This document shows, in pieces, positions 1 through 64,000 of a DNA stretch of 64,000 nucleotides. Location: assembly GCA_018816765.1 (NCBI GenBank), contig JAHIUX010000081.1, positions 1 through 64,000 on the forward strand. The letters are read 5' to 3'. Both the position numbers and the translations under genes were made by a program. The DNA comes from Bacteroidota bacterium (lineage in GTDB: Bacteria; Bacteroidota; Bacteroidia; Bacteroidales; F082). Each line of letters opens with the position of its first letter. The first letter of the stretch is position 1. A model generated the notes under the pieces. It was given only the letters and a program-made list of their open reading frames with translations. It was not told the origin of the DNA and searched no databases.

Positions 1-31
1 TGATCATCAGTTATTACTACTTTTATCATAT

Positions 32-1873
32 TTATTCTATTGGAATCCTGATTGTAGCCAATGTTCCGCTATCTGGGCTGGGCTCCAGATTAAATTCACC
101 GTGTATTGTTTCAACCCTGCTCGATATATTCATTAAACCGATGCCATTGCTTTTCAGATTTGAAAATTCAAAGCCTTTGCCATTATCTTCAACAAGCAGC
201 ACAAGGATTTTTCCGTTTTTAAACAACTGTACATTCACATGGCTGGCACCTGAATGTTTGATGATATTATGGATAAGTTCCTGACAAATCCGGTAAACGC
301 CAACCTCCACATTTTCTTTGAGCCGCTTATCCAGACCAAAATGCTCAAACTGATGCGAAATCGGGGAGTGGAGAAATGATTTTTCCAACATATCAGTGAT
401 GGCAGGTATCAATCCCTCTTCCTGGAGCATGCGCGGCATCATCTGATGCGATATGGTGCGAACCTCCGTACAGGCGCTGTCTACGATATCAATAATTTTG
501 CTGTATCGTTCACCATGTGCGGGTTCAATTTCTTTCAACTCATTACCAAGCGCTACCATGGCTAGTTTCACACCCGATAAGGTTTGCCCGACTCCATCGT
601 GCAAATCTTTAGCAATGCGCTTTCGTTCTTTTTCCTGGGTTTCTACAATAGCAGCAAGGTGTTTTTCTTTTTGATTAAGGAGTTGCTTATTGAACAGCGC
701 AAATTGTTTGTGCTTATACCTGAAATATAAATAAATGATGATAAGGCTGGCGCTGATAATCAGACTGATTAGTGCCGCAAGCTCTGCCTTGTGTTGTTTG
801 ATTTCGATTTGTTTGATGAATTGCTCCTGTGTAAGCAACCTGATTTCGTTTTCTTTAAGCTCTAAGCCATACTTTGCCTCTGCCTCAGCCAGGCGTTCAG
901 CTGTGGATTGGTTATACACAGTGTCCTGCAGTGTTTTGAATTTACTCAGCGCATTGAAAGCTGCCTGGTAGTCCTTTTGCTTTTCGTAAAGTTGGGTCAG
1001 GCCGGCATAGACATGGATTAAATGCTGGGGTGAATCCAATTCCTCTGCAATTGTCTTCGACAGACCAAAATAGTACAAGGAACTATCGAACTTATTCATA
1101 TACATATAGGTGGCAGCAACATTCAACAGGGAGTAGGTCATGCCAAACCTGTCCTGGGAAATGCTGTCGATATGAAGTGTCTGTTTAAAACTCGACAAAG
1201 CCTTCACCTGGTCTCCCATCGTTGCATAAATTTCTCCGAGGTTATTCAACACAATGGCCTGCGCATCAATGATGTTGAATTCCTCCGCTTTTTGAAGGGC
1301 TTTGTTGTAATAGGAAATCGCATCAGGTAAATTTTCCTTGGCTTCATAAATTGTACCGATATTGTTAAAGGTCATTACAATGCCTCTGTCATAACCAAGC
1401 TCCTGCACCAATGCATTTGATTTTAAATAATATTCAAGCGCCTTGTCGAACTCCTGCATGGTTTTGTAAATAATTCCGATGTCATTATAATTCGAAGCCA
1501 TGTCTGGTTTCGAGCCAAGCTTTTCGTTGATTGAAAGCGACAGGTAATGTTTTTCCAGGGCTTCAGGATATTCAGCCTTGTTTTTGTGTAAAACTCCAGC
1601 CAGGCTGAATGATTTAGCCAATAAACGGTCGTTTTTAACCCCCTGAGAAATCGATATAGCACGTTCGATGTAGTTCTGGCAACGTATAGGCTGCTCACGG
1701 TAATGTTGCTGAACAAAATTAAGCAGCATGCTCACCTGTACCGTATCGGGTTTGCCAGCGAGACTTGAAACAAGGGTATCGCTTATTTCAACAATACCAA
1801 AGGAGCAGGGGGCAATCATGACGAAAGCCCAAAGCGCGATCCACCGGAATGTCAAAAAAAATGGTTTCGTCAT
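32..1873 (-). CDS. TPR-containing sensor histidine kinase (HisKA_3/NarL-type)
   Basis: Predicted membrane sensor kinase of about 613 residues. The order is a signal peptide, roughly six tetratricopeptide repeats (about residues 60-310), a short coiled coil, one membrane helix (about 366-386), a HisKA_3 dimerisation domain with the phospho-acceptor His425 in KDLHDGVGQ, and a HATPase domain with N-box Asn535 and the DNGKGF loop at 563-568. Known relatives autophosphorylate and pass phosphate to NarL-type response regulators. No such regulator is visible beside it, and its downstream neighbour lies outside the window. The reading frame is open to a codon at 1903, but ATG at 1873 is preferred because TAnnTTTG-type promoter boxes sit at 1891-1908. 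The gene diverges from the HTH regulator at 2366, and two copies of the GTTAC palindrome lie upstream of its promoter. Confidence 0.88.
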   Translation of the reverse strand: MTKPFFLTFRWIALWAFVMIAPCSFGIVEISDTLVSSLAGKPDTVQVSMLLNFVQQHYREQPIRCQNYIERAISISQGVKNDRLLAKSFSLAGVLHKNKAEYPEALEKHYLSLSINEKLGSKPDMASNYNDIGIIYKTMQEFDKALEYYLKSNALVQELGYDRGIVMTFNNIGTIYEAKENLPDAISYYNKALQKAEEFNIIDAQAIVLNNLGEIYATMGDQVKALSSFKQTLHIDSISQDRFGMTYSLLNVAATYMYMNKFDSSLYYFGLSKTIAEELDSPQHLIHVYAGLTQLYEKQKDYQAAFNALSKFKTLQDTVYNQSTAERLAEAEAKYGLELKENEIRLLTQEQFIKQIEIKQHKAELAALISLIISASLIIIYLYFRYKHKQFALFNKQLLNQKEKHLAAIVETQEKERKRIAKDLHDGVGQTLSGVKLAMVALGNELKEIEPAHGERYSKIIDIVDSACTEVRTISHQMMPRMLQEEGLIPAITDMLEKSFLHSPISHQFEHFGLDKRLKENVEVGVYRICQELIHNIIKHSGASHVNVQLFKNGKILVLLVEDNGKGFEFSNLKSNGIGLMNISSRVETIHGEFNLEPSPDSGTLATIRIPIE

Positions 1874-1890
1874 GATGTTGTATTTCACTC

Positions 1891-1908
1891 CAAAGATATT
1901 CAAAAATA
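1891..1908 (-). promoter_or_regulatory. Putative Bacteroidota promoter boxes for the TPR kinase
   Basis: Read on the minus strand, 1898-1891 is TATCTTTG and 1908-1901 is TATTTTTG, both exact matches to the Bacteroidota -7 consensus TAnnTTTG. Either would start transcription just upstream of the ATG at 1873. The region is AT-rich, so chance matches are more likely here than elsewhere; another match lies at 1938-1945. Confidence 0.45.
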
Positions 1909-1952
1909 GTATGGGTATAAAGCCACTTAAAAAGAAGCAAATTTATCGATAA

Positions 1953-2365
1953 CCACAGCCATAGTTACAAATGTAATGTATGTTACACACGTAATGTGTA
2001 AAATATTATAATATTGAAATACAGTATATTATGAAATATATTACAGATCTAACATCATTGGTTACATTCATAAATGTGTTATGATAGTACAAATTTAATA
2101 AAAATAAAACAACTATGTTTTAAAAGATTGATAATCAATATTTATGATAGAGATATATGCACTAATGGTTTAATTATTAGTTGTGTTTGTGCTAAATTAT
2201 TCATCATGATAAAATATTCTATATATAATTCAATATCAATATTATAATATATAGTATATAAAGCAATAGACCAATAGACTAATTGAATCCACAAAAGTTA
2301 CATATGTAACTTATAAATAGTTATGTATGTAATCTCAAAATTGTTACTTTTGTAGTCAAATCATA
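1953..2365. promoter_or_regulatory. AT-rich divergent spacer with GTTAC-N4-GTAAY palindrome array
   Basis: This is a 413-base gene-free spacer, very AT-rich. Good copies of a 14-bp inverted repeat GTTAC-N4-GTAAY occur at 1964-1977, 1982-1995, 2297-2310, 2320-2333 and 2343-2356. Degenerate copies are at 2040-2053 and 2061-2074 (left half only). The copy at 2297 extends to a perfect 18-bp palindrome, AAGTTACATATGTAACTT (2295-2312). Three copies next to the HTH gene start exactly 23 bp apart. They are inferred to be operators for the adjacent HTH protein. The middle (2100-2280) shows no further structure beyond AT richness and the small palindrome ATTGATAATCAAT at 2127-2139. Confidence 0.6.
2345..2352 (+). 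promoter_or_regulatory. Putative -7 promoter box of the HTH regulator
   Basis: TACTTTTG is an exact TAnnTTTG match ending 13 bases before the first possible start codon (TTG 2366), which implies a very short leader. It lies inside the operator copy at 2343-2356, so a repressor bound there would cover the promoter. This fits autoregulation. Confidence 0.55.
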
Positions 2366-2854
2366 TTGATTGTGAAGGACAGAATTGCCAAGATACTTCA
2401 GATAAAAAATCTGACTGCTACCCGATTCGCAGAAGAACTGGATATTCAGCGATCAGGAATATCGCACATCTTGTCGGGCAGAAATAATCCGAGCCTCGAC
2501 CTGATCATGAAAATCAAGGAAACCTATCCGGAGTTCAGCCTCGACTGGCTTATTATGGGGAAAGGACCGATGACAGACGTTTCGGGACAGAAAGCATCAA
2601 AACCTGGATTAACCCCCGATTTATTTGATCAAATGCCCGAGAAGGCGCCAGAAACGGATCAATCGGTCGAACCCAATGTACAAGCAGGAGGTAGGCATAA
2701 GGAAATATCCACTGTAGTGCTTACTGATGAGGCAATTAAAAGCAAAACCCTGACTGAAGATTCAGACAGGGTTAAACATCAACAGCATGTTGAAAGAATA
2801 GTTTTCTTCTATACAGACAATACGTTTAAGGTATATCGAAACGAGGCGCCTTAG
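2366..2854 (+). CDS. XRE-family helix-turn-helix transcriptional regulator
   Basis: DNA-binding protein of about 160 residues. Residues 7-62 form an HTH_3/XRE domain ([20 protein letters not shown] then [12 protein letters not shown]). A low-complexity Pro/Glu/Ser linker follows (about 70-130), then a C-terminal motif [15 protein letters not shown]. The same architecture (HTH, linker, terminal FY-DGTF-Y motif) is common among Bacteroidota regulators of unknown targets. The start is a non-ATG codon, TTG 2366 or GTG 2372; GTG gives the more usual N-terminus. It is preceded by three phased palindromes, one overlapping its promoter, so autoregulation is inferred. Its stop codon overlaps that of ndk: TTAG at 2851-2854 serves both strands. 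Confidence 0.85.
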
Positions 2855-3270
2855 AAACGCTCCTGCTGGTTGAAGAAGAAATTTGTCTCGATAATGGCAT
2901 TCTCATCGCTGTCAGAGCCATGAACCGCATTGGCTTCAATTGATTTCCCATACATCTTTCTGATGGAGCCTTCGGCAGCGTCAGCTGGGTTTGTGGCGCC
3001 GATAAACGACCTGTAAGCCTCAACAGCATTGTCTTTTTCAAGGATCATGGCCACAACAGGACCAGCGCTCATCGATTCAACAAGACTTGGGTAAAAGGGT
3101 CTTTCTTTGTGTACAGCGTAGAACTTTTCTGCCTGACACTTGGTTAATCTGGTCAATTTTAAGGCCTTAACTTTAAAACCGCCTTCGGTTATTTTGGCAA
3201 TAATTGCACCTGTGTATTGGTCAGCTACAGCGCCGGGCTTGATCATGGTAAAGGTTATTTTTCCGCTCAT
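2851..3270 (-). CDS. ndk: Nucleoside diphosphate kinase
   Basis: Transfers the gamma-phosphate of ATP to nucleoside diphosphates through a phosphohistidine, balancing NTP and dNTP pools in the cytoplasm. The 139-residue product has the family N-terminus ([10 protein letters not shown]) and the active-site motif NAVHGSDS with His117, followed by the usual C-terminal SDENAIIE segment. Length is normal. ATG 3270 is chosen over an upstream codon at 3288 because 3288 falls within the promoter box at 3286-3293. It is monocistronic and convergent with the HTH gene; the two stop codons share bases 2851-2854. Confidence 0.97.
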
Positions 3271-3285
3271 ATTGTATATTTTTTG

Positions 3286-3293
3286 CAAAAGTA
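3286..3293 (-). promoter_or_regulatory. Putative -7 promoter box of ndk
   Basis: The minus strand reads TACTTTTG, an exact TAnnTTTG match 15 bases upstream of the preferred ndk ATG. A weak -33-like TTG is present at 3311-3313. Confidence 0.55.
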
Positions 3294-3548
3294 ATCAATC
3301 GCTTAATAACCAATGTTTAATATATGTTAAGTTTTATATACAAACGGTCTGCAAGCTGAAAATCAGTCAAATACAGAAATTGAAAGCTGACTCTTCTGTG
3401 CTAGGATTTGCCAATGGGCTTGTGCAATCAGGGCTGCAATTCATCCTTCAACTGTTAATAATGTTTAAAAGGGCAATAAGTCCGTTTTATTGCAGGTATT
3501 GAAGCCTGAATGGATACTGTCAGCAAGGCTTGTAAACCCATAAATCAT

Positions 3549-3556
3549 TAACTTTG
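3549..3556 (+). promoter_or_regulatory. Putative -7 promoter box of the nrnA-FKBP operon
   Basis: TAACTTTG matches TAnnTTTG exactly, with a TTG at 3530-3532 in the -33 region, 23 bases before ATG 3580. Nothing else was recognised in the gene-free interval 3294-3548. Confidence 0.55.
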
Positions 3557-3579
3557 CCGATATTTCTATTGTCATCTAC

Positions 3580-4605
3580 ATGCAAAACTCACTCATCGAC
3601 CATTTTTCGTCAATCATTGGTGAAAAATCCAGGATTGTTATCACTTCACACACAAACCCGGATGGTGATGCCATTGGGTCGTCACTGGCTTTTATGTGGT
3701 TGCTTCGTAACTTTGGACATGATGTTGCTGTAGTAATTCCGAATATGTATCCCGGATTCTTATCCTGGATGCCTGGTATTGAGGATATTATCATTTATGA
3801 AAAGTCATCCAAGACTGCAAGGAAGTGTTTGAATGAAGCGGCCTTCATTTTCTGTCTGGATTATAACACCATCAAACGATCCGGTGTTTTAGGCGACATC
3901 CTTCCGGCAACGGCTGCTAAGAAAATACTGATCGACCACCATCCTGAACCCGAATTGGATGATTTTGATTTTGCCTTATCAATTGTTGACATTTCAAGCA
4001 CTTCCGAATTGATCTTTCATTTACTGAAGGAAACCGGCCTTACACAATACATTGATGAACAGATTGCTGCCTGTCTGTATGTGGGTATCATGACCGATAC
4101 CGGCTCATTCAGCCATGCCATTAAATTCCCCGAAACCTTCCGGGCCACTGCGAGCTTAATAGAAGCTGGAATTGATGCTGAGCGGATTCACCGCCTTGTT
4201 TACGATACTTTTTCTGAAAACAGGCTGAAGCTCCTTGGCTATGCCATCAGCCAGTGCATGATTGTATTTGAAGAGTATCGTACTGCCATTATTTACTTAA
4301 GTAAGAAAGACCTAAAAGCATTTGATTTTCAGATTGGTGACACAGAAGGCATTGTTAACTTTCCATTGTCAATGGCCAAAATAAATATGGCTGTGCTGAT
4401 TACTGAGAAAAAGGATCAGGTCAGGCTATCGTTTCGTTCAAAAGGTAATTTCTCTGTGAACGACTTTGCACGTAGGCACTTTGAGGGAGGTGGACATTAC
4501 AACGCCGCAGGCGGCAACTCGTGTTTAAGCCTGAGCGAAACGATTGAAAAGCTTAGGGAATTGCTTCCCGGGATTAAGGAGGAAATCGACTATCTGTATG
4601 AATAG
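3580..4605 (+). CDS. nrnA: DHH/DHHA1 phosphoesterase, NrnA-type nanoRNase/pAp phosphatase
   Basis: Cytoplasmic manganese-dependent phosphoesterase of 341 residues. The DHH domain shows all metal motifs in order: HTNPDGDAIGSS near residue 24, the FCLDYN aspartate near 93, the IDHHPEP motif near 127, and DTGSF near 173. The C-terminal DHHA1 domain ends with the GGGHYNAAGG substrate-binding loop near 310. Family members degrade 2-5-nt oligoribonucleotides and/or dephosphorylate pAp; which activity dominates here cannot be read from sequence. It is the first gene of an operon with three FKBP-type lipoproteins; the next gene starts 8 bases before this stop codon. Confidence 0.9.
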   Translation: MQNSLIDHFSSIIGEKSRIVITSHTNPDGDAIGSSLAFMWLLRNFGHDVAVVIPNMYPGFLSWMPGIEDIIIYEKSSKTARKCLNEAAFIFCLDYNTIKRSGVLGDILPATAAKKILIDHHPEPELDDFDFALSIVDISSTSELIFHLLKETGLTQYIDEQIAACLYVGIMTDTGSFSHAIKFPETFRATASLIEAGIDAERIHRLVYDTFSENRLKLLGYAISQCMIVFEEYRTAIIYLSKKDLKAFDFQIGDTEGIVNFPLSMAKINMAVLITEKKDQVRLSFRSKGNFSVNDFARRHFEGGGHYNAAGGNSCLSLSETIEKLRELLPGIKEEIDYLYE

Positions 4606-5155
4606 CCTTGCCAGATATCACTTGTCCAACACACGGATATTGTTCATGTTACTCATCCTGTTTACTTTAGGGTGCAGCAATGATCCCGAAGCGAAGCAAA
4701 CTACTGAAAAGCAGATCACAGATCAGGAAATCAGGGAACCCATGGAAAAGGTAAACCGTTACCTTGTACGGAAAGAGGAGGACGATATCCAGGACCTTGT
4801 GAAGCGCTATGGATGGGAGATGCAAAAAAGTGCAACCGGCCTTCGCTATATGGTGTATAAAAAAGGCATGGGACAAGCGGTTAAGGAAGGTAACCTGGTT
4901 TCGTTGGCATATGAAGTAAAGCTGTTGGATGGAAGCACCATTTATACCTCTTCATCGCTGGGATTAAAGCAGTTCAGGGTTGGAAAAGGCGGGGTTGAAG
5001 CTGGCCTCGAAGAAGGAATTTTATTGCTGAATGAGGGCGACAGGGCTAAATTTATTATACCTTCGCACCTCGCTTTTGGCTTGCTTGGCGATGGAAATAA
5101 AATACCTCCCAGGACAAGTTTGGTGTATGATATTGAGGTTGTTAGAATATATTAA
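4598..5155 (+). CDS. Single-domain FKBP-type lipoprotein
   Basis: Predicted lipoprotein of 185 residues. A signal peptide ends at the lipobox-like LFTLGC, then a charged linker (about 30-75), then one FKBP fold to the C-terminus (RYMVYKKGMGQAVKEGNLVS through PPRTSLVYDIEVVRIY). Several peptidyl-prolyl isomerase pocket residues are altered: the usual F-D pair is Y-T (STIYTSS), the central Trp is Leu (VEAGLEEG) and AYG is AFG. It may therefore act as a chaperone-like or scaffold protein, as suggested for GldI-type lipoproteins. ATG 4598 overlaps the nrnA stop by 8 bases; an upstream in-frame codon at 4544 is rejected because it would add a non-signal sequence ahead of the signal peptide. Confidence 0.8.
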   Translation: MNSLARYHLSNTRILFMLLILFTLGCSNDPEAKQTTEKQITDQEIREPMEKVNRYLVRKEEDDIQDLVKRYGWEMQKSATGLRYMVYKKGMGQAVKEGNLVSLAYEVKLLDGSTIYTSSSLGLKQFRVGKGGVEAGLEEGILLLNEGDRAKFIIPSHLAFGLLGDGNKIPPRTSLVYDIEVVRIY

Positions 5156-5169
5156 GTTAAATTTTTCAG

Positions 5170-6045
5170 ATGAAAACGCGTAGTTTATTCAGTGTAATTG
5201 TAGTCCTAACCTTCTTACTCGGCATGTCTTCATGCGGCCCGGAGGAACTCAGGGGGTATAAAAAAACAGAGAGTGGCTTGTATTATCAGTTTCATGTTAA
5301 CAACAAAGACTCAGCCAAACCGGCGCTCAATGATATTCTTACGGTCGAAATGACCTATTCGGTGAACGATACCGTATTGTTTAACAGCAAAGGCCTCAAC
5401 CGTCCAATGCAGTTTCCGCTGATGTTGCCTGTTTTTAAGGGCGACTTTTACGAGGGCATTGCCATGATGCACAAAGGTGATTCGGCCAGTTTTAAATGTG
5501 CTGCCGACTCTGTAATTCTTAAGATTTTGAAAGCGAAAAAATTGCCTTCGTTTGTGAAACATGGTGATCTGATGCTCGTGAATGTGAAATTGAAAAATTT
5601 CTACACCCAGGAACAATTTAACCTTGAGAAAAAGAAGTTTCTTGAACAGATGAAGGCCAGGGGAAATGCGCTCTATTCGACCTACCTCGAAAAAAACAAG
5701 GTGACCGAAAAGCCTGAACCATCAGGATTAATCATCCAGGAACTCAGGGCTGGGAAAGGGAAAATCCCGGTTAAAGGACAAAAAGTCAGGATTGACTATC
5801 TGGGCACATTCACTGATGGAACCAAGTTTGACTCCTCTTACGATCGCGGGAAACATTATGAATTTGTTATTGGGAACAACGAGGTTATTCCGGGACTGGA
5901 CGAAGGAGTACAGAAAATGAAAACGGGAAGTAAGGTTCGCCTCATTATCCCTGATGAGCTGGCTTACGGTCCACGCAATGTTGGTGAAATTCCCCCGCAT
6001 ACTCCGATTATATATGAAATAGAACTCTTAGAAATTTTAAATTAA
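5170..6045 (+). CDS. Two-domain FKBP-type lipoprotein
   Basis: Predicted lipoprotein of 291 residues with lipobox Cys22 (LGMSSC). Residues about 30-145 are a divergent FKBP-like domain related to the first domain of the next gene (GYKKTESGLYYQF versus GFKKTENGVYAKF). A helical linker follows, then a canonical FKBP domain (about 185-290) with TKFDSSY, VIPGLDEG and ELAYGPR. It is the only one of the three neighbours retaining the F-D pair, so it is the best candidate for real prolyl isomerase activity. It would act in the periplasm, anchored to a membrane. It lies 14 bases after the previous gene and 4 bases before the next, clearly in one operon. Confidence 0.85.
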   Translation: MKTRSLFSVIVVLTFLLGMSSCGPEELRGYKKTESGLYYQFHVNNKDSAKPALNDILTVEMTYSVNDTVLFNSKGLNRPMQFPLMLPVFKGDFYEGIAMMHKGDSASFKCAADSVILKILKAKKLPSFVKHGDLMLVNVKLKNFYTQEQFNLEKKKFLEQMKARGNALYSTYLEKNKVTEKPEPSGLIIQELRAGKGKIPVKGQKVRIDYLGTFTDGTKFDSSYDRGKHYEFVIGNNEVIPGLDEGVQKMKTGSKVRLIIPDELAYGPRNVGEIPPHTPIIYEIELLEILN

Positions 6046-6049
6046 TTTT

Positions 6050-7381
6050 ATGAAAATCAATCAGTTATTATTTTTTAGCTTATTCATAGCTACTGTGTTT
6101 GCAGTCAGTTCATGCAGCAATTCGCCTTATCCGGGATTCAAGAAGACTGAAAACGGGGTTTATGCCAAATTTTACCAGAAATCCAAGGATGGCAAAAAAC
6201 CTGTTGAGACTGACATCATTACTGTGAAAATGGATTATCGCCTCACAGACACCGTCTTATTTTCAAGCAAGGATATGCCGGAAGCATTGGTATTCCCAAT
6301 GATTGCGCCCACTTTTACCGGCGATGTTTATGCTGGTTTAGGCTTAATGAGTGTTGATGACTCTGTAACATTTGTATTTCCTGCCGATTCGTTTTTCCTG
6401 AAAACAGCTGGTATGCCTCAGCTTCCTGAGTATGTCACCGCTGGTTCACCCATGTATTTTGACATTAAGTTGCTTAAGGTTCAAACCCAGGCTGAAGTTG
6501 AAGCTGAAAGAATAGCACAACTGACCGAATTGAAAGCCCAGGAAATGACAAACCTGCACGAGTACCTTACAGCGAATGGAATCACCGTTGCTCCAACCGA
6601 AAGTGGATTGTATTTCATTGAAACAAAGAAGGGAAGCGGCCGCTTACCGAAAGTTGGTGAAATGTTACAGGTACACTTCATTGTAAGCGTGCTTGGTGGC
6701 AATCAGTTGTTTTCATCCTACAACCAGAATCCAATTGATGTGGAATATGGAAAGCAATTCGATACCAAGGGATTTGACGAAGCCATCGGCTACCTGTCGA
6801 AAGGAGCCAAAGCAATGGTTATTGTTCCTTCATCAATGGCTTTCGATAGCTTAGGCCGTTCAAATATGATTCCTCCGTATACAACTTTGGTGTATGAACT
6901 CGAATTGTTGAATATCAGGTCAGTTGAAGAGGTTCAGAAAGAGCGCGCTGCCAAGGCAAAAGCCGAAGAAATGGCCAAAACGCAGGCTAAAACAAACGAG
7001 ACTGTAAGGATTGCGAAGTATCTGAAAGATAACAATATTTCAAAAGAACCACTACCAAGTGGATTGTATTATATTGAAACACAACAGGGAACAGGCACAC
7101 AAGCTGCTGTAGGCAAAAAGGTGAAGGTGCATTACACCTTGTACAACATTGCCGGTAAGAAGCTACAATCATCGATCGAAAGCAACTCACCTTATGAATT
7201 CGTCCTAGGCCAAAAGAGTGTGATCGATGGCTGGGAGGAGGGCCTGACCTATATGAAAGCCGGAGGGAAAGCTATGTTGATTGTTCCTTCATCACTTGCT
7301 TATGGTGAAAATCAGCGTGGACCGGACATCCCTCCGTATTCACCACTGGTATTTGAAATTGAAATGCTCGAAGTGAACTAA
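6050..7381 (+). CDS. Three-domain FKBP-type lipoprotein
   Basis: Predicted lipoprotein of 443 residues with lipobox Cys22 (FAVSSC). It has three successive FKBP-like domains, at about 30-145, 180-290 and 335-443, joined by charged helical linkers rich in Ala, Glu and Lys. Domain 1 resembles the N-terminal domain of the preceding protein. Domain 2 has SMAFDSLG and no F-D pair. Domain 3 has the central Trp (VIDGWEEG) and SLAYGENQ, but LQ in place of F-D. Isomerase activity is doubtful; periplasmic chaperone or scaffold activity is an inference. Last gene of the operon, followed 20 bases later by a strong terminator. Confidence 0.85.
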   Translation: MKINQLLFFSLFIATVFAVSSCSNSPYPGFKKTENGVYAKFYQKSKDGKKPVETDIITVKMDYRLTDTVLFSSKDMPEALVFPMIAPTFTGDVYAGLGLMSVDDSVTFVFPADSFFLKTAGMPQLPEYVTAGSPMYFDIKLLKVQTQAEVEAERIAQLTELKAQEMTNLHEYLTANGITVAPTESGLYFIETKKGSGRLPKVGEMLQVHFIVSVLGGNQLFSSYNQNPIDVEYGKQFDTKGFDEAIGYLSKGAKAMVIVPSSMAFDSLGRSNMIPPYTTLVYELELLNIRSVEEVQKERAAKAKAEEMAKTQAKTNETVRIAKYLKDNNISKEPLPSGLYYIETQQGTGTQAAVGKKVKVHYTLYNIAGKKLQSSIESNSPYEFVLGQKSVIDGWEEGLTYMKAGGKAMLIVPSSLAYGENQRGPDIPPYSPLVFEIEMLEVN

Positions 7382-7392
7382 GATTATGAAGT

Positions 7393-7439
7393 AAAAAAAA
7401 AAGAGCCGCTTGTTCAAACAAAGCGGCTCTTTTTTTTTA
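7393..7439. terminator. Bidirectional rho-independent terminator
   Basis: An 11-bp perfect stem (7401-7411 with 7421-7431, core AGAGCCGCTT) encloses a 9-base loop. An A-run lies on the left (7393-7402) and a T-run on the right (7430-7438). It can end both the FKBP operon on the plus strand and the receiver gene on the minus strand, whose stop codon lies within the T-run. Confidence 0.92.
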
Positions 7440-7811
7440 TCCAGGGAAGAAGCGTTTTATCTTGTTCTCCAATTCAAACGGCTTATACGGCTTGGTCAGG
7501 AACTCGTCCATCCCGGCATCAAAACAGTTGCGCTTATCATTTTCCATTGCGAATGCAGTCACTGCGATGATGGGAATATGGGAACCCACCTTTTTTTCGT
7601 GCGCTCGGATTGCCAAAGTGGCCTCAATTCCATTCATTTCCGGCATTTGAATATCCATCAGAATGAGGTCATAGTGTTGTTTAAGGTACATTTCGTAGCC
7701 AACTCGACCATTTGGTGCAAGGTCAATCAAATGTCCCAACCGCTTAACCACAGCGATAGCGAACTTTTGATTTAACTCATTATCTTCAACCAGTAGTATT
7801 CTAATTCCCAT
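7437..7811 (-). CDS. Single-domain response regulator (CheY-like)
   Basis: A stand-alone receiver domain of 124 residues with no output domain. The acidic pair is in LLVEDN, the phospho-acceptor is Asp53 (LILMDIQMPEMNG), the switch Thr is in AVTAFA, and the conserved Lys107 is in LTKPYK. MDIQMPEMNGIEA is typical of receivers that work with hybrid histidine kinases. The hybrid kinase at 7977-10520 lies upstream on the same strand and is an obvious candidate partner, although this gene has its own promoter-like box. It ends inside the terminator shared with the FKBP operon. Confidence 0.92.
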   Translation of the reverse strand: MGIRILLVEDNELNQKFAIAVVKRLGHLIDLAPNGRVGYEMYLKQHYDLILMDIQMPEMNGIEATLAIRAHEKKVGSHIPIIAVTAFAMENDKRNCFDAGMDEFLTKPYKPFELENKIKRFFPG

Positions 7812-7834
7812 GAACTAAACCTTAGTGATGTTAA

Positions 7835-7842
7835 CAAAGATA
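7835..7842 (-). promoter_or_regulatory. Putative -7 promoter box of the CheY-like gene
   Basis: The minus strand reads TATCTTTG, an exact TAnnTTTG match 23 bases upstream of ATG 7811. The rest of the 165-base gap to the hybrid kinase stop is AT-rich with no other feature seen. Confidence 0.5.
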
Positions 7843-7976
7843 GCGCATAATGACGCTAAACCCATGCTGTTATTCGTATTAAACGTATTTATTTATTATT
7901 AGCCTTTCTTTGAAACCTTATCTAGTTCAGCAAAAAGTTTTTGCAAAATTAATAACTTATTGCATTGGAAATAACC

Positions 7977-10520
7977 TTAGTCAGATGTTTTCATCCTGTT
8001 GAGCTTAATCCTGGGCATAATCTCAGCAATGGTGCGTGCAATGACTACTCCTTGCACAGGTTTCGCCATATAGGCTGTAAAACCGATTTGCAGGAAGCGT
8101 TCCTCATCACCGCTCATGGCATAAGCTGTTTCAGCCACGAATGGAATTTCTTTGTAAACGGGCCACCGTTGCTGGATTTCTTCCCTTAGCCGAATGCCGT
8201 CCCATGGCGCCGGCAGGTTAATATCGAGGAACAATACATCAAAGATAAACCCATCTTGAAAATACTTTTCGATTAGCATCAGGGCGAGGTCTCCGTCGGA
8301 AACGGCACTTACTTTACCATATTCACCGAGATATTTGCTTAAAATGATTTTACTCGAATGGTCGTCTTCAACAACAAGGATATTCAAGGGTGGATTTTCA
8401 TCATCCGTTTTCGGGCTTTCAGCAACTTCAGGCGCGGCTTGTTCCGGAATGGCTGCAATGCTTGCATAGGGTATAATTAAACGAACATTGGTTCCAATCG
8501 ATTTTTCAGAATACACTTCCAACTGACCACCCATCAGGTTCATCATGCGTTTTGCTAGTGGCAGGCCCAATCCGGCACCCTGGTATTGCCGTGTATATCC
8601 CAGGCTTTCCTGCCTGAAGGCTTCAAAAATGAAAGGAAGGTAGGAGGAGTCAATTCCTATGCCGGTATCTTTGATCATCAGGCTGAGCATGCCTTCAGGA
8701 TCATTTTCAACCAGTTCAATTTTCACATACCCTTTATCAGTGTATTTTATCGCATTATCGAGGATCTCGCTCAGCACGCGCGTGAGTGTTTCAGGGTCAA
8801 CTTCAACATACACTTCATTGCTGATATCTGAGGCTATGCGTATTCCTTTTTCATTTGCACGAAAATTAAACAGCGAAATAACCTGGTCGAGCAAAGCCTT
8901 CAGTTCGAATGACTTTATCTGCAACATCAGGTCGTTTGCTTCAATCCGGCTGATGTCGATGATGTTGTTGAGCAGATGCAGCAGCCGTTCACCACTTTTT
9001 TGAATTGAGTTTGCATATTCGAACAACTCAGGTTGCTCAATCAAAGCGAGTTCAAGTTCTAGCAGATTGGCAAAACCCATGATCCCGTTCAGGGGTGTCC
9101 TGATTTCGTGGCTCATGTTCGACAAGAACGCATTCTTAAGGTAGTTGGCATCCTCAGCACGGGCCAGGGCTGATTTCAGCTCCTGGTCAACTTTTTCGCG
9201 CTCCTTCAGCTCTTCCATCAAGGCCTGGTTCCGTTCGTTGATGCGCGTATCAATTTCCTTGTCGGTTATCTTGATCTGTCCTTCCAAGCTGCTGATTTCA
9301 GCCAGCATATTCCGTTCATTTTCAAGCAGGGCTTTCTTTTGCTTAGCAATTTTAAACGAAAGAAACACCAATGAAGCAAGACAAGCCAGCAAGGCCAGCA
9401 ACCAAGATGTTATGGGCCAAATATGATTGTTTCCTCCTTCAATCCCTTTTTCTCCGGCCCTCTTGAATTCACCCTGCCGAAAGGCTGTCAGTTGACTTAT
9501 AACGCTATTTATTGATGCAATTGATTCAGCATTGGTTGTCTTTAACAAGCTTACAGTTTCTTCAAAAAAAGCCATAGCCCGCTCTTGGTCCGAATCTGCA
9601 AAGGCATTAAACAGGTCAAAACCGGTACGAACCTGCAAACCGGTTAGTTTGAGCTGCTTCGCAAGTTCATTGCACTGCACCAAACCGGCCATGCGGTTTG
9701 CGGTAGTGGCATGAAGTTCTGTTACAAGTTGTGCTAAGCCGGAAACAACAGCTGCATTGATTTCGGTTACTGGTTTGTTCAGCAAGCTATCAGCCAGGAG
9801 CATTGCCTGGTTATGGGGAGTGCTTCCGTTTTCCCGTTGCAGGTTCAAGCGAGCCTGTTGAATCATCAAACAGGCTTTTTCAGACTCATTGCCCGTTTGT
9901 ATTTCAGGTTCTGCTGCTTTGATGAACAACAAGGCTTTATTAAGGTCTTTCGTATCAATACACAAACGGACGATGTCGATTAGAGAAGCGCGCATCACAC
10001 GTAACTCACCCTGCTTGCCTGCAAGCTGGTAGCTTGTTTTATAATTGGTTAGAGCCTTGTCGGAGTCTCCTGTTTTTTCGGCCAAAATGGCTGCAAGCTG
10101 TCTGGCGTAAAGTTGGTCATTGCTTGATCCATTATCCTCATATTCAAGGCATTTTTCAATATAAAACAGACTTTGCTCATACAACCCCAGATAAGAATAA
10201 GCAGATGCAACATACAAGCCAGATCTGAAGAATGTTACAGAGTCAGCCTGTGATGCTTCGAGCAGGCTTAAGTGTTCAGCAAGCAATCTGCTGATTGCCA
10301 AAGTCTGGTCAAAGGGAATGCTGTCGTGATAATAACCAATAATGCTCCGTTGAAGTAAATTGTCGCGCAGGCCCTTCTGTGCATAGGACTCCTGTTCGAT
10401 AGGCAACACCAATTGTGTGTTTGCTTCTGCACCAATTACAGGGACTAAGTTACACAGAACAGTACAAAGTAAAAATAACAGGGCAGTTATTGATACACTG
10501 CAAGAAGGTTTCATCCTCAT
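7977..10520 (-). CDS. Hybrid sensor histidine kinase with periplasmic TPR-like sensor
   Basis: Membrane hybrid kinase of 847 residues. In order: a signal peptide (to about residue 31), a periplasmic helical-repeat region resembling TPRs (about 70-340), a membrane helix (about 371-393), a coiled coil (395-460), HisKA with His471 (SNMSHEIRTPLNG), HATPase (LDNAIKYTDKG, DTGIGI, GAGLGL), and a C-terminal receiver domain with Asp766 (LFLDINLP) and Lys820 (MAKPV). All catalytic motifs look intact. Its start codon overlaps the stop of the upstream methyltransferase gene (TCAT at 10517-10520, ATGA in its own sense), so it is translationally coupled to the end of the polysaccharide locus. The likely phosphate acceptor is one of the stand-alone receivers at 7437 or 30293; this is inference. 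Confidence 0.92.
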   Translation of the reverse strand: MRMKPSCSVSITALLFLLCTVLCNLVPVIGAEANTQLVLPIEQESYAQKGLRDNLLQRSIIGYYHDSIPFDQTLAISRLLAEHLSLLEASQADSVTFFRSGLYVASAYSYLGLYEQSLFYIEKCLEYEDNGSSNDQLYARQLAAILAEKTGDSDKALTNYKTSYQLAGKQGELRVMRASLIDIVRLCIDTKDLNKALLFIKAAEPEIQTGNESEKACLMIQQARLNLQRENGSTPHNQAMLLADSLLNKPVTEINAAVVSGLAQLVTELHATTANRMAGLVQCNELAKQLKLTGLQVRTGFDLFNAFADSDQERAMAFFEETVSLLKTTNAESIASINSVISQLTAFRQGEFKRAGEKGIEGGNNHIWPITSWLLALLACLASLVFLSFKIAKQKKALLENERNMLAEISSLEGQIKITDKEIDTRINERNQALMEELKEREKVDQELKSALARAEDANYLKNAFLSNMSHEIRTPLNGIMGFANLLELELALIEQPELFEYANSIQKSGERLLHLLNNIIDISRIEANDLMLQIKSFELKALLDQVISLFNFRANEKGIRIASDISNEVYVEVDPETLTRVLSEILDNAIKYTDKGYVKIELVENDPEGMLSLMIKDTGIGIDSSYLPFIFEAFRQESLGYTRQYQGAGLGLPLAKRMMNLMGGQLEVYSEKSIGTNVRLIIPYASIAAIPEQAAPEVAESPKTDDENPPLNILVVEDDHSSKIILSKYLGEYGKVSAVSDGDLALMLIEKYFQDGFIFDVLFLDINLPAPWDGIRLREEIQQRWPVYKEIPFVAETAYAMSGDEERFLQIGFTAYMAKPVQGVVIARTIAEIMPRIKLNRMKTSD

Positions 10521-11332
10521 GTTTGTTTTTCAACAACAAATATAACTTCTTTTTGATTGATTGCAAAATCTCTTTTCGTGTTTTCCTCTGTAAGCAATTC
10601 AGTGGCACTAACTTTGGAAAGCGTGAAACCAGCTTTCTCCAGCTGTGCCGGATAGTCCTTGCCATACAACCTTACATGGTCAAACTGACCGAATACAGCT
10701 TCCCGGCCTTCCCGGCTTGTGATACTTTCATCAGTTATGGTAGTATCAAGCATAGGTGACCAGGGCACTTGGAGTATGCCAATGCCACCCTTATCCATCA
10801 CCCGGTAAATTTCCTGCATGGCAAGCAGGTCATCTGCCACATGCTCAAGCACATGGTTGCAGATCAAAAGGTCGAATGCATTAGGGGGAAACGGGATTTG
10901 CTGGACATCCATGATCACCAAATCAGTACCATAATAAACACCTTCGTGATACATGGCCCCACAAATGTATTCAGCAGGATTGTTTGACGCAATATATTGC
11001 GCAAGCATTGGTTCCGGAGCAATATGCAAAATCCTTAATCCTTTTTTATCCAAAACTTTTTTTTGATTGAGATAAACATAAAGCAAGCGGTCACGATCGG
11101 TTGAACCGCAGCCGGGGCAAACCATGTTTTGCCGCAAACCGGCTCCGATAATCTGCATCGACTCAATTACCGGCAGGTTAAATCCGCCGGGAAGGAGTTT
11201 GCGGTAGCTGTGATTGCAGAAGGGGCAATAATAGTTTTTCCCACGGTAGCAAAGTCCACGTAGGTAAAGGTAGCGGGTCCTCAGTTGCCTCGATTGTTTT
11301 CCAGGCAGTATTTTCTTTAAAAATGCCTTCAC
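10517..11332 (-). CDS. SAM-dependent methyltransferase with N-terminal zinc ribbon
   Basis: A 271-residue protein. The N-terminus carries two CxxC pairs, YYCPFC (C36, C39) and MVCPGC (C72, C75), a probable zinc ribbon. A class I methyltransferase fold follows, with a SAM-binding strand (ILHIAPEP), an acidic tip (VIMDVQQIPFPPNAFD) and the post-motif NHVLEHV typical of Methyltransf_11. The start is GTG 11332, 10 bases after the stop of the beta-helix gene, and its end overlaps the hybrid kinase start. Position in the operon suggests a tailoring enzyme acting on a glycan or lipid-linked sugar, but the substrate is unknown. Confidence 0.82.
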   Translation of the reverse strand: MKAFLKKILPGKQSRQLRTRYLYLRGLCYRGKNYYCPFCNHSYRKLLPGGFNLPVIESMQIIGAGLRQNMVCPGCGSTDRDRLLYVYLNQKKVLDKKGLRILHIAPEPMLAQYIASNNPAEYICGAMYHEGVYYGTDLVIMDVQQIPFPPNAFDLLICNHVLEHVADDLLAMQEIYRVMDKGGIGILQVPWSPMLDTTITDESITSREGREAVFGQFDHVRLYGKDYPAQLEKAGFTLSKVSATELLTEENTKRDFAINQKEVIFVVEKQT

Positions 11333-11342
11333 AATAAGGATG

Positions 11343-12986
11343 TTACTTTGAAATAATCACTTTGCCTCGGGATACCCTCTTACCGTTAACACACTCGAGA
11401 AGATAGACCCCGACAGGGATTTGCAATAGGTTCACCGTCAATTGATGCGATTCTGGTCCAACAGTCAGCCGGTCGCTCAAGTCAGTTATCCGGCCTTGAA
11501 CATTCAGCAGAACGAGTTTTAATTCAGATGCGACTACCGGATGCTGCAATGAAATAACCATTGATGTTGATGTCGGATTTGGCGCCAGGGTCAATTCAAA
11601 AACTTCACCAGAGGCCAAATCTCCTGTTCCTGCATAGGTATCCTGGCATTCATAGGCACCGATGTCAGCTCCCTGGTTATGTGGCCGGGGTGCATTGTCA
11701 ATGTCAAAGCTAATTGCAGACGCCTGTGCTTTATTGATGGCAGGTGATGAAGGTTTCAGGCTGTAGTTGTCGCTCGCAGCTTGCACAAAAAGTGCTGAAC
11801 TGATTTGGGTTGAAAGAAAATTATCAGCATATTCATACAATGAAATGTCGATACTTGCATCAAGAAAAGCCTTTTCAGCCAGGGTAGGATAGGAGCCAGG
11901 ATCAAGAATAATATTGTTAATGAACTTATTATCAAACGTGTTGTTGTTCATGAATCTGATGCCGGATGTTTTGGGACTGATGATGGTGTTGTGCAAAATC
12001 TTCAATGAGGCGGCACTTTGGTCAGGCGCAGAGCCGATAAAAATACCGTGCTTTAGCTGGCTCTGATCGTTGGGCATAAACGTCCTTCCGGCACGCACAA
12101 TCAGGTTGTTGTAAATCCACATATTGTTGCTTCCAAAAACATCGATGCCATCGCCTTTGCCATCAATGACTTTGTTGTTGTAGCAATCGCAAACCGAACC
12201 ACCACCAATCAGAATTCCCGACATTTGGTAGGTCGTTTCCCTTTGCGAATCATAACGGACGGTATTGCCAAAAATCTTGCAGCCTAAGGGCGTTGAGCTG
12301 ACCTGTATGCCATCCCAGCCGGTATTCTCAACAATATTGTTATATATTTCGACCCCTTCGATAATGTGTGGCAGCACAGTGGTATCGCAACTGCTAAGGT
12401 ACTGTCCCGTAAACTTTGAACTACCGATATAGAATCCCTCATCTCCAATGTCATGGAGATAGCAATCATGTATAATAATGTTATACATGGTGAATTTGTC
12501 CCTAGTTGAGGAAAAGTTATCACAGCTTGGGTCAGTTTTGGCGTAGATGCCACCAATCAAGGTGTGTCCGATTTCTACAAACTCAACTTCCACATCGCTG
12601 CTTAAGTTGTCAATTGTAATGCCGGCTCCATTACCAACACGGTTGATTTTTATGCCATAGCTTGCCTTCGTTCCAGCTCCTGACAGCAGAACATGATTGC
12701 AGCCAGAGAATTTGATTCCATAATAGTGGTCAGTATCAATTTTGCTTAATCCGCCATCAGAGGTAATGACTATTGGTTGAGCAGCAGTGCCATTTAAGTC
12801 TTTAAATAATAGGTAATCTCTTGTTCCTGGTGCTAAACAGACTACTGTGCCCGGCTGATATGAAACGCCTTCAACAATGGATTGTGTCAGTGGAATGGTG
12901 ACGTCACAGCTCATTTGACTTTTGGCTGATAAATGCAACAATACCACAAAGGTTGTCAGCGCTATACTGAGCCGGATAAATTTCAT
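11343..12986 (-). CDS. Right-handed beta-helix protein with T9SS sorting domain
   Basis: A secreted protein of 547 residues. A signal peptide (KFIRLSIALTTFVVLLHLSAKS) precedes a parallel beta-helix region (about 60-440) with repeated N-N-x-[VI] turns such as YNNIVENT, YNNKVIDG and IYNNLIV. The C-terminus (from about residue 470: FELTLAPNPTSTS then VGVYLLECVNGK and GKVIISK) matches a type A sorting domain for the type IX secretion system. The start at 12986 is fixed by a 4-base overlap with the upstream GT2 stop (ATGA). Beta-helix proteins include lyases, epimerases and hydrolases. Inside a polysaccharide operon it may process the exported polymer, but catalytic residues cannot be assigned. 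Confidence 0.85.
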   Translation of the reverse strand: MKFIRLSIALTTFVVLLHLSAKSQMSCDVTIPLTQSIVEGVSYQPGTVVCLAPGTRDYLLFKDLNGTAAQPIVITSDGGLSKIDTDHYYGIKFSGCNHVLLSGAGTKASYGIKINRVGNGAGITIDNLSSDVEVEFVEIGHTLIGGIYAKTDPSCDNFSSTRDKFTMYNIIIHDCYLHDIGDEGFYIGSSKFTGQYLSSCDTTVLPHIIEGVEIYNNIVENTGWDGIQVSSTPLGCKIFGNTVRYDSQRETTYQMSGILIGGGSVCDCYNNKVIDGKGDGIDVFGSNNMWIYNNLIVRAGRTFMPNDQSQLKHGIFIGSAPDQSAASLKILHNTIISPKTSGIRFMNNNTFDNKFINNIILDPGSYPTLAEKAFLDASIDISLYEYADNFLSTQISSALFVQAASDNYSLKPSSPAINKAQASAISFDIDNAPRPHNQGADIGAYECQDTYAGTGDLASGEVFELTLAPNPTSTSMVISLQHPVVASELKLVLLNVQGRITDLSDRLTVGPESHQLTVNLLQIPVGVYLLECVNGKRVSRGKVIISK

Positions 12987-14176
12987 GTTCCTCGTTTTGC
13001 ACGTTCCCAATTCACAGATTGACTGCCTTTTAAATATCTTTTTATGCCAAAAAGCACAGCCAGGTTCATGATAAAGAAATAATACGGAACAAACAACACC
13101 TTCACCTTTATGGCCCTGTTTTCGAGATACCAACCCAGTAAGGCCATAATGTAAAAAAGGATTTGCCCGTAGAAAAGCAATACATATATCTGAGTAAAAG
13201 TTGTAAATCCGTGGTAAAATGCAATTATTGCGTTAAGCAAAAAAATAAGGGGAAGGGCGATTGGCGCCAGTGTCCAGCGAAGGACGCGGTGCGATATATA
13301 CTGAAAACTCAAAGTGCCATATTTAAAAACGTTGAGCAAGGCACTCAACCTGATAATTGATTGAATACCACCGGCAGCTATGCGCACTTTCCGCTTCAAT
13401 TCTTCTTTCACATTGGCTGAAGATGTTTCGATGGCATAGGCTTCAGGGTCATACTGTATGGTGTATCCTTGCATGGCAACCCGCAGTGAGATGATAAAAT
13501 CATCGAGCAGGGTGTCTTTTTCAACTTTCTGGAAGAGTGCAGTTCTGATGGCGAATAATTCACCAGCTGCTCCGACTACCGAATATAATTCAGCATCCCA
13601 TTTTTTGAGTTTGGATTCATATTTCCAATAAATTCCTTCGGTGCCGGCAGCATTGTCTTTTGACTTGTCGTAGATCCTTTTTTCGCCAGAAACACACCCC
13701 ACTTTTGGATTGCTAAACAGGTTTACGATCCTGCGGACCGATTCTTTGCCAAGCATTGTATTTCCATCTGAGAAAATTACGATAGGGGATTTCACAAATT
13801 GCATCCCCCTGTTCATCGCACCTATTTTTCCGCCTCGGGCGGCTTCATGGTACACTTCAATGCCATCCTTGGCAAATTTTCTGATCAACTCCGGTGTGCC
13901 ATCATCAGACCCATCAGTCACCCACAGCTGTTTGATTTTATCACCGGGATAATCCATTTCAAGTGAATTCCGGATTTTGGCTTCCACATAGTCTTTTTCG
14001 TTGTAGGCTGCCACAAACAAGGTTACCTCTGGCTCATAATCAGCATTAACAAGCGTTGGCTTCCTGCAAATCAGTCGTTTAATCCGCACAAGGAAAAAGA
14101 GGAGTATGCCATAACCGAGGTAGGCATAAAACACGACGAAAACCAATATCCAAAAAGCGATTTTCAGGCTTAGCAT
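12983..14176 (-). CDS. Membrane-bound family 2 glycosyltransferase
   Basis: A 397-residue inner-membrane GT2. One N-terminal membrane segment (about 5-33) is followed by a cytoplasmic catalytic domain: VTLFVAAYNE near 51, the nucleotide-binding VTDGSDDGT near 86, SDGN near 136 as the DxD-equivalent, and DDFIISLRV as the acceptor-side acidic motif. Membrane helices follow at about 300-385. KRKVRIAAGG replaces the QRRRW motif of the other processive-like enzymes in this locus. It is predicted to transfer a sugar from a nucleotide donor to a lipid-linked or growing glycan. It sits 12 bases after the FkbM methyltransferase and overlaps the beta-helix start by 4 bases. Confidence 0.88.
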   Translation of the reverse strand: MLSLKIAFWILVFVVFYAYLGYGILLFFLVRIKRLICRKPTLVNADYEPEVTLFVAAYNEKDYVEAKIRNSLEMDYPGDKIKQLWVTDGSDDGTPELIRKFAKDGIEVYHEAARGGKIGAMNRGMQFVKSPIVIFSDGNTMLGKESVRRIVNLFSNPKVGCVSGEKRIYDKSKDNAAGTEGIYWKYESKLKKWDAELYSVVGAAGELFAIRTALFQKVEKDTLLDDFIISLRVAMQGYTIQYDPEAYAIETSSANVKEELKRKVRIAAGGIQSIIRLSALLNVFKYGTLSFQYISHRVLRWTLAPIALPLIFLLNAIIAFYHGFTTFTQIYVLLFYGQILFYIMALLGWYLENRAIKVKVLFVPYYFFIMNLAVLFGIKRYLKGSQSVNWERAKRGT

Positions 14177-14188
14177 GGCTGGAGTTGA

Positions 14189-14989
14189 TTAATGGTTTCT
14201 AATCTTTTTTGCAGCAAAATTCAATGCATCAATCGGATAATACTCAAAAACAGCAATTTCATCAAGGGTGTTTTTCAGGTTTGCTTCACCGGTGTGAATG
14301 CTCTCAATCACAAAGAGCAGGCTGGTTTGCTCCTGGATGAATTTTCTTGCCCCGTTAAGTACCTGTCTTTCCATTCCTTCCACATCAATTTTTACGAGCA
14401 CAGGAGATTCCGGTTTGATGTCAAGTTCATTTCTGATCTGATCGAGTGTCACTAAAGTCACAGTTGTTGGCAGGCTGCGTTGAACACAGGCTTCGTCGTC
14501 AGGATCAATGGTGCTTAAATGGGATGCACCTGTATTCAGTGGATCAAAGTCAAATGCTGCTTCAGTGACAACATCACTTAAACCGTAGTTAAATGCCTTC
14601 ACCTTTCTTTCAAGGTTGTTGAGCATCAGGTTGATATTTAATGCTTTCCAATTGTCATACACGGGTTCAAACGCATAGGTTTTCAGTCCGAATTTTCCCA
14701 CATAAACAGAGTAAGTACCAACATTGGCTCCAATATCAAGGAAGTGTGTGTAGTTTTTATAATGATCACCTATAAAGACCTTTACCGCCCATTCATAGGC
14801 ATAATTGCCAAATTGAAAATCGAGTGAGCCTTTGCGATGAAGAAAATATCCCAGCTTACCACGGTATAAGCGAGTCCCGATGAATGACTTCTTGAAAATA
14901 AGGTAAACAACAGAAGCGATCACCAGGCGAAACTGCCCGTATTGAATGAAGTCTTTAAAGTATCTGTAGAATGTTTTTATTTTAGACAT
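14189..14989 (-). CDS. FkbM-family methyltransferase
   Basis: A 266-residue SAM-dependent methyltransferase. Visible motifs are FLDIGANVGTYSVY (SAM-binding GxG loop near residue 80), YAFEPVYDNW (acidic residue binding the SAM ribose), and the FkbM signature VLVKIDVEGMERQVLNGA near 200. Such enzymes O-methylate sugars or other hydroxyl groups, and several occur in O-antigen and capsule loci. It is embedded in a run of glycosyltransferases with gaps of 12-26 bases, so methylation of the locus polysaccharide is the natural inference. Confidence 0.9.
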   Translation of the reverse strand: MSKIKTFYRYFKDFIQYGQFRLVIASVVYLIFKKSFIGTRLYRGKLGYFLHRKGSLDFQFGNYAYEWAVKVFIGDHYKNYTHFLDIGANVGTYSVYVGKFGLKTYAFEPVYDNWKALNINLMLNNLERKVKAFNYGLSDVVTEAAFDFDPLNTGASHLSTIDPDDEACVQRSLPTTVTLVTLDQIRNELDIKPESPVLVKIDVEGMERQVLNGARKFIQEQTSLLFVIESIHTGEANLKNTLDEIAVFEYYPIDALNFAAKKIRNH

Positions 14990-15015
14990 GGTGTTGTTTT
15001 TAATTACATAGTTGA

Positions 15016-15633
15016 TTAGTCAGGTTTTACCCATTCATTCTTTTCCGGATTGTAAACCTTCAGCACTTTGGCAGGATTTCCGCCTGCCACTGAAAAGGCA
15101 GGTACAGACTTTGTTACTACGCTTCCGGCAGCAATCACACAATGCTTTCCAATGGTCACACCAGCTGTGATAACACAATTGGCGCCAATCCAAACATCGT
15201 CCTCGATGATGATTTGTTTTGTTTCAACCGGCTGTTTGCTCGGTGATAATGTAATGTCTTTATATCCGTGATTAAGTCCGGATACAACAATGTTTTGGGC
15301 AAACATAATATCATTGCCAATTTGCACCGGCCCAATCAGCACACAACCAAGGCCAATCCTGGTCCTGTCGCCGATGACCACATCGCCAACACCATTGTTT
15401 ACGGTCGAAAAATCTTCGATGGTTGAATCGGTTCCGATTTCAAAATAGTTGAAAGGAAGCACATCCATCCTGGTCCTTTTCCTGATGCAACTACCCTTTC
15501 CTTTGCGGTGCTTGAATGGGTTTAGAAACAGTTTCACCCACAGGCGGGGCCGGGCCTGGTTTGTAGGCATCAAAGCCCACAATGCCAATTTCTTAAGTCC
15601 CGGATTCGACTTGATTTGCTCTTTTAGACCCAT
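15016..15633 (-). CDS. Hexapeptide-repeat acyltransferase (LbH fold)
   Basis: A 205-residue protein with the left-handed beta-helix hexapeptide pattern ([LIV]-G-x4) from about residue 60 on: VVIGDRTRIGLGCVLIGPV, then an NHGY loop carrying the likely catalytic His, then DDVWIGANCVITAGVTIG. The GNPAKVL ending is typical of maltose/galactoside/WcaF-type O-acetyltransferases. It probably acetylates a sugar of the polysaccharide from acetyl-CoA. ATG 15633 is chosen over the longer frame from 15774, since the extension would run 137 bases into the upstream glycosyltransferase; the preferred start lies 4 bases after that gene's stop. Confidence 0.88.
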   Translation of the reverse strand: MGLKEQIKSNPGLKKLALWALMPTNQARPRLWVKLFLNPFKHRKGKGSCIRKRTRMDVLPFNYFEIGTDSTIEDFSTVNNGVGDVVIGDRTRIGLGCVLIGPVQIGNDIMFAQNIVVSGLNHGYKDITLSPSKQPVETKQIIIEDDVWIGANCVITAGVTIGKHCVIAAGSVVTKSVPAFSVAGGNPAKVLKVYNPEKNEWVKPD

Positions 15634-15637
15634 GGTG

Positions 15638-16843
15638 TTATGGTTTTGGCGTCCGCATAATCTGAAGCATGTACTTGTAAATTTCGCCCACATTATTTTC
15701 CCATGTGTGGCTGTTCGCAAATGTTTCGCGGCCTTGTTCCTTAGCGGATGTGTTTTCCTCAAGGGCCTGGGCAACCAGTTTCAGGTAGTCTTCTCTGGTG
15801 TCGGCCAGGTAGGTGTGTTCTGCAAAAACCTCCATTGCTTTTGTTTTCGTAGCAACAGTAGGTTTCCCCATTGCGAGGTATTCATCAATTTTCCGTGGAT
15901 AGTTTCCGATCGTGACTTCGTTCAGCTTCTGAGGATTCAAGGCCACATCGAATGGAAACAGGTAGGCGGGTAGTTCTTCCATCTTTTTACTTCCCAGGAA
16001 ATATACGTTCGATATCGTATGCAATTCACTGTTCTTAAACGCTTCGTCCTCAGGGCCTACCAGTACGATACTCCAGTCAGGGCGGTTTTTTGCCAGATAA
16101 ACAAGCACATCGATGTCGAGGCGCAAGGAAAACAGCGCACCAATATAGCCGATGATTGGCCGCTTGATGCCAGCAATGTCAGCAGGGATTTCCTTGATCA
16201 GCTTCTTGTTAAACAGACTTACATCGCAGCCCTGACCGACATAATAGGAGTGAGGGTTGAATTTTCGGGCATGATCGGCTAAATAGGTTGAGTTGGCGAC
16301 AACAAGGTCTGATTTTGCCATCAATCCGGCTTCGATGCGAATGCCTTGTTTTTTCCAGAAATCGACAGCAATAAGGTTATCGCGTGTGTAGTAAATATAC
16401 AGTTCCGGCTTCAGCAGTTCTTTGAGGTAGAATCCCCTGAACATATCGCTGTCGTTGAATATAAAGTAGTTTGAGAAGTTCAGCCGTTTAATTGCTGACT
16501 TGATTTGTCGGGCAAAACGTTTGTTGTTTATCTTATTGAAAAAATCAAAAACGCTACTAAAAGGCAGCTGGCTGATTGACTCAAGGGTTGTTTTTGGATA
16601 AAGGTTCCACATATTTTCGGAAACCTGCACGAGATCGGGTTCCTGACCTTTCAACACCCTGTTGCGTTTTTGAATCAATGGGTCAGCCTTTTCCCTGATT
16701 TTTGTAAGCCTGTCGAGGGGGTAGTTTACATAAAGCACCCTGTTGTGGCGTGCAAATTCGTGCGCCAGGTTGATGCAATTTGAGCCAATGCGGCTGTCAA
16801 GTGCCTGCAAGCCAATGACAATAAAGTCCCTGTTTTTTATCAT
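15638..16843 (-). CDS. Glycosyltransferase, GT4/GT1-like (GT-B fold)
   Basis: A cytoplasmic GT-B-fold transferase of about 401 residues. The N-terminal domain starts IVIGLQALDSRIGSNCINLA. The C-terminal donor domain is recognisable from PIIGYIGALFSLRLDIDVL and WSIVLVGPEDE, ending with NYPRKIDEYLAMGKPTVAT, the donor-sugar-binding helix with its conserved Glu. No signal peptide or membrane segment is seen. ATG 16843 is preferred; a TTG at 16849 is also in frame. The sugar donor and acceptor cannot be deduced. Confidence 0.88.
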   Translation of the reverse strand: MIKNRDFIVIGLQALDSRIGSNCINLAHEFARHNRVLYVNYPLDRLTKIREKADPLIQKRNRVLKGQEPDLVQVSENMWNLYPKTTLESISQLPFSSVFDFFNKINNKRFARQIKSAIKRLNFSNYFIFNDSDMFRGFYLKELLKPELYIYYTRDNLIAVDFWKKQGIRIEAGLMAKSDLVVANSTYLADHARKFNPHSYYVGQGCDVSLFNKKLIKEIPADIAGIKRPIIGYIGALFSLRLDIDVLVYLAKNRPDWSIVLVGPEDEAFKNSELHTISNVYFLGSKKMEELPAYLFPFDVALNPQKLNEVTIGNYPRKIDEYLAMGKPTVATKTKAMEVFAEHTYLADTREDYLKLVAQALEENTSAKEQGRETFANSHTWENNVGEIYKYMLQIMRTPKP

Positions 16844-16862
16844 AGCCAAGGTTGTTTTTGTT

Positions 16863-18002
16863 CTACGAAATTTCGTGATAAAGGTTCAGCACTTCCTGGG
16901 CCATTGCACGCCATGAAAATTTCTCAGCTTGCTTAAACCCTTTATTTATCAAATCGCCGCGCAGGTTGTCATCTTTCATCAGCCGTTTCATCGCGGCCGT
17001 AATTTCCTCAGGTTTATACGGGTCAATGATTAAGGCTGCATCGCCAGATACTTCAGGCATACTCGATGTGTCAGACGTAATAACAGGTGTACCGCAGCGC
17101 ATTGCTTCCAGCATCGGAATGCCAAAGCTTTCCCTAAGAGATGGATATAAAAACAGTTTACTCAGGCTGTAAATGGACGGAAGGTCCGTATTAATGACAT
17201 AACCAGTGAGGTGAATGTGATTGATGAGGTTTTTGTCGCCTATTTCGGTCAGCAATGCGTCAAGGGCGCTTTTGTCGTAATCGAGCATCACCAGCTTAAG
17301 CGGATCAGATGTTGACTTCAGATAGTCGGAAAATGCCTTTAGCACACCTTTGGTGTTTTTCTTGGGATCGGTATTTCCCAGGAAAAAGGCAAAGTGGTCA
17401 GGCAAGGCATATTTTGCTTTAACCCGTTGCAGCTCCTGTTGGTCGGTTATGGGTTTAAAATGCTCGCCTACACCATTATAGATAGCCACCAGCCTTTTGT
17501 CGTCAGCCGGAAATCCAAAGAAATCGCGGATGCGGTTTTTTTCAAAGTGCGACACGGTGATGATGCGCTGACTTCTTTCGACTACCTTAGGCACCACAAA
17601 ACGCCGGTACATATTGCCCATTTTCTGATACCATGTACCGCCTTTTTTCAACAGGCTGATGCTTTCCAGGTAAATGATGTCATGTAGGGTAACAACAAGA
17701 GGCATCTTTAGTTTAATGGGTGCAGTGTTGCTGGTACAATGCAAGATGTCGCAGCCATATTTTGCTGCAGCCTTAGGCAGGGCGATCTGTTCCCAGCTGG
17801 GATAGGGCCCTCCGCCAAGCGGGATAATTTGAAAATTTGCCGTTGGTTTCAGGCAATCTACATCGCTGTCTGGTTTGACGAAGATAAAGTACTCGTTCTC
17901 TTTATCAATTTCCTGCAGATTCCGGATAAGTTCAAGGGCAACCATATCCATGCCGTGCTTTTTCACCCGAAAAAGGCGCTGACCTTCGATACCAATTTTC
18001 AT
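16863..18002 (-). CDS. Family 4 glycosyltransferase
   Basis: A 379-residue GT-B transferase. The N-terminal region has the mannosyltransferase-like pattern DILHCTSNTAPI and VVTLHDIIYLES (residues about 83-115). The C-terminal GT4 domain contains FFLGNTDPKKN, HIHLTGYV and the hallmark E-x7-E motif in RESFGIPMLEAMRCGTPVI, followed by GDAALIIDPY. It resembles WbdA/MtfB-type retaining mannosyltransferases. It lies 13 bases from the next gene and 23 from the previous one, within the operon. Confidence 0.9.
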   Translation of the reverse strand: MKIGIEGQRLFRVKKHGMDMVALELIRNLQEIDKENEYFIFVKPDSDVDCLKPTANFQIIPLGGGPYPSWEQIALPKAAAKYGCDILHCTSNTAPIKLKMPLVVTLHDIIYLESISLLKKGGTWYQKMGNMYRRFVVPKVVERSQRIITVSHFEKNRIRDFFGFPADDKRLVAIYNGVGEHFKPITDQQELQRVKAKYALPDHFAFFLGNTDPKKNTKGVLKAFSDYLKSTSDPLKLVMLDYDKSALDALLTEIGDKNLINHIHLTGYVINTDLPSIYSLSKLFLYPSLRESFGIPMLEAMRCGTPVITSDTSSMPEVSGDAALIIDPYKPEEITAAMKRLMKDDNLRGDLINKGFKQAEKFSWRAMAQEVLNLYHEIS

Positions 18003-18025
18003 ATGACTATTTTATTTGCTAAATC

Positions 18026-19237
18026 CTATTTCCGTCTTATCTGAAATGCATTATACGTGTGTTTCGTATGAATGAATTTTTTGTTTGCCCCCCTGATTTT
18101 TATCAATGATAAAAACATAAATATAAACCCGAGGGGGAGCGCTGCCAGTGCCTTAAGCGTGTTAAAGTTATAATATTTAATGGGAATTGATACCAGCAAA
18201 GCGCAAATTGTAAAAAAAAGACTCAGCGACCATGCTACCGAAACCCAGATTGGGTTCACAAACCATGTAGCGAGGGCAATGATTGTCAAGCTTCCAAGTA
18301 ACAGGATTCGTGGCATTTGAAGGTATTGTATCGCCTTGTTAAAGTAATCGAAGTTGCCATCATGAAAAAAAGCTTTTGTTGCAGGAGAAAAGTGCTTGCC
18401 GAAATAGTGAAACTGTGCCGAGAGCCACCTGCGGCGCTGTTGGGAAAAAATTTTCACATTTTGCACCTTTTCATCGTACACATAGGCGTCAGGCAGGTAT
18501 TCAATTTCATCACGTTTGCTCAATAGCCTGAGCTCAATTTCTTTGTCGAAGCCACCAACAACCTCGATATCCTGCATCATTTCCTTGAAATAGTTGAAAT
18601 CGAAGGCCATGGCTGAGCCAATGAGCGCTGATGACAGACCAACAACCCGGTGTCCTTTGCGAAAGAGGTTATTGTTGATTTCTTCGCTAACGGCATCCAG
18701 GATGGCGAAGTTGGTATTCAGGTTTTTGGCTACCCGATGTCCCTGAACTGCTTTGTATCCGTGACTGAATGAATTGTTCAGCTTATGCAAAAAGTGCGGC
18801 TCCATCACGTTGTCGGCATCGAGCACCACCACAATTTCGTATTGATTTTCTTTGAGGTTTTTCAGGGCAAAGTTTAATGCCCTGGTTTTTGTACTAATTC
18901 TAAAATCAGCACTGTAGAGTATAATAGGTAATTGTCGCAATTTCTCTAGCGAACCGGGTTCAAATTTGTCAGCGATTACGATAATGTCAAAATGGGTTTT
19001 CGGGTAAACCTGATTAAGCGCTTCTTTGGCAACTTCAAAAATCACCTCATCTTCTTTATAACAGGGAATCAGTACGGCAATCCGGCGTCGCTTAAAGTCA
19101 AATGGTTTGGTCCGGTGTATGCGAAAACGGCTTGCCAATGCAAAAAACAAAATATACAAACCAGTAGAAGTCAGGTAAATATAAAGTATTACCTGTAATG
19201 TGTTCAGCAGTGCATATAGTATATGAGTCAGGTTCAA
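18026..19237 (-). CDS. Processive-type membrane GT2 glycosyltransferase (copy B)
   Basis: A 403-residue membrane GT2 with an N-terminal helix (about 9-35), catalytic motifs LIPCYKED near 56, DAD at 140-142, GFDKE near 230 and QRRRW at 267-271, and membrane helices at about 298-385. These D, DxD, ED-like and QRRRW motifs are those of cellulose/chitin/hyaluronan synthase-like enzymes. It is a clear paralogue of the product of 20178-21401, including the C-terminal KFIHTxH motif. The start is TTG 19237, whose TTGA overlaps the TGA stop of the upstream GT2; this coupling supports the unusual start. Confidence 0.9.
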   Translation of the reverse strand: MNLTHILYALLNTLQVILYIYLTSTGLYILFFALASRFRIHRTKPFDFKRRRIAVLIPCYKEDEVIFEVAKEALNQVYPKTHFDIIVIADKFEPGSLEKLRQLPIILYSADFRISTKTRALNFALKNLKENQYEIVVVLDADNVMEPHFLHKLNNSFSHGYKAVQGHRVAKNLNTNFAILDAVSEEINNNLFRKGHRVVGLSSALIGSAMAFDFNYFKEMMQDIEVVGGFDKEIELRLLSKRDEIEYLPDAYVYDEKVQNVKIFSQQRRRWLSAQFHYFGKHFSPATKAFFHDGNFDYFNKAIQYLQMPRILLLGSLTIIALATWFVNPIWVSVAWSLSLFFTICALLVSIPIKYYNFNTLKALAALPLGFIFMFLSLIKIRGANKKFIHTKHTYNAFQIRRK

Positions 19238-20163
19238 AGTTGTGGGTTTTCATGAATTTCATCGTCAAATAAGTGCCTGATATGCCAGCCAATGGCACGG
19301 TAATAGGCATAAAACAGCGCTGTTTTGCCTCTGATCAGGTAGTTGAATGCATTTTTGGGTATTGCCACAAGCAACTGGTAAGCAATTCCCAGATAAAAGT
19401 CACGCCCAAACACGTTCCGGCGCATAAACACAATTCGGTTGCGGTTGAGGTAATAAATTTTCAGTGTACTTAATTTACCTGTTGAAACAGATTCTTTGTG
19501 TAATACTTTGGAGTTATGCACGAAATGAATGCTATAACCTGCGCGTTTTATCCGGGCGCACCAATCGGCTTCTTCGTAATAAAGAAAAAATATATACGAC
19601 ATCAGCCCAACCTGCTTAACCACCTCAATAGGCACCATCATTGCAGCTCCATGGGCATAAGCCGTTTCATAATCCTGGTCAAACTGGCCGATATCTTTCT
19701 GCTTATGGCCAAGCGCAGTGTTGCGCATGGTAATATAATTGATGGGGGTGTAGCCAGCGTATTGGATGGTATCGGGGGCATAATAAAACTTAATCAGTGG
19801 ACTCACAGCGCCAATGGTTTTATCACTGGCAAGTTTGTTTACGAGTGGTTCCATAAAGTTGGGCATAACCTCAATGTCGTTGTTCAACAGCAACACATAT
19901 TCTCCACGGGCACGCATCAAACCAAAATTGTTGCCGGCAGCAAAGCCATAATTGATTGGGTTTTCAACAAACACAACATTGGGATAGGTTCTTTTAATCA
20001 GGCTGGCATCATCGTCGGGCGAAGCATTATCGATGACAATAATTTCAAAGTTTGGATAGGTGATTTTATTCAATGAATCAATCAGGGCACAGGTGACCTT
20101 CGACTGATTGTAGTTAACAGTAATGATTGAAACAAGCGGATATTTCTGAGTGCTAAATGCCAT
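19234..20163 (-). CDS. Family 2 glycosyltransferase, rhamnosyltransferase-like (copy B)
   Basis: A soluble or peripheral GT2 of 309 residues. Motifs are VSIITVNYNQS near 11, VIDNASPDDD near 43, NYGFAAGNN near 71, and the DxD-equivalent NND at 94-96, followed by YYEEADWCARIKRAGY. This is the pattern of GT2 rhamnosyltransferases and related enzymes (WcaA/RfbF-like). It is paralogous to the product of 21389-22336. Its stop overlaps the start of the membrane GT2, so the two form a translationally coupled pair. Confidence 0.9.
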   Translation of the reverse strand: MAFSTQKYPLVSIITVNYNQSKVTCALIDSLNKITYPNFEIIVIDNASPDDDASLIKRTYPNVVFVENPINYGFAAGNNFGLMRARGEYVLLLNNDIEVMPNFMEPLVNKLASDKTIGAVSPLIKFYYAPDTIQYAGYTPINYITMRNTALGHKQKDIGQFDQDYETAYAHGAAMMVPIEVVKQVGLMSYIFFLYYEEADWCARIKRAGYSIHFVHNSKVLHKESVSTGKLSTLKIYYLNRNRIVFMRRNVFGRDFYLGIAYQLLVAIPKNAFNYLIRGKTALFYAYYRAIGWHIRHLFDDEIHENPQL

Positions 20164-20177
20164 TCCTGATGTGCAGA

Positions 20178-21401
20178 TTAATGCTTCTCAACCTCACCGG
20201 AATGAGAGTGAGTGGTGTGAATGAATTTTTTAGTTGCTCCCTTAATTTTTAGCAAACTCAACATCATCATGGTGAAGCCTTTTGGCAGTGATAACAAGGC
20301 AACATAGGTTTTTCTGTTGTAGAATTTCCTTGGCACTGCAATCAGTAAACTCAAAAAAGTGAATACGAGCAGCGCAAGCCAATGGTAAAAACCGGTAACA
20401 AAATAATCGTTAACTACATCAAAATCAATAAAATGACTAATGCCAGTGGCTAGACTTATCAGGAAGAGTATACCCAAAAGCAGGATACGTGGCGGCTGAA
20501 TCATTTGAATTACCTTGTCGTAATAATCGATATTGCCATAGCGGATCAGGTGCCATACCCCATCAAAAAAGTAATGCTTAAAATGACTTAATTGCGCTGC
20601 TATCCACCTTCTGCGTTGGTTAACAAACACATCTGATTTCTGTGTTTTTTCATCGTAGATAAATGCATCTTCAACATACTCAATGACATAACCTTGTTTT
20701 AACAGCTTCATTTCTACCTCTTTGTCCTCGCCAACAGAGTCAACAGTAGCCATTGTTTTTTTATACAAGGCATAATCGATGCCCATACCAGACCCGATCA
20801 GTGCCGATGAAAGTCCGATTGCCCGGTGACCTTTGCGGAAAATGTGGTTGTTAATTTCTTCGCTGATGGCATCGAGTCGGGCAAAATCAGTGTTGGTGTT
20901 TTTTGCCATCCGGTGCCCCTGCACTGCCAGAAATCCCCGATTAAAGGCAGCATTGATTTTTTGTAATACATCCGGTGCCATGATATTGTCTGCATCGAGG
21001 ATCATGGCAATGTCGTAGTCATCACCAATAAGCTGCATGCATTGGTTCAGGGCTTTTGATTTTTTACTGATTTTGAAAACGACTTCAACAACCCTGATCG
21101 GGAGTTTCGATAATGCAGCAACTGTTTCAGGCTTAAATGAATCGGCGATGACAATAACGTCAAACCTGTCTTTTGGGTAATCCTGATTAAGTGCGTCAGC
21201 AGCCACATCCACGATCACCTGATCTTCTTTGTAGCCTGGTATCATCACAGCGATTTTCCTCACTTTTTGAGTGAGGTCTTTTTTTCTGGCTCGGGGGATA
21301 TAGGCCGTCAGGCTGTAAAAAACAACATACCCTGTCGCCAGAAAGAAGAAGGCGTAGATGATGAGTTCGATTACCCTGCCGGTTTGAATCAGGATTTCCA
21401 T
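20178..21401 (-). CDS. Processive-type membrane GT2 glycosyltransferase (copy A)
   Basis: A 407-residue membrane GT2 with an N-terminal helix (about 12-32), MIPGYKED near 53, DAD at 136-138, GEDKE near 223, QRRRW at 262-266, and several C-terminal membrane helices. Closely related along its whole length to the product of 18026-19237 (shared QGHRxAKN, SEEINNxxFRKGHR and GLSSALIGS blocks). Its start lies 13 bases inside the upstream rhamnosyltransferase-like gene. The pair 20178-22336 looks like a duplicate of 18026-20163. Confidence 0.9.
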   Translation of the reverse strand: MEILIQTGRVIELIIYAFFFLATGYVVFYSLTAYIPRARKKDLTQKVRKIAVMIPGYKEDQVIVDVAADALNQDYPKDRFDVIVIADSFKPETVAALSKLPIRVVEVVFKISKKSKALNQCMQLIGDDYDIAMILDADNIMAPDVLQKINAAFNRGFLAVQGHRMAKNTNTDFARLDAISEEINNHIFRKGHRAIGLSSALIGSGMGIDYALYKKTMATVDSVGEDKEVEMKLLKQGYVIEYVEDAFIYDEKTQKSDVFVNQRRRWIAAQLSHFKHYFFDGVWHLIRYGNIDYYDKVIQMIQPPRILLLGILFLISLATGISHFIDFDVVNDYFVTGFYHWLALLVFTFLSLLIAVPRKFYNRKTYVALLSLPKGFTMMMLSLLKIKGATKKFIHTTHSHSGEVEKH

Positions 21402-22336
21402 AATGTGTTGGTTAATTTTGGTGATTCGTGTATGCCTTTCACATGGGTCATGTTCCAGAAAATTGCCCGCCAGAATGCCCTGGCAAGGTCAAATCGTGCT
21501 TTCAGGAGAAATTCCAGGGTGATTTTTGGAGCGGTTACAAAATTTAAGAAGAGGGCAGACAACAGCTTATCCAATCCTTTTGCATTGCGTCGCGCAAACA
21601 GGAACCTGCCCCGGTTGATGTAATAGATCTGAAATGCACTGTTTTTGACGGTAGAAATCGATTCTTTGTGCAAAACCTTCGACCTGCCGTCATAAAATAT
21701 TTTGTATCCAGCCCGTTTTATCCTGGAAGCCCAATCATGTTCTTCGTAGTAGAGGAAAAAGATATCGGCCATCATTCCAACTTCTGCTATTACGCGCATA
21801 GGAACGAGCATTGCCGCACCGAAAATGCTTCCGGTTTCGCGGGTATAGTCATATTGCCCATGGTCAGTTTCGCCAAAGCCGATGGCATAATTACGGATAG
21901 TGATCGGGCTAAGCGGGGAAAAGCCTGCAAACTGGAATGTGTTGGGGGTGTTGAAATAATGAATCTTCGGGCTTACCATACCAATGTCAGCATTGTTTTC
22001 CAGCAATTCGACCATCGGTTCGAGAAAACCAGGTTCAACTTCAGTGTCGTTGTTAATAAACAGGGCATATTTCCCTTTTGCCTGACTGAGGGCAACATTG
22101 TTTCCACCAGCAAAACCGAGGTTTGCTGCTGTTTTCAGCAGGATAATCTCAGGGTATCGCTCCTTAATATTGTCGGGATTATCTTTGGGAGATGCATTAT
22201 CGACAACAAAAATCTCCAATGCCGGATAGGTGGCTTTACGCATGGAAGCCAGAAACTCACAGGTAACCTCCGACTGGTTGTAGTTCACTGTGATGATTGA
22301 AACAAGTGGCCATTTTGGGTGCTGGTTGGTATTCAT
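21389..22336 (-). CDS. Family 2 glycosyltransferase, rhamnosyltransferase-like (copy A)
   Basis: A 315-residue GT2 with VSIITVNYNQS near 12, VVDNASPKDN near 44, NLGFAGGNN near 72, NND at 95-97 and YYEEHDWASRIKRAGY. It is paralogous to the 309-residue protein at 19234-20163. It comes directly after the Wzy-like gene with a 39-base gap and overlaps the following GT2 start by 13 bases. Transfer of rhamnose or a similar 6-deoxyhexose is only a family-level guess. Confidence 0.9.
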   Translation of the reverse strand: MNTNQHPKWPLVSIITVNYNQSEVTCEFLASMRKATYPALEIFVVDNASPKDNPDNIKERYPEIILLKTAANLGFAGGNNVALSQAKGKYALFINNDTEVEPGFLEPMVELLENNADIGMVSPKIHYFNTPNTFQFAGFSPLSPITIRNYAIGFGETDHGQYDYTRETGSIFGAAMLVPMRVIAEVGMMADIFFLYYEEHDWASRIKRAGYKIFYDGRSKVLHKESISTVKNSAFQIYYINRGRFLFARRNAKGLDKLLSALFLNFVTAPKITLEFLLKARFDLARAFWRAIFWNMTHVKGIHESPKLTNTLWKS

Positions 22337-22375
22337 AAGGCATGCTGCATTGTTTCAATTAAAGCAATAATAGGA

Positions 22376-23869
22376 TCATGTGTTGTTGGTTAAAGACCAG
22401 GGAGACAGTCCTTTTCCAACAAGATAAATATACTCTCTTTCGAGTTGTGCGGACATAAAAATAAAGGCCATACTCAGGTAAATCAAAATACCTGTTGGCA
22501 TCTGTCCAAGTACACCATTTCCGTAACTCGCGCCCATGATGCCGGTGAATCCGCATGCAAGGGCGCTGATTATTCCTCTCAGCTCCTGCTCCTGTAGCTT
22601 AAACATGATGAAAAACGATCCCTTTATCAAAATATAACTTAAGATAAACAAATGAAGAATCAGACCGACAATGCCTTGTTCGGCCCAAATCTGCACATAC
22701 CAGCTATCCGTTGCAATTTGCGCCAGAAAGCCCTGAGGCGAGAAGCGTTTTCCCCAGTCGCCTGCACTTCCAATTCCACCTCCCAATGGCCTGCTGGCCA
22801 GATAAGTGGATAACACACGCCTTGTTTCGAGCCTCACGAGATAGGAGGCATCATCCTCTGGTCTGAAGGCGGTACGCATCCTTCGGATCTGTGAGTTGCT
22901 CTGGCCAAGGTAGGTGTATGCAAAAAACACGTATACCAGTGCGAGCAGGATGCCACCGGTGACAATCACACGGACATTTTTGCGGTGCAGCAGATAGGTG
23001 ACGCCTCCAACCATGGGCACGATCATGGCACCGCGGGTCCCGGATATCATCATGCCCCACAGACCGAAAACACCCATGGTGATGAAGAAGATCTTATTCT
23101 TTAACCCCCTGATATTCAATCCAACAAGGAGACCAACAACACCGGCAGCGCCCTGTGCAGCGCCAAACTGCCCGGCATCACTGAAAAATGAAAATGCACG
23201 CAACTCACCAAATAAAATGTGGGTAACACCACCGATGGTATCAAGCCAGAATTGCTCAGCCGAGTCAGGGCCAATATAGATTTGCTGTAAACCTTTCAAG
23301 GTGCCCAGGATGGAGAAAGTTCCCCAGATATACAGGAAGAGGTATAAGAAACGCAACCTGTTGAAAATCATGAATGCAAGCGGAATAAGCAAAACCATGT
23401 AAAGCGAGATACCCCGCATGGCATAAAACCAGGCAGTACGGCTAAGCACCTCAGGGTTAAACAGTTGTAAGACTGTGTATCCAAACCAGATTATACTTAG
23501 GTAGGTGAGATCCCTGTTCGCAAACGTCCAGTTAACCTTGCTGTTAAAATACCTGAAAAACACCGCCACATAGGTCAGTACCAAAAATCCATCAACAGAC
23601 AAGCCAAAAGGAACGTTTCTGATATAGCGTGTTAGCCCGATGGCAATAAATCCTAGGACAATAATCGTGAAGATGCCTACTTTGGGGTCGTTAAAAAAGC
23701 GGTTAAAATATATAATGATTGGAAAAAGTCCCATCAAAGCAACTGCAATGATAATTCCACCACGGGCAATCAGGTAACCGAAAATCACGGTTACGACTAT
23801 CAGCCCCGCAATGATGAGGGGATGTTGGAGTTTTTCCGCGCCGGTTTTTTCCTTCAGTGATGAAAACAT
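22376..23869 (-). CDS. O-antigen polymerase/ligase-like membrane protein (Wzy/WaaL family)
   Basis: An inner-membrane protein of 497 residues with about ten or more hydrophobic segments. It contains the Wzy_C-type region with a long loop after residue 300 (SQIRRMRTAFRPEDDASYLVR) carrying Arg and Glu/Asp residues typical of O-antigen ligases and polymerases. GGGIGSAGDW and YVQIWAEQGIVGLILHL are typical of the family. Polymerase (Wzy) is favoured over ligase because wzx-like and wzz-like genes lie immediately beside it. It would polymerise undecaprenyl-linked repeat units in the periplasm. Confidence 0.85.
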   Translation of the reverse strand: MFSSLKEKTGAEKLQHPLIIAGLIVVTVIFGYLIARGGIIIAVALMGLFPIIIYFNRFFNDPKVGIFTIIVLGFIAIGLTRYIRNVPFGLSVDGFLVLTYVAVFFRYFNSKVNWTFANRDLTYLSIIWFGYTVLQLFNPEVLSRTAWFYAMRGISLYMVLLIPLAFMIFNRLRFLYLFLYIWGTFSILGTLKGLQQIYIGPDSAEQFWLDTIGGVTHILFGELRAFSFFSDAGQFGAAQGAAGVVGLLVGLNIRGLKNKIFFITMGVFGLWGMMISGTRGAMIVPMVGGVTYLLHRKNVRVIVTGGILLALVYVFFAYTYLGQSNSQIRRMRTAFRPEDDASYLVRLETRRVLSTYLASRPLGGGIGSAGDWGKRFSPQGFLAQIATDSWYVQIWAEQGIVGLILHLFILSYILIKGSFFIMFKLQEQELRGIISALACGFTGIMGASYGNGVLGQMPTGILIYLSMAFIFMSAQLEREYIYLVGKGLSPWSLTNNT

Positions 23870-23891
23870 ATAGCTAAAAATACAATAAAAA

Positions 23892-25319
23892 CTAAAACCT
23901 GATCAAGTTTTTGTAGTTTTCTTTTAAAAAGAGCATCCCACCACCAAATACATTCCTTAACCGGAGATCCAGTTCGCGATGCAAAAACACATAACCTACA
24001 AAAATACCAATAATTGTAAATAAGATGGTTGCGTAGGCAACCCACTCCAGTGTTTTAATTACTGTATATTCTTTAGCCATAAAAAAAATGTCAGAAACCT
24101 CGGATTGACTCGATAACATAAATACGGTAAGGGATAAACCAGCAAAAAGGAATGACATTCCAAACACAGCGATCAAATCGCCGATGATGTTTGATAATGC
24201 CATATAAACCACTTTAACGAAGTTCTGCCTGGGTCTGTTTATGCTGTCAAGGGTTACGCCGATAAACCTGTCGATGGGCAGAAACAAGCCATATATACAA
24301 AATATCCTGAATACATTGGCTGTTTGAACGTATTCGGGACCACCAAGGATCAACACAGCCTGTTCGGCAAAAATGAAGCAAATAAGCATGACAGGCGCCA
24401 GCAGGAAGGTCATTCCACCTGCGTTCCGGTAAAAAATCTCTTTAACGAGTTCGGGGCGGTTTTCTATGCTTGCCTTCGACATACCCGGGAAAGCTGTTGC
24501 CGTGAAACTCCTCAGCGGAATCTCGATGATCTCGGTGAGTTTCAGTGGAATGCTGTATAATGCAACACCGGTAGTGCCAAGGAAAGGGCTGATGCCAATA
24601 ATAAAGGTGTCGGAACTTTTCAGCAGGTTGCTTCCAATCAGGGTTCCGGTTGTGTATTTGCCAAAATTGAGGACAATCTTATGTGTGGCCTTGTTTGCCA
24701 TGAAAGTGAATTTGATGCCGTCCCAGTTCAAAAAACTCGACATGATAGAACTCAGCAGGTTTGTAAGCAGGTAAGCCCATAAAATGACGGAGATATCAAA
24801 TTTGAGGAACATATTAAAGGTCAGAAACACCATGAAACTGCCCACGTTGATCAACCTGAGCCAAAGCATGATATCGAAACGCAATTTTGCCTGCTGAATT
24901 GATTGTGCGTTGTTAAAGGTCAGGTTGAAGAAGGAAAGTACCGGATACCACACAAAAAACATCCCGAAACCTGATTCATCGATGCTGGTTTTGAAAAAGA
25001 AATAAATGAGGATTGTTAACAAGGCCAGAAGCACGGTTGAAATAAGGTTGATCAGGTTGTTGGATCCGATCAGTTTCTTCGATTCTTCTTCATCGGCGCC
25101 CGATAAAAACCTGATAATGGCGGTGCGGGTGATGCCAAACCGCAACATATCAACGAAATTACTAAGGGTTATAAACAGTATCCATTCTCCGAAAACCTCC
25201 TGCGGTAGCATCCTGACGAGCATCAGAAAGCTAAGAAAGCCAAACACAGCAACAATTCCATTGTTTGTTAGCGACAAGAAATTGTTGTTGCTAAAAACCC
25301 TAGCAATTTTAGTAGCCAC
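23892..25319 (-). CDS. Polysaccharide flippase (Wzx-like, MOP superfamily)
   Basis: A 475-residue integral membrane protein with around 12-14 predicted helices. Its N-terminus has the usual transporter start (NNGIVAVFGFLSFLMLVRML). The internal segment GTTGVALYSIPLKLTEIIEIP is typical of Wzx/RfbX flippases. It is predicted to flip undecaprenyl-pyrophosphate-linked repeats across the inner membrane. The start is GTG 25319, 8 bases after the stop of the Wzz-like gene; no better ATG is nearby. With the Wzy-like and Wzz-like genes it defines a Wzx/Wzy-dependent pathway. Confidence 0.87.
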   Translation of the reverse strand: MATKIARVFSNNNFLSLTNNGIVAVFGFLSFLMLVRMLPQEVFGEWILFITLSNFVDMLRFGITRTAIIRFLSGADEEESKKLIGSNNLINLISTVLLALLTILIYFFFKTSIDESGFGMFFVWYPVLSFFNLTFNNAQSIQQAKLRFDIMLWLRLINVGSFMVFLTFNMFLKFDISVILWAYLLTNLLSSIMSSFLNWDGIKFTFMANKATHKIVLNFGKYTTGTLIGSNLLKSSDTFIIGISPFLGTTGVALYSIPLKLTEIIEIPLRSFTATAFPGMSKASIENRPELVKEIFYRNAGGMTFLLAPVMLICFIFAEQAVLILGGPEYVQTANVFRIFCIYGLFLPIDRFIGVTLDSINRPRQNFVKVVYMALSNIIGDLIAVFGMSFLFAGLSLTVFMLSSQSEVSDIFFMAKEYTVIKTLEWVAYATILFTIIGIFVGYVFLHRELDLRLRNVFGGGMLFLKENYKNLIRF

Positions 25320-25327
25320 TTTTGGTA

Positions 25328-28138
25328 TTAGTTTTCTTTAACTTGAATCCTGATTCTGAACGGGTATGTAGCGTAATATTTGACTTTCTGCAATAAGGTA
25401 TTTTGCTTTTCACGCTTAAAGCCGGAAATCATTTCCTGTATTGCATAGTCCTCTGCTTCGTTCAAAATCACCATCGGTTCTTCCTTCGAAATATCCCTGA
25501 TAATGCCCAAAGCGGCAGCGTCGGCCTTTTCCCAGTGGCTGGTCGATTTGATCACCAGCAATCCAATGTCGGCTGACTGTAATATTTCGAGTGGATACGC
25601 ATTATGAATAATGGAAGGAATTTCGAGGAAAATGTAATCGTATTGGTAATTTTCACGCCTGAGGGTGTTGCTGCTGATAAGTTCCTGCAGGTTATTGATT
25701 TCAACAAAGTTATCGCGAATCGGGTAGCTGTAGCTGAAATTCATATCCTCATCGGCAACAGATTCTTCTTCCTTTGAATAGTTCAACAGCAGCACCTTTT
25801 CGCCATACGTTCTGAGCTTGTTGGCAATTTTACCGGCAAGGAATGTCTTACCAACTTGTCCTTCAGTACTGAAAAACAGGATGAGATAAGGTTTCGAAAC
25901 CGGATACAGCGAATTGTGTTTTAGCTTCAACTTGATGTTTTGAATAATCATTTCAACAAGGCGGTTGCTGATATACACCAGGTTCTTCATGTCGCTGGCC
26001 GAATCAACGATAGGGAAGGCGCCTGCGATTTTTAATCCAACCTGATCGGCAATGCGGTTTGGTGTTTTAAGCGATGAGTCAAAATATTCAAGTACAAGAA
26101 TGATAAACGCAACCAGGATGAACCCAATCATAGCCGCAGCAATTACAAGGTATTTTGCCTTTGACGGGTTGGCCTGAATGGGGAAATATGGAGGATCGAC
26201 CACCCTGATGTTGGTAGCCATCTGGAGGTTTTGTTGCCGCATCTTGGCCAGGTTGAGGCTACGCAACAGCTCAAGGTATGACTGTTCGGCTACAGTGATT
26301 TCGCGCTCGATCCTTTTCAGCATGGCACCAAGAGGGGCAAACCGCTGGTATGTTTTTACGAAATCAATTTTCCTGCGCGAAAGCACCACAAGGCTGGCTT
26401 TTGCCTCCTCGTATGCCAGCGCGCTTTTCAACCATTCATCCAGCAGCCGTGCTATGGGCATCCCCTGTGTGGAGTGGCTGTACAGATAAAGTTGGTCAAT
26501 ATACAACTTGATGTCGTCGCGCAACTGCTCTGATTTCAGGCGTAAGCGCTGAATTTCATTGCCAATGCGGTCGTCATAGTCTTCGGCCAGTTCATTTACC
26601 AGAATCCTTTCCGTGACTTCGGCATATTCCTTGCGCTTCTGGTTGATCATATCACTTTTCAGGTATATGCTGTCGCGGCGGGTAAGGTTTGTTTCCAACT
26701 CACGCAAAGAGGCCGATGACTGTGCCATCCTGATTTGCTCATTCTGATAATACAGGTCAAGGTCTTCCTTTTGTTCCGCAATATACTTGGTCTGTTCAGT
26801 GTAATTGATGATGTTGTTCTTCTTGTTAAAGCGAAGCAAGCGGTCTTCAGCGGCCTGAAGTACGGCATCAGCCGAGTCAACCTGTTTCTTGAAATATTCT
26901 ACTACAAGGTCAGTTTGATTGGCTTTCAACACCTTATAGTTTTTAACAAACACCTGTGCAATGATTTTCAATGTTTGCTGACAGATTCCCGGGTCATCAG
27001 ACAAAAACACCAGCCTGACAAGGTCGGAATTGTTGATGCGGTAAATTTGCAGGGTTTTGAGGGAACGGATACTGTAATGTTTGCTCTCGCCATAATGCAG
27101 CAGTCCGTATACAAAATTACTATCGCTGGAATTATAGTAGTTTACCAGATTCTGAACTGTCTTATCATAATCATCCTTGCGTATGCCTGGAGGGATAACC
27201 GGATCTTTATCAATAGTAGCCAGGCCGCCATCGTCTCTTTTTTCAGCCATTCCCACACCTGTTGATGCTGATTGTGTGGTTTCAACAGCTGGGGTGTTGA
27301 TCAGTTCGCTGTAGGCGACATCATCAGATTCGCTGTACGTGGAGGCATCATTTTCGTCATAGTTTTGTGGCATTACACTGCCCGACTGTATTCCAGTCGA
27401 AATAATCACTTGTTGCCCCACGACAAGATTTTGTGAACTGAAATCGTTGATTTCCCTCAACTTGCCAATGCTTACACCGTATTTCTGAGAAATTGTAAGC
27501 AGTGATTCACCTGCCTGAACCGTGTGCGTGATTGTTCCGGCATGATCTGCAGTTGATGCGGGAGTGGTCAGGGGAGCATCGTCTTTCGTAAGGCCTGTTT
27601 TTATTCTGGTGGTTGTATCAACGCCATTGCCCGAGAGTTCCTGGATTGCCCTTGTTTTCTTTTTGCTGATTTCCTTTTCAAGGGAACGGATTTCCTTCTC
27701 AAGCGACCTGATCTGTTCCTCTTTCTCACGCAAAACACCCGACTTGCCATTTTTTACTACCAGGTCCTTTACATATTTGGGAATAAACTTCTGCAGTTTG
27801 TCGTAGTTCTCGTTTGAAATATATTGCGGATTATATGATTCGAGCGACAGGCTCTGAGCCAGCAACATAATGGCCGATTCAACAATGGTTTGCCGCGAGT
27901 TGATCAGGTTGATCATATTGTCGAACTGCGCGCTTGTGCTAAAGAAATCGGTAGGGCGTTGGGCTGTGGATTCAATGGAGTATCCGGTGGTTACCCCGGT
28001 ATAGATAATGGTTTCAGATTCATAAACTTTATCCTGATTTCTGGTCAGATAGTAAACAATGATGGCCAATAGCAATGGAATGGCAATAAGTAGCACCAGG
28101 TTGTTTCGGAATATGCGTATAAATTGATTGATATCCAT
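25328..28138 (-). CDS. Wzz/Wzc-like chain-length protein with periplasmic LysM domain and degenerate kinase domain
   Basis: A 936-residue inner-membrane protein. TM1 is at about 13-32, with a Wzz domain after it. A coiled coil (about 136-165) contains a duplicated IRSLEKE heptad. A LysM domain lies at about 203-247 (THTVQAGESLLTISQKYGVS through GQQVIIS), then an acidic Ser/Thr-rich linker and a long coiled-coil periplasmic region (about 400-640). TM2 is at about 663-685. A cytoplasmic domain follows with a P-loop-like STEGQVGKTF (Lys764). Walker A' (NYS instead of an Asp-rich strand) and Walker B (IFLEIP, Glu for Asp) are decayed, and there is no clear C-terminal tyrosine cluster, so tyrosine kinase activity is doubtful. 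It is expected to set chain length and couple to export; the LysM suggests peptidoglycan binding. Confidence 0.85.
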   Translation of the reverse strand: MDINQFIRIFRNNLVLLIAIPLLLAIIVYYLTRNQDKVYESETIIYTGVTTGYSIESTAQRPTDFFSTSAQFDNMINLINSRQTIVESAIMLLAQSLSLESYNPQYISNENYDKLQKFIPKYVKDLVVKNGKSGVLREKEEQIRSLEKEIRSLEKEISKKKTRAIQELSGNGVDTTTRIKTGLTKDDAPLTTPASTADHAGTITHTVQAGESLLTISQKYGVSIGKLREINDFSSQNLVVGQQVIISTGIQSGSVMPQNYDENDASTYSESDDVAYSELINTPAVETTQSASTGVGMAEKRDDGGLATIDKDPVIPPGIRKDDYDKTVQNLVNYYNSSDSNFVYGLLHYGESKHYSIRSLKTLQIYRINNSDLVRLVFLSDDPGICQQTLKIIAQVFVKNYKVLKANQTDLVVEYFKKQVDSADAVLQAAEDRLLRFNKKNNIINYTEQTKYIAEQKEDLDLYYQNEQIRMAQSSASLRELETNLTRRDSIYLKSDMINQKRKEYAEVTERILVNELAEDYDDRIGNEIQRLRLKSEQLRDDIKLYIDQLYLYSHSTQGMPIARLLDEWLKSALAYEEAKASLVVLSRRKIDFVKTYQRFAPLGAMLKRIEREITVAEQSYLELLRSLNLAKMRQQNLQMATNIRVVDPPYFPIQANPSKAKYLVIAAAMIGFILVAFIILVLEYFDSSLKTPNRIADQVGLKIAGAFPIVDSASDMKNLVYISNRLVEMIIQNIKLKLKHNSLYPVSKPYLILFFSTEGQVGKTFLAGKIANKLRTYGEKVLLLNYSKEEESVADEDMNFSYSYPIRDNFVEINNLQELISSNTLRRENYQYDYIFLEIPSIIHNAYPLEILQSADIGLLVIKSTSHWEKADAAALGIIRDISKEEPMVILNEAEDYAIQEMISGFKREKQNTLLQKVKYYATYPFRIRIQVKEN

Positions 28139-28151
28139 AGCGATGGTATAA

Positions 28152-28922
28152 CTAACGTAATACGTTAATAAGGTTGAACTTAATACCTGTATATACTTCT
28201 AGTAGCTGGTAGTGCTTGCTAAACTCTGCAACGGCCTGGCTAAACTCAACATTTCCCCGTGTTTGTATTTCCTTCAGTCGGGCGTATTCAGCAGTGGTGA
28301 TTTCACCGTTCAAAAATTGATTCTGTGCCATTTGCATCTGAATCAAGGTAAATTTCTGGTAATCATTGTAAATCCTGATATAGTTCTGCCATTGAACCAT
28401 CAGGTTATATGATTCAATCACTTCGCGCTGTACAACCCGGCTATTGACTTCACGTTGTGTAAACGACAACTCGATCCATTTTTTCTGTTTGTTGATTCTG
28501 TTTCTCCTGTCGATGAGCGTGGCGAACGGAAAACGAATATAGAAACCGACAGCAATGTTATCACGGATGGATTCACTGAAATAGAAGCGGTCAATCCGGG
28601 TCAGCTCATCACGGTCGCGGAAAGTCCAGCGACCAAAGTTTGCATCAAGGTTCAGGCTGAAATGCTCTGTCCAGTAGCGTGCCTGCGACAACATTTCGAA
28701 ATAATAATAATCCGCTTTCAGCTCTTCGTACCTTACATAAGGCGAGTTGGCAACGGCAGAATCAATCAATACACGCAAAGGGGGCAGGCGTTTGGTAATA
28801 TCGTCAGTTAAGGGATTGAACAATTTAGTCTCATCTGTTTCAAGTATTTGTGAGCATACCGGCGATGAAATAAACATGACCAACAATACAACAAACGAGA
28901 TGATTTTCTTAGTATCAGACAT
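28152..28922 (-). CDS. Half-size TolC/OEP-like outer membrane protein
   Basis: A 256-residue exported protein with a signal peptide ending near ICSQ-like SSPVCSQ. The mature part resembles a single outer-membrane efflux (OEP) repeat: LRVLIDSAVANSPYVRYEEL, an alternating strand region (NLDANFGRW, VGFYIRFPF), then two long helices with AQNQFLNGEITTAEYARLKE. Typical TolC proteins have two such repeats and about 430-480 residues, so this one has half the usual length with no sign of frameshift. It directly precedes the Wzz-like gene (13 bases). It may form the outer-membrane exit for the polymer, since no Wza/BexD-type gene is seen; that role is inference. Confidence 0.72.
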   Translation of the reverse strand: MSDTKKIISFVVLLVMFISSPVCSQILETDETKLFNPLTDDITKRLPPLRVLIDSAVANSPYVRYEELKADYYYFEMLSQARYWTEHFSLNLDANFGRWTFRDRDELTRIDRFYFSESIRDNIAVGFYIRFPFATLIDRRNRINKQKKWIELSFTQREVNSRVVQREVIESYNLMVQWQNYIRIYNDYQKFTLIQMQMAQNQFLNGEITTAEYARLKEIQTRGNVEFSQAVAEFSKHYQLLEVYTGIKFNLINVLR

Positions 28923-29034
28923 ATATATGAACCCTATTTCTGTGGTTGGTTTTGACGTTTTGCAGCGGTGTTTATATTCGCTGAATTTACTGCATATATA
29001 GCATTAAAATCAACGTTCATTTTATTCAAATTAT

Positions 29035-29042
29035 CAAATTTA
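29035..29042 (-). promoter_or_regulatory. Possible internal promoter box in the polysaccharide operon
   Basis: The 159-base gap 28923-29081 is the largest within the locus. The minus strand at 29042-29035 reads TAAATTTG (TAnnTTTG). The box lies in a short run of three TATCAAAT-like direct repeats (about 29025-29050). It could give a second transcript for the export genes, but AT richness makes a chance match quite possible. Confidence 0.3.
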
Positions 29043-29081
29043 TCAAATAGTTTTAAACAGTTCTTTTTACTGACAATGGTT

Positions 29082-30272
29082 TCAGACGTTTTCCTTTTGA
29101 AATAATGCCGGAATTGTACGCAAAATAAGTTTGATGTCACCCCAAAAAGAATACGATTTAGCATATTGATTATCAAGCCCTTTTCTTTCTTCTTCTGACA
29201 TTTTTCCTTTTTTTCCGCGTTTTTCAACCTGCCATAATCCGGTAATTCCGGCGGGTCCCATAAAGCGTTCGCTCCAGTCGTCAGAGGTCAACAGTTCAGC
29301 TTCGTAAAGAGGCAAAGGCCTGTTTCCAACGATCGACATATCGCCTTTTAATACATTAACAAGTTGCGGGAGCTCGTCGATACTTGTATTTCGGATAAAC
29401 TTACCCACCTTGGTCACCCTTGGATCATCCTTGATTTTGATAAATGTAGAGGAAGCTTTTTTCTTTGAGGTCTCATTAAACCAATATTCGCAGATTTTCT
29501 TTCCTTCTGAATACAGTGCAGGGGAGCACAGTTCACCCCCGGCAAGTTTTGCGCAGCGTGGGCAATCGCCGGCCTCACTGAAATCAACAGAGCTATCAAT
29601 GTCGTATTGGTTCAGGTGCTTCAGTTCTTTCAGGGCTGAGTCGGCACCGGTGCGCATCGACCTCAATTTATAAAACTCAAAGATGCGGTATCCTGTGCCC
29701 ACACGCTTTGAGGTGTAATAGACCTTACCCTTCGATTCGAGCCGGATCAGTAACATCACAACAAGGATGACCGGCGATAATAAGATCAAGGCTAAAGAAG
29801 ATACAATGATGTCGAACAACCTTTTGGCAAGCGGAATCTTATACTCCCAGGCTTTTTCAACAGAATCGCCATATTTTGAAAAGAAGTCCTTGTATTTCTT
29901 TAAAAACAATACCCTGCTATGGATCTTTTCAGGATTGATGTCAGCATCGTAAAAATCATCTATCCGCTGTTCGAATGCCTGTTTTTTATGCTTTTCATCG
30001 GCTTCCTGACTAACGACGATAAAGGGCGTAACACCGTGGATTCCTTTGGCCTTTAGCATTTTGGCAATTTCAATCCCATTCATCCCCGGAAGGTAAACTT
30101 CGCTGATGATGCCATCAATTAAGGGATCGTTATTCAATAAATTGAAAGCAGTCAAACCATTCTCAGAACGTTTTAGGTGAAACAGGTCGGTCCTTGACTC
30201 AAAAGCACTGAAAAGGTGAGGGTTACCACCAATGTATAATATTCTGAGTTGTTTTCCTGTTTCTGTATCCAT
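29082..30272 (-). CDS. Initiating sugar-phosphate transferase fused to a pseudo-receiver domain
   Basis: A 396-residue fusion. Residues 10-125 look like a response-regulator receiver fold with key residues lost. The acidic pair is replaced by GG (LYIGGNP), the phospho-Asp by Glu58 (ISEVYLPGMNG), and the KP motif by DINP. After a linker comes a bacterial sugar transferase (WcaJ/PglC-type): KRLFDIIVSSLALILLSPV (membrane helix, about 150-176), the SKRVGTG and EFYKLRSMRTGAD segments, DPRVTKVGKFIRNTSIDELPQ, GDMSIVGNRP and GLWQV. An insertion of about 65 residues between the RSMR and DPRVT motifs holds C237, C240, C249 and C261, a possible zinc site. It should load the first sugar phosphate onto undecaprenyl phosphate. 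A stand-alone receiver gene lies immediately upstream. Confidence 0.88.
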   Translation of the reverse strand: MDTETGKQLRILYIGGNPHLFSAFESRTDLFHLKRSENGLTAFNLLNNDPLIDGIISEVYLPGMNGIEIAKMLKAKGIHGVTPFIVVSQEADEKHKKQAFEQRIDDFYDADINPEKIHSRVLFLKKYKDFFSKYGDSVEKAWEYKIPLAKRLFDIIVSSLALILLSPVILVVMLLIRLESKGKVYYTSKRVGTGYRIFEFYKLRSMRTGADSALKELKHLNQYDIDSSVDFSEAGDCPRCAKLAGGELCSPALYSEGKKICEYWFNETSKKKASSTFIKIKDDPRVTKVGKFIRNTSIDELPQLVNVLKGDMSIVGNRPLPLYEAELLTSDDWSERFMGPAGITGLWQVEKRGKKGKMSEEERKGLDNQYAKSYSFWGDIKLILRTIPALFQKENV

Positions 30273-30292
30273 GGTAATAAGGTTACAAGTTG

Positions 30293-30664
30293 CTACTTAC
30301 GTGATAACAATAGCTCAATCCTGATGGATAATTCTTCCGGATTGAAAGGTTTAACGATATAGTCACTTGCTCCCAGTTTCAGGCATTTGACTTTTTCCTG
30401 GCTGCTTTCGATTCCAGAAAGCATGATCATTGGAATTTCTTTAAAGTACCCACTAGTTTTCAGGTTCTTAATCAGCTCATAGCCATCCAGGTTAGGCATC
30501 TGGATATCAGCGACAATCAGATCCGGCATATTGCCATGTTCAAGCCACTTCATGCCTTCCATGCCATCACTTTTTGTGATCACATCATAGGTTTTACTCA
30601 AAAAGTTCTCAAGCAACATGCGGATGCTTAACTCATCGTCAATGACCAATATCTTTTTTTTCAT
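30293..30664 (-). CDS. Single-domain response regulator at head of the polysaccharide operon
   Basis: A stand-alone receiver of 123 residues with intact motifs: the acidic pair in LVIDDE, phospho-acceptor Asp53 (IVADIQMPNLDG), switch Ser in MLSGIE and Lys105 (YIVKPF). There is no DNA-binding or enzymatic output domain. It is the first gene of the minus-strand polysaccharide locus, 20 bases before the sugar transferase fused to a decayed receiver. It could modulate that enzyme by protein contact, or accept phosphate from the hybrid kinase at the other end of the locus; both are inference. Confidence 0.92.
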   Translation of the reverse strand: MKKKILVIDDELSIRMLLENFLSKTYDVITKSDGMEGMKWLEHGNMPDLIVADIQMPNLDGYELIKNLKTSGYFKEIPMIMLSGIESSQEKVKCLKLGASDYIVKPFNPEELSIRIELLLSRK

Positions 30665-30726
30665 CCTTTAATTAAATTTGTGTTGTATGGGTAAGCCCTA
30701 AAAGTTCCTTTTATTCCTATATAGTG

Positions 30727-30734
30727 CAAATTTA
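30727..30734 (-). promoter_or_regulatory. Putative promoter of the polysaccharide operon
   Basis: The minus strand reads TAAATTTG, an exact TAnnTTTG box, with an ATTG-like -33 element near 30757-30760, about 63 bases before ATG 30664. No other candidate of this quality was seen in the 213-base gap to uvrB. Confidence 0.5.
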
Positions 30735-30877
30735 GGCAATTACATCCCATCTTTTACAATGCCGTTTAAAGTTATTTACAAATTGAGGTTAATAACTTGA
30801 AAAATAGTTCCTTAATATTGAGGCCTTTAGCAAAAATGCAGTTTATATCAGTTCTACGATTGTCTTTTGCTTTTGTT

Positions 30878-32914
30878 TCAGTTGTCGGCTTTTTGCTTAT
30901 CAAGCCTGATTTTTTCGTAAGCTGCAATCTCATCCCTTAACCGCGCTGCCTCAATGAAATCAAGTGACTTAACGGCTTCTTCCATTGCTTTTCTGTTTTT
31001 AAGAATGGCTTTATCAAGTGCAGCCAAGCTCATATACTGAACCACCGGGTCAGCAGCAACCGGACTTTGTTGCTGATCAGCATATTGGGCCGGATTTTTG
31101 CGCAATTGATCAGCCACGGCAGTCTGCCCCATGATGGAAGTGGTGTTTTTATGAACTGATTGGGGTGTGATGCCGTGCTTTTCGTTGTATGCCAGCTGTT
31201 TAATCCTTCTCCGTAAGGTTTCATCGATGGTGCGCTGCATGGAGCCGGTATTCGATTCAGCATACATGATAACCTTGCTGTCCACATTGCGTGCAGCGCG
31301 GCCGGCCGTTTGTGTCAGCGAGCGTTCCGACCGCAAAAAACCTTCCTTGTCTGCGTCGAGAATGGCCACAAGGCTTACTTCAGGAAGGTCAAGGCCTTCG
31401 CGAAGCAGGTTTACCCCAATCAGCACATCAAACTCACCGAGCCGAAGTCCCCGCATGATTTCCACCCTTTCGAGCGTTTCCACATCACTGTGGATATACC
31501 TGGCTTTAATGTTGAGCCTTAGGAGAAATTTGCTCAGTTCTTCGGCCATCCTTTTAGTCAGCGTCGTAACAAGCACCCTGTTTCCTGAGGCTACGGTCAG
31601 TGCAATCTCATTCAACAGATCGTCGATCTGGTTTTTGCTTGGCCTCACCTCAATCAGTGGGTCAAGCAAGCCGGTAGGTCTGATCAGTTGTTCAACAACA
31701 ACACCTTCTGATTGCTGAAGTTCATAGTCTGCGGGCGTTGCACTCACATAGATCACCTGGTTGCACATGGCTTCGAACTCATCAAATTTTAGCGGACGGT
31801 TATCAAGCGCCGACGGCAGCCTGAAACCGTATTCGACAAGGGTCTGTTTGCGCGAGCGGTCACCACCATACATGGCCCTAAGCTGTGGAATAGTCACATG
31901 ACTTTCATCAATGATCATCAGGTAATCGTCAGGAAAAAAGTCGAGCAGACAGAATGGTCTGCTACCTGGTTTTCGTCCATCGAAATAACGTGAATAATTC
32001 TCAATTCCACTGCAATAGCCAAGTTCACGCATCATCTCGATGTCGTACACCACCCGGTCTTCGAGTCGTTTTGCTTCTTCGTGCTTGCCAATTTCTTTAT
32101 AATAAGCTACTTGCTTAAACAAATCGTCCTGAATTTCGAGCATCGATGCGCGCATTTTCTCCTGAGAGGTCACAAAGATGTTTGCCGGATAAATGGTAAT
32201 CAGGTCCATGGATGTGATGCCCCTTCCACTCACAGGGTCAAAGCTTTCGATGCTTTCAAGCTGGTCATCCCAGAAGACAAGCCGGATGGCAGTGTCGGCA
32301 TAGGCGGGAAAGATATCGATGGTGTCTCCCTTTACCCTGAACTTACCCCTGCTCAACTCAAGTGGTGACCTGCTATACAGTGAATTGACAAGTTGTTGCA
32401 GCAACATATTGCGGTTCACCTGCATGCCTTTTTCAAGCACAATAACGTTATTGGTGAAATCATCAGGATTCCCTATACCATAAATGCATGAAACAGAAGA
32501 TATTACAATCACATCGCGGCGCCCTGACAAGAGGGCAGAAGTAGCGCTAAGGCGCAGCTTCTCAATCTCATCATTAATTGAGAGGTCCTTTTCAATGTAG
32601 GTGTTGGTGACGGGTATAAAGGCTTCCGGCTGGTAATAATCATAGTAAGAAATAAAAAACTCGACTGCGTTGTCCGGGAAAAATTGCTTGAACTCACCAT
32701 ATAATTGTGCTGCGAGTGTTTTGTTGTGGCTCAGTACCAATGCCGGTCGGTTCACTTCCTGTAGCACATTGGCTACTGTAAAGGTTTTCCCTGAACCGGT
32801 AACACCCAGAAGGGTCTGAAACTTATCGCCCCTTGCCAATCCTTCCACAAGTTGTCGAATCGCATCAGGCTGATCACCTGTGGGTTTAAAAGGAGATTGC
32901 AATTGGTAGGCCAT
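30878..32914 (-). CDS. uvrB: Excinuclease ABC subunit B
   Basis: The DNA-damage-recognition helicase-like subunit of nucleotide excision repair, 678 residues. Visible parts are FKPTGDQPDAI near the N-terminus, Walker A GVTGSGKTFT, the beta-hairpin region SISYYDYYQPEAFIP, the DEAD-like IDESH, the QTAGRAARN motif VI, and the C-terminal UVR domain (residues about 635-670) that contacts UvrC. Length is normal. ATG 32914 is preferred over the upstream in-frame codon at 32950, which lies beyond the promoter box at 32937-32944. It appears to be monocistronic. Confidence 0.97.
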   Translation of the reverse strand: MAYQLQSPFKPTGDQPDAIRQLVEGLARGDKFQTLLGVTGSGKTFTVANVLQEVNRPALVLSHNKTLAAQLYGEFKQFFPDNAVEFFISYYDYYQPEAFIPVTNTYIEKDLSINDEIEKLRLSATSALLSGRRDVIVISSVSCIYGIGNPDDFTNNVIVLEKGMQVNRNMLLQQLVNSLYSRSPLELSRGKFRVKGDTIDIFPAYADTAIRLVFWDDQLESIESFDPVSGRGITSMDLITIYPANIFVTSQEKMRASMLEIQDDLFKQVAYYKEIGKHEEAKRLEDRVVYDIEMMRELGYCSGIENYSRYFDGRKPGSRPFCLLDFFPDDYLMIIDESHVTIPQLRAMYGGDRSRKQTLVEYGFRLPSALDNRPLKFDEFEAMCNQVIYVSATPADYELQQSEGVVVEQLIRPTGLLDPLIEVRPSKNQIDDLLNEIALTVASGNRVLVTTLTKRMAEELSKFLLRLNIKARYIHSDVETLERVEIMRGLRLGEFDVLIGVNLLREGLDLPEVSLVAILDADKEGFLRSERSLTQTAGRAARNVDSKVIMYAESNTGSMQRTIDETLRRRIKQLAYNEKHGITPQSVHKNTTSIMGQTAVADQLRKNPAQYADQQQSPVAADPVVQYMSLAALDKAILKNRKAMEEAVKSLDFIEAARLRDEIAAYEKIRLDKQKADN

Positions 32915-32936
32915 GGTGGTTTTTTCGATGAAGTCA

Positions 32937-32944
32937 CAAAGGTA
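32937..32944 (-). promoter_or_regulatory. Putative -7 promoter box of uvrB
   Basis: The minus strand reads TACCTTTG, an exact TAnnTTTG match 22 bases upstream of the preferred ATG. This position rules out the longer reading of the gene. No LexA-type box was recognised nearby. Confidence 0.5.
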
Positions 32945-33087
32945 ATTCAATTGAAAACATCTTAGCGTACATCACAGGCTCACTTCGAAATTAGCTGCCT
33001 TGCATGTAAACCTTGTACATTAAGTGCGTAAAAGTTTGTGGAAACTTCAATATTGCATACTCAATAAGCGTGGCTGATTAAGTTGCC

Positions 33088-34206
33088 TCAGTATGGCCTG
33101 ATTAACAGGCTGGCACGGTAGGGGAAATGGTCTGATAGTTTCAGTTTAAGGGTTCCGGCACTTAAGGCTTGCAGCTTGTCAGAGATAAAAATATAATCAA
33201 TCCTTAAAAACGGCAGGTTTCCGGCATAGGTGCCTTCAATGCCATTCCCGGCAAGTTTGAAACTGTCATTAAGGCCGGCGCTGGTGATTTTATGATAGGT
33301 GTATGAAGCAGGTGTGTCGTTGAAATCACCACAAACGATGTAATTTTTTGTTGGATCACTGATGGCTTCTGAAAGCGCATTCACTTCGATGGCCCTTTTG
33401 GCAAAGGAAGTGTTTAATTTGCCAATCAGGTTTTTACCGTGCTTTTTCATTTGCTCACGGTCAGTAAATGAGCCGTCGCTCACAAAGTCAATTTCCTGCT
33501 TCATCAGGCTGAACGAAACAAGGTGGGTGTTGACAATGCGCAAGGTGTCTTCGTCGCCAACTGCCACATCCGCTGCAATGGCGATTACTCTTCCCGGATT
33601 GTTTTTTACAACAGCAGTATTAAAAAGCGCTGACCGGGACATAATCAGCAGGCCTTCTTTGCGTTTGACAACCGCTTTCCAATAACCCTCAAAATAGTAG
33701 TGTGTGAACCCACAGTCCCTGACGAAGCCCTCAAGTTCAGCAACAGGATTTTCGATGCCAGACCTGAATTCCTGCAAACAAACGAGGTCGGCATTTTGTG
33801 CCTTGATGTTTTTTGCAATTTCCTTTTGGATTTCATCATGGTCCTTGCGTGTGTCATTGCCGGCAAACACATGCAGGTTAAACGTGAGCACATTGAATGC
33901 CTCCACGCTGGTTTGTTGCGAATTGATGGTCACATAGGCAGTGAGCTGTGTCCAGCTCAGGATGAGCATAACCACTGGCAGTAACACCAGCCACTGCCTC
34001 AGCAACAGGTGTACGACAATGAAAATGAAATAGGAAAACACAAATAGCGGAAACAATAGACCGAATAACTGTATGATTTCAAGCTCAAGCGGATTGATAT
34101 ATGCAGCCAATAACGACAATGCACCAAGCAGACAGCTCACCCAGGTGATCACGCCAAGCATGCTCCGGAATACTTTCCCGGTAAATGAAAACTTATGTGC
34201 CTCCAA
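33088..34206 (-). CDS. Endonuclease/exonuclease/phosphatase (EEP) family membrane protein
   Basis: A 372-residue protein. Three hydrophobic segments in the first 90 residues anchor it in the membrane, followed by an EEP domain with the metal-binding LVCLQEFRSG (Glu), the NTHLVSF motif, the catalytic CGDFNDTPAS and the terminal SDHFPYRA. Family members include nucleases, sphingomyelinases and phosphoinositide phosphatases, and the substrate here is unknown. The catalytic domain is expected on the outer face. The start is TTG 34206, 5 bases after the rhomboid stop, at the end of the mutL-rhomboid operon. Confidence 0.85.
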   Translation of the reverse strand: MEAHKFSFTGKVFRSMLGVITWVSCLLGALSLLAAYINPLELEIIQLFGLLFPLFVFSYFIFIVVHLLLRQWLVLLPVVMLILSWTQLTAYVTINSQQTSVEAFNVLTFNLHVFAGNDTRKDHDEIQKEIAKNIKAQNADLVCLQEFRSGIENPVAELEGFVRDCGFTHYYFEGYWKAVVKRKEGLLIMSRSALFNTAVVKNNPGRVIAIAADVAVGDEDTLRIVNTHLVSFSLMKQEIDFVSDGSFTDREQMKKHGKNLIGKLNTSFAKRAIEVNALSEAISDPTKNYIVCGDFNDTPASYTYHKITSAGLNDSFKLAGNGIEGTYAGNLPFLRIDYIFISDKLQALSAGTLKLKLSDHFPYRASLLIRPY

Positions 34207-34211
34207 ATAGC

Positions 34212-35123
34212 CTATCTGTTTTTGTTGCTTGTCCTGAAAAGTAATTCTTTTTCTTTTGCATTCAGGCTGTTGTAGCCCGACCTGGCAATTTTATCCAGAA
34301 TATGATCAATTTCCTGCTGCTCAGCCACTTTTCGTTTATTGTATGTTTCATCGTCTACCGGGCGTGCATTTGTTGAATAATTTCTGTGGTCAACTTTCAT
34401 CCTTGCCTTGCGTGAAAAGCGGAACCGTTGTAAAAAGTGCAAATTCTTCTTCACCGAAAAGATATAAATGAATCCAAAAAGGGCTCCTCCAATGTGGGCA
34501 ATATGGCCGCCGGGATTATTTCCCTGAATACTGAAAAAATCGAGCACGATAAAGGCCATTGCAAGGTATTTCAGCCGGATTTGCCCTATGAGAAACAAAT
34601 GAACAGTATAATCCGGAACATAGGTGGCTATGGCTACAACGATGGCCAGCACCGATGCGGAAGCACCAAGGGCAACTGCCTGCTGATTGGCCTGTTCGAA
34701 AACAGGAAAGAGGTTAAACGCTGCAATGAAAAGCAATGCACCGGCAATACCGCCCAAAAGGTAGGTTACCAGCAATTGACGTTGTGTGAGGTATTGGAGG
34801 AAGATAATCCCGCCAAAATAAAGCATCATCATATTAAACAGCAGATGCAGGAAACCCTCGTGCAGAAACATATAGGAAATGACCGTCCAGGGTTTTTCAA
34901 ACAGTCGGTCAATGGATGAGGGCACGGCTAGCCACTGGGCTACAACCGATAACGACATCGGGCTCGTTTCCTGAGGCACCATAAAAAGCCAGACAACCAG
35001 ACTGACCACATAAACCAAGACAAAAACGCCGGCATTGATCAGTATCAGCCTGGGAAGTACCGATTTGCTGCTGAAAAACTTTTTAGCAGCATCAAAAAAA
35101 TTTGTTGAAGGCGACGCGTACAT
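34212..35123 (-). CDS. Rhomboid-family intramembrane serine protease with C-terminal tail
   Basis: A 303-residue intramembrane protease. It has about six helices with the HExxxHLxxNM motif (HEGFLHLLFNM near 88), catalytic Ser155 in LGASASV, and the His dyad partner in HIAHIGG (His210). A soluble tail of about 75 residues follows, rich in basic residues and ending with a conserved-looking IDHILDKIARSGYNSL motif seen in many Bacteroidota rhomboids. It would cleave membrane-protein helices; substrates are unknown. It is second of two tandem rhomboids, with gaps of 9 and 5 bases to its neighbours. Confidence 0.92.
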   Translation of the reverse strand: MYASPSTNFFDAAKKFFSSKSVLPRLILINAGVFVLVYVVSLVVWLFMVPQETSPMSLSVVAQWLAVPSSIDRLFEKPWTVISYMFLHEGFLHLLFNMMMLYFGGIIFLQYLTQRQLLVTYLLGGIAGALLFIAAFNLFPVFEQANQQAVALGASASVLAIVVAIATYVPDYTVHLFLIGQIRLKYLAMAFIVLDFFSIQGNNPGGHIAHIGGALFGFIYIFSVKKNLHFLQRFRFSRKARMKVDHRNYSTNARPVDDETYNKRKVAEQQEIDHILDKIARSGYNSLNAKEKELLFRTSNKNR

Positions 35124-35132
35124 GATGATAAA

Positions 35133-35984
35133 TTAATAGATAGCACCTTTTTTCTTCCACATCCTGATGAGGAAATATCCAAACAACATGCCGCCAAGGT
35201 GCGCAAAATGGGCGATGTTGTTGCCAGGCCGGTTCATGACTCCTTCAAACAATTCAAATGCCCCAAAAATCATCACAAAGTACTTTGCCTTTATCGGAAT
35301 GGCAAAATACAGGTAGATAATGGCGTTTGGAAACATCATGCCAAAGGCAAGCAAAATACCATAAACAGCTCCCGAAGCGCCCACAACAAGTGACTGATTC
35401 AGGTAAAACTCCTTATATGAGGCCATGAAAGTAAGCACAGCCTGCATTGCCTCGGTGTTTTCCGGATTGACAGAAAGCACATGGATATTTTGCTGAAACA
35501 CCTTGAAACTGCTCCATATGGCGCCCGAATACTCATTCAGGCGAAAAGTATGGTTCGAAGTAAAAGCAAAAAGGGCATCCAGGTTTTTTGATGCAAGAAA
35601 CTGGTCCATTTGCGCGAGGTCCGGTGCGATCTGGAAGTGGATCCAGATTTCATAAACAATTCCGGCTCCGATTCCGGTGACCATATAATAAATCAGGAAC
35701 TTGCCTGGTCCCCAGGCATTTTCAAGGGTGTTGCCAAACATCCATAGGGCAAACATATTGAACAGGATATGGGTGAAGCCACCATGCATAAACATATAGG
35801 TCACGAACTGGTAAGGCTTGAAGTCAGAAGCCCTGAAATAGTGCAGGCCCAGGATATCACTTAACTCGATCTGAAAGGTGTTGCTGAAAGTTATGGTTGC
35901 CAGGAAAAATAAACCATTAATAATCAATAGATTTTTGACAACTGTAGGCAGAACCTGAAACTTTGAAGGTTGGTAATAGTTCAT
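35133..35984 (-). CDS. Rhomboid-family intramembrane serine protease
   Basis: A 283-residue rhomboid. The N-terminal YQFVTYMFMHGGFTHILFNM segment (near residue 58) carries the HxxxHxxxN oxyanion motif. The catalytic Ser is in VGASGAVYG and the His in NIAHFAHLGG. Compared with its neighbour it has a long loop of about 75 residues between helices 3 and 4 (around 120-195) and no extended C-terminal tail. It lies 22 bases downstream of mutL and 9 bases before the second rhomboid. The two look like diverged paralogues rather than a recent duplication. Confidence 0.93.
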   Translation of the reverse strand: MNYYQPSKFQVLPTVVKNLLIINGLFFLATITFSNTFQIELSDILGLHYFRASDFKPYQFVTYMFMHGGFTHILFNMFALWMFGNTLENAWGPGKFLIYYMVTGIGAGIVYEIWIHFQIAPDLAQMDQFLASKNLDALFAFTSNHTFRLNEYSGAIWSSFKVFQQNIHVLSVNPENTEAMQAVLTFMASYKEFYLNQSLVVGASGAVYGILLAFGMMFPNAIIYLYFAIPIKAKYFVMIFGAFELFEGVMNRPGNNIAHFAHLGGMLFGYFLIRMWKKKGAIY

Positions 35985-36006
35985 AAAAAAGGTGACCGGA
36001 ATCGTG

Positions 36007-37824
36007 TTATTTAAGGTTCAATAATAAGTCTTTTAACGGAATTACAGCAAGAATTTTCCTTCCGTCAGGGGCTGTTTCAGGTACCTGACAGGCAAACAGT
36101 TCGTCTACCAGGGCCGACATTTCCTGCTCAGTCAGGGGTTTATTTGCCTTTAACGCCATATTCAACGCAATTGTTTTTGCCAGGTTAAGTTTTTTATCGA
36201 GTTGCAGATCGACCTGATTTCGTTTAAAGTTTTCAAGGATTGTTTCCAGCTGTGCCATCGGGTCAGTGTGGTCAAAACCGGCAGGTGTTCCGTGGATGAC
36301 GAATGACTGTGTTCCCAGCTCACCAATGTTAAATCCGAGTAGTCCAAGGTCATTCAGGAGTTCCTTCAGTAAGCTGGCATCAGCAGGGTTGAGCTGAATG
36401 GTTACGGGGAAAAGCTCCTGTTGCGAGCTGCTTTTCATTTCGCTGAGCTGCAACATAAACCGCTCATATAAGATGCGTGCATGGGCCAGGTGCTGATCGA
36501 TCAACATGATGCCCGACCTTACCCTTGTCAGTATGTAGGATTGCTGAATTTGCATGAAGTTGTTTACCAAAGGCCGGTTATCCTGGCCTTCATCCAATTT
36601 TGCCGGCTTAACCTCATCTGTAGCCCTTTCTTCAGGCAATTGACCTGCTGATTCCGAATCAAAAAACACCCTCCAGTCTGATGGCCTGGCCGTGGTGTGC
36701 TCAGTCCCGTGAAATGGATTAAACTGCTTGTTCACTGTGATTGAAGGCATGCGTAAGGGTCTGTCAGCCCTGCTGATGTCGCCAAAGTCAATGCCATGAT
36801 CAGGGCTCAGGTCAAAATCAAGGGTAGGAGTGAGGTTGTGTTGCCCGATTGATTTCCGCACAGCACCATGAAGCATGGCATATACTAACTTGGTATCCTG
36901 AAAGTTAACCTCGGTCTTTGTGGGATGAATGTTGACATCAATTTCGGCTGGATCGATGCTGATATTCAGGAAATAGGATGGATAATTGTCTTTGGGCAAC
37001 AATTCCTGAAAGGCATTCTCAATGGCATGGTGCAAATAGGGATGTTTGATAAACCGCCTGTTCACAAAAAAATACTGTTCACCCCTGGTCTTACGTGAAA
37101 ATTCCGGCTTACCGACAAAACCTTCAATTGAAATGATGTCGGTCTTCTGATAAACCGGTAAAAGTCTTTCATTGTATACCTGGCCAAACAGGGCCACAAT
37201 GCGTTGCTTCTGATTGCCACTATATAGGTGATAAAGCTCTTTATCGTTGTGAACCAACACAAAGCCAATATCAGGATGGATCAGGCTGACCCTGAAAAAT
37301 TCGTCGAGGATGTGGCGCAGTTCTGCCTGAGGCGATTTAAGGAAATTTCTTCGGGCTGGAACATTGAAAAACAGGTTCTTAATGGCAATGTTTGTGCCAG
37401 CAGCACATTGACAAATTTGCTGCTCCGTCAACACTGAACCTTCGATATGAATCATGGTTCCCCATTCGTCTTCGAGCCTCCGTGTTTTCAGTTCGACCTG
37501 TGCAATGGCAGCAATACTGGCAAGCGCCTCACCCCTGAAACCCTTTGTTCTGATGGCAAACAGGTCATCAGCCTTGCTGATTTTTGAAGTAGCATGCCGT
37601 TCGAAGCTCATGCGGGCATCGGTTTCCGACATGCCGCACCCATTATCGATTACCTGAATAAGCGTTTTGCCAGCTTCCCTGACAATCAGATCAATCTGCG
37701 AAGCGCCAGCGTCAACGGCATTTTCAAGCAGTTCTTTCACAGCAGAAGCTGGCCGTTGGATGACTTCGCCAGCAGCAATCTGGTTGGCAACCGAATCAGG
37801 CAATAATTTGATGATGTCTGTCAT
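36007..37824 (-). CDS. mutL: DNA mismatch repair protein MutL
   Basis: A GHKL ATPase of 605 residues that links MutS mismatch recognition to strand removal. The N-terminus has the full ATPase set: ENAVDAGA, DNGCGM, ATSKI and GFRGEALASI, then NVPARRNFLK and VDVNIHPTK-like VNIHPTKTEV. The C-terminal endonuclease motif, normally DQHAxxExxxxE, reads DQHLAHARILYE (443-454). The metal-binding ACR/CxHGRP elements are also altered (APDGRKI). Intrinsic nicking activity is therefore doubtful. Length is normal. It lies 26 bases after a small membrane protein gene and heads the rhomboid pair. Confidence 0.95.
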   Translation of the reverse strand: MTDIIKLLPDSVANQIAAGEVIQRPASAVKELLENAVDAGASQIDLIVREAGKTLIQVIDNGCGMSETDARMSFERHATSKISKADDLFAIRTKGFRGEALASIAAIAQVELKTRRLEDEWGTMIHIEGSVLTEQQICQCAAGTNIAIKNLFFNVPARRNFLKSPQAELRHILDEFFRVSLIHPDIGFVLVHNDKELYHLYSGNQKQRIVALFGQVYNERLLPVYQKTDIISIEGFVGKPEFSRKTRGEQYFFVNRRFIKHPYLHHAIENAFQELLPKDNYPSYFLNISIDPAEIDVNIHPTKTEVNFQDTKLVYAMLHGAVRKSIGQHNLTPTLDFDLSPDHGIDFGDISRADRPLRMPSITVNKQFNPFHGTEHTTARPSDWRVFFDSESAGQLPEERATDEVKPAKLDEGQDNRPLVNNFMQIQQSYILTRVRSGIMLIDQHLAHARILYERFMLQLSEMKSSSQQELFPVTIQLNPADASLLKELLNDLGLLGFNIGELGTQSFVIHGTPAGFDHTDPMAQLETILENFKRNQVDLQLDKKLNLAKTIALNMALKANKPLTEQEMSALVDELFACQVPETAPDGRKILAVIPLKDLLLNLK

Positions 37825-37850
37825 GGTTCTGCTGGAATCGGATGGCCTGC

Positions 37851-38156
37851 CTATACGCCAAATGCCTTAAGTATGCTTTCGATGAAACTGGTGAAGAAAA
37901 TAAGGTAAACAGATGAAACGGCAATCAGCACATAAAACAAGATGGTGATACGCTTGTATTTGCTGTCTTCAACATCCACATGATGCCGGCGCCAGCGTGC
38001 ATCCATGCGGGCTTTGAGTGCACTGCCGGGCGAAAGTGTGTTATCCAATCCCATGGCTGCTTTTCTCGCTTCACGTGCCTCTTTTTCAGGGTCATAAAAC
38101 CGCGGTACGTAATTAAATTTCTTTGGAGGTCTCGTCCTTAAAAGAGTGAACTTCAT
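37851..38156 (-). CDS. Small conserved single-pass membrane protein
   Basis: A 101-residue protein with a basic N-terminal half (RPPKKFNYVPRFYDPEKEARE) and one membrane helix near the C-terminus (ITILFYVLIAVSSVYLIFF). It has no signal peptide and no recognised enzymatic motif. I recall similar small proteins next to mutL in other Bacteroidota, but a function cannot be given. ATG 38156 is preferred over 38165. It is the first gene of the mutL-rhomboid operon, downstream of a promoter-like box at 38201-38208. Confidence 0.75.
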   Translation of the reverse strand: MKFTLLRTRPPKKFNYVPRFYDPEKEAREARKAAMGLDNTLSPGSALKARMDARWRRHHVDVEDSKYKRITILFYVLIAVSSVYLIFFTSFIESILKAFGV

Positions 38157-38200
38157 GGTATACAAGGTTTTATTCCGTTACACTTACACTTTCTTCAGGA

Positions 38201-38208
38201 CAAAAATA
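38201..38208 (-). promoter_or_regulatory. Putative -7 promoter box of the mutL operon
   Basis: The minus strand reads TATTTTTG, an exact TAnnTTTG match 44 bases upstream of ATG 38156. It is arranged back to back with the plus-strand box at 38252. Confidence 0.45.
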
Positions 38209-38251
38209 CCTAAAATTTCGGAGTGTTCCTGAAGCAACCAAAGGCTTTTTG

Positions 38252-38259
38252 TACTTTTG
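38252..38259 (+). promoter_or_regulatory. Putative -7 promoter box of the GroES-like gene
   Basis: TACTTTTG matches TAnnTTTG exactly, 37 bases before ATG 38296. The -33 region is not convincing. The box overlaps an earlier in-frame codon at 38257, which argues against using that codon as the start. Confidence 0.5.
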
Positions 38260-38295
38260 AACCATGGTAATTTACCGCGCATTAATAAAACTTAC

Positions 38296-38676
38296 ATGAA
38301 TAAACCTAACCTGGCCCTGGACAAACTGATTGTGGTGGGCGACAGGGTGCTGATTAAGCCTAAAAGCCAGCCTGATAAAACCCATGGCGGTTTGTATCTT
38401 CCTCCGGGCTATAAGGACAAGGAAGAGATTCAAAGTGGTTATGTGGTCAAATGCGGGCCGGGTTATCCTATTCCTATGGCCGCAGAAGAAGATTTTGAGC
38501 CTTGGAAACACAATGGCGACCCGACGCGTTATCTGCCTTTGCAGGCAAGGGTGGGCGACCGGGCAATTTTTCTGCAGAAGGGCGCCATTGAAATTGTTTA
38601 CGACCAGGAGAAATACTTCATTGTTTCACAAAATGCAATTTTGTTGCTTGAACGCGACGATTTTTCTGTTGAATAA
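38296..38676 (+). CDS. GroES-like (Cpn10-fold) protein
   Basis: A 126-residue protein with a GroES-like beta-barrel signature: VVGDRVLIKPKS, GGLYLPPGYKDKEEIQSG (mobile-loop region), YVVKCGPGYP, VGDRAIFLQKGA and IVSQNAILLL. It is longer than canonical GroES (about 97) through an insertion around residues 58-75 (EEDFEPWKHNGDPTRYLP). It is not next to groEL, so it is probably a second divergent Cpn10-type protein rather than the main co-chaperonin. The next gene starts 4 bases after its stop. Confidence 0.8.
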   Translation: MNKPNLALDKLIVVGDRVLIKPKSQPDKTHGGLYLPPGYKDKEEIQSGYVVKCGPGYPIPMAAEEDFEPWKHNGDPTRYLPLQARVGDRAIFLQKGAIEIVYDQEKYFIVSQNAILLLERDDFSVE

Positions 38677-38680
38677 TACA

Positions 38681-39829
38681 ATGATTATGGGGCAAAGGGC
38701 CAGATTTGCTGCTTTTGGGGTAATGCTTTTTTGCATTTATCTTGCGCTGCCTGGTTGTCAGAACCCGCATAGTCAGCTAAACACCGAAGCCCCTGCAGAA
38801 GCTGATAAACCAATGTATGCCCAGGGGTTCACCATTCAGCAGGAAGGCCAGTTCAACAGGTTGAACATCCTGAATCCATGGAATAAGACCCAGTGTATGT
38901 TTAGTTGCCTGATGGTACCTGAATCGACGGATACAACCTCTATGCATTTGAAAGGCAATGTATTATTTACACCGGTTAAATCATTGATCTGCTTGTCTTC
39001 CACACAGTGGAAGGGCCTTAGCATGCTTGGAGGGATCGACAACATTAAAGGGATCTCAGAAGCCTCCTTTGTCCGTGATGAAACCATACAATCACGCTTA
39101 AAACAAGGATTGATCACAGAAGTTGCAGCGAACAATGCCTTCAAAACAGAGCTTATTGTCAACATCCATCCTGACGCAATCCTCTATTCGCCTGACCCAG
39201 CGGGAATACCTTCGGTGCTGTTGCAAACAGGAGGTCTTTTGTTGCCATGGCCAGATTATTTTGAGCAACACCCACTCGGCAGGGCCGAATGGATTAAGGT
39301 TTGCGGTGTGTTGTTGCAAAAAGAACAGGCTGCAGATTCCTTATTTAACCAAATCAGGAATGCCTATCTCGAAGTGAAGCAGCTGGCGGCCGGTGCCAAG
39401 CTAAAACCTGGCATTTTTGCCGACAAGCAATTTAGCGGACAATGGTACATTCCTGGAGGCAAAAGTTATATGGCCCGGATGTTTGCTGATGCACATTCGC
39501 ATTACATATGGGAGGACAATGGTGCAACTGCCAGCTTCCCACTCGACATCGAAACCATTGTTGCACGCGCCGGCGAAGCCGATTTCTGGCGAATTGCCCA
39601 TGCAGCACCAGAAAACTATTCCTATGCTGAACTCGCTGCTGAGCATGAAATTTATTCACAGTTCAAGGCCTTTAAACAAAAGCAGGTTATTTTCTGTAAC
39701 ACTACCACCACGGCTTATTTCGAGAAAGGACCGTTTGAGCCCCACCTTCAGCTTGCCGACCTTGTTGCCTGTATGCACCCTGAGTTGCTGCATGGACATA
39801 ATTTCACTTATTACACCCTGTTAAAATGA
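38681..39829 (+). CDS. ABC importer substrate-binding lipoprotein (BtuF/FecB type)
   Basis: A 382-residue predicted lipoprotein (lipobox near LALPGC). It is the periplasmic-binding component of a cobalamin/iron-chelate-type importer: KGISEASFVRDETIQSRL, ELIVNIHPDAILYSP, LGRAEWIKVCGVLLQKE, then FSGQWYIPGGKSYMARMFADA are all typical of the TroA/BtuF fold. ATG 38681 or 38687 is the start; a longer frame reaching into the GroES-like gene is rejected. The stop overlaps the permease start (ATGA at 39826). Ligand identity (siderophore, haem or cobalamin) cannot be told from sequence. Confidence 0.87.
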   Translation: MIMGQRARFAAFGVMLFCIYLALPGCQNPHSQLNTEAPAEADKPMYAQGFTIQQEGQFNRLNILNPWNKTQCMFSCLMVPESTDTTSMHLKGNVLFTPVKSLICLSSTQWKGLSMLGGIDNIKGISEASFVRDETIQSRLKQGLITEVAANNAFKTELIVNIHPDAILYSPDPAGIPSVLLQTGGLLLPWPDYFEQHPLGRAEWIKVCGVLLQKEQAADSLFNQIRNAYLEVKQLAAGAKLKPGIFADKQFSGQWYIPGGKSYMARMFADAHSHYIWEDNGATASFPLDIETIVARAGEADFWRIAHAAPENYSYAELAAEHEIYSQFKAFKQKQVIFCNTTTTAYFEKGPFEPHLQLADLVACMHPELLHGHNFTYYTLLK

Positions 39830-40887
39830 GGCCAGACTTACACCTGGCTTCAAATAAGCTGTTGATATTCATTATATTGACAGCAGCTTTGCTTTTGATG
39901 TTCGTCCTAAACCTGGTTTCTGGTTCGCTCATGATTCCAGTTGCAGATGTATTTGCTGTGTTAAGTGGCCATGCCGAGGGCATTAGTGAGTCCACTGTGA
40001 CCATTGTAATGGATTTCCGGTTCACCCAGGCTGTGACAGCGGCCGTTTCCGGCGCCGGACTTGCTATTGCCGGCTTGCTCATGCAGACATTATTCAGAAA
40101 CCCGCTTGCCGACCCATCTATTTTGGGTATCAGTTCCGGTGCGAGTCTTGGCGTGGCCATATTGCTTATGCTAACAGGCTCAGCCACAGGATCAGTGCTT
40201 GTGCTTTCTGGTATTTGGGGTTCATTGGGGCTAACAACAGCCGCTTTTTTAGGCGCCATGCTGGTGTTGCTGGTAATATTATTTACAAGTCACCGTGTTG
40301 GTCATATCGTGAGTTTGCTCATTATCGGCATCATGATATCATATATTGGTGGCGCACTTGTGGGCTTTATCAAATATTATAGCCAGAAAGAAGACGTATA
40401 TGCATTTGTTTTGTGGGGCATGGGAAGCTTTTCCAACGTGGGAAAATCAACCCTGGCCTTTTACAGCTTCAGCGTATTGGGTGGGATAGCAATTTCCTTG
40501 CTACTTGCTAAACCGCTGAATATGATACTGCTTGGAGAACGCTATGCTGCAAACCTGGGCCTGTCAGTAAGACGCAATCAGTGGATTATCCTTTTTGTGA
40601 GTGGATACCTTACTGCGATAATCACCGCCTTTGCCGGACCGATTGCTTTCATCGGGCTGGCGGTACCACACATAGCCCGAAACCTGTTCCGTACCTCCGA
40701 GCACCGCTTATTGCTCCCTACAGTTGTCCTTACAGGAGCAATCCTCGCTTTGTTTTGCAACTGGGTTGCCCGCTTACCGGGCTTCGATGGCAATTTGCCC
40801 ATCAATGCTGTAACAGCACTTTTGGGTGCACCCATGGTTATCTGGATCATCATTCGCCGTCGCGATACCTATCAGAATGATACATGA
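39826..40887 (+). CDS. ABC importer permease (FecCD family)
   Basis: A 353-residue inner-membrane permease with about ten helices. Family motifs include the N-terminal RFTQAVTAAVSGAGLAIAG, NPLADPSILGISSGASLG, and GPIAFIGLAVPHIAR near the C-terminus, which contacts the ATPase. It forms the dimeric channel for a metal-chelate or B12-type substrate. Both ends overlap neighbouring genes as ATGA, which shows tight translational coupling in the importer operon. Confidence 0.95.
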   Translation: MRPDLHLASNKLLIFIILTAALLLMFVLNLVSGSLMIPVADVFAVLSGHAEGISESTVTIVMDFRFTQAVTAAVSGAGLAIAGLLMQTLFRNPLADPSILGISSGASLGVAILLMLTGSATGSVLVLSGIWGSLGLTTAAFLGAMLVLLVILFTSHRVGHIVSLLIIGIMISYIGGALVGFIKYYSQKEDVYAFVLWGMGSFSNVGKSTLAFYSFSVLGGIAISLLLAKPLNMILLGERYAANLGLSVRRNQWIILFVSGYLTAIITAFAGPIAFIGLAVPHIARNLFRTSEHRLLLPTVVLTGAILALFCNWVARLPGFDGNLPINAVTALLGAPMVIWIIIRRRDTYQNDT

Positions 40888-41888
40888 GTTATATAGTTGA
40901 CATACAAAATCTTGAAATCGGTTACTTCAAGTCGGGTGAAGGGGGAATTCCACTGCTTCCTCCCCTAAATCTGAGCCTGAATTCGGGTAGCCTGGTCGGA
41001 CTGATAGGAGCTAATGGTTCAGGAAAATCAACGCTGTTGCGCACCTTATCTGGATTGGCTTCACCATTGTCCGGAAACATTTTCATTCAAGGCAAAAACG
41101 CAAGGGATTTGACCCTGGACCAAAAAGCAAAAAGCATCAGTGTAGTTTTAACGGACACTGTTTCTGATCCATATCTACGGGTCGTTGATGTGGTTTCAAT
41201 GGGTCGTTATCCCTACACTGGCTTTCTTGGCAGGTTATCGCCTGCCGACAAGCAGCAAATTAACATGGGGATGGAAGTGGCCGGGGTCAGTGCATTACGC
41301 CACAGGCCAATTACACAACTCAGTGATGGTGAAAGGCAGAAAGTCATGATTGCCAAGGCAATAGCGCAAGACACTCCTATCATCCTGCTTGATGAACCAG
41401 CTGCTTTTCTCGATTACCCAAGCAAGATTGACTTGATGTCGCTGCTGGTCAGGCTGGCGCACCATGAAAAGAAAACCATCTTGCTGAGTTCGCACGACCT
41501 GGAGCTGGTGCTTAAATCGGCTGACCGCATCTGGCTGCTTGGCAAAGGCATGCAGGCCGTTGAAGGTATGCCGGAAAAACTGGTTCTGAGTGGCCTTATC
41601 GGGTCCTATTTTAACAACACCCAATTGTTTGAAGAACCTGATGACCTCGATCTGGTTCAATGGAATTCGGACAAACAGGTGATCTTTGTAGCCGGCTCTG
41701 GCTCCAGGGCCAAATGGTTGAAGCATGCCCTCGTCAGGCTAGGCTGGAGACTGGGAAAATCCAATGAACATGCACAAATTATTTACGTAAAAGAAATTCA
41801 CTATGAATATGTTAAATCAGATAAACTCATTATACAGACAGCCGATATTGAGGCTTTGCTACAAGCCCTTGGTGCTGAGAATTGTTAA
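40884..41888 (+). CDS. ABC importer ATP-binding protein (FepC/BtuD type)
   Basis: A 334-residue ATPase. Walker A GANGSGKST is near 44, the signature LSDGERQK near 150, Walker B IILLDEPAAFLDY near 170, and the switch His is in LLSSHDLE. About 80 residues at the C-terminus (after about 255) are extra relative to FepC/BtuD and contain no recognised domain. It powers the FecCD-type permease encoded just upstream. The end of the gene overlaps or abuts the start of the amidohydrolase gene, depending on the start used there. Confidence 0.94.
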   Translation: MSYIVDIQNLEIGYFKSGEGGIPLLPPLNLSLNSGSLVGLIGANGSGKSTLLRTLSGLASPLSGNIFIQGKNARDLTLDQKAKSISVVLTDTVSDPYLRVVDVVSMGRYPYTGFLGRLSPADKQQINMGMEVAGVSALRHRPITQLSDGERQKVMIAKAIAQDTPIILLDEPAAFLDYPSKIDLMSLLVRLAHHEKKTILLSSHDLELVLKSADRIWLLGKGMQAVEGMPEKLVLSGLIGSYFNNTQLFEEPDDLDLVQWNSDKQVIFVAGSGSRAKWLKHALVRLGWRLGKSNEHAQIIYVKEIHYEYVKSDKLIIQTADIEALLQALGAENC

Positions 41889-43527
41889 TGTATGCGCTTT
41901 ATCACTATTGATTATGAGTTTATTCCAGAGTTGTACACCTGCAAAAACACAAGCCGATTTCATTGTTGTAAACGCAAAAGTTTACACGGTAAATAACGCC
42001 ATGGAAACCGCTGAATCATTTGCTGTGAAGGATGGCAAATTTGTAGGTGTGGGTAAAGAGCAGGATATGCTAGCTTCATTTACGGCTGAGAAAGTAATCG
42101 ACTTAGCCATGCTGCCGGTATATCCTGGATTTAATGACGGCCATTGTCACTTCTACGGATATGGAGAGAATCTGTTGCGCTATGTAGACCTTGGTGGCAC
42201 CAAAAGTTTCGAAGAGATCATTTCAAGGCTGAAGGCACATCAGGAGCAATATCCATCGGAATGGATACTTGGAAGGGGATGGGACCAGAACGATTGGGAA
42301 AACACCAGCTTTCCTGATAATGAAGCCATTGAAACGGCTTTTCCTGGTAAAATGGTCCTTCTTATCAGGATCGACGGACATGCATCGCTGGTGAGCAAGG
42401 CCTTACTCAAGGCATCGGGCATTGACCGCAACACACACATTGATGGTGGTGAAATCCTACACAATGCACAAGGTGAGCCAAGTGGTGTTTTGCTCGATAA
42501 TGCAGATATTGTCCCAAAATCCCTGATCCCAAAACTCACTGAAGAGGAAAAAATGTTGGCATTAAGCCTTGCTCAAAACAAATGCTTCAGGGCTGGTTTA
42601 AGCAGTGTTACCGATGCCGGATTGCCCTTCACAACCATCGACCTAATCGACCGTATGCAACTTACGGGAGCGCTTAAGATGAACGTAAATGCCATGTTAG
42701 AAGCAGAAGCTGCTACATTGGATCACTATCTGCATGATGGACCAATTGTTAAGGAACGACTGACTGTCAGGTCGGTGAAACTTTACGCTGATGGTGCGCT
42801 TGGTTCAAGGGGAGCTAAGTTGCTTGCACCCTATAATGATGATCAGTCACAAACAGGCTTAATGCTCTATACACAAAGCTATTATGAGCAACATTGTCAG
42901 CAAGCATATGATGCAGGATTTCAGGTTAATACGCATGCCATAGGGGATTCTGCAAACAGGCTTGTCTTGCAGGTATACGCGAAGCTTTTAAAAGGAAAAA
43001 ACGACCTCAGGTGGCGTATTGAACATGCTCAGCTCATCCAGGAGGATGATTTCATGATGTTTGGACAATACAATGTCATTCCCTCAATACAAAGCACGCA
43101 TGCCACTTCTGATATGTATTGGGCCGGTAAGCGGGTAGGTGCCGAAAGGTTGAAAGGAGCGTACGCTCAAAAGCGCTTGCTCGATCAAAATGGGTGGCTT
43201 GTCAACGGGACCGATTTTCCAATCGAACACATTGAACCAATCTATACTTTTTATGCAGCTGTGAGCCGGCAGGATTTGAGTGGCTACCCGGATGGTGGTT
43301 TTCAGATTGAGAATGCATTAAGCCGCGATGAAGCCCTGAAATCCATTACTATCTGGCCGGCCAAAGGGGCATTTGAAGAAAACAGAAAAGGGAGTATCGA
43401 AGTTGGAAAAAATGCTGATTTTGTGGTTCTTGACAAAGACATCATGGTCATTCCGCTAAGTGAAATACCTTCAGTAAAGGTAAGGCAATTGTATATTTTG
43501 GGCGAAGCAGTGATTAATCAGCAATGA
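41872..43527 (+). CDS. YtcJ-like metal-dependent amidohydrolase, lipoprotein
   Basis: About 551 residues, with a lipoprotein signal (ALSLLIMSLFQSC) and an amidohydrolase_3 TIM barrel. Metal-site motifs are DGHCHFYGYG (HxH), the DGALGSRGA region, NTHAIGD, IEHAQLI and the catalytic-Asp-containing NGTDFPIE. YtcJ-type enzymes hydrolyse N-acyl or amide compounds of varied kinds, so the substrate is unknown. The frame is open from ATG 41803, which would overlap the ATPase gene by 86 bases. GTG 41872 (or TTG 41869) gives a normal-length signal peptide and is preferred. The gene ends 9 bases before the convergent dehydrogenase. Confidence 0.82.
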   Translation: MLRIVNVCALSLLIMSLFQSCTPAKTQADFIVVNAKVYTVNNAMETAESFAVKDGKFVGVGKEQDMLASFTAEKVIDLAMLPVYPGFNDGHCHFYGYGENLLRYVDLGGTKSFEEIISRLKAHQEQYPSEWILGRGWDQNDWENTSFPDNEAIETAFPGKMVLLIRIDGHASLVSKALLKASGIDRNTHIDGGEILHNAQGEPSGVLLDNADIVPKSLIPKLTEEEKMLALSLAQNKCFRAGLSSVTDAGLPFTTIDLIDRMQLTGALKMNVNAMLEAEAATLDHYLHDGPIVKERLTVRSVKLYADGALGSRGAKLLAPYNDDQSQTGLMLYTQSYYEQHCQQAYDAGFQVNTHAIGDSANRLVLQVYAKLLKGKNDLRWRIEHAQLIQEDDFMMFGQYNVIPSIQSTHATSDMYWAGKRVGAERLKGAYAQKRLLDQNGWLVNGTDFPIEHIEPIYTFYAAVSRQDLSGYPDGGFQIENALSRDEALKSITIWPAKGAFEENRKGSIEVGKNADFVVLDKDIMVIPLSEIPSVKVRQLYILGEAVINQQ

Positions 43528-43536
43528 TGTTACCAG

Positions 43537-46473
43537 CTAGGCCAATGCATTAAACAATATTTCTACCGGATGCAAGGCCTTTTTTCCGGTACCGTCCTTT
43601 ATCTGGTGCCTGCACGACGTGCCCGATGCAGCGAAAATTGTACCAGCTTCGGCATTTCTCACTGCCGGGAATAACACCAGCTCACCGACTTTCATCGATA
43701 TACTGTAATGTTCCTTCTCGTAGCCGAAAGAGCCTGCCATGCCACAGCATCCTGAGGGAATTTCCGACACCGAATAAGCCGTAGGAATCGACATCATTTT
43801 CAATGCATGCGAAGTTGATGCAATTGACTTTTGCTGGCAATGCCCATGGTAACTGATTACCTTTTTTTCGGCAGTAAACTGCTCACTGCGAATATTTCCG
43901 GCTTCAAACTCCCTGCAGATGAATTCTTCAATAGTAAAGGTGTTTTCAGCCAAGGCCCGGGCATCAGCACGCAAAGCTGCATCGACCAGTTCGGGATACT
44001 CATCCCTGAAACTGAGAATGGCTGATGGTTCGATACCAAGCAATGGTTGCCGGTTGTTGACCTGTGAACGCAACATCCTGACATTTCTGTTTGCAATATC
44101 CCTGGCCTTTCGCAACAAGCCTTTGCTTAAAAATGTGCGTCCACTTTCGAGGTGTGTGGGAATGGTAACTTCGTATCCAAGTTTCTGCAACAATAGAATT
44201 GCTTTGATGCCTGTTTCGGTATCGTTGAAGCGTGTAAATTCATCATTGAACATCAATACTTTACCCATGGATCGTGCTGACATATTGCTTTTCGCCTGAT
44301 GAGCAAACCATTTGTCAAGTGTTGTCCTGTAAAGGGTAGGCATGCTCCTGCTGGGCTCAAACCCGATCACCTTCATCAGCAATGGACTGATTAGCTTGTT
44401 TGTGAGCACAAAATTTGTGATCGCCGGCGCCAAACTCCCGAAGTGATTGATGGAGGATATATATGCGATTAACCTTGTCCGCATCGGGATGCCATTATCG
44501 TCGTAATAATGCTGTAAAAACTCGGCTTTTAGTTTTGCCACATCCACACTGCTCGGGCATTCTGATTTACAGGCTTTGCATGAAAGACAAAGGTCCATAA
44601 TTTCATAAATCTCGCTGTGATTGAACGGATTATTCCTGGTGGAGTTGGTCAGGAATTCGCGCAGGATATTTGCCCGGGCACGGGTAGTATGTTGCTCGCT
44701 ACGGGTAGCCATATAGGACGGACACATGGTTCCTCCACTGATTTCCGTCTTACGGCAATCTGCTGAACCATTGCATTTCTCCGCTGCCCTTAAAATCCCC
44801 TGATCTTTTGAAAAGTCGAAGATCGTTTCAATATCACGCAACTGTTGCCCGGGAGAATAGCGCAGCGAGGTGTTCATTTTTGGTGTATCAACAATTTTGT
44901 TTGGATTGAAAATCCCTTCCGGATCCCAGCATTGTTTAATGGCTTTCAATAAGTTGTAGTTGTGCTCACCGATCATTAATGGGATAAACTCACCCCTGAG
45001 TCTGCCATCGCCGTGTTCACCGCTGAGTGAGCCTTTGTATTTCTTCACAAGCAATGCCGTTTCACGGGCGATGGTGTAAAACAACTCCACATCGGCTGGG
45101 TCTTTCAGGTTCAAGATGGGACGCAGATGCAGTTCGCCAGTGGCAATATGGGCGTAATACACACAGGATTTTCCATATCGGGCCAACATCTGATCGAACT
45201 CACTGATGTAGGCAGGAAGCACCTTCGGGCTAACCGCGGTGTCTTCAATAACGGGGACAGGCTTCGCGTCTCCGGGCATATTGTTCAAAACACCCAGCCC
45301 GGCTTTCCTGAGCTCCCAGACCTTATTCATATCCGGGCCTTTCACCATGGGAAAATGTGTACCAAAACCGGCTTTTCGCATGGCCAGCTCAAGTTCCAGG
45401 ATTTTGCGATCAACCAGTGCTGTGTTTTCCTCAGCAAATTCCACAATCAGAATCGCTCCGGGATCGCCTTGCACAAAGAACCTGTTCTTGCGCTGTTCGA
45501 TATTCTCTTTGGTCAGGTCCATCACGGTTTTATCCATCAGCTCGACCGAGACGGGCTTGAACTCAAGGGCAAGCAGGTTGGCTTCAAACGATTGCGTAAT
45601 GGTGTCGAAATGAATGCAAACCAAGGCTTTTGCTTTGGGTGGCAGCGGTACAAGGTTCAGCTTGATTTCTGTGGTGAAGGCAAGTGTACCTTCGGAACCT
45701 GCGAGCAAGCTGCAAAAATTAAACGGTTTTCCATCTGGGGTGAATGGAGCCGTAGCAAGCAACAGGTCAATGGCATAGCCTGTATTTCTGCGTTCGAGTT
45801 CCGGATCGGGATATTCTTTTATTATTTGTTCCCGGTTCAAAGGATCTTTAAGCAATGTGCTGATGTTCCGGTAGATGGCACCTTCAAGCCCATCAGCCAT
45901 GCATTTGGCTTCAAAGACTTCGTTGGTAAGGGCCCCAAAAACCACTTCTGATCCGTCGCTCAGCAAGGCCTTCACTTCAAGTGTATGATCCCTGGTGCTT
46001 CCATAAATGAGCGAATGCGCGCCGCAGGCGTTGTTTCCCAGCATGCCGCCCAGCATACATCTGTTTGCTGTGGATGTTTCCGGTCCAAAAAACAGCCCAT
46101 GTGGTGCAAGAAACTTGTTGAGTTCATTCAAAATGACACCCGGCTGCACCCTGACCCAATGTTCTTCGGTGTTGAGCTCAATAATCCGGTGCATATAGCG
46201 TGAAATATCGACAACAATTCCATTGCCAACGACCTGACCTGCAAGGGAGGTGCCTGCTGCCCTAGGAATCAACGCGCATTTCGCCGAGCGGGCAGCCTGA
46301 ATCAGCAAACGGATGTCGTCATCATTCTTCGGGAAAGCCACTGCCAGCGGCTTTTCGCGATAGGCGGATGCGTCGGTGGCATAAATCAGGCGGGTGGCAT
46401 CATCGATCTTGATTTCACCCGAAAATCTTGACTTCAGCTGTTCAAGTTCATTGTAAATTAAAGAAGTACGCAT
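43537..46473 (-). CDS. FAD-linked dehydrogenase with Fe-S domain (YdiJ/D-2-hydroxyacid dehydrogenase type)
   Basis: A 978-residue fusion. An N-terminal FAD-binding domain (PRAAGTSLAGQVVGNGIVVD, then MLGGMLGNNACGAHS) is followed by an FAD-oxidase C-terminal domain with SGEHGDGRLRGEF. A ferredoxin-like segment follows with two cysteine clusters (CNGSADCRKTE then CP; CLSCKACKSECP), and then CCG-type redox motifs, including CHGHCQQK-like YHGHCQ and GCCGMAGSFGYEKEHY. The architecture matches YdiJ/GlpC-fused D-lactate or D-2-hydroxyglutarate dehydrogenases. Because the co-oriented upstream gene is a DUF1338 protein, D-2-hydroxyglutarate is a reasonable predicted substrate. It is third in the lplA operon, 66 bases after its neighbour. 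Confidence 0.85.
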   Translation of the reverse strand: MRTSLIYNELEQLKSRFSGEIKIDDATRLIYATDASAYREKPLAVAFPKNDDDIRLLIQAARSAKCALIPRAAGTSLAGQVVGNGIVVDISRYMHRIIELNTEEHWVRVQPGVILNELNKFLAPHGLFFGPETSTANRCMLGGMLGNNACGAHSLIYGSTRDHTLEVKALLSDGSEVVFGALTNEVFEAKCMADGLEGAIYRNISTLLKDPLNREQIIKEYPDPELERRNTGYAIDLLLATAPFTPDGKPFNFCSLLAGSEGTLAFTTEIKLNLVPLPPKAKALVCIHFDTITQSFEANLLALEFKPVSVELMDKTVMDLTKENIEQRKNRFFVQGDPGAILIVEFAEENTALVDRKILELELAMRKAGFGTHFPMVKGPDMNKVWELRKAGLGVLNNMPGDAKPVPVIEDTAVSPKVLPAYISEFDQMLARYGKSCVYYAHIATGELHLRPILNLKDPADVELFYTIARETALLVKKYKGSLSGEHGDGRLRGEFIPLMIGEHNYNLLKAIKQCWDPEGIFNPNKIVDTPKMNTSLRYSPGQQLRDIETIFDFSKDQGILRAAEKCNGSADCRKTEISGGTMCPSYMATRSEQHTTRARANILREFLTNSTRNNPFNHSEIYEIMDLCLSCKACKSECPSSVDVAKLKAEFLQHYYDDNGIPMRTRLIAYISSINHFGSLAPAITNFVLTNKLISPLLMKVIGFEPSRSMPTLYRTTLDKWFAHQAKSNMSARSMGKVLMFNDEFTRFNDTETGIKAILLLQKLGYEVTIPTHLESGRTFLSKGLLRKARDIANRNVRMLRSQVNNRQPLLGIEPSAILSFRDEYPELVDAALRADARALAENTFTIEEFICREFEAGNIRSEQFTAEKKVISYHGHCQQKSIASTSHALKMMSIPTAYSVSEIPSGCCGMAGSFGYEKEHYSISMKVGELVLFPAVRNAEAGTIFAASGTSCRHQIKDGTGKKALHPVEILFNALA

Positions 46474-46539
46474 GGCATTGAAAGGCTTGGTTCACAACGT
46501 AATCAGTTGTTTTTATTGAATTTAAGGTCAATATCCCGC

Positions 46540-47334
46540 TTATTTCACCTTGTCGGTGCTTTCAAAGATCTTATCAGCCGATTTGGCAATAAATCCTGAA
46601 TACAGCTTGCCATCCTGGTCTGGATAACGGCGGGCAAATTCATAATAACAACCGGGAATTTCCATGACGCCTTCCGTAAAACCGATCTTTATCATTTCGG
46701 ATCGCGTGCTCGACTGCTCAAGCAATTCGGCTGGTGTACCCTTGATCTCTCCGCCGGAATCATTGATCACAAAGCCATTATCTTTAAGTAATTGATTGAC
46801 TTTTTGTACTGTATCCAGCGTCTTGAGGCCGTTTACACTAACAGTAAAATGGTTGGCCCTGAATCCATTCACGTAGAGCCATGCTGCATATTCCGACTCC
46901 TGACGCAGCTTTTCGTAGGTTTCATACGATGGAGTTCCCCAAACGTTGCCGCTATAGATTAACTCATCAGAAGCCAGCAAGGAAGCAGGAATCTTTTCAA
47001 TGAGCGATTGTACGGTTTGCTGTAAAAACGGGCTGAAATCAGCAGTAATCAGCTGTGAAATAAACACCCTGGGGCCGCCTTCGCACTCAAAATGCTTGGC
47101 ATATAGGTGCTTCTGTTCAAAATGGTAATCGCCTTTGTACTGATATCCAGCGGCTAAAAAGGATTTGGCCAGCACTTCGATGTTGATACGTGCATCGTCG
47201 AAGGTTCTGAAGGCGATATGGTCGTTGGTGACAACTTCGCCTGCTTTGACAAATAGGTCATGTATGGCCTGAACGGATGGGTTCTGTGTGGTGTAATCGT
47301 TCCAGAGTCTGTCGAATATGGGCTGTGCTTTCAT
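46540..47334 (-). CDS. DUF1338 / 2-oxoadipate dioxygenase-decarboxylase (HglS-like)
   Basis: A 264-residue member of the DUF1338 family. Candidate metal ligands typical of the family are visible: His in NDHIAFRTFDD (near 38), His in FRANHFTVSVNG (near 160) and Glu in GCYYEFARRYPD (near 240). A characterised relative, HglS of Pseudomonas putida, converts 2-oxoadipate to D-2-hydroxyglutarate in lysine catabolism using iron and O2. Whether this protein does the same is inferred, helped by the downstream D-2-hydroxyacid dehydrogenase. It lies 9 bases after lplA. Confidence 0.8.
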   Translation of the reverse strand: MKAQPIFDRLWNDYTTQNPSVQAIHDLFVKAGEVVTNDHIAFRTFDDARINIEVLAKSFLAAGYQYKGDYHFEQKHLYAKHFECEGGPRVFISQLITADFSPFLQQTVQSLIEKIPASLLASDELIYSGNVWGTPSYETYEKLRQESEYAAWLYVNGFRANHFTVSVNGLKTLDTVQKVNQLLKDNGFVINDSGGEIKGTPAELLEQSSTRSEMIKIGFTEGVMEIPGCYYEFARRYPDQDGKLYSGFIAKSADKIFESTDKVK

Positions 47335-47343
47335 GCGTTATGA

Positions 47344-48324
47344 TTAAATGAGTTGATGTAGGATTTTCTCTAATCCCTTTAAAAGGGCAGGATCGATAGA
47401 TGCAAAATTCTCAATTTTTCTGCTTGCAGGACCCGGGTAATGTGGTGAATCTTTCAGGAGTTTTATCAACAAACTGGCCAAGTGTGCGTTGTGCAAACCT
47501 TCAACCTCACATTTTGCAACAATGCCTTTGTGTACCGAGAGTGAAATCCGGAAAACACCATAGTCAGACTCGATGTTTTTAGTCAGCATATAGTCTGGAG
47601 AGTACCCGAAGTTCCAATCCCAGGTTTTGTATTTTTCATTGGCCAAAGCATTGATTTTCTCACGTTCTTCAACAGTAAATTGCGCGCTTTGTTCATGCTG
47701 AAAATGGCGCTGAATGTGTTTTTTCAGTCTTTCTGTGAAAATAGGCATGGATAAAGGACGGGCGAGGTGTGAACTGATGTTTGTAACCTTTGCTTTTACA
47801 GAAGGAATGGCCTTGGAATCAAAATCCTGCATCGATGGCTGAATGATGTTCTCCAGCAAATTGAGGTCAGTGTCAAACAACAACGTGCCATGATGGATTG
47901 TCCGGTTTTTAAACACATGGGCTGCATTGCCCGATACCTTCAGGCCATCAACAGTGATATTGCTTTTTCCGCTGATCTGAGCAGGAATACCCAGCGATTG
48001 CAGATACGTAATTACCGGAAGGGTGTATTTTTTGAAATCAACCTGATTGCCACCAGCCTGGCAATTCGTTACAAAGGTGTAGTTCAGGTTATTTAGGTCA
48101 TGAAAAACAGTTCCCCCTCCGGTAATCCTTCTGATGACAGGAATATTATTTTCTGCAATAAATTGTGCGTTTATTTCGCCTAGGGCATTCTGGTGTTTGC
48201 CAATGACTACGCATGCAGTGTTCTGCCAGAGCATAAAGATATCTTCGCTGCGGTTTTTTAACACATATTCTTCCGCGGCCAGGTTAAGCCATGGATCCAG
48301 GCTATCCTTGTTAATGAAAATCAT
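47344..48324 (-). CDS. lplA: Lipoate-protein ligase A
   Basis: Attaches free lipoate to the E2 and H proteins of 2-oxoacid dehydrogenases and glycine cleavage. The 326-residue product has the family motifs DPWLNLAAEEYVL, WQNTACVVIGKHQNALGEIN, the lipoyl-AMP loop RRITGGGTVFHD, the catalytic Lys region KVSGNAAHVFKNR, HHGTLLF, and the C-terminal accessory domain. Length is typical. ATG 48324 is preferred; an upstream codon at 48360 falls in the promoter box. It heads an operon with the DUF1338 and dehydrogenase genes, which ties lipoylated 2-oxoglutarate dehydrogenase to the predicted 2-oxoglutarate-producing steps. Confidence 0.93.
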   Translation of the reverse strand: MIFINKDSLDPWLNLAAEEYVLKNRSEDIFMLWQNTACVVIGKHQNALGEINAQFIAENNIPVIRRITGGGTVFHDLNNLNYTFVTNCQAGGNQVDFKKYTLPVITYLQSLGIPAQISGKSNITVDGLKVSGNAAHVFKNRTIHHGTLLFDTDLNLLENIIQPSMQDFDSKAIPSVKAKVTNISSHLARPLSMPIFTERLKKHIQRHFQHEQSAQFTVEEREKINALANEKYKTWDWNFGYSPDYMLTKNIESDYGVFRISLSVHKGIVAKCEVEGLHNAHLASLLIKLLKDSPHYPGPASRKIENFASIDPALLKGLEKILHQLI

Positions 48325-48357
48325 GAGGGATTTAACAGAAAATGTGACAATTAGGTG

Positions 48358-48365
48358 CAAACTTA
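48358..48365 (-). promoter_or_regulatory. Putative -7 promoter box of the lplA operon
   Basis: The minus strand reads TAAGTTTG, an exact TAnnTTTG match 33 bases upstream of ATG 48324. It is divergent from the typA box 33 bases away. Confidence 0.5.
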
Positions 48366-48398
48366 CGAATTAATCGGCTAAAATCCATTAATAAGCAC

Positions 48399-48406
48399 TA
48401 ATTTTG
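48399..48406 (+). promoter_or_regulatory. Putative -7 promoter box of typA
   Basis: TAATTTTG matches TAnnTTTG exactly, 32 bases before ATG 48439. No clear -33 TTTG was found. Confidence 0.5.
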
Positions 48407-48438
48407 CGCAACTTTTTAAACAGTTATTCCAATTTATC

Positions 48439-50247
48439 ATGCACAATATCAGAAATATAGCTATAATTGCTCACGTTGACCACGGCAAAACAACCCTTGT
48501 TGATCGCATTCTGTTTCAGGTTAAGCTCTTCAGAGATAACCAGGAAATGGGTGAATTGATCCTCGACAACAACGACCTGGAGCGGGAGCGAGGCATCACC
48601 ATCCTGGCAAAGAACGTTTCTGTGAAATACAAGGATGTTAAGATTAACATCATCGACACTCCCGGTCACGCCGATTTCGGCGGGGAAGTTGAACGTGTGC
48701 TCAATATGGCAGATGGTGTGTTGTTGCTGGTTGATGCTTTCGAAGGCCCGATGCCACAAACGCGCTTTGTGTTGCAAAAAGCAGTTGAACTCGGACTTAA
48801 ACCAATTGTGGTTGTAAACAAAGTCGACAAGCCAAACTGCCGGCCCGACGAAGTGCAGGAAGCTGTTTTCGACCTGATGTTCAACCTGGGTGCTTCTGAC
48901 GAACAGCTTGACTTTCCAACAGTGTTTGGTTCTTCAAAAAACGGTTGGATGTCAGACCATTGGGAAAATGAGACCTCTGATGTGTCATACCTGCTCGACA
49001 CCATTATCCAACATATCCCACAGGCCAAATACGAAGAAGGAACTCCACAGCTGCAGATCACCTCGCTCGATTATAGCTCTTATGTAGGCCGCATCGCTGT
49101 TGGCCGTTTGTCGCGCGGTTGGTTGCAGGTTGGTATGCCGGTTGCGCTGGTAAAACGGGATGGCAGCATTACTAAATCAACCATTAAGGAACTTTATACA
49201 TTCGAAGGCCTTGGAAAAGAGCGGATTAAAACGCCTGTTTATGCAGGCGATATCATCGCATTGATGGGAATTGAGGACTTCGAAATCGGCGATACAGTGG
49301 CTGATTTCGAAAAACCTGAAGGCTTGCCACCGATCAGGATTGACGAACCCACCATGAGCATGTTGTTTACCATCAACAACTCACCTTTTTATGGGAAGGA
49401 AGGAAAGTTTGTTACCTCAAGGCACCTGCGCGACAGGTTATACAAAGAGACCGAAAAGAACCTGGCGTTACGTGTTGAAGACACTGAATCGCCTGATGCC
49501 ATGCTCGTGTTTGGCAGGGGAATTCTGCATTTGTCAATCCTTGTAGAAACAATGCGTCGCGAAGGCTATGAATTCCAGCTGGGACAGCCAAAGGTAATTA
49601 TCAAAACCATTGACGGTATAAAGCATGAACCGGTTGAAAGCCTTACTGTACAAGTTCCGGAAGAGTTTGCAGGAAAGGTGATTGAACAGGTAACCATGCG
49701 CAAGGGTGAGCTGACCGAAATGAATCCGCACGGCGACAGGATGCACCTGGAGTTTCTGATTCCATCGAGGGGTATCATTGGCTTAAGGAACAATATCCTT
49801 ACAGCCACTGAAGGCGAAGCCATTATGGGTCACCGCTTTAAACGCTTTGAACCCTGGAAAGGGGAGATCAATGCACGAAACAACGGGGCGCTGATTTCAC
49901 TTGAAACTGGTACTGCTATTCCTTTTTCCATTTTCAAATTGCAGGACAGGGGCCGGTTCTTCATTTATCCCAATGAGGATGTGTATATGGGACAGGTCAT
50001 TGGTGAGAATAATCGCTCCATCGACCTGGTAATCAATGTGAACAAGACTAAAAAGCTCACCAATATGCGCGCATCGGGTTCTGATGAGAAGGTCATGATT
50101 GTTCCGGCCATCAGGTTTTCACTCGAAGAATATATGGAATATATCAGGGAAGATGAGTTTCTTGAGGTGACACCCCGTTCATTGCGGTTAAGGAAAATTA
50201 TGCTGGATGAAATTGAACGCAAGCGCGCCAGCAAAGCAAAAGAGTAA
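48439..50247 (+). CDS. typA: GTP-binding translational protein TypA/BipA
   Basis: A ribosome-associated GTPase of 602 residues. G domain: [17 protein letters not shown] (G1), RERGITI (G2), [14 protein letters not shown] (G3), [15 protein letters not shown] (G4). EF-G-like domains II, III and V follow, and a TypA-specific C-terminus ends [14 protein letters not shown]-like [19 protein letters not shown]. Length is typical for the family. It functions in ribosome assembly and translation under stress. The downstream lipoprotein gene begins 2 bases after its stop. Confidence 0.97.
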
Positions 50248-50249
50248 GC

Positions 50250-50831
50250 ATGAAAAAGTGGGTGATTTTGGTATTCGTGGCAATGTTGTCACTGAGTGCA
50301 TGTGATGTGTTGCAACAGGCTTCTGAACTTCAACGATTAAGCCTCTGCGAATTCGAGCTGAGTGGAATTCATCAACTGAGGTTAGCCGGCATTGCGTTAA
50401 ATAATGGCAGCACCCGCTCAGGAATTCCTGTGGGTGAATCAATTACCCTTGCTGGTGCAGTGTTTAACCACAGCCTTCCGCTCGATTTTGACCTGATGGT
50501 GAAAGTGAATAATCCAAACCAGGGAAAAGCGTCCTTAAACCGCATGGATTATATTCTCAGCATCGATGGCAAAGAGGTATTAAGTGGAAACTTTCAGGAA
50601 AAATTCATGATTAACGGCGGGTCATCGGCAATGATGAAAATTCCAGTAGAAATGGACTTGTTTAAGGTTCTGCAAAATGAAAGTGGTGATGCCCTTGTGA
50701 ATCTTGCGTTTAACCTTGTTTCGGGGAGTGGGCAACCAACAGAAATTTTGCTCAAGGTTAAACCCTATATTCAGGTAGGCTCATCGCAACTACCTTATCC
50801 CACCTACATCAACTTGCGTAGGAACCTTTAG
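50250..50831 (+). CDS. LEA-type-2-like lipoprotein
   Basis: A 193-residue predicted lipoprotein with the lipobox LSLSAC. The rest resembles an LEA-2 (water-stress/WHy) beta-sandwich: NPNQGKASLNRMDYILSIDGKEVLSGNF followed by IPVEMDL. Similar proteins occur across Bacteroidota with no assigned function. Two extra cysteines follow the lipobox near residue 33 (LSLCEFEL). The stop codon shares bases with that of the convergent MORN-like gene (TTAG at 50828-50831). Confidence 0.72.
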   Translation: MKKWVILVFVAMLSLSACDVLQQASELQRLSLCEFELSGIHQLRLAGIALNNGSTRSGIPVGESITLAGAVFNHSLPLDFDLMVKVNNPNQGKASLNRMDYILSIDGKEVLSGNFQEKFMINGGSSAMMKIPVEMDLFKVLQNESGDALVNLAFNLVSGSGQPTEILLKVKPYIQVGSSQLPYPTYINLRRNL

Positions 50832-51496
50832 TTTTTATTCGTAATTTCCTCTTTAACAAGCACTCCGGCGCTGTAGTACAGTGTTTTTTCCAGCTTTCCT
50901 TCTGGTGTGTAATACTCTTCGGCGCCTTCACGGAGATTGTTTACATAACGAATGACCCGGCTGACATTGCCATTTGAATACCAGGCTTTTTGGATTCCAG
51001 TACCCAGCTGATAATCTGCTTTTCCGATGATTTGTCCCTCCACATTATAAAACAGCCAACTGCCATCCATCATGCCTTGTCGATAAAAACCACTTATCAT
51101 GGTTTCACCGTGTGGATAAAAACGGTTAAACGGACCTTCGATGGTGTCGTTACGATAAAACTCGACCACTGACTTGTAGCCTTCTTTGTCATAGAGAATT
51201 GAAATGCTGTCTTTCAGGTTGTTGCTGTACCAGATTTCTGATTGCAGCTTACCGTTTTCGTACCACCTGAGCGATTTGCCTTCGAGCTTATTCGCCTCAT
51301 AATTGACTTCCTGTTGTTTTTGTCCGTTTTCGTAATACCAGTTAGCCGGACCGTTGAGGATGCTGTCGCCTTGGTAGGATAGCATTGATTTCAACTGCCC
51401 GTTTTCCCAATAGGTTTTCCTGGAGCTGGTTTTGTTGCAGGCTGTCAGGACGAACAGCATAAGCGCCCAAAACAACGGGGAAAATATTTTTTTCAT
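50828..51496 (-). CDS. MORN-like repeat lipoprotein (YwqK-type repeats)
   Basis: A 222-residue predicted lipoprotein (lipobox FVLTAC) made of about seven repeats of the form WYENGQ-x-[KQ]-x-E, each about 22-24 residues: TYWENGQLKSML, WYYENGQKQQEV, RWYENGKLQSEI, and later FYRNDTIEG, FYRQGMMDG, WYSNGNVSRVI and YYTPEGKLEKTL. These are the repeats of the YwqK/MORN-2 family, often misnamed antitoxin components. ATG 51496 is chosen so that the signal peptide is first. It lies 18 bases after the LysM-fusion gene and probably shares its transcript with guaA. Confidence 0.8.
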   Translation of the reverse strand: MKKIFSPLFWALMLFVLTACNKTSSRKTYWENGQLKSMLSYQGDSILNGPANWYYENGQKQQEVNYEANKLEGKSLRWYENGKLQSEIWYSNNLKDSISILYDKEGYKSVVEFYRNDTIEGPFNRFYPHGETMISGFYRQGMMDGSWLFYNVEGQIIGKADYQLGTGIQKAWYSNGNVSRVIRYVNNLREGAEEYYTPEGKLEKTLYYSAGVLVKEEITNKN

Positions 51497-51513
51497 GGGA
51501 AAAATGGTCATTC

Positions 51514-54138
51514 TTACCTTAAATAGTTCAGATAGGGAAAGTACAGCGGCATTGGTGTCAACGAAAATGCATCGAACCGATAAGTAGTCCAATACACATT
51601 TTCGAGACCGTCGTTGTCACCTTTACGTTTGAAAACATAGTTTGACTGCAGCTGATGGGTACTAAAACCCGGAAGGCAACTGCTCATATCCCTGTCGAAG
51701 TGCATGAGTGCCTGCATGAAATACCAGCCAACATCGAAACCTTCGCAGGCGTATGTGTCAGGCTCGCCATAATATTTTGCTCTGTAATCATGAATAAATT
51801 GCTCTGTTTCAAGGCTGCGGTAATTTACAAAACCCTGCACCAGATAGTGCATTTTCAGCTTAAGGAGGCTTTCGGTGAACAGATTTTCATATTTATCCCA
51901 ATAGGGTAAACCAATCAGCCTGATATTGGCTGAGTCACCAATCTGGTTCAGTTTATTCATGAATTCCATGGCAAACACATTGTCCTCGGCATACACAATC
52001 ACCACATTTTCGCGCACTGTTGACAGGTTTTTATGCAAGCCATGCAGGCTGTCAGCAACATAGGAATATTCCGTGATGGCATTGTTAAAGAGGGTGCTGT
52101 CAAACAGTTGTTTGTGCAACAATTCGGTATCAAAGGTTTTGCCTTCGACCTTAACAGATGGCTTAACGGAAGTGTTCCTTTTGCTATAATCAATAGCGGT
52201 GTTGTAAATCACTTCGTTTGGAATGTAAACCCGCTCAGGTATGAGTTTGTCAAGCGCCTGTCGGAGCTGGCCAATCTGGGGTGTTTGTTTTCCGCCTCCC
52301 GGCTGAAAAAGAAAAATCCGTGCCTTAGGATAATATTGGGCTACCATGGCCGCCACCAAGGCATGCTGATCTTCAGCAGAGGGTTTTAACTTGACGACAT
52401 ATGGATTGTTGGTCAGGATTTCGCTGCGCTGGGTGAAGGGATTCACAATCAGAATCTGGTGCTTATTTGCAAAAGCCGATACCTGTTCAAAGCTTTTATT
52501 AAAAAATGGCCCTACAATTAAGTCCACTTGATTCAGAACGGGATTATTCAGCACAGCAGTTGTCTTGGCCGGATCCTGATCAACATCAAACACATACACC
52601 TGGGCATACAGGCCTGCTGTTTTGGCCAATGAATCGATTGAAAGCATAAAGCCTTCATAAAAACCCATGAATGCAAATTCCTGCCGAGAGGCCAATGCTT
52701 CAAGGTCAGAATCAGGAGTGATGCGCAATGTGTCATGTGGTTTCAGGTAAAATGGCACCATCAGGGCTACCTTGAACACCTTGTTGCGATATGCGTATTG
52801 TCCATCACAAGGTGCATTTGCATGATCCTGAGTCCTGACTGCATTAGCCGGATTTTTTGATTCATTATCCGACTTTTCAGCCGATATTTCCGGACTTATC
52901 GGCGATGGACGCACGGGTAGTGGAATCCTGACAACATCGCCAACCTTAACTTTTTTGCCAATTTTGGGATTGATCCGCTGCAGGTCAGTGAGGCTTAAAC
53001 CGTATTTCGCAGCGAGGTTCACCGACTTTTCAGTGACAAGCACGCGGTGGTCAATGTAACTAAAGGCTATTTTTTTTTTAGGGATCAATATTTTTTGTCC
53101 GGGTTGCATATGCTCATTCAGGCCAGGGTTGGCCTTTTTAAGCTCATCTATGCTCACTCCGTTGTTCAGGGCAATCCGGTACAGAGTTTCTCCCTTTTTG
53201 ACAATATGTATGACAGTGGCTGTATCCTGTATCGCCTCTGAATTGCCGTCGGTTTTCTTCGCTGATGAAGGCAATCGCAGTACCTGGCCCACTTTGATGT
53301 CTTCGCCCAGGCCCGGATTGGCCTCACGCAGCAGGGCAACACTGAGGTTGTATTTTTTTGCCACAGCGTACAAGGTTTCTTTGGGTTTCACCACATGTTG
53401 TGGATAATCCACTTCAGGCCAGATAATTGCCGGACTGGTCTCTGCAATCTGGGGCGTGGATGCCACAGCACCACTGCCTGCTGACTTTGTATCAGTTTTT
53501 GCCGTTTTGTTTAGCTGGCTTGAAGGTTTCTGAGTTTTATCAGCACCCTGGCCGGCCAATTCCAGGTCTGCCTTACGTTTGGCGGGAGTTTCATACGGGT
53601 TAAAGTCTGACCGCTTACTCGTTAAATCAGTGGACGGCTTGGTTTTGGGAGCAATCGGTACAATCACATATTCTCCTTCAGGAATGGGATCACTTAAGCG
53701 CGGATTTGCCGTTCGTACAAGGTTTTCGGAAACAACATAAATATTGGCTATATAGCTGAATGTCTGATTTTTACCAGCTACGTGATAAATGTAATCATAG
53801 GCTTCGGTGATGGGTAGGCTTGGTTGCTCGGCCTGGCTCAGGCTGACAGGCGTAATGGCTTCGCTGCTTACCGGAATCCGCAGGATTTGATTCACCCTGA
53901 GTCCGGCACGTGCCTCTGGATTTGACATCAGTACTGACTCGACAGTTACCTTGTAAGCCTTTGAAATACTGTATAATGTCTGTTTTGAACCAACCGTATG
54001 CAGGCAATAGTTTTTGCCGTTGTACTCCGCAAATGTTTCTGAAAGAGGAATGTCCTGCTGGGCGTATACCTTTCCCAGCCAGATAAAACTCATCAGGATA
54101 GTGAAAAACAACAGGCTTTTTACGTTAAATTTCAACAT
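51514..54138 (-). CDS. Five-LysM protein fused to a type 1 periplasmic-binding domain
   Basis: An exported protein of 874 residues. After the signal peptide come five LysM units at about residues 40-95, 112-162, 247-295, 308-355 and 362-410, separated by Lys/Ser/Thr-rich linkers. Each contains a Y-x-I/V-A/S-K-x-Y/N-G-V-like pattern (for example ETLYAVAKKYNLS and ETLYRIALNNGVS). A type 1 periplasmic-binding fold follows (about 455-860), with FKVALMVPFYL, LIVGPFFNKSFEQ, ILIVNPFTQRS and GFDVGWYFMQALM. LysM binds peptidoglycan; the C-terminal fold usually binds small ligands, and LpoA-like proteins use it to regulate cell-wall synthesis. Its role here is unknown. It lies 33 bases after guaA. Confidence 0.85.
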   Translation of the reverse strand: MLKFNVKSLLFFTILMSFIWLGKVYAQQDIPLSETFAEYNGKNYCLHTVGSKQTLYSISKAYKVTVESVLMSNPEARAGLRVNQILRIPVSSEAITPVSLSQAEQPSLPITEAYDYIYHVAGKNQTFSYIANIYVVSENLVRTANPRLSDPIPEGEYVIVPIAPKTKPSTDLTSKRSDFNPYETPAKRKADLELAGQGADKTQKPSSQLNKTAKTDTKSAGSGAVASTPQIAETSPAIIWPEVDYPQHVVKPKETLYAVAKKYNLSVALLREANPGLGEDIKVGQVLRLPSSAKKTDGNSEAIQDTATVIHIVKKGETLYRIALNNGVSIDELKKANPGLNEHMQPGQKILIPKKKIAFSYIDHRVLVTEKSVNLAAKYGLSLTDLQRINPKIGKKVKVGDVVRIPLPVRPSPISPEISAEKSDNESKNPANAVRTQDHANAPCDGQYAYRNKVFKVALMVPFYLKPHDTLRITPDSDLEALASRQEFAFMGFYEGFMLSIDSLAKTAGLYAQVYVFDVDQDPAKTTAVLNNPVLNQVDLIVGPFFNKSFEQVSAFANKHQILIVNPFTQRSEILTNNPYVVKLKPSAEDQHALVAAMVAQYYPKARIFLFQPGGGKQTPQIGQLRQALDKLIPERVYIPNEVIYNTAIDYSKRNTSVKPSVKVEGKTFDTELLHKQLFDSTLFNNAITEYSYVADSLHGLHKNLSTVRENVVIVYAEDNVFAMEFMNKLNQIGDSANIRLIGLPYWDKYENLFTESLLKLKMHYLVQGFVNYRSLETEQFIHDYRAKYYGEPDTYACEGFDVGWYFMQALMHFDRDMSSCLPGFSTHQLQSNYVFKRKGDNDGLENVYWTTYRFDAFSLTPMPLYFPYLNYLR

Positions 54139-54171
54139 GCCTTGGTTTACTGCATTTAATCATTCAATGTG

Positions 54172-55701
54172 TTATTCCCACTCAATGGTGGCCGGTGGTT
54201 TCGAGCTGATGTCGTACACAACACGGTTAACGCCTTTTACCTTATTGATGATGTCGTTTGACACCTTTGCCAGGAAATCATAAGGCAGCCGCGACCAGTC
54301 GGCTGTCATGCCATCGGTTGAATTAACAGCCCTCAGAGCCACTACATTTTCATACGTGCGTTCATCGCCCATCACACCAACTGATTGAACAGGAAGCAAA
54401 ACTGCTGCTGCCTGCCAAACTTTATCGTAGAGTTCATTTTGAAACAGTCCGTCCACATAAATCTCATCCACTTCCTGCAAAATACGCACTTTTTCCGGTG
54501 TTATTTCTCCCAATATCCGGATGCCTAAGCCTGGTCCTGGAAATGGGTGCCTGTCGATGATCATCGATGGGAGTCCCAGCTGTCTGCCGATGATCCTGAC
54601 TTCGTCCTTGAAGAGGGTGTTTAGTGGTTCAACAACCTTCAGCTTCATAAAGTCGGGCAAACCACCCACATTGTGATGCGATTTGATGGTTGCCGATGGT
54701 CCTTTAACAGACACAGATTCAATCACATCGGGATAAATGGTACCCTGGGCTAGCCAACTTACGCCTTCGATGTGGTGAGCTTCCTGATCAAAAACTTCGA
54801 TGAAGGTGTTGCCAATGGCTTTTCGTTTCAACTCTGGTTCCGAAATACCTTCCAACGCCTTGTAAAACTGAGCCTTTGCGTCGACACCTTTTACATTGAG
54901 GCCAAGATCGTGGTATGAATGCAACACCTTGTTAAACTCATTTTTGCGCAAAAGACCATTGTCGACGAAAATGCAGTACAAGTTACTTCCAATTGCCTTG
55001 TGCAGCAAAATGGCTGCCACAGATGAATCGACACCACCACTTAGTCCCAACACAACCTTGTCAATTCCCAGCTTTGCCCTTAATGCACTGATGCTGCTTT
55101 CGATAAACGAATCGGGTGTCCAGGACTGGTGACAACCACAAATGTTTACCACAAAGTTTTTCAGCAACACCATGCCTTCTGTTGAATGGTACACTTCAGG
55201 ATGGAACTGAATGCCGTATGTCTGTTCATGTTGAATATGAAACCCTCCCACAGAAACATCGGCTGTACTGGCGATAATGTCAAATCCGGCGGGCAGGTTC
55301 AGGATAGTGTCGCCATGCGACATCCACACCTGGCTACCACTCGTCATATTTCGTGTTAACGGGCAATTCCCGTCGATATAGGCCAGGTTAGCCCGGCCAT
55401 ACTCACGTGTTGAAGAAGGTTCCACATTGCCACCACCATGTAATGCCAGAAATTGTGCGCCATAGCAGACACCCAGCAAAGGAATTTTCCCCCGGATGCC
55501 TTCAAGATCAGGCACTGGCGATTGCGGGTCACGTACCGAAAACGGACTTCCCGAAAGAATGACACCTTTGATGGATTCATTTATCGCCGGGAAGTGATTA
55601 AATGGATGTATTTCACAATAAACATTGAGTTCCCTGACACGACGGGCAATTAACTGAGTGTACTGTGACCCGAAATCGAGAATCAAGATAGTTTCCTGCA
55701 T
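54172..55701 (-). CDS. guaA: GMP synthase (glutamine-hydrolysing)
   Basis: Converts XMP to GMP. The 509-residue enzyme has an N-terminal class I glutamine amidotransferase domain ([17 protein letters not shown], catalytic Cys in [20 protein letters not shown]) and an ATP-pyrophosphatase domain with the SGGVDSS loop, [10 protein letters not shown], the FPGPGLGIR motif and the C-terminal dimerisation region ending PPATIEWE. Length is normal. ATG 55701 fits the family start better than the codon at 55722. The promoter-like box at 55748-55755 precedes it. It heads an unusual operon with LysM and MORN-like genes. Confidence 0.97.
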
Positions 55702-55747
55702 GATAGGCTGATTGAATTGCAAATTAAACCAAATTCGTTGAGCCTGG

Positions 55748-55755
55748 CAAAAATA
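55748..55755 (-). promoter_or_regulatory. Putative -7 promoter box of guaA
   Basis: The minus strand reads TATTTTTG, an exact TAnnTTTG match 46 bases upstream of ATG 55701. No purine riboswitch-like structure was recognised in the leader. Confidence 0.4.
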
Positions 55756-55913
55756 ATCAATATCGATCGTTTTTGGTGGCTAAACATATAACTCATTGCA
55801 ATAATCTTTATTGCCACGACCACCAACGCCTTGAAATCATGAACATCAATACGGATCGTAAGGCGGTGTTCTAACACGCAAAGTTTTTTCATCTTTGCAA
55901 AAAAAACACACCA

Positions 55914-56675
55914 ATGCCCAGGTATTTTATCAGGCTGGCCTATCAGGGTAAAAACTATCACGGATGGCAATCGCAGCAAAATGCCAGCTCCGTTCAGGAC
56001 GAGCTTGAGAAATGCCTTTCGCTGAAACTTTCTGCAAAGATCAGGCTGACAGGTTGTGGCCGCACAGATACCGGCGTACACGCGCTAATGTATTACGCAC
56101 ATGCAGATTGGGACAAGGAGTTAAGTCGCGAAGAGCTTGTAGTTCTTACCGAACAATTGAATGTTTTTTTGCCTGACGATATTGTGGTGTATGCAATTGT
56201 TCAGGTTGCGGCTGATGCACATGCTAGGTTTGATGCTGTTTCTCGCAGCTACCGCTACATCATATCACGAAAAAAAGATCCATTTTTGCTTGAAGGAAGC
56301 TGGTATGTTTATGGCCCGATAGACGTGGTCCTGTTGCAGCAAGCTGCAGCCATTCTTTTCGAATACACTGACTTTACCAGCTTTTCGAAACTGCACAGCA
56401 GCACCAAAACAAACGACTGTAAAATCATGGCTGCCTCATGGCATGAAGCCGATAACCAATTGATATTCAACATTACAGCCGATCGGTTTTTAAGAAATAT
56501 GGTGCGTTCGATTGTTGGCACAATGCTTGAAATCGGAAAAGGAAAAATGAGCCTGGCGGAATTCAGGAAGGTGATTGAAGCGAAAAACAGGGCTGCAGCA
56601 GGACTGTCTGTTCCGGCAAAAGGACTGTATTTATTCCAGGTTGCGTATCCTGTTGAAATATCGGAGGCGCTGTAG
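55914..56675 (+). CDS. truA: tRNA pseudouridine(38-40) synthase TruA
   Basis: Isomerises uridines in the tRNA anticodon stem-loop. The 253-residue protein has the N-terminal YFIRLAYQGKNYHGWQSQ and the catalytic-Asp motif GCGRTDTGVHA (Asp57 within TDTG), then DAVSRSYRYIISR, FTSFSKLHS and RFLRNMVRSIVGTMLE, all standard for TruA. Length is normal. CATCTTTG at 55890-55897 is one base off the -7 consensus and may be the promoter. It converges on the unknown gene at 56694 with an 18-base gap. Confidence 0.97.
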   Translation: MPRYFIRLAYQGKNYHGWQSQQNASSVQDELEKCLSLKLSAKIRLTGCGRTDTGVHALMYYAHADWDKELSREELVVLTEQLNVFLPDDIVVYAIVQVAADAHARFDAVSRSYRYIISRKKDPFLLEGSWYVYGPIDVVLLQQAAAILFEYTDFTSFSKLHSSTKTNDCKIMAASWHEADNQLIFNITADRFLRNMVRSIVGTMLEIGKGKMSLAEFRKVIEAKNRAAAGLSVPAKGLYLFQVAYPVEISEAL

Positions 56676-56693
56676 TCAACCACGACAAATGAC

Positions 56694-57407
56694 TCAGTTT
56701 TTTTTCAGGAGCATCAAATAGCGTTTTTTGATGGCTGCCAGCTGATCGACAGTAAGGTTCTCCTTGTAAATCCTGACAAGGTCAGTTATCCCGCCTTTTT
56801 CGTAGATGAATGCAGTGGCTGCATCGAAAAACAACAGCTCCGTGTGGTATTTCACCTCTATGCTAAGTTGTGAAAAGGCCTCCCATGACATGCTCGAAGG
56901 GATGACAAAATAGCCATGGTGGGCCTGGCTGGCGTCCATATACATGTCTTCACCAGCCACTGTAAGGTAGAAAAACTTCCTTAGGCGGATCACGGCTTCA
57001 TCATGATCAATCTTCCGCATCTTCTTTTTCATCGGAATGCCTTCATTCATGTATTTTTGCTGAATGTTGACGATGTGGTTATAATCGGGCAGGTTGCGTA
57101 TGCGGATGACCTGACAGTCGATGCCTGCTAGTCTAATTGTGCCGGTTACCGCATCGAGCGGACTATTTTGCTTTCGTGCAATGTGGGTAGTGGCCCTGGT
57201 GATTGCTTCAAGCGATTGCGTGCCTTCAAGAACCAGGTAGAGATAATATGGGGTTGTTGTCTGTGCCACCTCACTGTAATAACCAGCAAAAGGCATTACT
57301 GATTCAAGCACACAGGTGTTTGGCATAATGAGTCCGCTCTCCATACACGACATTGGTTCCTGCTTAACCAAAACACCAAAACGCTCAAGAACTTCGTTTT
57401 GTTTCAT
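56694..57407 (-). CDS. Unrecognised conserved-looking protein
   Basis: A 237-residue cytoplasmic protein with no signal peptide, no membrane segment and no motif I can assign. It is Met- and Cys-rich near the N-terminus (QEPMSCMESGLIMPNTC) and ends with a helical segment NLTVDQLAAIKKRYLMLLKKN. The middle reads like alternating strands and helices (YYLYLVLEG, IRLAGIDCQVIRIRN, KFFYLTVAGEDMYMD). Codon and base composition are like those of its neighbours, so the frame looks genuine. It is monocistronic between truA (convergent) and the SDR gene (divergent). Confidence 0.65.
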   Translation of the reverse strand: MKQNEVLERFGVLVKQEPMSCMESGLIMPNTCVLESVMPFAGYYSEVAQTTTPYYLYLVLEGTQSLEAITRATTHIARKQNSPLDAVTGTIRLAGIDCQVIRIRNLPDYNHIVNIQQKYMNEGIPMKKKMRKIDHDEAVIRLRKFFYLTVAGEDMYMDASQAHHGYFVIPSSMSWEAFSQLSIEVKYHTELLFFDAATAFIYEKGGITDLVRIYKENLTVDQLAAIKKRYLMLLKKN

Positions 57408-57686
57408 TTTTTTGATGGTTTTAAAACAGGGTATAAATGTACAAAACCAATTAGCATTTAGGCAAATGGTTTAATTAAATTATTTAATGACTTCATCAAT
57501 GCACAGGTGAAAATTGCTTGTTAGTCCGCCACAGGTTTGCCTCAGATGGACGAAGGAAGCCTTGCTCTCACATGTATTCTAAATGCCCACGCTTACACTC
57601 AGCTCATTTTACTAATATTGTATAATAAAAACTACCCAAATTGGTATCCGGAATTTAGGTTATCTATAATTAAAAAATTATCATAT
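57408..57686. other. Intergenic region, divergent, no clear feature
   Basis: A 279-base gap between divergent genes. It is AT-rich at both ends and less so in the centre. The best promoter candidate toward the SDR gene is TAATATTG at 57613-57620, one base off TAnnTTTG. No exact box was found toward 57407. No tRNA, hairpin or repeat was recognised. Confidence 0.4.
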
Positions 57687-58427
57687 ATGCTTAAAAATAA
57701 AGTAATTGTCATTACGGGAGCCTCCAGCGGAATTGGCGAAGCTACAGCAATGCTGCTTGCAGAACAATCAACAAAAATTGTATTGATGGCCAGAAGGATC
57801 GATCGCCTGAATGCGTTGGCCGGAAAAGTAAGGCAGCTTGGATCAGAAGCCTATGTCGTGCAGGTTGATCTGACACAGCGGAAGCAGGTCGAACAGGCGT
57901 TCGCAACAGTCTACAGCCATTGGGGCAAGGTTGATGTGCTGATCAACAATGCTGGCTTAATGCCGGTTTCGTACCTCGATAAGTTAAAAATTGATGAATG
58001 GGACCGGATGATTGATGTAAACCTGAAAGGATTGCTGTATTGCATCGCTGGTGTTTTAACAGGAATGAAATCAGCCGGTGGCGGACATATTGTGAATGTT
58101 TCATCCGTTGCAGGAAGAAGGGTATGGCCGGGATTTGCTGTTTACAATGCCACCAAATTCGGGGTAACAGCCTTGTCCGAAGCAATGCGCATGGAGCTTA
58201 CGCCATCGTTTAACATCAAAGTTACCGTTGTTGAACCTGGCGCTGTTGCCACAGAGCTAACACAAACCATCACCGATAAGGACATCCTGGAGAGTTTTGC
58301 GAAAAGAGGCGAGGGCATGGTACCTCTCGAAGCGGCAGACATTGCCAGGGCTATTAAGTATGCCATTACCCAACCTGATCAGGTTAATGTGAGTGAGGTC
58401 CTGGTTATGCCAAGGACACAGTTCTAG
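57687..58427 (+). CDS. Short-chain dehydrogenase/reductase (classical SDR)
   Basis: A 246-residue NAD(P)-dependent oxidoreductase. It shows the cofactor motif TGASSGIG near the N-terminus, MARRID after the second strand (the Arg suggests NADP preference), NNAGLMP, the catalytic Ser in VNVSSVAG, and the catalytic pair in VYNATKFG (Y-x3-K), followed by EPGAVATELT. It resembles the YdfG/clavaldehyde-type oxidoreductases that act on 3-hydroxy acids or aldehydes. ATG 57687 is preferred to the longer frame from 57537, whose extra 50 residues have no place in the fold. Substrate unknown. Confidence 0.9.
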   Translation: MLKNKVIVITGASSGIGEATAMLLAEQSTKIVLMARRIDRLNALAGKVRQLGSEAYVVQVDLTQRKQVEQAFATVYSHWGKVDVLINNAGLMPVSYLDKLKIDEWDRMIDVNLKGLLYCIAGVLTGMKSAGGGHIVNVSSVAGRRVWPGFAVYNATKFGVTALSEAMRMELTPSFNIKVTVVEPGAVATELTQTITDKDILESFAKRGEGMVPLEAADIARAIKYAITQPDQVNVSEVLVMPRTQF

Positions 58428-58495
58428 AACAATATATTCTATAGATATCAGATAATCAACACTTAATGTTGAATATTCGTGATTTTAACATTTAT

Positions 58496-58568
58496 TACGA
58501 AATATTTCGTATATTTTTGTTGACATAGCATGATTGATCATTTACTTTTGCTACGAAAATATTCGTAG
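58496..58568 (+). promoter_or_regulatory. Promoter of the BlaI/M56 operon with two inverted-repeat operators
   Basis: Operator 1 is a perfect 16-bp palindrome, TACGAAATATTTCGTA (58496-58511). Operator 2 is CTACGAA-N4-TTCGTAG (58551-58568), ending 3 bases before ATG 58572. Between them are a -33-like TTTG (58516-58519) and an exact -7 box TACTTTTG (58543-58550). Operator 2 covers the predicted transcription start, so repression by the encoded BlaI-type protein is the natural reading. A partial third copy (GAATATTCG, 58471-58479) lies upstream. Confidence 0.75.
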
Positions 58569-58571
58569 TTT

Positions 58572-58955
58572 ATGAATGATTACATCAAACCCACCGAGTC
58601 GGAACTTGAGATCCTGCAGCTTTTGTGGGAATATGGGCCGGCTACGGTGCGGCAAATCAACGATGCCCTGAATAAAAAGCGCTACACCGGTTACACAACC
58701 ACACTCAAGCTTTTGCAGATCATGGCCCAAAAAGGAATTGTCGTTGTTGACAAAAGGGTTCGTACACATGTGTATAAAGCTGCCTTACAGCAGGAGGAAA
58801 CCCAACAACGTCTGGTTGACCAGTTTCTGGATGCAGCTTTCGGAGGTTCAGCAAAAAAACTGGTGATGCAGGTGTTGGGAAACAAGAAGCCGAGCAAAAA
58901 CGAGCTTGATGAAATCAAATCACTGATTACAAAGCTGGAGGGAAATAAATCATGA
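58572..58955 (+). CDS. BlaI/MecI/CopY-family repressor
   Basis: A winged-helix repressor of 127 residues. The N-terminus KPTESELEILQLLWEYGPATVRQI is the BlaI-family start, the recognition region is TGYTTTLKLLQIMAQKGIVVV, and the C-terminal dimerisation helices end LDEIKSLITKLEG. The family pairs with an M56 metalloprotease that cleaves or disables the repressor on signal. Here that partner follows with a 4-base overlap (ATGA). Two inverted repeats with TACGAA half-sites flank its promoter, so it is predicted to repress its own operon. Confidence 0.93.
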   Translation: MNDYIKPTESELEILQLLWEYGPATVRQINDALNKKRYTGYTTTLKLLQIMAQKGIVVVDKRVRTHVYKAALQQEETQQRLVDQFLDAAFGGSAKKLVMQVLGNKKPSKNELDEIKSLITKLEGNKS

Positions 58956-61171
58956 ATACAATGATGCTCACTTTTTCCAATCAGTTGCTGCAAAGCCTTG
59001 GGTTTACCCTGCTACACTCATTATGGCAATCGGCCCTGATTGCGATTGCTGTGTTTGTATTGCTGAAAGGAATGAGAAATGCCTCAGCGCTCAGCCGGTA
59101 CTACATTTCATTTACGGGCTTGTTACTGATGCTTGCCATTCCCGGAATCGCTTTCGTACAATCATTGGGCAAATACAGCCCTGTGCCGGAACAACCGCTA
59201 CTGCCACCTCAAACTGATGACCTCATTGCCGTTGTATATGTGCTTGCTGATGCAGGCTTTGGTATACAGGCTTTCGTTAACCAGATTTCAGACGCGTTTT
59301 CAGCCATGGCCCCATATTTTGTCTGGTTCTGGCTAATTGGGATGATGATGATGTCGGTTCGCCTGGGCGGGGGATATGTCCTGGCTTACAGGCTAAAAAC
59401 AACCTACATCAGGCCTGTGGAGCAAAAATGGGAGCTTATCCTGAACAGGATGGCCGACAAGTTGCATATCAGGCATAAGATCAGCTTGTTTGAATCGGTA
59501 AAAGTGGATATGCCCATGGTGATCGGATACCTCAAACCTGTGATTTTACTGCCAATCGGCACCCTAAGCCGCATGCCCTATGATCAGGTCGAAATGATCC
59601 TGGCCCATGAGCTGGCACACATCAGGAGGGCCGATTTTCTGGTGAACCTCATTCAGTCAGTGGTTGAAGTTGTGTTGTTCTTTAACCCCTTTGTCTGGTG
59701 GCTTTCATCAGTAATCAGACAGGAACGCGAGCATATCTGCGATGATATGGCAATGAATATCAGCGGCAAAGGACTTTCACTGGCCAAAGCGCTGGTGAGC
59801 CTGTCGGACCTTCCGGCCGCTGCAATGGATAATTCTGCAATTCTTTATTTTAACAAATACAATACTATGAAACGGATAGAAAGGCTTTTCAGTAATCCAA
59901 GACTGAAACCCTCATCATTTGAAAAAATGATTGTAACATTGATGGCCCTGGTTGTTGTCATCATCATTTCAACTTCAGGAACATTTGCCGGATCGGCTGA
60001 CAACGGAGTGGCTGAACCTTCAGCTGTCATCAACGGAACTGATGGTAACTATGCAGTTGACATCATGCCATTGCCTGACACATTAAAGGATGCACCAGCT
60101 CCTGTAGTAAAGGAAAAACGCGAAATTTACCTTGAAGTTGAAGATGGAAAAACTGTAAAAGCCATAGTCAATGGGAAGGAAGTTCCTGTGGAAGAGCTTG
60201 AAAAAGAAGCATTCAGGATTTCAGACCACGACACCGCAATTACGAAAAGGGTTATCATCAAAGGAGCTCATCCGCGCTACAAAGAAGTCATCGTGGAAAC
60301 AGATGAGGTCGAGTGGAATCAAAAAGGCAACAAGCCCGGAAAAGAAAGGAAAGTCATTGTTTATGATGATGACAAGGTGTTTATGGCACGTCCCAAGCCA
60401 CACGGAGCACCTCCAATGCGTTGGAAAGGAAAAAACCAGGAAGCCTATGCGTTCGACATGACCATCACTGAAGGCGACTCCCTCATGGTAAATGTAAGTC
60501 AGATCGATTCCCTGATCAGGAATGCTTACGTCATGCAACTCGATTCGGCTGGTGGCATGCGTGTACTGGCGGATGGCGAACTCGATTCAGTGCTGACCGT
60601 TTACGGGATGCCAAAAGATGGTCCGGGCCATGGCAACAGGCGCATGATTTACATGAATCACCCTGATGTTGAAGGATTAAGAAGGAACGCCGAAGAAATG
60701 AGGCGGCAACGCGACATGGAGCGTGAACTGATGCAAATGGAGCGCGAGGCCAGGAGGATGGCCGAAGGGCAGGAGCTGGAGGCCAAGCGGGAGGAAATAG
60801 AAGCGAAAAGGCTGGAATTGGAAGCCGCCAGAGAAGAGATGGAGGCCAACAGAATGGCGATAGAAGCAATACCTGAACCCGGGATTCCCAGACATATGTT
60901 TTTCCCTGAAGAAGGTGAATTCGAATTCTTTATGGATAGGGAAAGGCCTGAAGGACAATGCAGGTATGACCACAAATATATCCGCCTGTTTAAGGAGGAG
61001 CTGCTCGAAGCAGGGCTGGCCGGGCCAGGCTCAGACATCACGCTGACCCGCAAGCAGCTGATCATCGATGGCACTGTTGCTGACAACAAGTTGCACAAGC
61101 ATTACCTGAAACGTTTCGAAGAAATTACAGGCGAAAAACTGGATCAGAACCAGGCTGTGGTGATCAGATAA
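58952..61171 (+). CDS. M56 (BlaR1-like) membrane metalloprotease, anti-repressor
   Basis: A 739-residue membrane protein. Four N-terminal helices are interrupted by a cytoplasmic M56 domain with zinc motif HELAH (219-223) and downstream EREHICDD near 258-265. A final helix (about 328-345) leads to a periplasmic region of about 390 residues. That region has no penicillin-binding sensor domain. It contains an acidic DUF-like part, a Met/Glu/Arg-rich coiled coil with at least five heptads (about 608-640), and a compact C-terminal segment (DHKYIRLFKEELLEAG through LKRFEEITGEKL). Known partners respond to beta-lactams, but the sensor here is different, so the signal is unknown. Confidence 0.9.
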   Translation: MNTMMLTFSNQLLQSLGFTLLHSLWQSALIAIAVFVLLKGMRNASALSRYYISFTGLLLMLAIPGIAFVQSLGKYSPVPEQPLLPPQTDDLIAVVYVLADAGFGIQAFVNQISDAFSAMAPYFVWFWLIGMMMMSVRLGGGYVLAYRLKTTYIRPVEQKWELILNRMADKLHIRHKISLFESVKVDMPMVIGYLKPVILLPIGTLSRMPYDQVEMILAHELAHIRRADFLVNLIQSVVEVVLFFNPFVWWLSSVIRQEREHICDDMAMNISGKGLSLAKALVSLSDLPAAAMDNSAILYFNKYNTMKRIERLFSNPRLKPSSFEKMIVTLMALVVVIIISTSGTFAGSADNGVAEPSAVINGTDGNYAVDIMPLPDTLKDAPAPVVKEKREIYLEVEDGKTVKAIVNGKEVPVEELEKEAFRISDHDTAITKRVIIKGAHPRYKEVIVETDEVEWNQKGNKPGKERKVIVYDDDKVFMARPKPHGAPPMRWKGKNQEAYAFDMTITEGDSLMVNVSQIDSLIRNAYVMQLDSAGGMRVLADGELDSVLTVYGMPKDGPGHGNRRMIYMNHPDVEGLRRNAEEMRRQRDMERELMQMEREARRMAEGQELEAKREEIEAKRLELEAAREEMEANRMAIEAIPEPGIPRHMFFPEEGEFEFFMDRERPEGQCRYDHKYIRLFKEELLEAGLAGPGSDITLTRKQLIIDGTVADNKLHKHYLKRFEEITGEKLDQNQAVVIR

Positions 61172-61190
61172 ATGACGTCATAACCAATTT

Positions 61191-61227
61191 AAAAACTGCT
61201 TTTTTCGATGAAGAAAGCAGTTTTTTT
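61191..61227 (+). terminator. Rho-independent terminator after the BlaI/M56 operon
   Basis: A 16-bp stem (61191-61206 with 61210-61225, one G-T pair, core AAAAACTGCTTT) closes a 3-base loop and ends in a run of T (61221-61227), 20 bases after the M56 stop. The flanking A-run means it could also work on the minus strand. Confidence 0.9.
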
Positions 61228-61240
61228 ATTTGAAAATGAG

Positions 61241-61248
61241 TAACTTTG
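61241..61248 (+). promoter_or_regulatory. Putative -7 promoter box of the lipoprotein gene
   Basis: TAACTTTG is an exact TAnnTTTG match directly after the terminator, about 92 bases upstream of ATG 61340. The leader is A/T-rich with no recognised riboswitch. Confidence 0.5.
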
Positions 61249-61339
61249 AAAAATAATCTCTTTTTTTTTCTGAGCACAAGTAAACCATTTTCCTCCACAG
61301 GTATCTGAATAGTATGTTAAACTTAATAATTAATCATTT

Positions 61340-62176
61340 ATGAAATCCACCAAAGTAATGTTGCGTTTTGCCGTTGTCGTTGCAGTAGTGATGCTTACAT
61401 TTTCCTGCAAGAAAAGTGACAATAACCCGAACCAGAATGAAGCCGACAGCTTTAAAAAAGATGCGTTGGTTGAATCAACCTTTAATGAAGTTGCTGAAAT
61501 AGCTGACCAGGCCTGGAATTCAGTAGCTTACCAGCTAAAGTCAACCGAAGGTGGCACCTTCCTCTTCAGCCCCTGTGCCACCATTACTGTTGATACTGTG
61601 GCAATGCCTCACGTGATGACAATCGATTTTGGTACTGAAAACTGCCTTTGTCATGATGGAAAATACAGGCGTGGACAGATCATCGTAACCTTCACAGGCA
61701 GGTACCGCGAACCAGGCACCGTTAAAACCCGCACCTTTAATGAATACTATGTCAACGATAACCATGTTGAAGGACAATCGGTGGTGAGCAATATGGGATT
61801 CAACGATGACGGGTTCATTTACTTTACCATTGCTGTTGAAGGCACGATCACCTTTGCCAATGGCGAAGGCACATGGACATGGATGTCGAACCACACCAAA
61901 ACCTGGATTGAAGGATACGAAACATTTTCATGGCTCGACGATGTATACCTGATCGAAGGAAATTCATCTTCAACTTTCCTCGATGGTGGCACAGTAAGCC
62001 GTCAAATTATCCTTCCATTGCGCCGCGAACTTACCTGCCACCATTTTGTCAGTGGCAGCATCGAAATCACCCGCGAAAACAGACCCACACGCCTGCTTGA
62101 TTTTGGCGACGGCACTTGCGACAACATTGCTACCGTAACCATCAATGGCGAAACACATATCATTAGATTGAAATAA
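61340..62176 (+). CDS. Bacteroidota lipoprotein of unknown function
   Basis: A 278-residue predicted lipoprotein with the lipobox LTFSC followed by KKSDNN. The mature protein is beta-rich, with several Cys residues in a pattern repeated twice: MTIDFGTENCLCHDGKYRRG near 94 and LLDFGDGTCDNIATVTING near 253. The second half reads like a shortened version of the first. I recall DFG-x-C-x-DG motifs in many Bacteroidota lipoproteins of unknown role. It precedes the ECF sigma gene by 96 bases that include a strong hairpin, so co-transcription is uncertain. Confidence 0.7.
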   Translation: MKSTKVMLRFAVVVAVVMLTFSCKKSDNNPNQNEADSFKKDALVESTFNEVAEIADQAWNSVAYQLKSTEGGTFLFSPCATITVDTVAMPHVMTIDFGTENCLCHDGKYRRGQIIVTFTGRYREPGTVKTRTFNEYYVNDNHVEGQSVVSNMGFNDDGFIYFTIAVEGTITFANGEGTWTWMSNHTKTWIEGYETFSWLDDVYLIEGNSSSTFLDGGTVSRQIILPLRRELTCHHFVSGSIEITRENRPTRLLDFGDGTCDNIATVTINGETHIIRLK

Positions 62177-62200
62177 ATAAGAAACATTGCTTTGAAGGGC

Positions 62201-62234
62201 GCAGGTCTCAGGCATGCTATAGCCTGAGACCTGC
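62201..62234 (+). other. Strong hairpin without T-tract between lipoprotein and sigma factor genes
   Basis: A 13-bp perfect inverted repeat (62201-62213 with 62222-62234, core GCAGGTCTCAGGC) has an 8-base loop. An extra GGGC/GCCC pairing around it is offset by two bases. It lacks the T-run of a classical terminator. It may be an attenuator, a processing site, or a terminator of a less common kind. Confidence 0.6.
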
Positions 62235-62272
62235 CCACCAAGGCAATTGACCTGCAGTGCAAAATCGGTTTT

Positions 62273-62821
62273 ATGGATTCAGGTGATGAAACTTTACTCA
62301 CATTATCAGCAGGTGAAACAGACAAACCAGGCGATTTCCGCTTGCTCGTCAACGCGCATAGCAGGCCACTTTATGCCCACATCAGGAGCATTGTCCTCGA
62401 CCATGAATCAACAAACGATGTACTGCAGAACACCTTTCTCAAAGCCTGGCAATCCTATCCGTCTTTCAGGGGCGATGCGAAAGTCTCCACCTGGCTCTTC
62501 AGGATTGCGACTAACGAAGCCTTGCAACACCTGCGAAAACGTAAAACAAGGGAAGTATTTTCCCGCATATTGCTACAGCACCAGCCTCAACAGCAAACCG
62601 ACGCCCATTTTAACAGCGACGACATCAGGAAAAAACTTGAATCAGCCCTCAATACACTGACAACGAAACAGCGCATGATTTTTGGTATGAAATACTTTAA
62701 CGAGATGAAATATAGTGAGATAAGTGAGATTCTGAAACTTTCTGAAGGAACCCTGAAAGCTGTTTATCATCATGCAAGCCGAAAAGTAGAAGCGTTTATT
62801 CTTCGCCAATCAATAGACTAA
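62273..62821 (+). CDS. ECF-type RNA polymerase sigma factor
   Basis: A 182-residue sigma-70 family factor of the extracytoplasmic type. Region 2 is FRLLVNAHSRPLYAHIRSIVLDHESTNDVLQNTFLKAWQSYPSFRG with the -10-binding FKVSTWLFRIATNEAL-like helix, and region 4 is LTTKQRMIFGMKYFNEMKYSEISEILKLSEGTLKAVYHHA, a helix-turn-helix. No region 3 is present, as expected. It is followed 1 base later by a small membrane protein and then a Spy-like protein, the usual layout of sigma, anti-sigma and sensor in Bacteroidota. Confidence 0.93.
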   Translation: MDSGDETLLTLSAGETDKPGDFRLLVNAHSRPLYAHIRSIVLDHESTNDVLQNTFLKAWQSYPSFRGDAKVSTWLFRIATNEALQHLRKRKTREVFSRILLQHQPQQQTDAHFNSDDIRKKLESALNTLTTKQRMIFGMKYFNEMKYSEISEILKLSEGTLKAVYHHASRKVEAFILRQSID

Positions 62822-62822
62822 A

Positions 62823-63266
62823 ATGGAAAAAAATATACATTCAATGAAAGGAAAAGGACCGGATGCATTTAATGATGTTCCGGAAGGCTATTTTGAGCAG
62901 TTGCCCGACACCCTGCTTAACGCTGTATCGCAGCCGACCCGACAATTTCAAGCACGGTTTTTGTATACCCTGGCTGCAGCCTCCGTCGTTATTTTGGTGC
63001 TTGGCATAAGCCTGATCCTGTATTTAGCCGGAAGCGGAACTTCCAATGCGCCTGTACAATACGTGGTTAACGATACAACGCAAATAAACAACCCAACAAA
63101 CCCGCATATTACTGATGTCAGTTCGGCTTACCAGCATCATGGATTGGTGCTGACAGCAGTTGATATTTACAGTACGGAAACAAATACAAACCTCAGGTTG
63201 ATTGATCAGGTTTCATATGACGAAATCATTGATTACCTGGTATCGGAAACAGATTATGATTTTTAA
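62823..63266 (+). CDS. Probable anti-sigma factor (small membrane protein)
   Basis: A 147-residue single-pass membrane protein. A cytoplasmic part of about 45 residues contains FNDVPEGYFEQLPDTLLNAV, a motif I associate with Bacteroidota anti-sigma proteins (PE-x-YFE-x-L). One helix (LYTLAAASVVILVLGISLIL, about 47-66) and an 80-residue periplasmic tail follow. It has no ZAS zinc motif. The start lies 1 base after the sigma-factor stop. Inhibition of the upstream sigma factor is inferred from position and topology. Confidence 0.72.
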   Translation: MEKNIHSMKGKGPDAFNDVPEGYFEQLPDTLLNAVSQPTRQFQARFLYTLAAASVVILVLGISLILYLAGSGTSNAPVQYVVNDTTQINNPTNPHITDVSSAYQHHGLVLTAVDIYSTETNTNLRLIDQVSYDEIIDYLVSETDYDF

Positions 63267-63276
63267 ACACAAGCCA

Positions 63277-63765
63277 ATGAACCGTATTTTACAAGCACTG
63301 AGCACCCTGACGCTCATCGTGTTTCTGGCCTTTAACGGACAGGCATTCGCTCAACGACGCTTTGAACAGCAACAGGTTAAAGAAAAGATTGAAACAGCGC
63401 GCATTGCTGTTTTCAGCAACCAGATGGACCTGACACCGGAGGAGGCAAGCGTCTTTTGGCCTCAATACAACGCATATCGAAAGCAAATGAAAGACCAAAA
63501 AGACCAGACAAAAAAGGTACTGGCGAAGCTGAATAAGGAGGTTGCTGAAATGTCGGATGAGGAACTTAACATGCTCATCGACGCAAGGCTTGGTGAAGCA
63601 AAGGCACTTATGCAGACGCGTACTGACTTTATCATGTCGCTCAGAAAAGTGCTACCACCCCGAAAAGTCATCAGGTTTTATAAAGCGGAAGAGCAATTTA
63701 AGCGGATGCTGCTCGAAAAAGCTGCTGAAAAGCGAATGAATGAACCATTCGAAACGGACGAATAA
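63277..63765 (+). CDS. Spy/CpxP-like periplasmic protein (sensor of ECF sigma factor type)
   Basis: A 162-residue exported protein. A signal peptide (LTLIVFLAFNGQAFA) is followed by an almost entirely helical mature part: RIAVFSNQMDLTPEEASVFWPQYNAYR, a Lys-rich helix, and RKVLPPRKVIRFYKAEEQFKRMLLEKA. The pattern matches the LTxxQ-type Spy/CpxP/heavy-metal-sensor superfamily, often found after an ECF sigma and its anti-sigma. It may sense envelope stress or metal. ATG 63277 is preferred; ATG 63256 overlaps the previous stop and would also be possible. The signal is unknown. Confidence 0.8.
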   Translation: MNRILQALSTLTLIVFLAFNGQAFAQRRFEQQQVKEKIETARIAVFSNQMDLTPEEASVFWPQYNAYRKQMKDQKDQTKKVLAKLNKEVAEMSDEELNMLIDARLGEAKALMQTRTDFIMSLRKVLPPRKVIRFYKAEEQFKRMLLEKAAEKRMNEPFETDE

Positions 63766-63813
63766 ATTCCGGCTAAACTCGCTGTTTATTGCGAACATAT
63801 CCCTGGAAATTAT

Positions 63814-63839
63814 AAAAAACTGCGCAAGCAGTTTTTTTT
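63814..63839 (+). terminator. Rho-independent terminator after the sigma-factor operon
   Basis: A 10-bp stem, AAAAAACTGC (63814-63823) with its complement (63828-63837), encloses a GCAA tetraloop and ends in an 8-base T-run (63832-63839). It lies 49 bases after the Spy-like stop. Confidence 0.88.
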
Positions 63840-63879
63840 AGGTGTTTATGTGCTGATCACTGAATGCACGGTGGCAGTA

Positions 63880-63887
63880 TAATTTTG
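63880..63887 (+). promoter_or_regulatory. Putative -7 promoter box of the PatB-like gene
   Basis: TAATTTTG matches TAnnTTTG exactly, 34 bases before ATG 63922 and directly downstream of the terminator. Confidence 0.5.
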
Positions 63888-63921
63888 CCTAATTTGCGGT
63901 GCGAAAATAAATCCGGCAATT

Positions 63922-64000
63922 ATGGCCTATAATTTTAATAAAATCATCGACAGGGGAGAATCAAACTCCGTAAAATACGACCTGAGGTCTGCCATTTTTG
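63922..64000 (+). CDS. PatB/MalY-type aminotransferase (cystathionine beta-lyase), 5' end only
   Basis: Only the first 26 residues are in the window, starting MAYNFNKIIDRGESNSVKYD. This matches the characteristic start of PatB/MalY-type PLP enzymes (YNFDEIIDRRGTNSVKWD), which cleave cystathionine or cysteine to pyruvate, ammonia and a thiol. The PLP-binding lysine and the rest of the protein lie beyond the window end, so activity cannot be judged. Confidence 0.75.
   Translation, partial: MAYNFNKIIDRGESNSVKYDLRSAIF

Follow-up and report, generated by a model that had tools for sequence, protein, structure and literature searches.

The Wza/Wzc system with its phosphorylation cycle is the model for polysaccharide export across the outer membrane. 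LysM domains generally bind GlcNAc-containing glycans, and in the LysM proteins TsaP and FimV of type IV pilus machines, the domain is linked to envelope machinery within the peptidoglycan; to our knowledge, both proteins are unrelated to the one described here outside the LysM domain. Phosphorylation-free polysaccharide co-polymerases (PCPs) with separate pseudokinases are represented by EcpK/EpsV of Myxococcus and HfsB/HfsA of Caulobacter, and the available passages of the paper describing them mention neither a LysM domain nor an OEP partner for either pair (PMC12004946). A glycan array showed that the jellyroll domain of Wzc binds GlcNAc/Gal-rich glycans; the domain was proposed to load repeat units, and its deletion lowered capsule yield (PMC12881504). 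OPX systems with β-barrel partners are known, and a term search found no TolC or efflux protein in the two texts concerned (PMC9603273, PMC9601211). The single-domain receiver EpsW of Myxococcus acts on the initiating phosphoglycosyl transferase EpsZ (PMC12802240). A literature search, with subscription papers and preprints outside its scope, returned no title or abstract describing LysM in a co-polymerase, Wzc or Wzz, and none describing a TolC or efflux protein together with Wzx, Wzy, Wzz or a co-polymerase.

The DNA analyzed here, referred to as the window, is a stretch of 64,000 nucleotides from a Bacteroidota bacterium of the order Bacteroidales (contig JAHIUX010000081.1). It encodes a Wzc-like PCP-2 with a periplasmic LysM domain and no usable BY-kinase active site (Table 1). 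Two transmembrane helices (aa ~14-32 and ~661-689) surround the Wzz, helical-arm and GNVR region, which is the arrangement of a PCP-2, and since they also flank the LysM domain, the latter is placed in the periplasm. The N-terminus gave a weak Wzz Pfam match below the cut-off, with the relatives L189 and L191 scoring above it, and the C-terminal part gave a weak CbiA/AAA_31 P-loop match. Profile alignment with hhalign to a three-sequence Wzc set returned 98% probability across aa 362-895. When the full-length AlphaFold model was used in Foldseek, Wzc and Wza-Wzc complex structures ranked first, the model itself (pLDDT 61.5, pTM 0.32) being too weak for arm geometry or LysM reach.

Table 1. Features of the polysaccharide locus in the window, listed in the order of the minus strand.
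Feature	Coordinates	Strand	Evidence and remarks
Single-domain response regulator	30293..30664	(-)	Pfam E 3e-27; receiver motifs intact
Initiating phosphoglycosyl transferase with fused receiver-like domain	29082..30272	(-)	Bac_transf E 3e-56, Response_reg E 1e-9
Single-repeat OEP (half-TolC-like), putative outer-membrane partner	28152..28922	(-)	256 aa; Pfam OEP E 2e-6
LysM-bearing polysaccharide co-polymerase (PCP-2) with fused pseudokinase	25328..28138	(-)	ATG start, 936 aa
Helix aa 134-168, likely coiled coil, ahead of LysM	27635..27739	(-)	Model secondary structure; 62% identity within clade
LysM domain, aa 205-246	27401..27526	(-)	Pfam PF01476 E 3.1e-11; dN/dS 0.026 (rough value)
Acidic Ser/Thr-rich disordered linker, aa 249-314	27197..27394	(-)	pLDDT <50; 25% identity
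GNVR domain, aa 607-682	26093..26320	(-)	Pfam, 27.8 bits vs cut-off 27.7
BY-pseudokinase domain, aa ~751-936; K764, N786/S788, E839	25331..25888	(-)	Profile alignment and relatives
Flippase, Wzx-like (Polysacc_synt)	23892..25319	(-)	Pfam
Polymerase/ligase, Wzy_C	22376..23869	(-)	Pfam
Glycosyltransferases, methyltransferases, hexapeptide transferase, beta-helix T9SS-type cargo	10517..22336	(-)	Same cluster

An earlier sequence-only reading of this DNA had located a LysM unit between the two membrane helices of a Wzz/Wzc-type protein, flanked by a coiled coil and an acidic Ser/Thr-rich linker, and had named failure of a profile search to score the LysM region as refuting it. These features held, the coiled coil as a likely one. 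The domain scored 43.5 bits against a curated cut-off of 20.9, and LysM proteins of the PDB aligned to the same stretch. Disordered linkers lie on both sides of it in the full-length model (aa about 169-201 and 249-312), and the one that follows it contains 13 acidic, 3 basic and 15 Ser/Thr residues by an eye count over aa ~249-314. The domain was present in 63 of the 72 proteins of the first relatives set, conserved between poorly conserved linkers. Its identity within the clade was 55%, over species whose polysaccharides should differ, and the residues V207, E211, L227, N231 and G241 were invariant. Many species have two tandem copies, and one or two copies are inherited by clade. Median dN/dS between close relatives was calculated by NG86; as each region offered 7 to 13 usable pairs, the values are rough. 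LysM had 0.026, the arm 0.02, the cytoplasmic domain 0.038 and the two linkers 0.18 and 0.14. Judged by these values, the LysM domain is under selection, with a ratio as low as that of the structural core amid fast-evolving linkers. A chance match was ruled out by the Pfam score together with the conservation and dN/dS.

In the profile alignment to E. coli Wzc, K764 paired with K540, N786-Y-S788 with D562-C-D564 and E839 with D642. The Walker A Lys of a BY kinase is thus present, both Walker A' Asps are replaced (NYS) and Glu stands for the Walker B Asp, in agreement with the motifs recognized earlier. The absence of a tyrosine cluster was likewise confirmed, the last 25 aa containing 0-3 Tyr across the family in place of a Tyr-rich tail. 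The domain is therefore a BY pseudokinase, i.e., homologous to the kinases without their key catalytic residues or Tyr tail. Among the 72 relatives, the Walker A Lys was found in all 72 and Glu at the Walker B position in 71, and none had Asp at the first Walker A' position; in a wider set, the counts were 64/65 for Lys and 60/65 for Glu. LysM-less relatives across the class Bacteroidia carry the same motifs. The description of this domain as decayed proved to be wrong, because Lys and Glu are near-invariant and dN/dS is low, and a decaying kinase domain was rejected on these grounds. By the same estimates, the pseudokinase is conserved under strong purifying selection, and nucleotide binding may persist, since the Walker A Lys and the Glu are retained.

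The product of the OEP gene has a signal-peptide-like N-terminus, and its model (pLDDT 85) consists of one β-hairpin and one long helical hairpin, which corresponds to half a TolC protomer. Foldseek matched it to TolC, OprM and CmeC at a probability of 1.0 over about half of their length. Hence, the protein has the OEP domain and the fold of a TolC-type factor, and it has one OEP repeat per chain (256 aa, one β-hairpin) instead of two. If the half-TolC protein is the exit, six of its subunits would form a TolC-size barrel of 12 strands, and eight would match the Wzc octamer. The OEP gene was immediately upstream of the PCP gene in 20 of 21 loci at class level and in 35 of 37 at order level, the two order loci without it containing short, probably truncated ORFs. 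A single-repeat OEP of ~260 aa was upstream in nearly all loci having upstream sequence, including those of LysM-less Pontibacter. This partner is a wider find, beyond the claims of the sequence-only reading.

No Poly_export (OPX/Wza) gene was found in the window's cluster. A profile search of the same genome gave a single Poly_export hit, on contig C23, beside a canonical Wzc (L124:8354-10843) with the motifs GFDLR and VDTPP and a long (GY)n tail, which provides a built-in control. Genome G014 (98% complete), which carries the LysM-PCP, gave no Poly_export hit, and the less complete genomes G046 and G072 showed the same pattern; since these genomes are drafts, the absence is suggestive only. 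In most genomes an OPX is also present elsewhere and could serve in trans.

On the minus strand, the genes are arranged as receiver, receiver-transferase, OEP, LysM-PCP, Wzx-like and Wzy_C, followed by glycosyltransferases and modifying enzymes, so that the PCP adjoins Wzx-like, Wzy_C and Bac_transf genes, the cluster context of a PCP-2. The large majority of Bacteroidales loci have this order, and it is partly kept in Pontibacter and Spirosoma, two genera with LysM-less versions. As read from the sequence, the receiver-like domain fused to the transferase has Glu58 at the phospho-Asp position and no acidic pocket. Within the polysaccharide cluster, window positions 11343-13133 encode T9SS-type cargo, a β-helix protein bearing a Por secretion tail. 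At 4544-7381, three ORFs in succession have FKBP-type isomerase domains.

The relatives set was 100, and the same GTDB family contained many full-length matches at roughly 50-78% identity. Scanning of GTDB species genomes returned 77 loci, the majority in Bacteroidales MAGs. At class level, about 22 of 247 genomes carry the PCP family, the rest of the 30 hit genomes matching via LysM only; at order level, 69 of 393 genomes had a match. Forms of about 680-745 aa were without LysM, and longer forms mostly had one or two. LysM presence was clustered on a quick tree, with ~7 state changes, 3 of them forced by well-supported branches; L106, whose ORF is shorter than its tblastn match and probably interrupted, was excluded from the trees. 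Since LysM-less relatives have the same pseudokinase, the simplest reading of these sequences is that kinase activity was lost before the arrival of LysM, which would have been gained or lost later. The rest of the machine is kept in the LysM-less relatives, so a tether would be dispensable for the basic function. In G081 (99% complete, no Poly_export hit), the locus L036:5820-7076 encodes a 419-aa TM-LysM-TM-pseudokinase protein without helical arm, beside nucleotide-sugar genes, and the same genus also has a LysM form of full length (L191). The loci L074, L096 and L098 (record titles Chlorobiota, Alphaproteobacteria and Paraglaciecola) cluster with the Bacteroidales family or match it, and are possibly mis-binned contigs.

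The reading we favor, with a little over even confidence, is that this Wzx/Wzy machine exports independently of phosphorylation, has a half-TolC exit and is anchored by its LysM. The PCP would act as co-polymerase and export scaffold of the Wzx/Wzy exopolysaccharide pathway without tyrosine phosphorylation. By analogy with the proposal for EcpK/EpsV, it is quite likely that the pseudokinase, with its Walker A Lys kept, binds nucleotide and controls the assembly of the PCP ring through binding. The periplasmic helical arms would dock on an oligomer of the half-TolC protein, which would form the outer-membrane exit in place of Wza; gene pairing and fold are the two bases of this step, which we hold to be reasonably probable. 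Exopolysaccharide export here probably works without Wza. The LysM domain, placed on flexible linkers after a helical stalk, would bind peptidoglycan and hold the trans-envelope complex in the wall mesh. Peptidoglycan binding is plausible from the LysM family, and the tether as a whole is slightly favored, though not decisively, because LysM is conserved over many species and follows a helical stalk, with a disordered linker on either side. A broader proposal is more tentative, and we put it at somewhat under even chances: the loci may belong to a widespread Bacteroidia class, in which a half-TolC ring takes the place of Wza as the exit on a phosphorylation-free PCP ring that LysM pins to the peptidoglycan in many Bacteroidales.

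The LysM insert (aa ~131-318) is located after the N-terminal Wzz part and ahead of the helical arms, an interval occupied in E. coli Wzc by the jellyroll domain (aa 112-204). LysM could accordingly be a substrate module instead of an anchor, capturing nascent exopolysaccharide or GlcNAc-containing lipid-linked repeats and feeding them to the Wzy/PCP platform, a role that would suit the general binding of GlcNAc-containing glycans by LysM. Because the slot is that of the glycan-binding jellyroll (PMC12881504), this is a serious rival to the peptidoglycan tether. However, the slot is empty in most LysM-less relatives, in which the flanking columns are separated by ~95 residues vs 190-310 in proteins with LysM. 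Of the LysM-less forms, the longer L184, L189 and L129 contain linker alone at this place, and it is empty in L186 and L188. The proteins scanned showed no clear Pfam domain of another kind (SPOR, OmpA, carbohydrate-binding modules) in the slot. The level of LysM identity across species with presumably differing polysaccharides also argues against capture, and the long linkers and stalk suggest, within the limits of a weak model, that LysM is not fixed near the membrane like the jellyroll. On balance, we regard glycan capture as unlikely, while well ahead of the three readings below.

That LysM is a passive passenger, spacer or fold-stabilizer would fit its loss, or failure to be gained, in many relatives, but its low dN/dS within fast-evolving linkers, its invariant residues and the tandem copies make this highly improbable. 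It had also been suggested that a peptidoglycan tether took over from tyrosine phosphorylation as the organizer of the export complex. Although LysM and pseudokinase occur in one protein, the same pseudokinase is found in LysM-less relatives of many Bacteroidia families, and LysM switches repeatedly on the tree while the pseudokinase is constant; the strong form of this idea is contradicted, and we give the idea very little credence. Nor is the C-terminal domain at all likely to be a still active kinase or ATPase with Glu839 standing in for the Walker B Asp. The near-invariance of the Walker A Lys and this Glu would fit such activity, but both Walker A' Asps and the Tyr tail are missing, and the same genome retains a canonical Wzc.

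If the broader Bacteroidia proposal is correct, the half-TolC ring would add another exit for polysaccharides to the OPX types. The conserved cassette pairs a pseudokinase with a half-TolC-like partner in a cluster lacking OPX, and would show that both Wza and the kinase cycle can be replaced. It also bears on how a trans-envelope sugar exporter is placed within the wall. Going by the searched literature, no co-polymerase has been described with a wall anchor, and the LysM would be the first. These results suggest that the cassette represents a variant of bacterial polysaccharide export that is widespread and little studied.

Compared with known systems, the window PCP shares with E. coli Wzc the topology, the Wzz/GNVR region, the helical arms, TM2 and a P-loop domain with aligned motifs. 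It differs in having no catalytic Asps or Tyr tail, in the jellyroll slot, which in this family holds LysM or nothing, and in the neighboring outer-membrane partner, which is half-TolC-like instead of Wza. With EcpK/EpsV and HfsB/HfsA, as far as the available passages describe them, it shares a Wzx/Wzy PCP with a BY pseudokinase without Tyr tail; their pseudokinases are separate, EcpK having no Walker motif, whereas here the domain is fused and the Walker A Lys and the Glu are kept (PMC12004946). Since these pairs are known, the pseudokinase idea is not new; what varies here is the fusion to the PCP together with the retained Walker A Lys and the conserved Glu. The OEP protein has the fold of the TolC/OprM factors, with a β-hairpin and a long helical hairpin, but consists of one ~256-aa repeat instead of two, and its gene accompanies that of a PCP, not of an RND/ABC adaptor. 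Finally, as in EpsW/EpsZ, a free receiver accompanies the transferase that initiates a Wzx/Wzy pathway (PMC12802240), and the transferase of the window additionally carries its own fused receiver-like domain.
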